Position numbers and translations under genes: made by a program. Positions 1 to 38,274 of a stretch of 38,274 nucleotides of DNA are shown here, one piece after another. A model generated the notes under the pieces. The model made no database searches. It saw only the letters and a list, made by a program, of their open reading frames with translations, and had not been told where the DNA came from. The stretch spans positions 1 to 38,274 of the forward strand of contig JABFRE010000093.1 in assembly GCA_013141325.1 (NCBI GenBank). The letters run 5' to 3'. Each line of letters starts with the position of its first letter. Within the stretch, counting starts at the first letter, position 1. Origin of the DNA: Novosphingobium sp. GTDB taxonomy: Bacteria > Pseudomonadota > Alphaproteobacteria > Sphingomonadales > Sphingomonadaceae.

Positions 1-2
1 TT

Positions 3-293
3 CGCCCGCAGGATGTGGTCAACGGCAACGCTTCGGCGGCGCCTGCGGACGCCTTCGTGCTGCCGTCCAGCCTGTCGGGTTCGATCACCCATGATGCCGA
101 CTTCGGTCTGGGTCTGCGCGATCTGGGCCTGTGGGGCGGGATCGACCTGGGCAACACCGCCTGGCGTCAGGACTACATCGCCGACCACAGCGTTGCCGGG
201 TTCGGCCACGGCGGTCATGGCACCTACGACTACCTGTCCAAGCACGACTATGTGAGCCACCTCAGCGGCGGCATGGACGACTGGGCGCTGTGA
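3..293 (+). CDS. 3' fragment of a Gly/His-rich protein of unknown family; candidate type I secretion substrate
   Basis: Frame open from the window edge (RPQDVVNGNASAAP...) to TGA at 291-293. C-terminus GHGGHGTYDYLSKHDYVSHLSGGMDDWAL. Followed directly by an intrinsic terminator. 5' end lies outside the window. Confidence 0.6.
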   Translation, partial: RPQDVVNGNASAAPADAFVLPSSLSGSITHDADFGLGLRDLGLWGGIDLGNTAWRQDYIADHSVAGFGHGGHGTYDYLSKHDYVSHLSGGMDDWAL

Positions 294-327
294 TCCAGGC
301 TTGACCTGACTACCGCGTTACAAAAGG

Positions 328-365
328 GCGGGCGGAGATCGTGGATCTCCGCCCGCTTCTTTTTG
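328..365 (+). terminator. Rho-independent terminator, possibly serving both convergent genes
   Basis: Perfect 13-bp stem gcgggcggagatc (328-340), loop gtg, gatctccgcccgc (344-356), then ttctttttg. Preceded by caaaa, so it could also act for the opposing strand. Confidence 0.9.
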
Positions 366-403
366 TCCGGGATTGATCGGCGTCGGCAGCGGCGCAGGAC
401 GGC

Positions 404-1729
404 TCAGTTGTCGCGGAACGAGCGGGCGAACTGGTCTTGCAGCGGTTTGGTCAGATAGGACAGCAGCGAACGCTGGCCGGTCTCGATATAGACTTCCGCC
501 GGCATGCCGCTGCGCAGCGGCATGCCTTCCTTGCTGAGCAAGGCCTGATCGACTTCCAGCCGGACGATGAAGAACGGCGGACCGCCACCGGGCAGTTCGG
601 TCTTGTCGGTCGCGGCGTAGACCACGCGGCCCGGAATTTCCGGGGTCGCCGTGCGGTTGAAGGCGCTGAAACGGATTCGCGCTTTCTGGCCGGTGTGGAC
701 CTGATCGATGTCAGTCGGGCTGACCATGGCCTCGACCACCATCATGTCGCGGTCGGGAACGATTTCCATGATCGGATCGGCCGGGCGGATCACTTCGCCA
801 ATCGCTGTGAAAGCCACCTTCTCGACCGTGCCTGAGTAAGGCGCGCGGATCTCGCTGCGGGTGTTCTGATCGGTGGCGGAAACGCTGCGCAGGCGCTGGT
901 CGTTGAGCGCGGTATTGATCCGCGCGACCTCTTCACCGGCCTGGGCACGGCGGGTTTCGCTCAGCTGGATCAGCTGCTGCTGGGTTTCGGCAATCCGGGC
1001 GCGCGCTTCGGCGACCTGCGACTGCTGCGCGGCGATGCTGCCATCCAGGCTGACGGCCGCGCGCTCAAGCTCGTTGAGGCGGCTGATCGTCACCAGCTTC
1101 TTTTCCCACAGCCCGCGCACGCTGACCAGTTCGGGCTCGATCAGCCGGCGCTGCGATTGCAGCGAGACGATTTGCGCGCCCATGCCGATGATCGACTGGT
1201 TGTATTGTTCGATCCGCGCGCGCAGCTGGGCGCGCAGCTGGGTCTGCTCGGACTGCCGGATCGTGAACAGGTGCGCCTCGTCCGCCATCGCGGAGCGCGC
1301 GCTTGCCGCGTTCGACTGGGTAAGCTCTGGTGGGAAGGCGACCCGGCCAAGCCCCATGCGTTCGGCATCGAGCCGGGCCCGCTGGGCCAGCAGCTGTTCG
1401 ACCGTGCGCGCGGAAAAGGTCTGATCGGCGCCCGATACATTGTTGTCCAGCCGCATCAGCAGCTGGCCCTTTTCAACGTGCTGGCCGTTCGTCACCGCGA
1501 TTTCGGAGATCACGCCGCCCCCAGGGTGCGCGATCCGCTTGACGTGGGATTTGACCCCGACCTGGCCCATCGCGATCACCGCGCCGCCCATCGGCACGAC
1601 CGCGGCCAGGATCGTCATCACCAGCACCAGACCGCCCGAGATCGACAGGACGCGGCGCAGCCTGCGCACGCCTGCATCGGGAGCGACAGCACCGGCGTCG
1701 TCGTCGTTCAACTTCATCGGCACGTTCAT
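404..1729 (-). CDS. HlyD-family type I secretion periplasmic adaptor (PrtE-like membrane fusion protein)
   Basis: 441 aa. N-terminal TM, lipoyl-like HPGGGVISEIAVTNGQHVEKGQLLMRLDN, long coiled coil, C-terminal IRAPYSGTVEKVAFTAIGEVIRPADPIMEIVP. Overlaps the ABC gene by 4 bp. Confidence 0.92.
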   Translation of the reverse strand: MNVPMKLNDDDAGAVAPDAGVRRLRRVLSISGGLVLVMTILAAVVPMGGAVIAMGQVGVKSHVKRIAHPGGGVISEIAVTNGQHVEKGQLLMRLDNNVSGADQTFSARTVEQLLAQRARLDAERMGLGRVAFPPELTQSNAASARSAMADEAHLFTIRQSEQTQLRAQLRARIEQYNQSIIGMGAQIVSLQSQRRLIEPELVSVRGLWEKKLVTISRLNELERAAVSLDGSIAAQQSQVAEARARIAETQQQLIQLSETRRAQAGEEVARINTALNDQRLRSVSATDQNTRSEIRAPYSGTVEKVAFTAIGEVIRPADPIMEIVPDRDMMVVEAMVSPTDIDQVHTGQKARIRFSAFNRTATPEIPGRVVYAATDKTELPGGGPPFFIVRLEVDQALLSKEGMPLRSGMPAEVYIETGQRSLLSYLTKPLQDQFARSFRDN

Positions 1730-3465
1730 GCGGATTCGGCCTTGTTCTGGGGTGGGCCTGGCGGGTTGGCCAGGGCAGGGGCCGCGCCCAGCTTTTTCAT
1801 GACATCGTCCCGGGTACCGAATTCCACGATCTTGCCCTGGTTTAGTACCGCGATATGGGTCATCGGACCAAGTGTGGCCGGGCGGTGGGTGATCATCACC
1901 ACGACCCCGCCGCGTGCCTTGACGGCTTCGACTGCCGTCGCCAGCGCGGCATCGCCTTCACCGTCGAGGTTCGAATTGGCCTCGTCCAGCACTATCAGGA
2001 AGGGATTGCCGTACAGCGCCCGCGCCAGACCGATCCGCTGGCGCTGACCGGCCGAAAGCTCCATCCCCGAGGAGGTGACGCGGGAATCGTAGCCCTGCGG
2101 CATCGCCAGGATTGTCTGGTGCATCCCCGCCGCTTTCGCCGCTTCGACAATTGATTCCGAGGTTGCCTGCGGATCGAAACGGGCGATGTTCTGCCCGATC
2201 GTCCCCTCAAGGATGTCAACCGACTGGGGGACATAGCCAAACGAGGCGCCCAGCTGATCGGGGTCCCACTGGTCATATGTTGCGCCATCGATCCGGATCT
2301 CGCCGCGGCTGGGCGGCCAGATCCCCACCAGCGCGCGCGCCAGCGTGGTTTTGCCCGCCGCGCTGGGGCCGATGATCGCTACCGCCTGTCCCGGTATCAG
2401 ATCGAGCGAGATGCCGTTGAGCACGCTCCGTTCGGTGCCTGGCGGAACCAGCCATAGATCGCGCACCCGCAATTCCTTGTTGGGCGGATCGAGCTGAACA
2501 CTGCGCGGGTGGGGCGGACGGAAGACGTCGATTGCCTCCATCAGCCGGGTCCAGCCGGTGCGTGCGGTCGACATGTTGCGCCAGTTGCCGATCGCCATGT
2601 CGACCGGCGCCAGCGCCCGGCCCGACAGCACCGACGATGCCAGAATCACACCGCCACTGGCCTGTCCGTCGATCACCAGCAGGGCGCCGACCGTCAGCAT
2701 GCCCGATTGCAGCAGCATGCGCAGCACCTTGCCGGTCGAGCCGAGCCGGGTACCGACCCGCGAGAGAAACGACTGGGCGTCGATGAAGTGATGTTCGAAC
2801 CCGCCGGCCCGGGCGAGCAGCCGGTCACGCATGCCCATCGCGGCGGCGCTTTCGACGAACCGCAGCTCGTCCAGAGTCGCGGCAGAGCGGGCGCCGACCA
2901 CGTTGCCCATGGCATGCAGGCCCTTGGCGGTCTGTTTGGAGGTGTGCACCGCCAGCAGCACCAGCACCAGCGTGCCGACCAGAGCGGTCAGTCCCAGCGC
3001 CCAATGCAGCGCGGAGAGAACGATAAGGAAGACGATCACCCACGGCAGGTCGATCAGCGCGACCGGCCCGGGGCCGGCCAGGAAGCTGTGAATCTGGTCA
3101 AGATCGCGCACCAGTTGGAGCCCGTCGCTCGATTTGACCGGGCCTTTCAGCGGTGTGCTGGTGGTGGCGTAGTGGACCGAGCGGAACAGCTCGTCATGCA
3201 CCCCGTTGGCAATGGTCAGCAGTGCATCGCCGCGGATCGATTCAAACACAGCCTGAAACGCATAGAGAACCAGCAGCATCGCAAACAGCCCGGCCAGGGT
3301 GGCGAGACTGCCGCTGGGCAGAACCGAGTCATAGACCAGCATCATGTACAGCGTGCCGGCGAAGACCATCAGATTCATGAAAATGCTGGCGACAACGACA
3401 ATCGCCACCGAAGTGCGGTAGCGGCCGGCATAGTGCGCCAGGGATTGTCGTTCAATTTTGGTCAC
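1726..3465 (-). CDS. Type I secretion system permease/ATPase (PrtD-like ABC transporter)
   Basis: 579 aa, GTG start. TM domain then NBD with Walker A GPSAAGKTT, signature LSAGQRQRIGLARAL, Walker B FLIVLDEANSNLD. No C39 peptidase domain. Confidence 0.93.
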   Translation of the reverse strand: MTKIERQSLAHYAGRYRTSVAIVVVASIFMNLMVFAGTLYMMLVYDSVLPSGSLATLAGLFAMLLVLYAFQAVFESIRGDALLTIANGVHDELFRSVHYATTSTPLKGPVKSSDGLQLVRDLDQIHSFLAGPGPVALIDLPWVIVFLIVLSALHWALGLTALVGTLVLVLLAVHTSKQTAKGLHAMGNVVGARSAATLDELRFVESAAAMGMRDRLLARAGGFEHHFIDAQSFLSRVGTRLGSTGKVLRMLLQSGMLTVGALLVIDGQASGGVILASSVLSGRALAPVDMAIGNWRNMSTARTGWTRLMEAIDVFRPPHPRSVQLDPPNKELRVRDLWLVPPGTERSVLNGISLDLIPGQAVAIIGPSAAGKTTLARALVGIWPPSRGEIRIDGATYDQWDPDQLGASFGYVPQSVDILEGTIGQNIARFDPQATSESIVEAAKAAGMHQTILAMPQGYDSRVTSSGMELSAGQRQRIGLARALYGNPFLIVLDEANSNLDGEGDAALATAVEAVKARGGVVVMITHRPATLGPMTHIAVLNQGKIVEFGTRDDVMKKLGAAPALANPPGPPQNKAESA

Positions 3466-3581
3466 TTATACCCCCATGCAAAGGTACGCGGTCTCGCCGC
3501 GTACCCGCTGCCCGCTGTGCGGCGATCGCCAATTCAGTCGCCATTCGGTGCATTGTGTCACAGGCCATATCACTAACCGTG

Positions 3582-3604
3582 TTTGATTTCCTTGGCCAAT
3601 CAAA
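3582..3604. promoter_or_regulatory. Inverted repeat TTTGATT-N9-AATCAAA in a divergent intergenic region
   Basis: Left arm 3582-3588, right arm 3598-3604, between the T1SS operon start (3465, -) and the phosphatase start (3683, +). Confidence 0.4.
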
Positions 3605-3682
3605 GTTAACGGCTGGTGCATCACAGGCACATTGCTGTCGCCGCGCTTGCACACCGGGCAGCATGCTGCCATCGGCGGTGCC

Positions 3683-4462
3683 ATGGCCGAAACCCGCGTT
3701 CTCCCGCTTCAAGGCGTCCACAACTTTCGCGACTACGGAGGCTATGCTGGGGCGGGCGGCGCCCAGGTGAAGTCCGGGTTGCTGTGGCGATCGGCCCAGC
3801 ACGTCGAGGCGAGCGATACCGATCTCGAAGCTATTCACGGGCTGGGTATCGCCACGGTGATCGATCTGCGCGGCCCGAGCGAGTATGAGGCCAATCCCTG
3901 CCGCAGGCATTCGGACTTCTCTGCGCAGGTTTTTCGCTACCCCGAGGAGACTGCCGGACTGGCGCTGCATACCGAGGCGGCCGATGGCGTGGTTACGGCT
4001 GCCGAGGCGCGTGCGGCCATGATGCGGCTATACAATGGCATCGCTTTTCGCGAAAATCTGGTGCCGATGCTGCGCTGCTATTTCGAGGTGCTGAGGCGCG
4101 CCGAAGGGCCTAGTCTGGTGCATTGCGTGGCCGGCAAGGATCGCACAGGCTTCGCCGTTGCCTTGTCCCAGCACGTGCTGGGTGTCGCGCGCGATGACAT
4201 TCTGGCGGACTATTTGCTGACCAATCAGGCCGGCAATATCGAGGCTCGGATCGCCGCCGGAGCCGACCACATTCGCGCCCGGCATGGCGGGATCGACGAT
4301 GCGACGATCCGGACGCTGATGGGTGTGGAGGAGGACTATCTGCGGACGGCGCTTGCGGCGGTGGAAGGCCGTCACGGTTCGATCGACGCCTATCTGACGG
4401 ACGTTCTTGGCGTGGACCATGTGGCGCGTGAAGAGCTGCGCGCGCACTATCTCGAAGTCTAA
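3683..4462 (+). CDS. Tyrosine-protein phosphatase (Y_phosphatase3 family)
   Basis: C-X5-R signature HCVAGKDRTG; N-terminus GVHNFRDYGGY typical of the family. Start at MAETRVLPLQ gives 259 aa. Confidence 0.88.
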   Translation: MAETRVLPLQGVHNFRDYGGYAGAGGAQVKSGLLWRSAQHVEASDTDLEAIHGLGIATVIDLRGPSEYEANPCRRHSDFSAQVFRYPEETAGLALHTEAADGVVTAAEARAAMMRLYNGIAFRENLVPMLRCYFEVLRRAEGPSLVHCVAGKDRTGFAVALSQHVLGVARDDILADYLLTNQAGNIEARIAAGADHIRARHGGIDDATIRTLMGVEEDYLRTALAAVEGRHGSIDAYLTDVLGVDHVAREELRAHYLEV

Positions 4463-5328
4463 AGAAACGCCTTCACTTCGCGCATGAACCGGTCGAACTG
4501 GTCATGGTGCAGCCAGTGTCCGGCATCTTCGAATTCACTGACCCGATAGTCCTTGAACACAATTGCCCGGCCGTCCTTTTCCGGGTTGGAGGCCCAGCTG
4601 TCAGCCCCGTACAACAACAGTACCGGGCAGGTAATCGCGGCCCACAGCTCTTGCGTACGCTCCTCGGGCGTGTCCTCGAACGGCCAGACGTTGAGATAGG
4701 GATCGAACTTCCAGCTCCAGGTGCCATCCTCGTTGCGGCTGGCGCCGTGCACCGTCAGGTGACGGGCCTGTTCGTCGGTCAGGAAGGCGTTCTCCTCCTT
4801 CATCCGGGCGAAGGCGGCTTCGATCGTGGGATAGCGGCGCGGCAAACGACCCGATGCGGCGCGGCGCTTGTCAATCCAGTCGCGGAAGCGGTTGGCATAG
4901 CCCTGCGCCTCGCGCTCGGCCCGGATCTTGGGCGAGGGCCCCAGACCTTCTATATTCACCAGTTTGCGCACCTTGTCAGGGTAGAGCCCGGTAAAGCGCG
5001 TGGCGATATTGCCGCCAAGCGAATGCGAAACGATCGTGACGGAATCGTGCCCCAGCGTATGCACCAACTGGGCGAAATCATAGACGAAGGCGTTCATTTC
5101 ATAGTTGCCATCGGGCGCCCAGGCGCTGTCACCGTGGCCGCGCAGGTCCGGCGCGATGACGTGCCAGTCGTGCGCCAGCTCTTCCGCCACCCAGTCCCAG
5201 CTGCGGCAATGATCGCGCCCGCCGTGCTGAAGGATCAGCGGCGGCTTTTCCGGGCTGCCCCAGTCGACATAGTGAAGCCGCAGGCGCTGCGAGATGAAGC
5301 TGTTCGAGGTCGGTCCGTGGAGATTCAT
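4459..5328 (-). CDS. Alpha/beta hydrolase
   Basis: 289 aa. LILQHGGRDHCRSWDWV oxyanion region, nucleophile elbow VSHSLGGN, terminal GHWLHHDQFDRF histidine. Confidence 0.88.
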   Translation of the reverse strand: MNLHGPTSNSFISQRLRLHYVDWGSPEKPPLILQHGGRDHCRSWDWVAEELAHDWHVIAPDLRGHGDSAWAPDGNYEMNAFVYDFAQLVHTLGHDSVTIVSHSLGGNIATRFTGLYPDKVRKLVNIEGLGPSPKIRAEREAQGYANRFRDWIDKRRAASGRLPRRYPTIEAAFARMKEENAFLTDEQARHLTVHGASRNEDGTWSWKFDPYLNVWPFEDTPEERTQELWAAITCPVLLLYGADSWASNPEKDGRAIVFKDYRVSEFEDAGHWLHHDQFDRFMREVKAFL

Positions 5329-5449
5329 GGCTGCGGCTTTTGGGGTGAAGGGCGGGCGGCGTCAACTTGTGGGCAACAGACCCGCACGGTTTGCATGGCG
5401 GCGGCGGGGTTCCTACATGGCGGGCAAGCACATTGCAGGACAGGCACGA

Positions 5450-6406
5450 ATGACCACCCACACCACGCGGATGCTGATTATCGGTTCGGGCCCGGCGGGG
5501 CTTTCGGCGGCGATATATGGCGCGCGTGCCGGGCTTCAGCCGATCGTGGTACAGGGCCTGCAGCCGGGCGGGCAGCTGACCATCACCACCGATGTCGAAA
5601 ACTATCCGGGCTTTCGCGATGTGATCCAGGGTCCGTGGCTGATGCAGGAAATGCAGGCCCAGGCAGAGCATGTCGGCACCCGGATGATCTGGGACACGAT
5701 CACCTCGGTCGATCTGTCCGGCCCGCCGTTCCGCGCGGTGGGCGACAGCGGCGATGTCTATGAAGGCGAAACGCTGGTGATCGCCACCGGCGCGGCGGCC
5801 AATTGGCTGGGCGTGCCGGGCGAGCAGGAGCTTTCGGGCAAGGGTGTTTCGGCCTGCGCCACCTGTGACGGGTTCTTCTATCGCGGCAAGAAGGTGGTGG
5901 TGATCGGCGGCGGCAACACCGCGGTGGAAGAGGCGCTGTACCTCACCAACCATTCGCAGGACGTCACGCTGATTCACCGCCGCGACAGCCTGCGGGCGGA
6001 GAAAATCCTGCAGGACCGGCTCCAGGCCCATCCCAACATCAAGGTGCTGTGGAACAAGGCGGTCGATCACTTCGTGGGCGGTGACACCGGCCTGACCGGA
6101 GTGGCGCTGAAGGACACAGTCACCGGCGAAATGTCGGTCGAACCGACCGATGGGGCTTTCGTTGCCATCGGCCATGCCCCCTCGACCGAGCTGTTCAAGG
6201 ACAAGCTCGAGGTGGACGCCGGCGGATATCTGATTGTCCAGCCGGGCACGCCGAAAACCGCCATTCCGGGCGTTTTCGCCTGCGGTGACGTGATGGATCA
6301 CACCTATCGCCAGGCAGTGACGGCGGCGGGAACCGGCTGCATGGCAGCGCTCGACGCGGAACGGTTTGTCGCTGAACGCGAGTTTCAGGCACTGAAAGCC
6401 GGCTAG
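5450..6406 (+). CDS. trxB: Thioredoxin-disulfide reductase
   Basis: FAD motif IIGSGPAGLSAAIYGARAG, redox CATCDG, NADPH motif VIGGGNTAVEEALYL, C-terminal GVFACGDVMDHTYRQAVTAAGTGCMAALDAERF. Confidence 0.96.
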   Translation: MTTHTTRMLIIGSGPAGLSAAIYGARAGLQPIVVQGLQPGGQLTITTDVENYPGFRDVIQGPWLMQEMQAQAEHVGTRMIWDTITSVDLSGPPFRAVGDSGDVYEGETLVIATGAAANWLGVPGEQELSGKGVSACATCDGFFYRGKKVVVIGGGNTAVEEALYLTNHSQDVTLIHRRDSLRAEKILQDRLQAHPNIKVLWNKAVDHFVGGDTGLTGVALKDTVTGEMSVEPTDGAFVAIGHAPSTELFKDKLEVDAGGYLIVQPGTPKTAIPGVFACGDVMDHTYRQAVTAAGTGCMAALDAERFVAEREFQALKAG

Positions 6407-7215
6407 GACAAGCCCCGCAACGCGCCCAAAATCTGCCCCTGCAACCAGATCCGGGCCTGCGGTTCGACAAAGCTGTGGCTTGCTTCGGGGCACGTGCGCA
6501 GACGCGGATCGTTTTTGTCCCAATGCGACAGAAAGGCTTGGGCTGTGCGGTCGCGTCCAGCGAGCAGGATCGTTGCCCCGCCAGCGAATCCGGTGAGCGC
6601 GGAGGCCATATCTTGCGCCAGCGAGCTTGGCGGAGCAGCAGGTTTGGCGGCGTCCTTGAGGCTGGCGGCAAGCGCCCCCACGTTGACCTTGCCAGTCAGC
6701 AGCCGCCACACCGCGCGCGGATCGCTGAGCCGCTTGAGATAATGCGCGCGCACCAGTTGCGGCGGCATCGCTGGCCTTGGCGGAGTGTCAGCCGCGCGCT
6801 CCGGGGCGCGTTCTGGCTCGAAAGTCCACGGATTGGCCAACACCAGCGCGTCGCAGCCTTTTCCGCCGGCCAGCATCAACGCGCTGGCCGCGTCGCAATT
6901 GCCGAAGGCCACCACCCGCTGCAGTGCTGGGACGTGTGCGCGGAAGGCATGGATCGCAGCAGCGATATCGGGCGCGCTGCCTGTGAAACCGGCGTTGGCG
7001 CCCGCGCTGTCGCCGACGCCGCGGCGGTCAAAGCGGAACACCGGAAACCCGGCTGCGGCAATGCGTTCGGCCAGTTGCGCCTGGCTGCCCCAGGGTCCCG
7101 AGCGAACCTCGTTGCCGCCGCTGACGATCAGCAGCCCGGTTTTCGCGCGGGCGGCGTCGAGTGTTGCGGCCAGCTCCGTGCCTTTGCAGAAAAAGGTCAG
7201 GTGACGACGTTTCAT
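6403..7215 (-). CDS. Hydrolase 1, exosortase A system-associated (alpha/beta hydrolase)
   Basis: Start at MKRRHLTFFCKG. GLLIVSGGNEVRSGPWGSQAQLAERIAAAGFPVFRFDRRGVGDS. Position in an XrtA locus; 4-bp overlap with the next gene. Confidence 0.87.
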   Translation of the reverse strand: MKRRHLTFFCKGTELAATLDAARAKTGLLIVSGGNEVRSGPWGSQAQLAERIAAAGFPVFRFDRRGVGDSAGANAGFTGSAPDIAAAIHAFRAHVPALQRVVAFGNCDAASALMLAGGKGCDALVLANPWTFEPERAPERAADTPPRPAMPPQLVRAHYLKRLSDPRAVWRLLTGKVNVGALAASLKDAAKPAAPPSSLAQDMASALTGFAGGATILLAGRDRTAQAFLSHWDKNDPRLRTCPEASHSFVEPQARIWLQGQILGALRGLS

Positions 7216-7892
7216 GCCAGCGCCCCCATCGCGATCACCGCGGCCAGGGCGTCGGCCTGGATCGGATCCTCGTCTGGCTCGGCACGCAGCCACAGCGGAC
7301 TGCCGCCGACCAGTTCGTGCGCAATCACGGTGATACCCGCGCGGGGTGCGGGCGCGAGACCCTGCAGCTGGCGCAGCATTTCGCCCGACAGCGGATAGCC
7401 CGCGAGATCGAGACCGAGCTCCAGACCCTCGGCGGCGAGGCCATCGATGCTTTCCGTCACGCCGGCCTCGCGTGCGGCGAGCACCCGGGCGCGCAGCATG
7501 GTCTTGAGCAGGTTGGCGCCCTTGACCGGCGCATAGTGCCAGCCGCTGATCGCCGGGGGCAGGATCAGTCCGCCGCCGCGGATCGCCAGTACCTTGCTGG
7601 CACCGAAGTGGCGCGCGGCCGCGTGCATGGCCGTGGCCCAGTCCTCCGGCTCCAGCAGCGCCAGATCCTGCGGACTTTCGTTGCAGCCGGGAAGGTCGGG
7701 CAGGAAGCAGTCGATCCCCGCGCCGTCCAGGCGCCGCATCACCTCCACGGTAAAGCGGCGCATGCGATTGGCCTCGTCGAACAGCGCTGGGATGACCAGA
7801 AGCCGCTCCTTGCGGCCGCGGTCAAAGCCCAGCGCATATTCGTCGACGCTGCCGCCGGCTGAGAGGGGGCAAGGGTACGTATGGGGTGTCAC
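7212..7892 (-). CDS. Hydrolase 2, exosortase A system-associated
   Basis: 226 aa. LLVIPALFDEANRMRRFTVEVMRRLDGAGIDCFLPDLPGCNES. Synteny with hydrolase 1 and ACP. Confidence 0.85.
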   Translation of the reverse strand: MTPHTYPCPLSAGGSVDEYALGFDRGRKERLLVIPALFDEANRMRRFTVEVMRRLDGAGIDCFLPDLPGCNESPQDLALLEPEDWATAMHAAARHFGASKVLAIRGGGLILPPAISGWHYAPVKGANLLKTMLRARVLAAREAGVTESIDGLAAEGLELGLDLAGYPLSGEMLRQLQGLAPAPRAGITVIAHELVGGSPLWLRAEPDEDPIQADALAAVIAMGALA

Positions 7893-8152
7893 GCCGCCTC
7901 GCGCTTTGCCTTCACGAAGGCCAGCAGTGCGCCGTAGGTTTCCAGCAGTTCGCCATCCACCTCATCCTCGTCGATGACGATGTCGAAGCGGTCCTCCAAC
8001 TCGGTCAACAGGCCTGCGACGGCCATCGAATCAAGTTCGGGAAGATGACCGAACAACCCGGTGTCCTTGGTGAACGCGTCGCTCTGGCCCGGTTTGAGGC
8101 CTAGCACGTCTGCCAGCACGCGGCGCAGTTTGTGGTCGATCGAGGCGGTCAT
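7889..8152 (-). CDS. Acyl carrier protein
   Basis: 87 aa. Phosphopantetheine-site ELDSMAVAGLLTELEDRF. 4-bp overlap with hydrolase 2. Confidence 0.88.
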   Translation of the reverse strand: MTASIDHKLRRVLADVLGLKPGQSDAFTKDTGLFGHLPELDSMAVAGLLTELEDRFDIVIDEDEVDGELLETYGALLAFVKAKREAA

Positions 8153-8182
8153 GGCTCATCCAGTTGATGCGGAAGGGGTGCT

Positions 8183-9181
8183 CTAGCCCCGCCCGGCGGC
8201 GCGGCGCAAGGCATGGCGCGCCATTGCCGGCCAGTTGCCCGGCCAGAGCGGGCGCAGCAGATCGAGTTGATAGCGCGGCCGGACCTGTTCCATCCAGTCG
8301 CGCTTGTAGGCGTCGTCGCCGGTTCCGAAATCGACCAGACTGACCCGGTCGCGATCGATCACCTCTTCGAACAGCGCCGCTGACAACGTAGTGCCGGGGG
8401 AGAGTGCCTTTGCCTGCTCGGTGTGGGCGAGCTTGTGGATGAAGGCAGTTCCGGCCTCTACCGTCCAGAACTGCGTGGCCACCGGCTGGCCATCGGCATG
8501 CGCCACCGCCAACCGCAGCCGCCCCGCCGCGCCTTCCTCTTCTGCAAAGCGGCGCAGAAACGCTGGAGAGCCTTCCTCCGGTTTCCAGCTCGCGGCATAG
8601 ACAGCCTCGTAGTCGGACCAGGCCTGCGGATCGAAGCTGCGGTGAAGCGAGACCTGCACCTTGCCGGCTTTGCGCTTGAGAGTGGTTCGCAGGGGGCCAG
8701 GGCGCTCCGCAAGGTATTCGGCGAAGCTGCGCCCGGCCACCGGCAGCACATGATTGATGTCGCACTGCGCGCGCCAGACCGACCAGCCCGCCGCGTTGAA
8801 ACTCGCAGCCAGCAGGTCTGCGTCGTCGGCGGACAGCTTATCCAGCGTGATGCGCGGCGCTTGGCCGATCAATTCGGAGGCGAGTGCGGCAAACAGCGCG
8901 GTCCGGTCTGCGCCAGGGGTCGAGAGCGCGGCCGTGCGGAAGCTGTACCAGTTGGCGAGCGGCACGATGGTTCGCTTGCGGCGCAGCAGCGGCAGCACAG
9001 CGCGCTGATCGCCGTCGCGCGCCACGGCGATCAGCGGGAACAGATCGCAGGTTTCGGTCAGGTTGCGCCACCACTCCAGCCGGTCGAACGGAGCACGCGC
9101 CTGCGCCGCCGAAAGCAGGGCTGCCAGTGGGGCATCGCCTTGCACTTCGTTAAGATCATCGTGATAGTTAACCACGATCAC
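8183..9181 (-). CDS. FemAB/GNAT-like acyltransferase (CelD/BcsL-type), XrtA-locus associated
   Basis: 332 aa, GTG start. RTTLKRKAGKVQVSLHRSFDPQAWSDYEAVYAASWKPEEGSPAFLRRFAEEEG and ALSPGTTLSAALFEEVIDRDRVSLVDFGTGDDAYKRDW match the FemAB-like GNAT fold pattern. Confidence 0.8.
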   Translation of the reverse strand: MIVVNYHDDLNEVQGDAPLAALLSAAQARAPFDRLEWWRNLTETCDLFPLIAVARDGDQRAVLPLLRRKRTIVPLANWYSFRTAALSTPGADRTALFAALASELIGQAPRITLDKLSADDADLLAASFNAAGWSVWRAQCDINHVLPVAGRSFAEYLAERPGPLRTTLKRKAGKVQVSLHRSFDPQAWSDYEAVYAASWKPEEGSPAFLRRFAEEEGAAGRLRLAVAHADGQPVATQFWTVEAGTAFIHKLAHTEQAKALSPGTTLSAALFEEVIDRDRVSLVDFGTGDDAYKRDWMEQVRPRYQLDLLRPLWPGNWPAMARHALRRAAGRG

Positions 9182-9200
9182 GTCGCATCATCCCCTTCGT

Positions 9201-10745
9201 GTGGAGCCATCGAGTTTTTCCGTGACTGCCGAACCCGCCTCGACCATCCGGACGCTGGACCACCTGGCCTTGCGCGGCAACGATGCCGCGCCGGCGCTGG
9301 TCTTGCGCGAAGGTATCCTTAGCTACAAGGATTTAAGGGATCGTGTCGCCCGGCTTGCCGGATGGTTGCAGGCGCAGTTGCCGCGGCCGGGCGAGCGGGT
9401 GGCGAGCTGGGCCGCCAAGGGTGAGCTGACCTGTCTGCTGCCGCTTGCGGCAGCGCGGGCCGGTTTGGTCCACGTGCCGGTCAACCCGCTGCTCAAACAC
9501 GCGCAGGTCGCGCATATCCTTGCGGACAGCGGAGCAGGGCTGCTGATCGGCACTCCGGCGCGGCTCGCTTCGCTGCTTCCGGGCGACGTACCGGTTGGCT
9601 GTGCCGTCTGGAGCGAGGGCGATGCCGTGTCGGCAGCATCGGTGACCGCTCCGCTGCACCCTTCTGAAGCCGATCCCGACCAGCTGGCGGCGATCTTCTA
9701 TACGTCGGGATCAACCGGCAAGCCCAAGGGGGTGATGCTGAGCCACGCCAACCTCTGGCTCGGGGCCGAAAGCGTGGCAACTTACCTTGGCCTTCAGCCC
9801 GACGACCGCGCGCTGGCGGTGTTGCCGCTGGCGTTCGACTATGGCCAGAACCAGCTGCTGTCACATTGGTACGCCGGAGCAAGCGCGGTGCCGCTCGACT
9901 ATTTGACGCCGCGCGATGTGGTGAAGGCGGTGGAGCGTCACGACGTGACGACGCTGGCGGCCGTGCCGCCGCTATGGGTGCAGCTGACCGAGCTGGACTG
10001 GCCTGCGGCGGCGGCGAAATCGCTGCGCCGGCTGACCAACAGCGGCGGCGCGCTGACCCCCGATCTGGTGCGGCGCATGCGCGCACTGTTCCCCGCCGCG
10101 CGGCTGTTCGCGATGTACGGCCTGACCGAGGCCTTTCGCTCAACCTTCCTCGACCCGGCGCTGATCGACAGCCATCCGACCTCGATGGGCACGGCGATCC
10201 CTCATGCCGAAATTCTGGTGGTTGACGACAGCGGAGCGGTGACGGCCGATGGCGAGGAGGGGGAGCTGGTTCACTGCGGGCCGCTGGTGGCGCAGGGATA
10301 CTGGCAGGATGCCGTCCGCACCGGTGAGCGCTTCAAACCCGCCCCGGCGGCATCACGCTATGGCGGTACGGCGGTCTGGTCCGGTGACAGGGTGCGGCGC
10401 GACGCCGATGGTCTGCTCTATTTCGTCGGAAGGCGCGACGCGATGATCAAGAGTGCGGGCAACCGCATCAGCCCGCAGGAAATCGAAGAGGCGGCACTGG
10501 CGAGCGGTTTGGTGGCCGAAGCCGTGGCGCTGGGTATTCCCGACGAACGACTGGGGCAGGCCGTGCACCTGATAGTGAGGGCCGCGTTAGGATCTTCAGA
10601 CGCTGAACACGAATTGCCGCGCATCCTTCTGCAAGAGCTGCCAAATTTCATGCAACCGAGAGTCATCCACTGGCGCACAGCGCTGCCGGTTTCGCCCAAC
10701 GGCAAAATCGACCGTAACGGCCTCTATGCGGAGCTGGCTGCGTGA
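9201..10745 (+). CDS. Acyl-CoA ligase (AMP-forming), exosortase A system-associated
   Basis: 514 aa. P-loop IFYTSGSTGKPKGVMLSHANL, GRRDAMIKSAGNRISPQEIE, C-terminal catalytic Lys in PNGKIDRNGL. Confidence 0.92.
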   Translation: MEPSSFSVTAEPASTIRTLDHLALRGNDAAPALVLREGILSYKDLRDRVARLAGWLQAQLPRPGERVASWAAKGELTCLLPLAAARAGLVHVPVNPLLKHAQVAHILADSGAGLLIGTPARLASLLPGDVPVGCAVWSEGDAVSAASVTAPLHPSEADPDQLAAIFYTSGSTGKPKGVMLSHANLWLGAESVATYLGLQPDDRALAVLPLAFDYGQNQLLSHWYAGASAVPLDYLTPRDVVKAVERHDVTTLAAVPPLWVQLTELDWPAAAAKSLRRLTNSGGALTPDLVRRMRALFPAARLFAMYGLTEAFRSTFLDPALIDSHPTSMGTAIPHAEILVVDDSGAVTADGEEGELVHCGPLVAQGYWQDAVRTGERFKPAPAASRYGGTAVWSGDRVRRDADGLLYFVGRRDAMIKSAGNRISPQEIEEAALASGLVAEAVALGIPDERLGQAVHLIVRAALGSSDAEHELPRILLQELPNFMQPRVIHWRTALPVSPNGKIDRNGLYAELAA

Positions 10746-11968
10746 AACCGCTGGGGCCCATTCCACCTGGCTTTGCCGCTATTGACGGCGAACTTGCGAT
10801 TGCTGGCCGCCGGGTGAACGAACTGGTTGCCCAGACCGGGAACACGCCGCTGTTCGTCTATTCGGGCGATCAGGTTCGTAACCGAGTGGCCGAACTGCGC
10901 GCCGCCATGCCGGCGCGGCTGGCGCTGCACTATGCGGTCAAGGCCAATCCCTATGGCCCGCTGCTGGCGCTGATGGATGGATTGGTGGATGGGTTTGACG
11001 TTGCCTCCGGCGGTGAACTTGCGCTGGCGCGCGCAGCCGGAACCGATCCCGCGCGGATCAGCTTTGCCGGCCCCGGCAAGCGCGACGACGAGCTGGAGGC
11101 GGCGATTGCATCCGGCGTGACGCTCAATCTCGAATCCGAAGGCGAGGCTGACCGGGCCTTTGCCATCGCCGATCACCTGGGCGCCGTTCCCCGGTTGGCG
11201 GTGCGGGTCAATCCGGACTTCGACCTCAAAGGCTCGGGGATGAAGATGGGCGGGGGCGCCAAGCCCTTCGGTGTCGATGCTGCCCGGGTTCCCGCGCTGG
11301 CCCGGCGGATCATCGCCAGCGGCGCCCACTGGCAAGGGCTGCACATCTTTGCGGGGAGCCAGTCGCTCGACAGCGAGGCGATTGCCGAAACCCAGGCCGC
11401 GACGTTGGACCTCGCGGCGCAACTGGCCGAAGCGAGCGGCTCGCCGTTGCCGCGCTGCAACTTGGGCGGCGGATTCGGGATTCCCTATTTCCCCGCCGAT
11501 ACTCCGATAGATCTTTCGTTGATCGGCCAGCGGCTCGAGGCTCGCTTCGCGGCCCTGCCGGCTGTGCTGCAGGAAACTCGATTTTGCATTGAACTTGGCC
11601 GCTATCTTGTTGGTGAAGCAGGTGTTTACCTAACCCGCGTGATTGACAGGAAGGAGAGCCACGGCGAGGTCTTTCTGGTGGTTGACGGCGGGCTGCACCA
11701 TCAGCTGGCGGCGAGCGGCAATTTCGGAACCGTCGTGCGCCGCAACTATCCCGTTGCAATCGCGTCGCGATTCGGCGCGCCGGATAGCGAGGAAGTCAGC
11801 GTGGTTGGCTGTCTGTGTACGCCGCTGGACCGGTTGGCGGACAAAGCCGGATTGCCCCGGGCCGAGGTCGGCGATCTGGTCGCGGTGTTCTGTGCCGGGG
11901 CCTATGGCGCCAGCGCCAGTCCGGCCCAATTCCTGGGACACGGCCCGGCATGTGAAATGCTGGTTTAA
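10742..11968 (+). CDS. Pyridoxal-dependent decarboxylase, exosortase A system-associated (Orn/DAP/Arg decarboxylase fold)
   Basis: 408 aa. PLP lysine LHYAVKANPYGPLL, GGGFGIPYF, CLCTPLDRLADK, GAYGASASPAQFLGH. 4-bp overlap with the ligase. Confidence 0.92.
   Translation: MKPLGPIPPGFAAIDGELAIAGRRVNELVAQTGNTPLFVYSGDQVRNRVAELRAAMPARLALHYAVKANPYGPLLALMDGLVDGFDVASGGELALARAAGTDPARISFAGPGKRDDELEAAIASGVTLNLESEGEADRAFAIADHLGAVPRLAVRVNPDFDLKGSGMKMGGGAKPFGVDAARVPALARRIIASGAHWQGLHIFAGSQSLDSEAIAETQAATLDLAAQLAEASGSPLPRCNLGGGFGIPYFPADTPIDLSLIGQRLEARFAALPAVLQETRFCIELGRYLVGEAGVYLTRVIDRKESHGEVFLVVDGGLHHQLAASGNFGTVVRRNYPVAIASRFGAPDSEEVSVVGCLCTPLDRLADKAGLPRAEVGDLVAVFCAGAYGASASPAQFLGHGPACEMLV
11945..11963 (+). promoter_or_regulatory. 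Possible sigma-54 (-24/-12) promoter
   Basis: cCGGCATGtgaaATGCT keeps GG-N10-GC and most of TGGCACG-N4-TTGCW. Lies at the 3' end of the decarboxylase gene, about 190 bp upstream of wza. Confidence 0.3.
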
Positions 11969-12054
11969 CCAATCGCTTTCACCCTGTCCCGCGTTGGGAC
12001 TGCGCCGAACTAACCCCGCCGAAATCCTGAAATTGGGCCAAAGGCTAACGCAAT

Positions 12055-12087
12055 ATTCACCCTTTTTGCCGATAGCGGAAGGTGAAT
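12055..12087. promoter_or_regulatory. Inverted repeat ATTCACC-N19-GGTGAAT upstream of the Wza gene
   Basis: Perfect 7-bp arms at 12055-12061 and 12081-12087 in the only sizeable gap (11969-12153) inside the forward EPS gene run. Confidence 0.35.
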
Positions 12088-12153
12088 TGCCGGGTCGCGG
12101 CGCGGGGTGGGCATCCTCGCGCGGCGGACCGGTACGCGAAAAGGACATGCCCG

Positions 12154-12798
12154 ATGCCGATCGACCGTTTCTCCCGCCTGCTTGCCGGCAGTGCCATGGC
12201 CAGCCTTGCGCTGGGCGGCTGCGCCGGGAGCGCCAACGGACCGCAGCTGCCGCCCGCGTCGTTCGTGGCGATGCAGGAAGGTCCGGGCGAGGAGTACGTG
12301 ATCGGCCCGCTCGACGAGCTGACGATCTTCGTCTGGCGCAATCCCGAACTCGGCGCGAAGGTGCAGGTTCGGCCCGACGGGCGGATCACCACGCCGCTGA
12401 TCACCGATATGCCGGCGGTGGGCAAGACTCCCAAGATGCTGGCCGACGACATCACCCTGCAGCTCTCGCAGTACATCCAGGATCCCTTGGTCTCGGTGAT
12501 CGTCAACAAGTTCGCCGGAACCTTCAGCCAGCAGGTCCGGGTTGTCGGTGCGACCGAAAAACCGGCCTCGCTGCCCTACCGCGCCAACATGACCCTGCTC
12601 GATGCGATGATCGCAGTCGGCGGCCTCAGCGAATTCGCTTCGGGCAACCGGGCCAAGCTGATCCGCTTCGACAAGGAAACCGGCAAGCAAAAGGAATTCG
12701 CGGTGCGTCTGGGCGATCTGCTCAAGAAAGGCGACAGCTCGGCCAATGTCATGCTGATGCCCGGTGACGTGATCATCATCCCCGAAAGTTCGTTCTGA
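12154..12798 (+). CDS. XrtA/PEP-CTERM system exopolysaccharide export protein (Wza-like lipoprotein)
   Basis: 214 aa. Lipobox LALGGC, EEYVIGPLDELTIFVWRNPELGAKVQVRPDGRITTPLI, SLBB region, LMPGDVIIIPESSF. Confidence 0.93.
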   Translation: MPIDRFSRLLAGSAMASLALGGCAGSANGPQLPPASFVAMQEGPGEEYVIGPLDELTIFVWRNPELGAKVQVRPDGRITTPLITDMPAVGKTPKMLADDITLQLSQYIQDPLVSVIVNKFAGTFSQQVRVVGATEKPASLPYRANMTLLDAMIAVGGLSEFASGNRAKLIRFDKETGKQKEFAVRLGDLLKKGDSSANVMLMPGDVIIIPESSF

Positions 12799-12822
12799 GG
12801 AAGGGCGGCCGGGGGCAGATCC

Positions 12823-14340
12823 ATGAACACCATTTTCGACGAACTGCGCGCAGCGATCTTCAGCATCTGGCACCGCCGATGGCTGGCGCTGGCTGTCGCC
12901 TGGGGCGTGTGCCTGCTCGGCTGGTTGATGATCGCGTCGATCCCCAACACCTACGAATCACGTTCGCGGGTTTTCGTCCAGCTCGACGACGTGCTGTCCG
13001 ATGTCACCGGCGTGCCCTCGAACGGCAAGCGCGACATCGACCGGGTGCGCCAGACGCTGACCAGCGCGGTCAATCTTGAAAAGGTGATCCGCGGAACCCC
13101 GCTGAGCCAAGACGTCACGACACCCAAGCAGATGGAAGGCGCCGTGCTGGGTCTGGCCAAGGCGATCAAGGTCGAAAGCCAACAGGAGAACACGTTCGAG
13201 ATTTCGGCGAAGTACGGTGATGGTTCGCGCTCGGACGCCGAAAACGCCAAGATGGCGCAGAGCATCGTCCAGAGGATGATCGACCTCTTCCGGGACGAGA
13301 ACCTTGCCGGAAACCGCGGCGAAATGAACACCTCGCTCGATTTCATGAACCAGCAGCTCGCAACGCGGCAAAAGGAACTCGAACTCGCCGAGCAGAAGCG
13401 CCTGGCTTTCGAAACGCAGAATCCGGATATGGCCCAGGGCAGTCTCTCCGTGATGCAACGGCTCGAGGCGAGCCGCGCCGAACTGCGCGGGATCGACGCC
13501 GATCTGGCCGCCGCCCAAAGCGCGCTGGCGGCGATCAACGGCCAGCTGGCAGGCACCCCCAAGACCTTGCCCGGATCGGGCCCGGTCGGCGGTGCCCGCG
13601 CGGCGCTGGCCCAGGCTCAGGCCGAACTGGCCGGCATGCGCGCCCGCGGCCTGACCGACAACCACCCCGACGTGATTGCCGCGCGTAACCAGGTCAACGC
13701 TCTGCGGCCGGCTGCGGCCAGTGAAGGCGGACCCGGCGGCATGCCCAATCCGGCTTACAGCTCGCTCGAATCGATCCGCGCGGATCGCCAGGCCAATGTT
13801 CAGGCGCTCAGCGCCCGGCGCGCCATGGTTCAGGGCGATCTCAGCCGCATTACCTCGCAGCAGATCACCAATCCGCAGGTCGCCGCCGAGCAGCAGCGCA
13901 TCAACCGCGACTACGACGTGCTCAAGCAGCAGTACGACAAGTTGCTGCAGGATCGCGAGGAGCTGCGCCTGCGCGGCCAGGTCCAGACCGAACACAACGC
14001 GGTCAAGTTCCAGGTCGTCGATCCGCCGACGACCCCGCGCGGGCCAATCTCGCCAAACCGTCCGTTCCTGCTGTTCGGCGTGCTGGTGGCCGGGCTGGGC
14101 GCCGGAGTTGCTGCGGCCTTTGCGATCAGCCAGCTGCGCTCGACCTTTTCGACCACCTCCAAACTCGAATCCGCGCTCGGTCTGCCGGTTCTGGGGGCGA
14201 TCAGCGCCACCTTGACCGATGCCGGGCGCGATCTGCGGCGCAAACGGCTCCGGCTGTTCTACGCGGCCAGCGGCGCCCTGTGCGGGCTGTTCGTACTGCT
14301 GCTGACGGTGGAATTCATCCAGCGCGGCATGGTGGCCTGA
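12823..14340 (+). CDS. XrtA system polysaccharide chain length determinant (Wzc N-terminal-like, no kinase domain)
   Basis: 505 aa. N-terminal Wzz-type TM segment, long coiled coil, PPTTPRGPISPNRPFLLFGVLVAGLGAGV. Confidence 0.93.
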   Translation: MNTIFDELRAAIFSIWHRRWLALAVAWGVCLLGWLMIASIPNTYESRSRVFVQLDDVLSDVTGVPSNGKRDIDRVRQTLTSAVNLEKVIRGTPLSQDVTTPKQMEGAVLGLAKAIKVESQQENTFEISAKYGDGSRSDAENAKMAQSIVQRMIDLFRDENLAGNRGEMNTSLDFMNQQLATRQKELELAEQKRLAFETQNPDMAQGSLSVMQRLEASRAELRGIDADLAAAQSALAAINGQLAGTPKTLPGSGPVGGARAALAQAQAELAGMRARGLTDNHPDVIAARNQVNALRPAAASEGGPGGMPNPAYSSLESIRADRQANVQALSARRAMVQGDLSRITSQQITNPQVAAEQQRINRDYDVLKQQYDKLLQDREELRLRGQVQTEHNAVKFQVVDPPTTPRGPISPNRPFLLFGVLVAGLGAGVAAAFAISQLRSTFSTTSKLESALGLPVLGAISATLTDAGRDLRRKRLRLFYAASGALCGLFVLLLTVEFIQRGMVA

Positions 14341-14350
14341 GGGGACGGCA

Positions 14351-15433
14351 ATGACCAAACACAGCAAGATCCCCGTTCCGCCCCGCAAGGGTGAGGAAGC
14401 AGCCAGGTCCAAGGAGGGCGGCACGCTGATCGAGCGGGTCGTGCGCAACTACGATCTGGTTCAGCTCACGTCCGCGCCAATCCCGGCGGATCTGATTCCC
14501 CCGGCGTCGAAACGCCGCCGCTATCGCCGTGCCGACGACACGATCGAAGAGGCGGAGGTAACGCCGGTCAAGCCGGCCGCCGCGGCGCCGATCGACCAGC
14601 CTGCCACCGCGCCGCCGCCTGCCGTGATCGAAGGTGAAGTGGTGTCCGCCGCGGCTTCGGCACCGCCTGTACCGGCAGTGCCGCCAGTCCGCTTCAAAGG
14701 TGCGGTTCACGCCGTGCGCCGCCAGCACCTGCGCGATCAGGGCCTGATCGTGCCCGAAGCAAGCGTCACCGGGCTGCTCGAGGAGTTCCGCATCGTCAAG
14801 CGCCAGGTGCTGCTTCAGGCATCGCAGCTGGCCCAGCAGGGCATGGGCCCGGCGGCGCAGCGGGTGCTGATCTGCTCGCCCCATCCGGGCGAGGGCAAGA
14901 CTTACACCTCGGTCAATCTGGCTCTGGCGATCGCTGCCGAAAAGGAAAGTGAAGTCCTGCTGGTCGATGCCGATTTCGCCAAGCCGTCTGTGCTTTCGTC
15001 GCTGGGGCTGCCCGGCGGTCCGGGGTTGATGGATGCGCTGTCCAACCCGGATATCGATGTTGCCGATTGCGTTATCGGAACCGACATTTCCGGGTTGTGG
15101 GTACTGCCGGCCGGCAATGCCACGACATCGGATTCGGAATTCCTGTCCAGCTCGCGCACCCGGCAGGTGCTCGACCGGCTGACCCAGGGTGCGGCCAACC
15201 GCATCGTGATTTTCGATTCACCGCCGGCTCTGGCGGCATCGCCTGCTGCGGAACTGGCCAAATACGTCGGCCAGGCCGTGCTCGTGGCCCGCGCCGACAA
15301 GACCGGTCAGGGCGCGCTGGAAGATGCCATCTCGCTGCTGTCGGCCTGCCCGAACATTCAACTGTTGCTCAATGCCGTCCATTTCAGTCCGAGCGGTCGC
15401 CGCTTCGGATCATATTACGGATACGGGGGATGA
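14351..15433 (+). CDS. XrtA-associated tyrosine autokinase (CpsD/CapB-type BY-kinase)
   Basis: 360 aa. Walker A CSPHPGEGKTYTSVNLALAIA, Walker A' VLLVDADFAKPS, Tyr-rich tail GSYYGYGG. Confidence 0.9.
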   Translation: MTKHSKIPVPPRKGEEAARSKEGGTLIERVVRNYDLVQLTSAPIPADLIPPASKRRRYRRADDTIEEAEVTPVKPAAAAPIDQPATAPPPAVIEGEVVSAAASAPPVPAVPPVRFKGAVHAVRRQHLRDQGLIVPEASVTGLLEEFRIVKRQVLLQASQLAQQGMGPAAQRVLICSPHPGEGKTYTSVNLALAIAAEKESEVLLVDADFAKPSVLSSLGLPGGPGLMDALSNPDIDVADCVIGTDISGLWVLPAGNATTSDSEFLSSSRTRQVLDRLTQGAANRIVIFDSPPALAASPAAELAKYVGQAVLVARADKTGQGALEDAISLLSACPNIQLLLNAVHFSPSGRRFGSYYGYGG

Positions 15434-17139
15434 CCATGAAGTCCTGCCTGCTTACACGATTTGCCGCACTGTCCGCCATCCTGGCGGCCTGTTCGCCGCT
15501 CGCACTCCACGCCCAGGAATTGCCCTACGACGACGTCGCGGGAGAAGGCGATTCCGGCGATGTCTCGGATTCCACCGGTGTCGGTCGCGGTCCGCGGGTC
15601 ACGGTGAGCCCCTATATCGAGGCAAGCCAGGTGCTGCTGGCCGAACTTTCGCCGGGCAGCGAAACGTTGACCTATTCGAGCCTCGCCGCCGGGATCGACG
15701 CCAGCTTTGCCGGCCGCAACAATCAGGGATCGGTCTCGGTTCGCTATGAGCGCCGGTTCGGTTGGGGCAAGAAGGCAGCGGACAGCGATACGCTTTCGGG
15801 CATTGCCCGGTTCCAGACCGCCGTCGTTCCGCGCACGCTTAACTTCGAAGTGGGTGCCCTTGCGGCGCGCAGCAGTGTCGAGAACAACGGATCGACCGTT
15901 TCCGGACTGGAATTCGACGACAGCGCCACGCAGGTCTATTCGGCCTATGCCGGGCCCAGCCTGGCCACCCGGATGGGTGATGTTGCGGTCAACGGTCACT
16001 ATTACTTCGGCTACACTCGCGTCGATTCGCCCAATGCGATCGCGGTGGTGCCAGGTCAGAACCCGGTCGATGTGCTCGACGATGCAACCCGGCATAACGC
16101 CGAGCTTCATTTCGGCACCAAAGCCGGCGAGCCGTTGCCGGTCGGAATTGGTGCCGGGGTGGGCTGGAACCGCGAAGATATCTCCAATCTCGATCAACGC
16201 ATCAACGATTTTCACGCCCGCGGCGATGTCGCCGTGCCGCTGACCAGCGATCTGCAGCTGGTTGCCGGGGTCGGCTGGGAAAAGGTTGAGGTTTCGAGCC
16301 GCGATGCGCTGCGCGATACCGTCACGGGCCTGCCGGTGCTCGACAGCAACGGGCGCTATGTCACGGACAGCTCGGCCCCGCGCCAGATCGCCTTCGAAAG
16401 TGAAGGCCTGATCTGGGATGCCGGGGTCATGTGGCGGCCCAGCAAGCGTACCGTACTCGAGGCGCATGTTGCCCGCCGGTACGGCTACACCAACTACTAT
16501 GGCAGCTTCGCCTATGCACCCAGCGCGCGCACTTCCATCAACATTTCGGCCTATGACAGCCTGACCAGCTTCGGCGGGATGCTGAACAAGGCCTTGGCCA
16601 ATCTGCCAACCGATTTCGAGGCTGTCCGCAACCCGCTGAACGGCGATCTGGGCGGCTGTGTTGCCGCGCGGGGCAGTGTTGCCTCCGGACAGAGTGGCTG
16701 CCTGATCGGCGTGCTGGGTTCGGTCCGGTCTGCAGTGTTCCGCGGGCGCGGGGTGATGGCCTCTGTGGGCTACACCGGTTCGCGCTTCGGTTATGGAGTG
16801 GGGGCGGGCTACGACCGCCGCCGCTTCATCGCGGTACCTGGAACAGTGCTGGGTGTGACCAACCTGACGATCGACGAGAACATCTGGTTGGCCGCCTATC
16901 TCAATGGCAAGCTCGACGCGAATTCGAGCATTGGCCTGGGCGCTTGGGCCAACTGGTACCAAAGCGGAGACGCCTTGGCTGGCAACAGCAACGCAGTGGG
17001 CGCTACCGCGTCCTACAACCGGTCGATCACCAGCCGTCTCAGCGCGACGGCCGCGCTGGGCATCACTGGGGTCAACCGCGAAGCGCTTGCCGATATCTGG
17101 ACGGCGCAGGCCTTGGCCGGCGTGCGGTATTCGTTCTGA
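15430..17139 (+). CDS. XrtA locus outer-membrane beta-barrel protein (TIGR03016-like)
   Basis: 569 aa. Signal peptide MTMKSCLLTRFAALSAILAACSPLALHAQ, alternating beta-strand pattern, C-terminal aromatic LAGVRYSF. ATGA overlap with the kinase gene. Confidence 0.85.
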   Translation: MTMKSCLLTRFAALSAILAACSPLALHAQELPYDDVAGEGDSGDVSDSTGVGRGPRVTVSPYIEASQVLLAELSPGSETLTYSSLAAGIDASFAGRNNQGSVSVRYERRFGWGKKAADSDTLSGIARFQTAVVPRTLNFEVGALAARSSVENNGSTVSGLEFDDSATQVYSAYAGPSLATRMGDVAVNGHYYFGYTRVDSPNAIAVVPGQNPVDVLDDATRHNAELHFGTKAGEPLPVGIGAGVGWNREDISNLDQRINDFHARGDVAVPLTSDLQLVAGVGWEKVEVSSRDALRDTVTGLPVLDSNGRYVTDSSAPRQIAFESEGLIWDAGVMWRPSKRTVLEAHVARRYGYTNYYGSFAYAPSARTSINISAYDSLTSFGGMLNKALANLPTDFEAVRNPLNGDLGGCVAARGSVASGQSGCLIGVLGSVRSAVFRGRGVMASVGYTGSRFGYGVGAGYDRRRFIAVPGTVLGVTNLTIDENIWLAAYLNGKLDANSSIGLGAWANWYQSGDALAGNSNAVGATASYNRSITSRLSATAALGITGVNREALADIWTAQALAGVRYSF

Positions 17140-17159
17140 AGCCTGACGGAGTTAGAAGG

Positions 17160-18326
17160 ATGTTCAACGACTACTACGGGCTGTCAGGACGGGCGTTTCA
17201 GCTCACTCCGGATCCGGCGTTCTATTTTGAGAGCCTGACCCATCGCAAGGCCCTGTCCTACCTGTCCTACGGACTGGCACAGGGCGAAGGCTTCGTGGTT
17301 ATCACAGGCGAGGTCGGAGCGGGCAAATCCACTCTGGTCGCGCACCTGATGGCGACGATCGATCCAGCCAGGCTGACCGCCGCGCAGATCGTCACCTCAA
17401 AGCTTGATGCCGAGGAACTGGTTCATGTCGTCGCCCAGGCGTTCGGACTGATCGTCGAAGGGCACGACAAGGCCAGCGCGCTCGGCGCGATCGAGGCTTT
17501 CCTGCACGACGAGGCCCGGGCCGGCCGCCGCTGCCTGCTGGTGGTCGATGAATCGCAAAACCTGCTGCTCGACGCCCTTGAAGAGCTGCGCATGCTCTCC
17601 AACTTCCAGCTGGGCGCGCACCCGCTGTTGCAGACCCTGCTGCTGGGTCAGCCGGAATTTCGCGAAACGATCCAGGCCCATCCGCAGCTCGAACAGCTCC
17701 GCCAGCGCGTGATCGCGGCGCACCACCTTGAAGCGATGGAGCGCGACGAGGTTCAGCCCTATATCGAACACCGCCTGAAATGCGTGGGCTGGGACGGCAA
17801 TCCGGCGTTCGATCAGCGCGTTTTCGCCGAGCTGTTCGAAGCTTCGGGCGGCGTGCCGCGGAGAATCAACCAGATCTGCAACCGGCTGATGCTGCTCGGT
17901 GCGGTCGAACAGCGTACCCGGATCGACGGTGCAATGCTGAGTCAGGTACTCGAAGAGCTTGAGCTCGACGGTACGCTTCAGCTCAAGAAGATCGAACGCA
18001 CTCCCGATCCAGCCGCTCATGCGGTTGCGGCGGCGCAAACGCCGGCGGACGGCGTTGCGCTGGCCCACGTCCAGACCCTGCTCGGCGAGCGCGACGCGCA
18101 GATCGCCGAACTGCAGCAGGCGGTGATCGAGCTCGCCAACGAACGCGAAGCCAGCGCTGGCGCGCCGCTCGGCGATGGCACGCGCGACGAAGCGATGCGG
18201 CTGCTTGAGGCCAAGTTCGGTGCGCTGGAAGCCAAGATGCTCGAGCAGGAGCGGACCATCCGCCATACGCTGACCATGCTCATCGAGTGGATTGAAGCCG
18301 ACGACGCCAGCCGCGCTGCCGCGTGA
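17160..18326 (+). CDS. XrtA-associated AAA ATPase (TIGR03015-like, ExeA-like)
   Basis: 388 aa. MFNDYYGLSGRAFQLTPDPAFYFES, Walker A ITGEVGAGKSTL, Walker B LLVVDESQNL, long coiled C-terminus. Confidence 0.92.
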   Translation: MFNDYYGLSGRAFQLTPDPAFYFESLTHRKALSYLSYGLAQGEGFVVITGEVGAGKSTLVAHLMATIDPARLTAAQIVTSKLDAEELVHVVAQAFGLIVEGHDKASALGAIEAFLHDEARAGRRCLLVVDESQNLLLDALEELRMLSNFQLGAHPLLQTLLLGQPEFRETIQAHPQLEQLRQRVIAAHHLEAMERDEVQPYIEHRLKCVGWDGNPAFDQRVFAELFEASGGVPRRINQICNRLMLLGAVEQRTRIDGAMLSQVLEELELDGTLQLKKIERTPDPAAHAVAAAQTPADGVALAHVQTLLGERDAQIAELQQAVIELANEREASAGAPLGDGTRDEAMRLLEAKFGALEAKMLEQERTIRHTLTMLIEWIEADDASRAAA

Positions 18327-18350
18327 CCTGACGGACAGGCGAGGCTTAGC

Positions 18351-19223
18351 GTGGATCATCCCCAACTCGTCAACGGCCTGTCGGTCGACGTTGAGGACTG
18401 GTTCCAGGTCGGGGCCTTCGAAGGCGTGATCGAACGCGACAGCTGGGACACTCTCGGCTCGAGGGTGGAGCGCAATTGCGATTCTATCCTCGCCATGTTT
18501 GCCGCCGCCGACGTCAAGGCGACATTTTTTACCCTGGGCTGGGTGGCTCAGCGCCACGGCGCCTTGATGCGGCGGATCGTCGCTGAAGGGCACGAGCTGG
18601 CCAGTCACGGCTGGGACCATGCCCGGGTCTTCCGGATGTCGCGTGAGGAATTCGCCGCCGATGTCGAGCGCAGCCGCAAGGCGCTGGAAGACGCGGCAGG
18701 GGTGGCGATCACCGGCTACCGAGCACCCAGCTTCTCGATCGATCAGCGCACGCCATGGGCCTATATGGTGCTGGCCGAACAGGGCTTTGTCTATAGCTCC
18801 AGCGTGGCGCCCATCACCCACGATCACTATGGCTGGCGCGAGGCGCCGCGGTTTGCGTTCAAGCCGCTGCCATGGTCGTCGCTCGTCGAAATACCGGTCA
18901 CGACCGCCCATTTTGCCGGACGCCGACTGGCGGCGGGAGGCGGGGGCTTCTTCCGGGTCTTGCCCTACGGTTTTTCGCGCTGGGCGATCCGCCAGGTCAA
19001 TACCGAGGATCACCGTCCGGCCGTGTTCTATTTCCATCCCTGGGAAATCGATCCCCAGCAGCCACGCGTCACCGGCGCATCGCTGCGCTCAAAGGCTCGG
19101 CACTATACGAACCTTGGCGTGATGGCGGAAAAGCTCGGGCAATTGATCCGCGAATTCGCCTGGGGTCGGATGGACGTGCTCGCCCTGCGCGAAGCCGAAC
19201 GCGCCGTGGAGCTGGCAGCATGA
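18351..19223 (+). CDS. XrtA-associated polysaccharide deacetylase (DUF3473 type)
   Basis: 290 aa, GTG start. LSVDVEDWFQVGAFEGVI, KATFFTLGWVAQRHGALMRRIVAEGHELASHGWDH, YFHPWEIDPQQPR. Confidence 0.93.
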   Translation: MDHPQLVNGLSVDVEDWFQVGAFEGVIERDSWDTLGSRVERNCDSILAMFAAADVKATFFTLGWVAQRHGALMRRIVAEGHELASHGWDHARVFRMSREEFAADVERSRKALEDAAGVAITGYRAPSFSIDQRTPWAYMVLAEQGFVYSSSVAPITHDHYGWREAPRFAFKPLPWSSLVEIPVTTAHFAGRRLAAGGGGFFRVLPYGFSRWAIRQVNTEDHRPAVFYFHPWEIDPQQPRVTGASLRSKARHYTNLGVMAEKLGQLIREFAWGRMDVLALREAERAVELAA

Positions 19224-20296
19224 ACGCGCCGTTCCGCCCGGCGTCGCTGACCCTGCGGCAGGCCGATCTGGCCCAGCCCGACGAAGCCCTGCGGCTGGAG
19301 GCGTTTGTTGCCGACCATCCGGCAGGCACGCCGTTTCACCGCCCGGCCTGGCTGCATGCGACCGCGCGCGGCACAGGCAATCGGGCGCTGGCACTGGTGG
19401 CAGAACGGGCGGGGTCGCTGATCGGCTACCTGCCGCTGCTGGACGTCCGATCGCCGCTGTTCGGGCGGGTGTTGGTCGCAAGTGGATTTGGCGTCGGCGG
19501 CGGGGTGCTGAGCGAGGATGCGGCTGCGACCGCTGCGCTGTTCATCGGTGCCGAAGAACTGGCCAGCCGCAACTCTTGTCCGGCGATCGAGCTGCGCGGC
19601 GGACCGCTGCCCGAAGCGCGGAGCGGCTGGACCATTCGTCACGATTCGCACTGCGGCTTTGTCTGCGATCTGGCCATCGACGATGAGGCACAGCTTGCCG
19701 CGATCCCGCGCAAGCAGCGCGCCGAAGTGCGCAAGGGCCTGGCCAACGACCTGACGGTGGAGACCGGATCGGGCCTGGACGACCGCGCGGCGCACTACGC
19801 GGTCTACGCCCAGAGCGTCCGCAATCTGGGAACGCCGGTGTTCCCCCGGCAGCTGTTTTCCGAAGTGCTCGACGCCTTTGGCGTGGACGCCGACATTCTG
19901 ACTGTCCGGCACCGCGGGCAACCGGTCGCCAGCGTGCTCTCGCTGTACCACGCAGGCGCGGTGATGCCGTACTGGGGCGGGGGAACCCATGACGCACGCC
20001 GCCTGCGCGCGAACGACCGGATGTATTACGAACTGATGCTCCATGCCCGGCGGCGGGGCTGCACCCGTTTCGATTTCGGACGGTCGAAGACGGACAGTGG
20101 TGCCTATGATTTCAAACGCAACTGGGGATTCGAGCCTATGCCGCTGGGCTACGCCAGTTGGGCAGCCGACGGCGCGCCGCTGCGCGATGCCGATCCCACC
20201 AGCTCCCGCCACAGCGCCAAGATCGCGCTATGGAAGCGCTTGCCCTTGCCGCTGGCCAACGCGCTTGGCCCCTGGATCGCACGGGGGCTGGGATGA
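19220..20296 (+). CDS. FemAB family protein, XrtA/PEP-CTERM system-associated
   Basis: 358 aa. IPRKQRAEVRKGLANDL, YWGGGTHDARRLRANDRMYYELMLHARRRGCTRFDFGRSKTDSGAYDFKRNWGFEP. ATGA overlap. Confidence 0.92.
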   Translation: MNAPFRPASLTLRQADLAQPDEALRLEAFVADHPAGTPFHRPAWLHATARGTGNRALALVAERAGSLIGYLPLLDVRSPLFGRVLVASGFGVGGGVLSEDAAATAALFIGAEELASRNSCPAIELRGGPLPEARSGWTIRHDSHCGFVCDLAIDDEAQLAAIPRKQRAEVRKGLANDLTVETGSGLDDRAAHYAVYAQSVRNLGTPVFPRQLFSEVLDAFGVDADILTVRHRGQPVASVLSLYHAGAVMPYWGGGTHDARRLRANDRMYYELMLHARRRGCTRFDFGRSKTDSGAYDFKRNWGFEPMPLGYASWAADGAPLRDADPTSSRHSAKIALWKRLPLPLANALGPWIARGLG

Positions 20297-21531
20297 GCAA
20301 CGAGATCCTGTTCCTCTCGCACCGGATGCCGTTCCCGCCCGACCGCGGCGACAAGATCCGTTCGCACCACATCCTGAAGCGTCTGGCGATGATCGCCCCG
20401 ATCCATATCGCCACCTTTGCCGACGACGAACGCGAGATCGCCGAAGAGGTGGAGCTGGCCACCCTGGCGCGCAGTTATCGGCTGGTCCGCCGGGTCAAGC
20501 CGCTGATCCTGGCCGGAATGCAGGCGCTCCTCACCCGCCAGCCGGCCAGCCTGCCCGCGTTCTACAGTGCCGAAATATCGGACTATGTCGCCGCAGTGCT
20601 GCGCGAACAGCCGATCTCTGCGATCTACGCCTTTTCCGGACAGATGGGCCAATACATTCCGGAAGACTTCAAGGGGCGGGTGATCTTCGATTTCGTCGAT
20701 GTCGATTCGGCCAAATTCGAAGCCTATGCCAAGCGTGACCGCGGCGTCACGGGCTGGATCAACGCCCGCGAAGCGCGGCTGCTGGCGCTGGAAGAGTCGC
20801 GGATAGCACGCCGCGCCGATATCAGCCTGTTCGTCTCATCCGAAGAAGCCGCGCTGTTCCGGGCGCGGCTGAGCCCGGAGGATCTTGCCGCCGCTGACGT
20901 CCGGACTCTGCGCAACGGTATCGACAGCCGCCTGTTCGATCCCGCGTTGGTTGGGGCTGAGCCGGCGCTGCTGGCCTGCACCGGACCGCGGATCATCTTT
21001 GCCGGACAAATGGACTACGCTCCCAATGTTGAAGCGGCGCTGCGGGTGATCGAGCGGTTGCTGCCGGCAATCCGCGAAACCTTGCCCAAGGCGACATTCC
21101 ACGTCGTCGGACGCAATCCCGCTGAAGAGCTGATGGACCACCACGGCAAGCACGGCGTGTTCGTGTGGGGCGGAGTGGACGATATCCGAACCTATCTGGC
21201 CGCTGCAGATCTGGCGTTGATCCCCCTGACGATCGCGCGCGGAGTGCAGAACAAGGTGCTGGAGGCTATGGCCATGAATTTGCCGGTGGTGCTGACCAGT
21301 GCGGCAGCCACCGGGATCGGCGCCACCGACGGCAAGCATTTTGCCGTAGCCGACAGCGACGCCAATCTGCTCGAGCGGGCTACGGCCCTGCTCAGCCATC
21401 CGCGTCAGGGCTGGAATCTTGGGGCAGAAGCACGGCGCCACGTCGTCGAAACGATGAGCTGGCAGGCAACGCTGGCGCCGCTGGCCGAACTGGTCGGCAT
21501 CGGCGCCGCGCGGGTCCGCGATGCCGCCTGA
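20293..21531 (+). CDS. Glycosyltransferase, XrtA/PEP-CTERM associated (TIGR03087-like, GT4 fold)
   Basis: 412 aa. EILFLSHRMPFPPDRGDKIRSHHILKRLA, IIFAGQMDYAPNVEAALRVIERLLPAIRE, PLTIARGVQNKVLEAMAMNLPVV. Confidence 0.92.
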   Translation: MSNEILFLSHRMPFPPDRGDKIRSHHILKRLAMIAPIHIATFADDEREIAEEVELATLARSYRLVRRVKPLILAGMQALLTRQPASLPAFYSAEISDYVAAVLREQPISAIYAFSGQMGQYIPEDFKGRVIFDFVDVDSAKFEAYAKRDRGVTGWINAREARLLALEESRIARRADISLFVSSEEAALFRARLSPEDLAAADVRTLRNGIDSRLFDPALVGAEPALLACTGPRIIFAGQMDYAPNVEAALRVIERLLPAIRETLPKATFHVVGRNPAEELMDHHGKHGVFVWGGVDDIRTYLAAADLALIPLTIARGVQNKVLEAMAMNLPVVLTSAAATGIGATDGKHFAVADSDANLLERATALLSHPRQGWNLGAEARRHVVETMSWQATLAPLAELVGIGAARVRDAA

Positions 21532-23077
21532 CGCGGTCGCTGGGGAAAGCACATTGCCGCCGGCCGGGCTCGACCCTGTCTGGCGCCGCGCTGCTTGGCA
21601 GGTTGCGCTGGTCTGGCTGACGCTGATCGCGGTGTTTTTCCGTGACTGGCTGGCAATGGCCGATCAATGGTGGAACAGTTCGACCTACAACCACATCCTG
21701 CTAGTTCCGGTGATTGTCGGTTGGCTGGTCTGGCAGCGCCGAGCCGAAGTTGTGCAACTGGCGCCGCTTGGCTGGCGGCCGGGACTGGTGCCGTTCGCTC
21801 TGTCGGTCGCGGTGTGGTTGTTGGGGGCGGTGTCCGGCTTCGATCTGCTGCGCCAGGCAGGGACGGTGGCGATGCTGCCTGCCAGCGCGCTGATTCTGCT
21901 GGGTCCCAAATCTGGGACCGCCCTGTTGTTTCCCTTTGCCTACATGGTTTTCCTGGTTCCGTTTGGCGACGAATTCGTACCCGCGCTGCAAACGATCACT
22001 GCGGCGCTGACCATCGCCTTGGTGCGCGTCAGCGGGATTCCGGCCCGGATAGAGGGGGTATTCATCGATACGCCCGCCGGTCTGTTCGAAGTCGCCGAAG
22101 CCTGCTCCGGAGTAAAATTCCTGATCGCGATGATCGCGCTGGGGGTGCTGGTGGCCCATGTCGGGTTCCGAAGCTGGAACCGCCGCGCCGTGTTCATGGC
22201 GCTGTGCGTAGTTGCCCCGGTGGTGGCCAACGGCCTGCGTGCCTTCGGCACGGTGCTGGCCGCGCAATACGTCGGGGCAGAGCGTGCCGGCGGGATTGAT
22301 CACCTGATCTACGGCTGGATCTTCTTCGCGCTGGTGATCGCGGCGGTGCTGGCGGTGTCTTGGCGATACTTCGATCGGGCCATCGACGCGCCGTTCATCG
22401 ATGCATCGGCCATCGCCGGCTCGCCCTGGCTGACCCGGCTGGAGCGATTTTCGCTGCGCCCGCTGGTTGCCGGGCTGGCGATGGCTGCCGTGGTTGTTGC
22501 CGGGCAGGGCTGGGCGCGCGCCGCCGACCGGCTCGTCGCGCCGTTGCCGACACGGATCAGCCTGCCAGAGGTACCCGGCTGGCACCGGATCGACTACGCC
22601 CCCCGTTTTGCCTGGCAGCCGCGCGCGGCGGGGTCCGATCATCACCTGCTGGGCCGCTATGCCGACCAACAGGGGCACGAAGTCGATGTGTTCTTCGCGC
22701 TCTACGCGACCCAGTCCGAAGGCAAGGAGGCCGGCGGCTTTGGCGAAGGTGCGCTGCGCCCCGACAGCGGCTGGTCATGGCAGGGTGCGGGGCCGGCACT
22801 GGCTGAGGGCAGGAGCGAGCGCCTGCTCTCCGCCGAGAGGACGGGGCGGCTGGCGCAGACCTATTACCGCACCGGGGATGTGCTGACGGGAAGCAACCTG
22901 AGGCTCAAGGTTGCCACCATCGCCAATCGGATAGTCCTGCGCCGGGCCACCACTACCACGCTGATCCTGTCGGCCGAGACTCGCCGGGGCCGGTTGCCCG
23001 AAGCCGATCTGGAGGCGTTCCGCGCTGCAATCGGACCGATCGGTCCGTGGATGGACCGCATGGCTTCCGGCCGCTAG
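21521..23077 (+). CDS. xrtA: Exosortase A fused to a C-terminal EpsI domain
   Basis: 518 aa multi-TM. Catalytic Cys in EVAEACSGVKFLIAM, Arg in VANGLRAFGTV, His in GGIDHLIYGWIFF. EpsI-like tail after about residue 300. Confidence 0.94.
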   Translation: MPPDAVAGESTLPPAGLDPVWRRAAWQVALVWLTLIAVFFRDWLAMADQWWNSSTYNHILLVPVIVGWLVWQRRAEVVQLAPLGWRPGLVPFALSVAVWLLGAVSGFDLLRQAGTVAMLPASALILLGPKSGTALLFPFAYMVFLVPFGDEFVPALQTITAALTIALVRVSGIPARIEGVFIDTPAGLFEVAEACSGVKFLIAMIALGVLVAHVGFRSWNRRAVFMALCVVAPVVANGLRAFGTVLAAQYVGAERAGGIDHLIYGWIFFALVIAAVLAVSWRYFDRAIDAPFIDASAIAGSPWLTRLERFSLRPLVAGLAMAAVVVAGQGWARAADRLVAPLPTRISLPEVPGWHRIDYAPRFAWQPRAAGSDHHLLGRYADQQGHEVDVFFALYATQSEGKEAGGFGEGALRPDSGWSWQGAGPALAEGRSERLLSAERTGRLAQTYYRTGDVLTGSNLRLKVATIANRIVLRRATTTTLILSAETRRGRLPEADLEAFRAAIGPIGPWMDRMASGR

Positions 23078-23087
23078 GAGCGACGCC

Positions 23088-24986
23088 ATGTGCGGAATTG
23101 CCGGTATCTTTCATCTCGCGACCCCAAAGCCGGTCGATCCGCTGCGGGTCGAGCGGATGTGCGATGCGATCGCGCACCGCGGGCCCGATGGCCACGGGGT
23201 CTGGACCGCCCACGGCGTCGGGTTGGGTCACCGCCGTCTGTCGATTATCGACGTTGCCGGATCGCCGCAGCCCATGGCCTCAAGCGACGGGCGGGCCATG
23301 CTGGTCTTCAACGGCGAGATCTACAATTTCCGTGAACTGCGCGAGGAGCTGCGCGGAGCGGGAGCGGAATTTTACACCGACGGCGACAGCGAAGTGATCC
23401 TTGCCGCGTGGCAGCGCTGGGGCCCCGGCTGCCTGCCGCGCCTGCACGGCATGTTCGCTTTCGCGATCTACGATCTGGGCGCGCGCACGTTGTTTCTGGC
23501 GCGGGACCGTCTGGGCGTGAAGCCGCTGTTCTACGCCCCGCTGAGCGATGGTAGCCTGGCCTTCGGCTCGGAGCTCAAGGCGCTGCTTGCCCATCCGCTG
23601 CTGCGCCGCGAGGTCGATCCGCTGGCGATCGAGGACTATCTGGCGTGGGGCTACGTGCCTGATCACCGCTCGATCCTGCAGGGGGTGCAAAAGCTGCCGG
23701 CCGGTCACGCACTGCTGCTGCGCCACGGTGCCCCGCTCCCCGCGCCGTCGCAGTGGTGGGACGTGTCGTTTGCAGAACGCCGCAGCGGCCGTGCCGCCGA
23801 TCTGGAGGTGGAGCTGCTGCATCTGCTGCGCCAGGCGGTCACCTCGCGGATGGTCTCGGACGTGCCGCTGGGAGCATTCCTGTCGGGCGGGGTCGACAGT
23901 TCCAGTGTAGTTGCACTGATGGCCGAGGCCAGCTGCAATCCGGTCAAGACCTGCTCGATCGGTTTCGATATCGCTGCGCTGGATGAAAGCAGCTACGCCG
24001 CCCAGGTTGCCGAACTCTTTGCCACCGACCACCGCAGCCGGGTGGTCTCCCCCGACGATTTCGGCGCGGTCGATCAGCTTGCGGCGATGTTCGACGAACC
24101 CTTTGCCGATGCTTCGGCACTGCCCACGTGGCGGGTCAGCCAGCTGGCCCGCGAAACGGTGACCGTGGCGCTGTCGGGCGACGGCGCCGACGAGGCCTTT
24201 GCCGGATACCGCCGTCACGCCTTTCAGCACGGCGAAGACCGGATGCGCTCGATCCTGCCGCAAGCGCTGCGCGGGCCGGTGTTCGGCGCGCTGGGCGCGA
24301 TCTATCCCAAGGCCGACTGGGCCCCGCGCCCGTTGCGCGCCAAGACCACCCTGCTTGCGCTCGCCGGAACCAGCGAGGCTGGCTATGCCCGGGCGATCGG
24401 CATCGTTCCGCCCGAGCTTCGCGAACCGCTCTATTCGCCCGCGTTCCTGCGCCTGCGCGGCGATTACCGCGCAGAACAGCCGTTCGAAGCGCTGATGCGC
24501 CGGGCGCCGGCCCGTTCGGGGCTGGACCGCGCGCAATATGCCGATCTCAAGTTCTGGTTGCCCGGCGATATCCTGACCAAGGTCGATCGCACCAGCATGG
24601 CGGTAAGCCTTGAGGCGCGCGAGCCGCTGCTCGATCACCGTCTGGTCGAATTCGCCGCCAGCCTCCCCGAAGGCCTGCGGCTGAAGCGCGGCGAGGGCAA
24701 GTGGCTGCTCAAGAAGACCATGCGCCGCTACCTGCCGGAGGATATCCTGTTCCGGCAGAAGCAGGGCTTCGTCACCCCGATCGCACAGTGGTTCCGCGGA
24801 CCTCTGGCCGAGACCGCGCGCTTGATCGGGACCAGCACAGCGCTCGCCCGCACCGGCTGGTTCGATACCCATCGCCTGTCAGCCGTCGCCGAGGCGCATA
24901 TTGCCGGGCGATCCGACAACGGCCGCCTGCTGTGGCAGCTGCTGATGCTGGAGCGTTCGCTGGCCCGTTTGGGGATCGCCGCCTGA
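23088..24986 (+). CDS. XrtA/PEP-CTERM system amidotransferase (asparagine synthase-like)
   Basis: 632 aa. N-terminal Ntn Cys MCGIAGIF, GxxGxG RGPDGHGVW, SGGVDSSSVVAL PPi loop, LSGDGADEAFAGYRRH. Confidence 0.95.
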   Translation: MCGIAGIFHLATPKPVDPLRVERMCDAIAHRGPDGHGVWTAHGVGLGHRRLSIIDVAGSPQPMASSDGRAMLVFNGEIYNFRELREELRGAGAEFYTDGDSEVILAAWQRWGPGCLPRLHGMFAFAIYDLGARTLFLARDRLGVKPLFYAPLSDGSLAFGSELKALLAHPLLRREVDPLAIEDYLAWGYVPDHRSILQGVQKLPAGHALLLRHGAPLPAPSQWWDVSFAERRSGRAADLEVELLHLLRQAVTSRMVSDVPLGAFLSGGVDSSSVVALMAEASCNPVKTCSIGFDIAALDESSYAAQVAELFATDHRSRVVSPDDFGAVDQLAAMFDEPFADASALPTWRVSQLARETVTVALSGDGADEAFAGYRRHAFQHGEDRMRSILPQALRGPVFGALGAIYPKADWAPRPLRAKTTLLALAGTSEAGYARAIGIVPPELREPLYSPAFLRLRGDYRAEQPFEALMRRAPARSGLDRAQYADLKFWLPGDILTKVDRTSMAVSLEAREPLLDHRLVEFAASLPEGLRLKRGEGKWLLKKTMRRYLPEDILFRQKQGFVTPIAQWFRGPLAETARLIGTSTALARTGWFDTHRLSAVAEAHIAGRSDNGRLLWQLLMLERSLARLGIAA

Positions 24987-24993
24987 CTCCTGC

Positions 24994-25021
24994 TTGACCG
25001 CGCCTGTACATGGGCTAGCTT
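24994..25021 (+). promoter_or_regulatory. Possible sigma-70 type promoter for the exporter operon
   Basis: TTGACC-N16-TAGCTT, 37 bp upstream of the HlyD start at 25058. Confidence 0.3.
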
Positions 25022-25057
25022 CCGGCAGGGCATCGGTACGGATGCAGGGGGAGTTCT

Positions 25058-26086
25058 ATGGGGTCGGCGCAGCACTCTACCGCAAAAAACAAGGCGTTGC
25101 GGTTCGTCCTTCTGGCAATTGCTGCGGGTGCCGCGCTGTGGTTTGGCGGCCGTGCGCTGGGCTGGTGGGGTTCCATCGACGATGGCCGGCTGAAACTGTT
25201 CGGCAATGTCGAGATCCGCGAGGTCCAGCTTGGCTTTCGGGTGCCCGGCAAGATCGAACGGCTGCTGGTAGACGAGGGTGACAAGGTGGTTCCCGGCCAG
25301 ATCCTTGCCGAACTGGATACGCGTCCCTTGCAGGATCGGCTGGCCAGCGCCGAAGCTCGGTTTGAATCCGCTTCGGCCACCGCAGAGCGCGATATCAACG
25401 GATCGCGCCCGCAGCAGATCAGCGAAGCCCGCGCCGACGTTGCCGCGGCCGATTCGGCTGTGGTCGAGGCGCGCCGCCAGAACACCCGTCGTCGGGCGCT
25501 GGAGGCCAAGGGTTTTCTCAGCAGAGCCGACCTGCAGAGCAGCGAAGCGGCGCTGCGCAGCGCCCAGGCCCGCCTGGCCCAGGCGCGCGCCGCGCTGTCA
25601 CTCGCAGAGGAAGGGACACGGGTCGAAGACCAGGCCGCCAGTGCCGCCAACCGCGATGCAATCCTGGCTGAGCGGCGCGCGGTGCAGACCGACATCGGCG
25701 ATGCCGTGCTCCGCGCGCAGGAACCGGGACAGGTTCTGACCCGCGCCCGCGAAGCCGGCGCGATCGTCCAGCCGGGCCAGACCGTGCTGACCCTGGCGCT
25801 GACGCAACCGGTGCGCGTGCGCGCCTATGTTGCCGAACCGGATCTGCACCGGATCCGCCCGGGTATGGCCGTAACCGTGCGGACCGATGGAACCGATCGC
25901 GAATGGCCGGCGACCATCGGTTTCATCTCGCCGGTGGCCGAATTCACGCCCAAGACCGTGCAGACCGAACAGCTGCGCACCGATCTGGTCTACCGCATCC
26001 GCCTTACGGTTGCCGATCCCAAGGGGGATCTGCGTCAGGGCGCGCCGGTGACCGTGATCGTCCCCACCGCTGCCGGCAAGAACTGA
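25058..26086 (+). CDS. HlyD/YbhG-like membrane fusion protein of an ABC exporter
   Basis: 342 aa. Single N-terminal TM, LGFRVPGKIERLLVDEGDKVVPGQILAELDT, coiled-coil hairpin, VRAYVAEPDLHRIRPGMAV. Confidence 0.92.
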   Translation: MGSAQHSTAKNKALRFVLLAIAAGAALWFGGRALGWWGSIDDGRLKLFGNVEIREVQLGFRVPGKIERLLVDEGDKVVPGQILAELDTRPLQDRLASAEARFESASATAERDINGSRPQQISEARADVAAADSAVVEARRQNTRRRALEAKGFLSRADLQSSEAALRSAQARLAQARAALSLAEEGTRVEDQAASAANRDAILAERRAVQTDIGDAVLRAQEPGQVLTRAREAGAIVQPGQTVLTLALTQPVRVRAYVAEPDLHRIRPGMAVTVRTDGTDREWPATIGFISPVAEFTPKTVQTEQLRTDLVYRIRLTVADPKGDLRQGAPVTVIVPTAAGKN

Positions 26087-26095
26087 GCTGCGGGC

Positions 26096-27817
26096 GTGGC
26101 GGAGGCCCCGCTCCTCCGGCTGACGGACGTGACCAAGCGCTTCAAGGGCCTGCGCCGCGGAGCGGCACCGGTCCAGGCGCTCCGCGGAATAAGCCTGAGC
26201 CTGTCGCCGGGGCGTTCGTTGGGGCTGGTCGGCCCCGATGCCGGGGGCAAGACTACTTTGATGCGAATCCTGGCCGGGCTGGTCGAGGCCGACAGCGGCG
26301 AGGTCGAAGTTCTGGGCGCGCCAGTGGCGCTGCTCGATCGTTCGCTGATCGGATATATGCCGCAGGGGGGCGCGCTTTATGCGGAGCTGTCAGTCGAGCA
26401 GAATCTGACGCTTTACGCACGGCTCCGCGGACTGGAGCCCAGCGAAAACCCGGAGCGGATGGAGCTCCTGTATCGTGCGACCGGGCTCGCCCCGTTCATG
26501 GACCGGGCGGTCAGCCGACTGTCCGGCGGTATGCGGCAAAAGCTGGCGCTGGCCTGCGCGGTGGTAGCTGCTCCGCCGCTGATGCTGCTTGACGAGCCCT
26601 CAGTCGGGGTCGATCCGGTCTCGCGGCGCGAGATCTGGGATCTGGCGCAGGAACTCGCCGGCACAGGCAGCTCGATCGTCTGGACCACCAGCATCCTCGA
26701 AGATGCCGGCAAGTGCGACGAAGTGCTGCTGCTGCATGAGGGGCGGGTCCTTTACGCCGGCGCGCCTGAAGGTCTGGCCGGGCAAGCGAGCGGCAGAACT
26801 TTTGCGCGTGCGCTGCCGCCATGGCATCGCCGCGCAGCCTTGCAAGAGGTGCTGGAACGGCCCGATGTCATCAGCGCGACGATCGCGGGCAGCAACCTGC
26901 GCGCGGTTTGCCGCGGCGAGGCGGCGCTCCAGGGCGAAGGCTGGGCATCGGCCGAGCCCAGCGCCGAGGATGGCTTCTCGCTGATCCTCGATGATGGCCG
27001 GCCGCTGGAACCCAGCGCGCTGGCGGCAGCCTTTCCTCTGCGCGAAAGCAATCCCGACCTACCAGCAATCGCCGCGATCGGGCTGACCCGCCACTACGGC
27101 GCCTTCACCGCGGCGCAGGACGTATCGTTCACGGTCCACCCGGGCGAGATATTCGGACTGCTCGGTCCCAACGGGGCGGGGAAATCGACCACTTTCCGGA
27201 TGCTCAGCGGCTTGCTGACGCCCAGCAGCGGACGCGGCACCGTGGCCGGGCGCGACCTGACAACCGCCCGCGCCGAAGCGCGCGAGGCCATGGGCTACAT
27301 GCCACAAAAATTTTCTCTGTACGGCGACCTCTCGGTTGAAGCGAACCTGCGCTTCGTGGCCGGCGCCTATGGGCTCAAGGGAGCGGCGGCGCGGGTGGCA
27401 GTCGATCGGGTGGTCGGAGCGTTGGCCTTGCAACCCTTTCTCTCCGCTATGGCCGGGTTGCTGCCGCTGGGGATCAAGCAGCGCCTGGCGCTGGGCGCGG
27501 CGGTGCTCCACACTCCGCCGGTGCTGTTCCTCGACGAGCCCACATCGGGGGTCGATCCGCTGGTTCGGCGCGAGTTCTGGCACCACATCAATGCCATCGC
27601 TGCGCGCGGCACCGCAGTGCTGGTGACTACGCACTTCATGGATGAAGCGGAAAATTGCGACCGGCTGCTGCTGATCAACCGTTCCGAGGCAATTGCCCAA
27701 GGGACCCCGGACGATCTGAAACGCCTGGTCCCCCTCGAACACGGCGAACCGACGCTTGAGCAGGCGTTCATCGCCCTGATCGAGGCACAGCATCTCGCCG
27801 AGAACGAAGCGGCATGA
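26096..27817 (+). CDS. ABC exporter ATPase with two fused nucleotide-binding domains (YbhF-like)
   Basis: 573 aa, GTG start. NBD1 Walker A GPDAGGKTT, signature LSGGMRQKL; NBD2 Walker A GPNGAGKST, signature LPLGIKQRL; Walker B sequences LMLLDEPSVGVDP and VLFLDEPTSGVDP. Confidence 0.94.
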   Translation: MAEAPLLRLTDVTKRFKGLRRGAAPVQALRGISLSLSPGRSLGLVGPDAGGKTTLMRILAGLVEADSGEVEVLGAPVALLDRSLIGYMPQGGALYAELSVEQNLTLYARLRGLEPSENPERMELLYRATGLAPFMDRAVSRLSGGMRQKLALACAVVAAPPLMLLDEPSVGVDPVSRREIWDLAQELAGTGSSIVWTTSILEDAGKCDEVLLLHEGRVLYAGAPEGLAGQASGRTFARALPPWHRRAALQEVLERPDVISATIAGSNLRAVCRGEAALQGEGWASAEPSAEDGFSLILDDGRPLEPSALAAAFPLRESNPDLPAIAAIGLTRHYGAFTAAQDVSFTVHPGEIFGLLGPNGAGKSTTFRMLSGLLTPSSGRGTVAGRDLTTARAEAREAMGYMPQKFSLYGDLSVEANLRFVAGAYGLKGAAARVAVDRVVGALALQPFLSAMAGLLPLGIKQRLALGAAVLHTPPVLFLDEPTSGVDPLVRREFWHHINAIAARGTAVLVTTHFMDEAENCDRLLLINRSEAIAQGTPDDLKRLVPLEHGEPTLEQAFIALIEAQHLAENEAA

Positions 27818-28947
27818 GCTGGCGCGACCCCTCGGCCGTTCGCCGTGCAGCCGCGATTCGCACCAAGGAATGGGCCCAGGTCTGGCGCGATCCGTCAACC
27901 TTCGGGCTGGTGGTGCTGATGCCGCTGATCCTGATGGTGCTGTTCGGCAATGCAGTCAGCCTCGACGTTCGGGGAACGCGCCTGGGGATCGTAGATCAGG
28001 ACCACACCGCTGCTTCGCGCGCGTTGGTCGATAGTCTGCGCCACAACCGCTATTTTGCCCTGCGCGAAGGGCCGTCGCTGGCGGGGCTGGAGCCGGGGCT
28101 CACGAATGGCACCTTGCGCGGCATTGCGGTGATTCCCGACGGTTTTGAACAGGGAATGGTTCGCCAGCCGCCGCGCGACGTGCAACTGATCACCGACGGG
28201 TCGCAGGTGAATACCGCAACCTTCCTCACCGGGCATCTGCGTGGGGCATTGCGCGATTGGGTTGAGGCGCGCGCGCGTGAGGCGGGGCAGGGGGGCGGGC
28301 CCGTGCTCTCGATCGTCCCGCGCTACAGTTACAATCCGGGACTCGAAAGCCGGTACATGCTGGTCCCCGGAGCGATCGGGATCGTGATGGCGATGATCGG
28401 CAGCCTGTTGACCGCGCTGATCATGGCGCGCGAGTACGAGCGTGGCACTATGGAAGGTCTGCTCTCGACTCCGGTTTCGATCCCGGCGTTGGTGCTGTCC
28501 AAGCTGGCGCCGTACTACGTGTTGGGCCTTGCTTCGACCGGGATATGCGTGCTGGTCGCTGTTTACGGCTATGGTTTGCCGTTCCGGGGCTCGATCTTCG
28601 CGCTGTTCCTGATCGCGTCGGCGTTCCTTGCGGCGGTACTGGGGCAGGGGCTGCTGATATCGGCTGCGACGAAAAACCAGTTCGTCTCGACCCAGTTCGC
28701 GCTGCTGTCCGGTTTCCTGCCGTCACTGCTGCTTTCGGGCTTCCTGTTCGAAATCGATTCGATGCCGCGCGCGATCCAGTGGCTGACTTACATTGTCCCG
28801 GCGCGCTATCTGATCCCGCCGTTGCAGAGCGTGTTCCTCGTGGGTGATGTCTGGTCGCTGTTCGTGCCCAACATCCTGATCCTTTGCGGGTTCGGTGCCT
28901 TTTTCTTCCTGCGGGTAACGCGGGCAATCAAACGGCGGATTGCATGA
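27814..28947 (+). CDS. ABC exporter permease (ABC-2 type, YbhS/YhhJ-like)
   Basis: 377 aa. KEWAQVWRDPSTFGLVVLMPLILMVLFGNAVSLDV, C-terminal TM cluster, SGFLFEIDSMPRAIQWLTYIVPARYLI. ATGA overlap. Confidence 0.92.
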   Translation: MSWRDPSAVRRAAAIRTKEWAQVWRDPSTFGLVVLMPLILMVLFGNAVSLDVRGTRLGIVDQDHTAASRALVDSLRHNRYFALREGPSLAGLEPGLTNGTLRGIAVIPDGFEQGMVRQPPRDVQLITDGSQVNTATFLTGHLRGALRDWVEARAREAGQGGGPVLSIVPRYSYNPGLESRYMLVPGAIGIVMAMIGSLLTALIMAREYERGTMEGLLSTPVSIPALVLSKLAPYYVLGLASTGICVLVAVYGYGLPFRGSIFALFLIASAFLAAVLGQGLLISAATKNQFVSTQFALLSGFLPSLLLSGFLFEIDSMPRAIQWLTYIVPARYLIPPLQSVFLVGDVWSLFVPNILILCGFGAFFFLRVTRAIKRRIA

Positions 28948-30056
28948 GCGGCGCGCTGATCCGGATCGCCGCAATGGCGTTGAAGGAGCTGCGGGTGGTC
29001 CTGCTTGATCGCCGGGTTCTGACCACACTGGTGATCTCTCCGGTGATCCAGCTTATCCTCTTCGGATTTGCAACGACGCTGGAAGTGCGCAACATCGATC
29101 TTGGGATGGTCAACCGCGATACCGGGGTCGCATCCGAGCGCTTCGTCGCCGCAGTTGCCGCGGTTGCCAATGTGCGCTCGATACACCCTTATCCGAACGA
29201 GGCTGCGCTGGTCGAGGCTATTGAACAACGCAAAGTGCTGGGGGGGCTATTGATCCCACCCGATCTGTCGGCCCGTGTCGAGCGGCAGGATCCGGCGGAG
29301 ATAGGACTGCTGCTCGACGGACGTCGGATCAACGCGGCGCAGATCGTATCGGGGTACGTCGGCGAGATCGCCGCGCAGACCGGAGCGACGCTACGTTCCG
29401 ACGGGGCGCCAGCCGCACCGCAGATAGCGGTGCGGCACTGGTACAACGCGAATCTCGAATTCCGCTGGTTCACCCTGCCGGGGATGATCACGCTGATCAC
29501 AACCGTGCTGGTGCTCTCGGTATCGGTCCAGGCGATCGCGCGCGAGCGCGAATCCGGTACCTGGGATGAATTGATGGCCCTGCCGATGCGGCATTGGGAA
29601 ATCCTGGCCGGCAAATGCGTTCCGGCATTCTGTGTCGGGCTGTTCAATGGCGGGCTCTACGTTGCGATCATCCCACTAGTATCGGACGTACCGTTCAATG
29701 GCTCACTGGGGCTGATGTTGCTGGCGATTGCCAGTTTCAGCCTCGCGGTGACGGCGATCGGGCTGTCAATCTCGACACTTGCACAAAACCAGCAGCAAGC
29801 GTTTCTGGGCGGCTTTCTGGTGATCGTGCCGATGATGCTGCTGTCGGGATATGCCAGTCCGGTTGATTCAATGCCCGCGTGGCTGCAACCGGCGGCGCGT
29901 ATTGATCCGCTCAGCCACATGCTGGTTGTCTGCCATGGGCTCTTCCTCAAGGCGATGCCCGCCACGATGGTGTTCGAACAGATTTGGCCGATGCTGGCCG
30001 TAGCCGGCGTAGCGCTAATACTTGCTGTCGGTCTCCTCAAATGGCGAAGCGAATGA
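28944..30056 (+). CDS. ABC exporter permease (ABC-2 type, YbhR-like)
   Basis: 370 aa from MSGALIRIAAMALKELRVVLLDRR. LIPPDLSARVERQDPAEIGLLLDGRRINAAQIVSGYV, ARERESGTWDELMALPMRHWEILAGK. ATGA overlap. Confidence 0.92.
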   Translation: MSGALIRIAAMALKELRVVLLDRRVLTTLVISPVIQLILFGFATTLEVRNIDLGMVNRDTGVASERFVAAVAAVANVRSIHPYPNEAALVEAIEQRKVLGGLLIPPDLSARVERQDPAEIGLLLDGRRINAAQIVSGYVGEIAAQTGATLRSDGAPAAPQIAVRHWYNANLEFRWFTLPGMITLITTVLVLSVSVQAIARERESGTWDELMALPMRHWEILAGKCVPAFCVGLFNGGLYVAIIPLVSDVPFNGSLGLMLLAIASFSLAVTAIGLSISTLAQNQQQAFLGGFLVIVPMMLLSGYASPVDSMPAWLQPAARIDPLSHMLVVCHGLFLKAMPATMVFEQIWPMLAVAGVALILAVGLLKWRSE

Positions 30057-30099
30057 CCGGATTTGGGACTCGGTTCGGCGCAGCGGTGCAAAATTTCCT

Positions 30100-30128
30100 T
30101 TGCCAAGTGACTCGCGCCGCGCTTAGAC
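30100..30128 (+). promoter_or_regulatory. Possible sigma-70 type promoter for the rpfF-like gene
   Basis: TTGCCA-N17-TTAGAC in the 96-bp gap upstream of the 30153 start. Confidence 0.35.
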
Positions 30129-30152
30129 TTCTCGAAAGCAGCCAGTGCAGCA

Positions 30153-31157
30153 ATGTATCGGCACAATAATTGGGTCAAGCTTGAGGGGTTTATGGATCGA
30201 CTTTCTGGCGATCTCGCAGGGCATGACGGATCCCGGGAAGCCGAGGGCGCCATTGCAATCCCCTTTGCGCAAAGCAGCGACGAGCTGTTTGTTCAAGCGC
30301 AGCGGCGTTTGTCTGTACCGGACGAGTTGTTCGCGCTCAGCGAACTCGACGTCTTCTATGACGAGCGCGCCGAGGCATTGTGGACTTATATGCGGCCGAC
30401 CGGAAGGCCCAGTTTTACGCCGCCAATGCTCGGTGATTTCGTCAATTGGCAGCGCCTGATCGGCGCCCACTTTGGTCCGGACCATGTCCCGCTCAAATAC
30501 CTGATCCTCGGCAGCCGGTCGCCTGGCGTGTTCTGCTTCGGCGGCGACCTTGAATTGTTCGCCAGCCTGATTCGCGACGGAAACCGCGATGGGCTGGCGG
30601 CCTACGGTTATCGCTGCGTCGAAATTCTCCACCGCAACATGCATGCGCTTGATTTGCCGATGCTGACGATCGGGCTCGTGCAGGGCCAGGCCTTGGGCGG
30701 CGGTTTCGAGGCGCTGCTGTCGTTTGACTATATCATCGCTGAACGCGGTTCGGTGTTCGGGCTGCCCGAGGTCAAGTTCGGGCTGTTTCCGGGCATGGGC
30801 GCCCACGCCATCCTGTCGCGCAAGCTGGGATCGGCATTGGCTGACCGCGTGATCATGGGCGACATCACCTACACTGCCGAACAACTGAACGAAATGGGCC
30901 TGGTTGATCGGGTGGTTGACGCCGGCCAGGGCGAAAGGGCGGTGCGCGATTTCATTGCCAGGGCCGGGCGCCGGCATGCGGGGCTTGTCGGCGCGCGCCG
31001 CGCTGCGCGGCGGTCTGAAAATATCTCGTTGGCAGAACTGCGCGACATCGTGGACCACTGGGCCGATGCCGCGCTGATGCTGCGCGAACAGGATCTCAAG
31101 CTGATGCAGCGGCTGGCCGGTGCTCAGGAAAAGCTTCCCAAGGTCTCCGCCGCCTGA
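30153..31157 (+). CDS. rpfF: RpfF-like DSF (diffusible signal factor) synthase, crotonase superfamily
   Basis: 334 aa. VFCFGGDLELFASLIRDG, VQGQALGGGFEALLSFDYIIAERGSVFGLPEVKFGLFPGMGAHAILSRKL, with both active-site Glu positions in place (GGGFEA, GLPEV). YTAEQLNEMGLVDRVVDAGQG. In-frame alternative start at 30192 has a better RBS (gagggg). Confidence 0.85.
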   Translation: MYRHNNWVKLEGFMDRLSGDLAGHDGSREAEGAIAIPFAQSSDELFVQAQRRLSVPDELFALSELDVFYDERAEALWTYMRPTGRPSFTPPMLGDFVNWQRLIGAHFGPDHVPLKYLILGSRSPGVFCFGGDLELFASLIRDGNRDGLAAYGYRCVEILHRNMHALDLPMLTIGLVQGQALGGGFEALLSFDYIIAERGSVFGLPEVKFGLFPGMGAHAILSRKLGSALADRVIMGDITYTAEQLNEMGLVDRVVDAGQGERAVRDFIARAGRRHAGLVGARRAARRSENISLAELRDIVDHWADAALMLREQDLKLMQRLAGAQEKLPKVSAA

Positions 31158-31159
31158 AA

Positions 31160-31858
31160 TCAGGCCGCGTCGACCATCACGATTTCCGCGTCGTCGAGCG
31201 CTTCGACCGAGAAACCCGACTCACCCGAAATTGCCACGCCGTCGCGCGAAGCCACTTCGTGGCCGTTGATCCGCAACCGCCCGATTGGTGCAACCAGATA
31301 GATATGCCGGGCGGGATCGGCCGCATAGTCCAGCACCGCTCCCGCGCCGAGTGTCGCGGCCAGCACTTTGGCATTGGCCCGGATCGGCAGCGCGGAATCG
31401 CGCTCCCGGTCGCCGCTTGCCACAACTTCCCAGCGACCGGCTCGGTCTCCGCGAGGGAATGCGCGTTGGCCCCACGACGGTTCACCGCCGGTCCGATCCG
31501 GTTGAATCCAGATCTGGAACAGGGTGGTGGTTTCGTCTTCAAGGTTGAACTCGGAATGCTGGATGCCGGTGCCTGCACTCATCACCTGGACGTCGCCCGC
31601 GGCTGTGCGGCCGGCGTTGCCCAGACTGTCGCGATGGCTGATCGCGCCAGTGCGGATGAAAGTGATGATTTCCATGTTGCTGTGTGGGTGGGGAGGGAAT
31701 CCGCTGCGCGGAGCGATTGTGTCATCGTTCCATACCCGGATTGCGCCCCAGCCCATGCGGGCGGGGTCATGATAGCCGGAAAAGCTGAAATGGTGGCGTG
31801 CATCAAGCCAGCCGTGATCGGCGTGCCCAAGGCTGGCGAAGGGCCGAATTTCTATCAT
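31160..31858 (-). CDS. Pirin family protein (YhaK/quercetinase-like bicupin)
   Basis: 232 aa. RHHFSFSGYHDPARMGWGAIRVWNDDTIAPRSGFPPHPHSNMEIITFIRTGAISHRDSLGN; VMSAGTGIQHSEFN. Confidence 0.94.
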   Translation of the reverse strand: MIEIRPFASLGHADHGWLDARHHFSFSGYHDPARMGWGAIRVWNDDTIAPRSGFPPHPHSNMEIITFIRTGAISHRDSLGNAGRTAAGDVQVMSAGTGIQHSEFNLEDETTTLFQIWIQPDRTGGEPSWGQRAFPRGDRAGRWEVVASGDRERDSALPIRANAKVLAATLGAGAVLDYAADPARHIYLVAPIGRLRINGHEVASRDGVAISGESGFSVEALDDAEIVMVDAA

Positions 31859-31963
31859 CGGGATATTCCACCTCGGCGGGGTGTTGCCGCCGGAACGATC
31901 CCAACATCGGAATGCGAGACGAATTGTTCAAGGGATGGGACAGGGTTTGGCCACTCCGCAAGT

Positions 31964-31981
31964 GTAATGTTGTAACATGTC
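31964..31981. promoter_or_regulatory. Candidate Zur operator
   Basis: GTAATGTTGTAACATGTC contains the palindrome ATGTT-GT-AACAT and resembles the alphaproteobacterial Zur box recalled as GTAATGTAATAACATTAC (14/18 by eye). 71 bp upstream of the receptor start. Confidence 0.5.
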
Positions 31982-32052
31982 GGAGAACGCGTTATGGAGT
32001 CGGGAACAGCAGGCCCACCGCCTGGTCCGACTATGGAGTTCCGGTGTTACCC

Positions 32053-34200
32053 ATGAAACGTATTCCGATTGTTTCCGCCGTCGGCCTTTCTCTTGCCGTC
32101 GCATTGCTTTCCCAGCCGGCCCGCGCCGAAGCTCAACCTGCCCAGACCGACGCCGCAGAGGCGGATGCTCAGGATTCGTTCCACGATCACCGCGATGCCG
32201 ATATCGTCGTAACCGCGCCGATGCGCACCTCGCGGCTGGATACCCTATCGGGCGTGGCGGTGCTCAAGGCGGAAGAGCTGACGGCGGCGTTGCGCTCGTC
32301 GATCGGCGATACCTTGCAGCACACTCCGGGCGTAACCTCGACCTCGTTCGGGCCGACTGCATCGCGACCGGTTTTGCGCGGGCTGCAGGGCGAGCGGGTG
32401 CGGCTGCTGACCAACGGGATCGGGTCGATCGACGTTTCAAACACCTCTGCCGATCACGCAGCGGTGGTCAATCCGCTGCTTGCCGAACGGATCGAAGTGC
32501 TGCGCGGGCCGCAGTCGCTGCTCTATGGCTCGTCGGCGATCGGCGGGGTGGTCAATGTGATCGACGGGCGTATCCCCAATCGGATTCCCGACGAGGCTGT
32601 CCACCTTTCGGCCTTGGCCAGCTATGCGAGCGCGGCGCAGGAGCGCAGCCTTTCGGCGGCCGGCGACGTGCCGCTGGGCGGCGGCTGGGTCGTCCACGGT
32701 GATGCCAGCTATTTCAAGAGCGACGACATGCGGATCGGTGGCTATGCCCTGACCCCGGACTTGCGCGCCGAGGCTTTGGCGACCAGTCTGCTGCCGGTCG
32801 ATCCGCTCGATCCGGTTTCAGACGTGGATTTTGCGGCCAATGCGGCGCTGCGCGGGACGCTGCCCAACACCGCCAGCCGCACCTGGAGCGCTGCGGGCGG
32901 GCTGGCCTATATCAACGACAACGGGTCGATCGGGGTCGCCTACAGCCATTTCGACAGCCTCTACGGTGTACCGCTGCGCTTCGCGACCCAGCTTGACCAG
33001 GTGCAGGAAGCGCCGCGGCTGCTGCAGAAGCAGGACCGGATCGACGCGCGGGCCGAGGTGCGGCCCCAGGGATCGCTGATCGACGCGGTGACCTTCCGCT
33101 TCGGCTTTGCCGACTACAGTCACGCCGAGATTGATCCCGAAGGGATCGTGGGAACAACGTTCCTGAACAAGGGCATGGAAGCCCGGTTGGAGCTCAAGCA
33201 GGCCAAACACGGCGGCTGGAGCGGTGTGACCGGGGCGCAGTTTGTTCGCCGCGATTTTGACGTGATCGGCGATGAAGCTTTTCTGCCGCGCAATTCGACC
33301 GGACAGTTCGGACTGTTCACCATGCAGCAGCTCGATACCGGTTCGCTGCGGTTTGAGGCCGGGGCGCGCTGGGAACATGCGCAGCTCGATTCGAAGCCGC
33401 TTCCGGCCCAGCCGCAGTTCATCACCGGATCGCGGCGCTATGACGCGTGGTCTGGTGCGCTGGGTGCCTCGCTGGAACTGGCACCCGAATGGCGGCTGGG
33501 GATCAACCTCTCGCGGACCGAGCGCGCGCCTGCGGGCGAAGAGCTGTTCGCCAACGGCCCGCATGCGGGGACGTCGGCGTTCGAGATCGGCGACCCCGAT
33601 CTGGCCAAGGAGAACGCCTGGAGCGTTGAAGCGATCCTGCGCGGCAAGGGTCCCGGCTATAGCTTTGAGCTGAGCGCCTATCACACCTGGTTCGGCAATT
33701 TCATCTTCGAGCGGCGCACGGGCGCAACCACCGACGGATTGCCGGTGTTCCAGATCAGCCAGTCCGACGCACGGCTCTATGGCTTCGAAGCGGAGGCCAA
33801 GGTCACGCTAGCCCGGTTTGGTGGTTGGACGCTGGAAGCGGACGGCCTCGCCGATTATGTCCACGCCACGATCGCGGGCCATGGTCCGGCGCCCCGCATT
33901 CCCCCGCTGCGGATGCTGGGCGGTCTGGCGCTCGAATCGACGCATTTCGACCTGCGCGGCGAAGTGGAGCATGTGACCGCACAAAACCGGGTCGCTCCGC
34001 TTGAAACGGTCACCCCGGCATACACCATGGTCAACGCCGAACTCGCCTGGCGACCGTGGGGCAACGCCCGTCCGCTCAGCCTGGTGCTGTCAGCCAACAA
34101 CCTTTTCGACGTCAATGCGCGCCGCCATGCCTCGTTCCTGAAGGATTACGCCCCGCTGTCGGGGCGCGATATCCGGATATCGGCGCGTCTGGATATCTAA
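32053..34200 (+). CDS. TonB-dependent receptor, ZnuD-like (predicted zinc uptake)
   Basis: 715 aa from MKRIPIVSAVGLSLAVALLSQPARAEA. TonB-box-like DADIVVTAP, plug LQHTPGVTSTSFGPTASRPVLRGLQGERVRLL, EVLRGPQSLLYGSSAIGGVVNVIDGRIP; barrel segments ERAPAGEELFANGPHAGTSAFEIGDPDLAKE and AYHTWFGNFIFERR; C-terminus RISARLDI. Confidence 0.9.
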   Translation: MKRIPIVSAVGLSLAVALLSQPARAEAQPAQTDAAEADAQDSFHDHRDADIVVTAPMRTSRLDTLSGVAVLKAEELTAALRSSIGDTLQHTPGVTSTSFGPTASRPVLRGLQGERVRLLTNGIGSIDVSNTSADHAAVVNPLLAERIEVLRGPQSLLYGSSAIGGVVNVIDGRIPNRIPDEAVHLSALASYASAAQERSLSAAGDVPLGGGWVVHGDASYFKSDDMRIGGYALTPDLRAEALATSLLPVDPLDPVSDVDFAANAALRGTLPNTASRTWSAAGGLAYINDNGSIGVAYSHFDSLYGVPLRFATQLDQVQEAPRLLQKQDRIDARAEVRPQGSLIDAVTFRFGFADYSHAEIDPEGIVGTTFLNKGMEARLELKQAKHGGWSGVTGAQFVRRDFDVIGDEAFLPRNSTGQFGLFTMQQLDTGSLRFEAGARWEHAQLDSKPLPAQPQFITGSRRYDAWSGALGASLELAPEWRLGINLSRTERAPAGEELFANGPHAGTSAFEIGDPDLAKENAWSVEAILRGKGPGYSFELSAYHTWFGNFIFERRTGATTDGLPVFQISQSDARLYGFEAEAKVTLARFGGWTLEADGLADYVHATIAGHGPAPRIPPLRMLGGLALESTHFDLRGEVEHVTAQNRVAPLETVTPAYTMVNAELAWRPWGNARPLSLVLSANNLFDVNARRHASFLKDYAPLSGRDIRISARLDI

Positions 34201-35309
34201 TCCTCGCCGTGTCCGGCGGCGAGGTAGTCGGCGCTTCGCATTTCCGTGAGGCGGCTGACGGTGCGTTCAAACTCGAAACGGCCGTCGCCCTGCGCATAGA
34301 GATCCTCAGGCTCCGCATCGGCGGTGGCCATCAGCTTGACCTTGTTTTCATAGAGCGCGTCGATCAGCGTCACGAACCGCGCCGCCTCGTTGCGCTGATC
34401 GGGTCCCATGCGCGGAATGCCGACCAGGATGACCGTGTGATAGGTCCGCGCAACGGCCAGGTAGTCCGCGGCGCCCCGCGCCTCGCCGCACAGCCGTTTG
34501 AAGCTGAACACAGCAACGCCCTTCAGGCTCTTGGGAACGTGCAGCACGCGCCCGCCGCCCAGATCGAGATCGGCGGAGGGAACGTGCGCGCTGTCTTCAG
34601 GGGGATAATCGGTCAGCCGGAAGAACGCCTCGCGCACCTGCGCCGTCGCATCATCGCCCAGCGGCGTGTGCCAGGTATCCATGCCCCCCAGCCGCGCGAG
34701 CCGGTAATCGACCGGACCGTTGAGCGCCAAGACGTCAAGATCGCGCTCGATCAGCGCGATGAACGGCAGGAAATGCTCGCGGTTGAGCCCGTCCTTGTAG
34801 AGTTGGGAAGGAGCGCGGTTGGAGGTTGTTACCACCGTCAGGCCGTGGTCGGCGATCAGCGCGGTAAACAGCCGGCTCATAATCATCGCATCGGCGGAAT
34901 TGTTGACCACCATTTCATCGAAGGCCAGCACGCGCAGCCCGTCGGCCAGAACGGCCGCGACCGGCGGGATCGGGTCGCCGCTCTCGCTTTTGCGCGCCTC
35001 GCGCAGGCGGGCGTGCACTTCGATCATGAAGGCATGAAAATGGACCCGGCGCTTTTCGGGAATCGCCAGGCTGTCGTGGAACAGGTCCATCAGCATCGAC
35101 TTGCCCCGCCCGACGCCGCCCCACAAATAGATCCCGCGCGGGGGCAGACTTTTTCGACCCAACAACCTGTTGAACATGCTGCCGTTTGCGGGAGTCTCAA
35201 GCTCATGCTGGAGGCGGTCCAATCGATCGGCCGCCGCGCGTTGTTCCGGATCGGGTCGCAGCTCGCCCGCCGACACCAGTTGGTCGTAGCGCTGGCGAAG
35301 CCGGGTCAT
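34197..35309 (-). CDS. zapE: Cell division protein ZapE (AFG1-like ATPase)
   Basis: 370 aa. GIYLWGGVGRGKSMLMDLFHDSL, RVHFHAFMIEVHARL, LAFDEMVVNNSADAMIMSRLF, VVTTSNRAPSQLYKDGLNREHFLPFI. Confidence 0.94.
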   Translation of the reverse strand: MTRLRQRYDQLVSAGELRPDPEQRAAADRLDRLQHELETPANGSMFNRLLGRKSLPPRGIYLWGGVGRGKSMLMDLFHDSLAIPEKRRVHFHAFMIEVHARLREARKSESGDPIPPVAAVLADGLRVLAFDEMVVNNSADAMIMSRLFTALIADHGLTVVTTSNRAPSQLYKDGLNREHFLPFIALIERDLDVLALNGPVDYRLARLGGMDTWHTPLGDDATAQVREAFFRLTDYPPEDSAHVPSADLDLGGGRVLHVPKSLKGVAVFSFKRLCGEARGAADYLAVARTYHTVILVGIPRMGPDQRNEAARFVTLIDALYENKVKLMATADAEPEDLYAQGDGRFEFERTVSRLTEMRSADYLAAGHGED

Positions 35310-35779
35310 GCGCTGGTCGGCTTGCGGATCGTCCCGGAGAAGGCCGCCACGATTGCGTCTTCGCCCTGTTCCACAATCCCCCGCAGGAACACCAGCCTGC
35401 GGGTTTCCTTCAGCACCTCGGTCACCGCGTCGCAGGGTATCCCCGGCTTGCCCGCGCCGATGAACTGGACGTTGAGATCCAGCGTAACGGCCGTTCCCGC
35501 CTCGATAATTCCCAGCATGCGCGAACAGGCGAACAGGCCGATGTCGATTAGCGCCATCACGGTACCGCCATGGATGTTGTTGCCAAGGTTGGTGTGGCGG
35601 TGTTCCGGGAACATCCGCAACCGCGCCTTGCCGTCCGGATCGGCGCGTACCAGCAGCTTGGGAAACATCCAGCTGTTGAACCGTGTGGAATCGCTCAGCT
35701 GCCAGGTATACCAGCCCGGATTCTCGGGATCGGGCTCGCTGCGAAAACCCCGGTCGTCGCCGTTGGCGCCCTCGCTCAA
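35306..35779 (-). CDS. PaaI-family thioesterase (hotdog fold)
   Basis: 157 aa. [43 protein letters not shown]. 4-bp overlaps on both sides. Confidence 0.88.
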
Positions 35780-36558
35780 ACGTGCCGCTCCGCCTGCATC
35801 TTCTTGATCTCGGCGATCGCGCGCGCCGGGCTGAGGCCCTTGGGGCAGACGTTGGCGCAGTTCATGATCGTGTGGCAGCGGTAGAGCCGGAAGGGATCTT
35901 CCAGTTCGTCCAGCCGTTCACCCGTCATCTCGTCGCGGCTGTCGGCCAGCCAGCGGTAGGCCTGAAGCAGGATCGCGGGGCCAAGGAACTTGTCGCTGTT
36001 CCACCAATAGCTGGGGCACGAGGTGGAGCAGCACGCGCACAGGATGCATTCGTAGAGGCCGTCCAGCTTCTCGCGTTGTTCGGGCGATTGCAGCCGCTCT
36101 TTGCCGGACGGCGTGGTGCTTACGGTTTGCAGCCAGGGCCGGATCGAGGCGTACTGCGCGTAGAAGTGCGTGAAATCCGGGACCAGATCCTTGACCACTT
36201 CCATGTGCGGCAGCGGGGTGATGCGAATATCGCCCTTCAGGTCTTCGATCGCGGTGGTGCAGGCCAGGCCGTTACGCCCGTTCATGTTCATCGCGCAGGA
36301 TCCGCAGATCCCTTCGCGGCACGAACGGCGGAAGGTCAGGGTCGGGTCCGTTTCGGACTTCATCTTGATCAGCGCGTCGAGCACCATCGGCCCGCAGGTG
36401 TCGAGATCGATCTCGAAGGTGTCATAGCGCGGGTTCTCACCCGAGTCCGGATCGTAGCGATACACCGTGAATGTCTTCACGCGAGCGGCACCGGTGGCAG
36501 GATGGCGCCGCCCCTTGCCCGAGATCTTGCTGTTTGCGGGAAGAGTGAAGGTCGCCAT
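35776..36558 (-). CDS. sdhB: Succinate dehydrogenase iron-sulfur subunit
   Basis: 260 aa. 2Fe-2[23 protein letters not shown], 4Fe-4[18 protein letters not shown], 3Fe-4[18 protein letters not shown]. Confidence 0.97.
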
Positions 36559-36606
36559 GTCGATCCCTGTCTTGCTGCTGGCCGGTGAGCCGCCTTGCGG
36601 CCCTCT

Positions 36607-37077
36607 CTAGCGATTCAACGAGCCGGGGCAAGCCGAACCGGCGGGAAAATTGTCGCTCGCGGCGTCCGGGCCGCCGCGGCGGTTGCGGGCTCCGATAACC
36701 AGTGCCAGCAGCATGGCGCAGGCGGTGGCAGCCAACAGGCCTTCCAGCGCCGCAATGGAGGCAATCAGGCCGCCCAGCGCCAGTCCATGCGCCACCACCG
36801 CAATCAGGCCGGCAGCCGCCAGGATCAGTGGATAGTGTCGGCGGCTGCGCAGCGCGACCCACACCAGCGCCGCGAAGGCCGCGAGATCGACTGCGGCGAC
36901 AAGCTTGGGGCGGTCGGCGGCATCGCTATTGAGCGCCAGCAGCACGGCGGCAAGCACGCGCGCAGCAACGATTGCCAGGCACGTCCAGCTGGCTGCTTCG
37001 GTCTGGCGGCGCAGCACCAGTGCAACGCCAGGCAGCAGCATCAGAATGACCAGGTTGCTTGCCCCCGGCATGGTCAC
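36607..37077 (-). CDS. Small polytopic membrane protein of unknown function
   Basis: 156 aa with about 4-5 hydrophobic segments (NLVILMLLPGVALVL, IVAARVLAAVLLAL, LVAAVDLAAFAALVWVAL, LILAAAGLIAVVAHGLALGGLIASIAALEGLLAATACAMLLALVIGA). 4-bp overlap with the LuxR-type gene. Confidence 0.7.
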   Translation of the reverse strand: MTMPGASNLVILMLLPGVALVLRRQTEAASWTCLAIVAARVLAAVLLALNSDAADRPKLVAAVDLAAFAALVWVALRSRRHYPLILAAAGLIAVVAHGLALGGLIASIAALEGLLAATACAMLLALVIGARNRRGGPDAASDNFPAGSACPGSLNR

Positions 37078-37607
37078 TGAAACGCGGCAAGAAGTTGAAC
37101 GAGCGCCTGCAATGCCGCCAGACTGAGTACCGCAAGGGCCATGATGCCCAGCGCAATAACCACTATCGCAATGAGCCGAGCTCGGGTCCGCGACGGTCCG
37201 TCGAGCAGCGCAGTGAGTGCTGTGAAGAAGGGGGTGGAGGGGTACGACCCGAAAGGAACGGACGCCTGCGACAGCGCGGTAGAAACCTCGGCACCCTCCG
37301 CTTCGGATTGCTGACCGACCAAGCCATCCGATTGAAGCTGGATTGACTTACCTGTAAGTGAATTACTGGCAGGGATGGTCAGCACCACGGTGCTCATGCG
37401 CCTGTAAATGCGGGCAATTTGCGTGCGAGGCAGACCGCCCAGGCGTTGCCGCACAACCTCAATCCGCTGGTTCACGGCGGATTCGGAAATCGCCAATTTC
37501 CGGGCGATTTCCTTACTGGTCATGCCTTCCGAAATCAGCGACAGAACCTCCCGCTGCTTCTCGGTTAAGCCGTCAAGGGCGGTCATCTGCTCGTTGATAT
37601 CGTCCAT
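37074..37607 (-). CDS. LuxR/GerE-type HTH protein with C-terminal transmembrane helix
   Basis: 177 aa. HTH LTEKQREVLSLISEGMTSKEIARKLAISESAVNQRIEVVRQRLGGLPRTQIARIYRRM; C-terminal LIAIVVIALGIMALAVLSLAALQALVQLL. Confidence 0.87.
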   Translation of the reverse strand: MDDINEQMTALDGLTEKQREVLSLISEGMTSKEIARKLAISESAVNQRIEVVRQRLGGLPRTQIARIYRRMSTVVLTIPASNSLTGKSIQLQSDGLVGQQSEAEGAEVSTALSQASVPFGSYPSTPFFTALTALLDGPSRTRARLIAIVVIALGIMALAVLSLAALQALVQLLAAFQ

Positions 37608-37759
37608 GGCCAGTCAACGTTAGTCGCCCGGCGGGCTGGTAACAAATATATTCTCGGATGGGCCTGACGGTCGCCTTTGGCGCGGAATTGCTTTCCCACG
37701 CGAGACGGCGGAGGCATGATGCAGGCATCGTGAGAGGGGCTCTGGACGAAGGAATCGGG

Positions 37760-38274
37760 ATGGGCATTGCCAGCTGGTACGATGAGCATGTGGTGCCGCG
37801 CTTTATCAAGTGCGCGTGCAGCGCACCGGCGATCATGGCTCTGCGCGAAAAGATTGTTCCGCTTGCATCGGGTGCAGTCTTCGAGATCGGTTGTGGCGGA
37901 GGGATCAACCAGGCGCTGTACGATCCGGCACGGATCACGTCCTATGCGGGAATGGATCCGTCGGCCAAGGGCCTCGACTATGCGCGCAGCGCCGCCGCAG
38001 CCAAAGGCTGGCAAACCGATATCCGACAAGGCTTTGGCGAGGCGATTCCGTTCGCCGACGCCAGCTTCGATTGCGTGGTCTGCACCTTCACGTTGTGTTC
38101 GGTGGGCGATCAAGCGCAGACGTTGCATGAGCTGCACCGGATCCTGCGCCCGGGCGGCCGCCTGCTCTATGCCGAACATGGCCGTGCCCCTGATGCGGCG
38201 GTGCAGAAATGGCAGGACCGGATCGAACCGTTCTGGAAGAAGCTGGCGGGCGGTTGTCACCTGACCCGCCCGGT
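37760..38274 (+). CDS. Class I SAM-dependent methyltransferase (3' truncated by window end)
   Basis: MGIASWYDEHVVPRFIKCAC..., motif I VFEIGCGGGINQALYD, FDCVVCTFTLCSVGD, LHRILRPGGRLLYAEHG. RBS gaagga just upstream. Confidence 0.9.
   Translation, partial: MGIASWYDEHVVPRFIKCACSAPAIMALREKIVPLASGAVFEIGCGGGINQALYDPARITSYAGMDPSAKGLDYARSAAAAKGWQTDIRQGFGEAIPFADASFDCVVCTFTLCSVGDQAQTLHELHRILRPGGRLLYAEHGRAPDAAVQKWQDRIEPFWKKLAGGCHLTRP

Follow-up and report, generated by a model that had tools for sequence, protein, structure and literature searches.

A predicted membrane-anchored LuxR-type regulator and its polytopic partner in Novosphingobium, a probable reduced form of a larger sphingomonad cassette

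Transmembrane transcription regulators (TTRs) such as ToxR, TcpP and CadC are known and widespread, and according to the main text of a survey of these proteins the single-pass forms are the commonest (PMC10269533); LuxR or GerE is unmentioned in that main text. In the LytTR Regulatory Systems (HdrRM, BrsRM) one operon encodes a regulator together with a polytopic membrane protein, repeats are located just upstream of the -35 region, and positive autoregulation has been experimentally shown (PMC6193735). In HigX, a TM-LytTR regulator of Caulobacter, four TM helices at the N-terminus are joined to LytTR, and there is no separate partner (PMC13384398).

We have analysed a gene pair, luxA and mem, from Novosphingobium sp., carried by a stretch of 38,274 nucleotides (the whole stretch is referred to as the window). 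The luxA protein resembles the TTRs in carrying a DNA-binding domain and a TM helix (called by hydropathy only) in one polypeptide, and differs from them by a GerE-type HTH, a C-terminal anchor, the lack of a periplasmic domain and a polytopic partner. An earlier note on this DNA had proposed a one-component membrane-tethered LuxR-type switch with a polytopic partner, the partner being a possible sensor or anti-activator. A tethered regulator with a partner of this kind fits all findings given below; what the note missed is the larger cassette and the fast-evolving, repeatedly lost nature of the partner. The genes used throughout are:

37074..37607, minus strand: luxA, LuxR-HTH-TM protein of 177 aa with an ATG start
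Parts of the luxA protein: HTH, residues 13-66; variable linker, about 73-136; juxtamembrane G137/R144; TM, about 145-163; C-terminal tail, no more than 14 aa
36607..37077, minus strand: mem, five-TM membrane protein, 156 aa from GTG or 154 aa from the ATG at 37071
35776..36558, minus strand: sdhB, succinate dehydrogenase iron-sulfur subunit, the syntenic neighbour

The claim of an N-terminal GerE/LuxR HTH in the 177-aa protein (open reading frame 37607-37074, minus strand) holds, as residues 13-66 match GerE in Pfam with 42.6 bits against a cut-off of 23.5. The same HTH scores equally as Sigma70_r4_2, with 42.9 bits. The solved structures nearest to a profile of the luxA family are the DNA-binding domains of GerE, RhlR, DesR and NarL. 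Domain-family searches including Pfam returned no receiver, no autoinducer domain and no second domain at all, which agrees with the earlier description. Likewise, a single C-terminal TM with almost no periplasmic tail had been described, and by Kyte-Doolittle hydropathy only, one hydrophobic segment is found at residues 145-163, followed by 14 residues. The positive-inside pattern would place the HTH in the cytoplasm. The linker is indeed variable, but it had been called Ser/Gln-rich and is Ser/Thr-rich instead (S 11 and T 8 of 69 residues). The equivalent of R144, where the TM meets the cytoplasm, is occupied by Arg in 129 of about 134 aligned LuxR-TM proteins; Pro/Asp/Gly are kept ahead of it, and small residues inside the TM helix. 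Since the TM and juxtamembrane part is conserved while the linker drifts, this segment is suggested to have a role beyond anchoring.

The partner was said to be a multi-TM protein of no recognised family, and both halves of this statement stand. An AlphaFold2 model with five helices was obtained with confidence (pLDDT 86, pTM 0.76), and searches with the protein gave no Pfam match above the cut-off and no NCBIfam, PHROG or PADLOC match. A fold search of the model against PDB gave no match at E <= 0.001, and a mem profile against PDB gave weak matches only. Positions D64, R80, P83 and H97 are conserved. The window mem matches the mem-family profile with an E-value of 5.9e-28, this profile including the window mem itself. 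A 4 bp overlap between the two genes had been reported, which is correct for the GTG start of mem; an in-frame ATG two codons on is equally plausible and leaves a 2-nt gap. The spacing of luxA and mem among several orthologues is -4, 3 or 4.

Upstream of luxA two elements were located:

37636..37654, minus strand: candidate operator, promoter-proximal element AGAATATATTTGTTACCAG, overlapping the -35 region; orthologue consensus CAAATNNATTTG-TTACCAG
37618..37623, minus strand: probable -10 region CTAACG, 10 nt before the ATG

At the luxA promoter the palindrome CAAATNNATTTG has been conserved: 10 of 15 luxA orthologues match 14-17 of 17 positions and shuffled upstream regions rarely reach 13; the consensus was derived from the same sequences that were scored, and the match statistic is therefore optimistic. 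In the aligned orthologues inspected, a -10-like CTA is found 14-17 nt before the ATG. This closeness to the start codon suggests that the luxA mRNA is leaderless or nearly so. A sigma-70 consensus scan detected no promoter, so the promoter is read from conservation only. The palindrome may be simply a part of that promoter. A search of the window's genome with the 17-base core gave no second match within 3 mismatches. A wider regulon was considered and rejected, as the core matches only at luxA and a looser 19-base pattern occurs near the control level.

Our preferred explanation, which we hold to be rather probable, is that luxA encodes a membrane-tethered, autoregulating LuxR-type regulator which is modulated or tuned by mem as an accessory membrane protein. 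The protein would be anchored to the inner membrane through its C-terminal helix, leaving the HTH in the cytoplasm on a flexible tether. From there the HTH would bind the palindrome at its own promoter; this autoregulation is proposed because the LytTR repeats just upstream of -35 go together with positive autoregulation (PMC6193735). The five-TM mem protein would pack against the conserved TM/juxtamembrane segment of the regulator and would thereby modulate the readiness of the HTH for dimerisation or DNA binding. Like the inhibitory membrane proteins of the LytTR Regulatory Systems, mem would most likely restrain the regulator until it is relieved by a cue from the membrane or the cytoplasm.

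The occurrence of the pair was followed with a mem profile built from ten mem proteins, which matches in 67 of 121 Sphingomonadaceae genomes and 53 of 96 genera. Sixty mem loci, picked mainly from the top of the ranked matches, were opened; genes were called by a codon-model heuristic and TM segments by a Kyte-Doolittle heuristic. A LuxR-HTH gene is found directly upstream of mem on the same strand in 59 of the 60, the sole exception (L200) having mem by itself. The pair is more than a local oddity. The earlier note also called similar HTH-only proteins common in sphingomonads; the 59 loci bear this out, together with the full-length relatives of the regulator that were found, several of which have weak relatives of mem beside them. 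Every cassette LuxR protein with an assignable start has a C-terminal TM, mostly with a short tail; one of them (L101) carries a second hydrophobic segment. Between the LuxR gene and mem, 55 of the 60 loci have a gene of about 110 aa, whose product is predicted to form a two-helix hairpin (pLDDT 87). The hairpin model gave no match in a PDB fold search at E <= 0.001, and its profile gave weak PDB matches only, the best being a proteasomal-ATPase coiled coil with an E-value of 0.0067.

Among 289 members of the class drawn from outside Sphingomonadaceae, the hairpin was found in 2 genomes of one other family, one of them with the full lux-mid-mem set. Two loci of another family of the class (L239, L241) have no LuxR gene; two thioesterase-like genes come first, then two tandem hairpin genes and then mem genes. 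Judging from these loci, the closer association may be that of the hairpin with mem. Elsewhere, four tandem 5-TM gene copies follow a lux and a hairpin gene (L195, G176:C1:2914000-2924000), and in some genomes a divergent histidine kinase (and LuxR response regulator) adjoins the cassette (L050, L051, L053, L054, L152). A reading of the cassette as a defence system was rejected, as PADLOC gave HTH-level matches only, to CARF/Csa3/CasR. What emerges is a defined gene set that roughly half of the Sphingomonadaceae genomes sampled possess, often multicopy and also on conjugative plasmids, around a previously unannotated pair.

Of the 60 opened loci, 34 have a RadC-family JAMM gene downstream of mem and 27 a winged-helix gene. 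A RadC search of 55 genomes gave 97 matches, 35 of them within 2 kb of mem where about 0.08 would be expected by chance; these 35 are spread over 31 of the 45 mem-bearing genomes. Most genomes have one further high-scoring RadC elsewhere. The strict JAMM motif is retained in 55 of 65. Independently annotated plasmids of named strains show the same order, HTH - hypothetical - hypothetical - JAB, in Sphingopyxis sp. DBS4 and Sphingobium sp. MI1205, and in Novosphingobium sp. ES2-1 the HTH and two hypothetical genes are followed by a winged helix instead of JAB. Full cassettes with a JAB-domain gene are carried by a mobilizable and a conjugative plasmid (L245, L247); in L246 a winged-helix gene takes the place of the JAB-domain gene. 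One plasmid cassette is flanked by a VapC toxin-antitoxin pair on one side and a strawberry-notch-like gene on the other.

The RadC and JAMM counts, together with the conserved juxtamembrane segment, are what speaks for regulated proteolysis, i.e. storage of the HTH domain at the membrane and its release by a cut near that segment, with the RadC-type JAMM protein involved in full cassettes. To our knowledge it is unproven that RadC proteins act as peptidases, and their cellular role is still obscure. The cassette RadC is missing from the window and from close to half of the cassettes. A cut by RadC at the juxtamembrane motif was rejected as a candidate because the motif class does not go with RadC presence. 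For the pair we therefore regard proteolysis as unlikely. A broader proposal, which we put forward tentatively and think possible but less than probable, is that sphingomonads possess a multi-part membrane-tethered LuxR cassette in which the RadC-family protein would be a working part, acting as peptidase or scaffold on the tethered regulator or its partners. If so, a RadC-family protein would gain a testable cellular role, and the window would present the stripped-down core. The strong linkage to a RadC paralogue is in any case a way into the study of RadC proteins.

The window's genome has no match to the hairpin gene, and its single RadC is on another contig, so that no cassette RadC is present; as this genome is only 90% complete, both absences carry that caveat. 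We take the window pair to be a reduced form, or remnant, of the larger sphingomonad cassette, judging from gene content. Its history was traced at the sdhB locus. The order luxA-mem-luxB-sdhB, with two LuxR-TM genes flanking mem, is found in six relatives (L061-L063, L065-L067). Both luxA and mem are kept in the window and in L038, L058, L069 and L070, luxA alone in L037, L057 and L060, and luxB alone in L043, L045, L074 and others. In the tree the luxB proteins are well separated (98/100), and the window falls inside a well-supported luxA group with L057, L058, L037 and L060 (100/99); deeper luxA grouping is weaker. By the simplest history, luxA-mem-luxB was probably the ancestral order at the Novosphingobium sdhB locus, and the other arrangements arose by loss. 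On this comparison mem appears to have been lost repeatedly while luxA persists.

Close pairs gave dN/dS values of 0.14-0.15 for luxA and 0.25-0.39 for mem, and more distant pairs 0.17-0.38 and 0.20-0.65, respectively; a single mem value of 0.94 against the window was obtained where divergence is near saturation. This means that luxA is constrained by purifying selection, and that mem is under looser selection, yet non-neutral in close pairs. With orthologues, purifying selection and a conserved gene order, the association of luxA and mem is not due to chance.

The linkage to sdhB is of another kind, owing to one further element:

36604..36634, minus strand: sdhB promoter-like block CTTGCCCC...CGCTAGAGAG, lying across the 3' end of mem and encoding the last mem residues

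Upstream of sdhB this block is conserved in relatives that carry mem as well as in those that lack it. Because sdhB thus has its own promoter-like block regardless of mem, its linkage to luxA-mem is positional, and the case for sdhB as operon member or target is weakened. In this genome sdhCD is on another contig (C168), apart from sdhB. Elsewhere in the window, a probable exosortase/PEP-CTERM-type exopolysaccharide gene cluster was recognised at 8183-24986 from reading translations.

The missing hairpin gene, the several losses of mem, its higher dN/dS and a C-terminus overprinted on the sdhB promoter block could together mean decay in the window's lineage, with mem a relic that is losing its coding constraint, and the regulator left alone, perhaps sensing the membrane via its own TM helix. 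We give this a low probability, as mem retains its open reading frame, five helices and D64/R80/P83/H97, and its dN/dS in close pairs is well below 1. The weakest alternative, a sigma-70 region-4-like HTH in a tethered sigma/anti-sigma remnant touching RNA polymerase or -35 DNA rather than a classical LuxR-type protein, is suggested by the equal Pfam score, by a plasmid homologue annotated 'RNA polymerase subunit sigma-70' and by the overlap of the conserved element with the -35 region, and is improbable since luxA is without sigma region 2, the family profile is nearest to GerE/NarL-type structures and another family member scores GerE above sigma.

For a tethered regulator tuned by mem, the equal score still counts against the explanation, as does the loss of mem in many relatives, since a strict anti-activator should resist loss. 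An accessory role of mem would account for its repeated loss where the regulator is retained, and the loss and fast evolution of mem argue against it as an obligatory sensor. The pair would offer a compact model for the action of a membrane-based transcription factor without a sensory domain.

Membrane-tethered regulators are thus already known, and the LuxR type with a RadC-containing cassette is undescribed as far as we have found: in the literature searched, mostly non-subscription papers, we found no description of LuxR-TM cassettes in sphingomonads, of the accompanying hairpin and 5-TM proteins or of a connection with RadC. Compared with the lux-mid-mem cassette as defined here, the window has the LuxR-TM gene directly upstream of mem and lacks the hairpin gene between them. 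The RadC / UPF0758 JAMM gene of other cassettes is a paralogue peculiar to the cassette, present in addition to the single high-scoring RadC, and the window has none. With the LuxR/NarL-type response and quorum regulators luxA shares the GerE HTH, but its family is without a receiver or autoinducer domain and has the recognition-helix signature SAVNQRI / HTVDQRI.

The likeness to ToxR/CadC proposed earlier extends to topology only. Those proteins have an OmpR-type winged HTH and a periplasmic sensory domain, whereas luxA has a GerE/sigma-r4 HTH and at most 14 residues after the TM, and its partner mem is not single-pass. With the LytTR Regulatory Systems it shares the polytopic membrane protein beside the regulator gene, as seen from gene order, co-transcription being likely. 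In those systems the regulators are mostly soluble, with a LytTR domain and direct repeats, while luxA has a LuxR-type HTH that would itself be TM-anchored, and a palindrome; inhibition by the membrane protein is known there and is a proposal for mem. HigX, finally, is alphaproteobacterial, membrane-associated, without a periplasmic domain and with a low-complexity linker; the luxA protein would share these traits and differs from HigX by a single C-terminal TM and a separate partner, mem.
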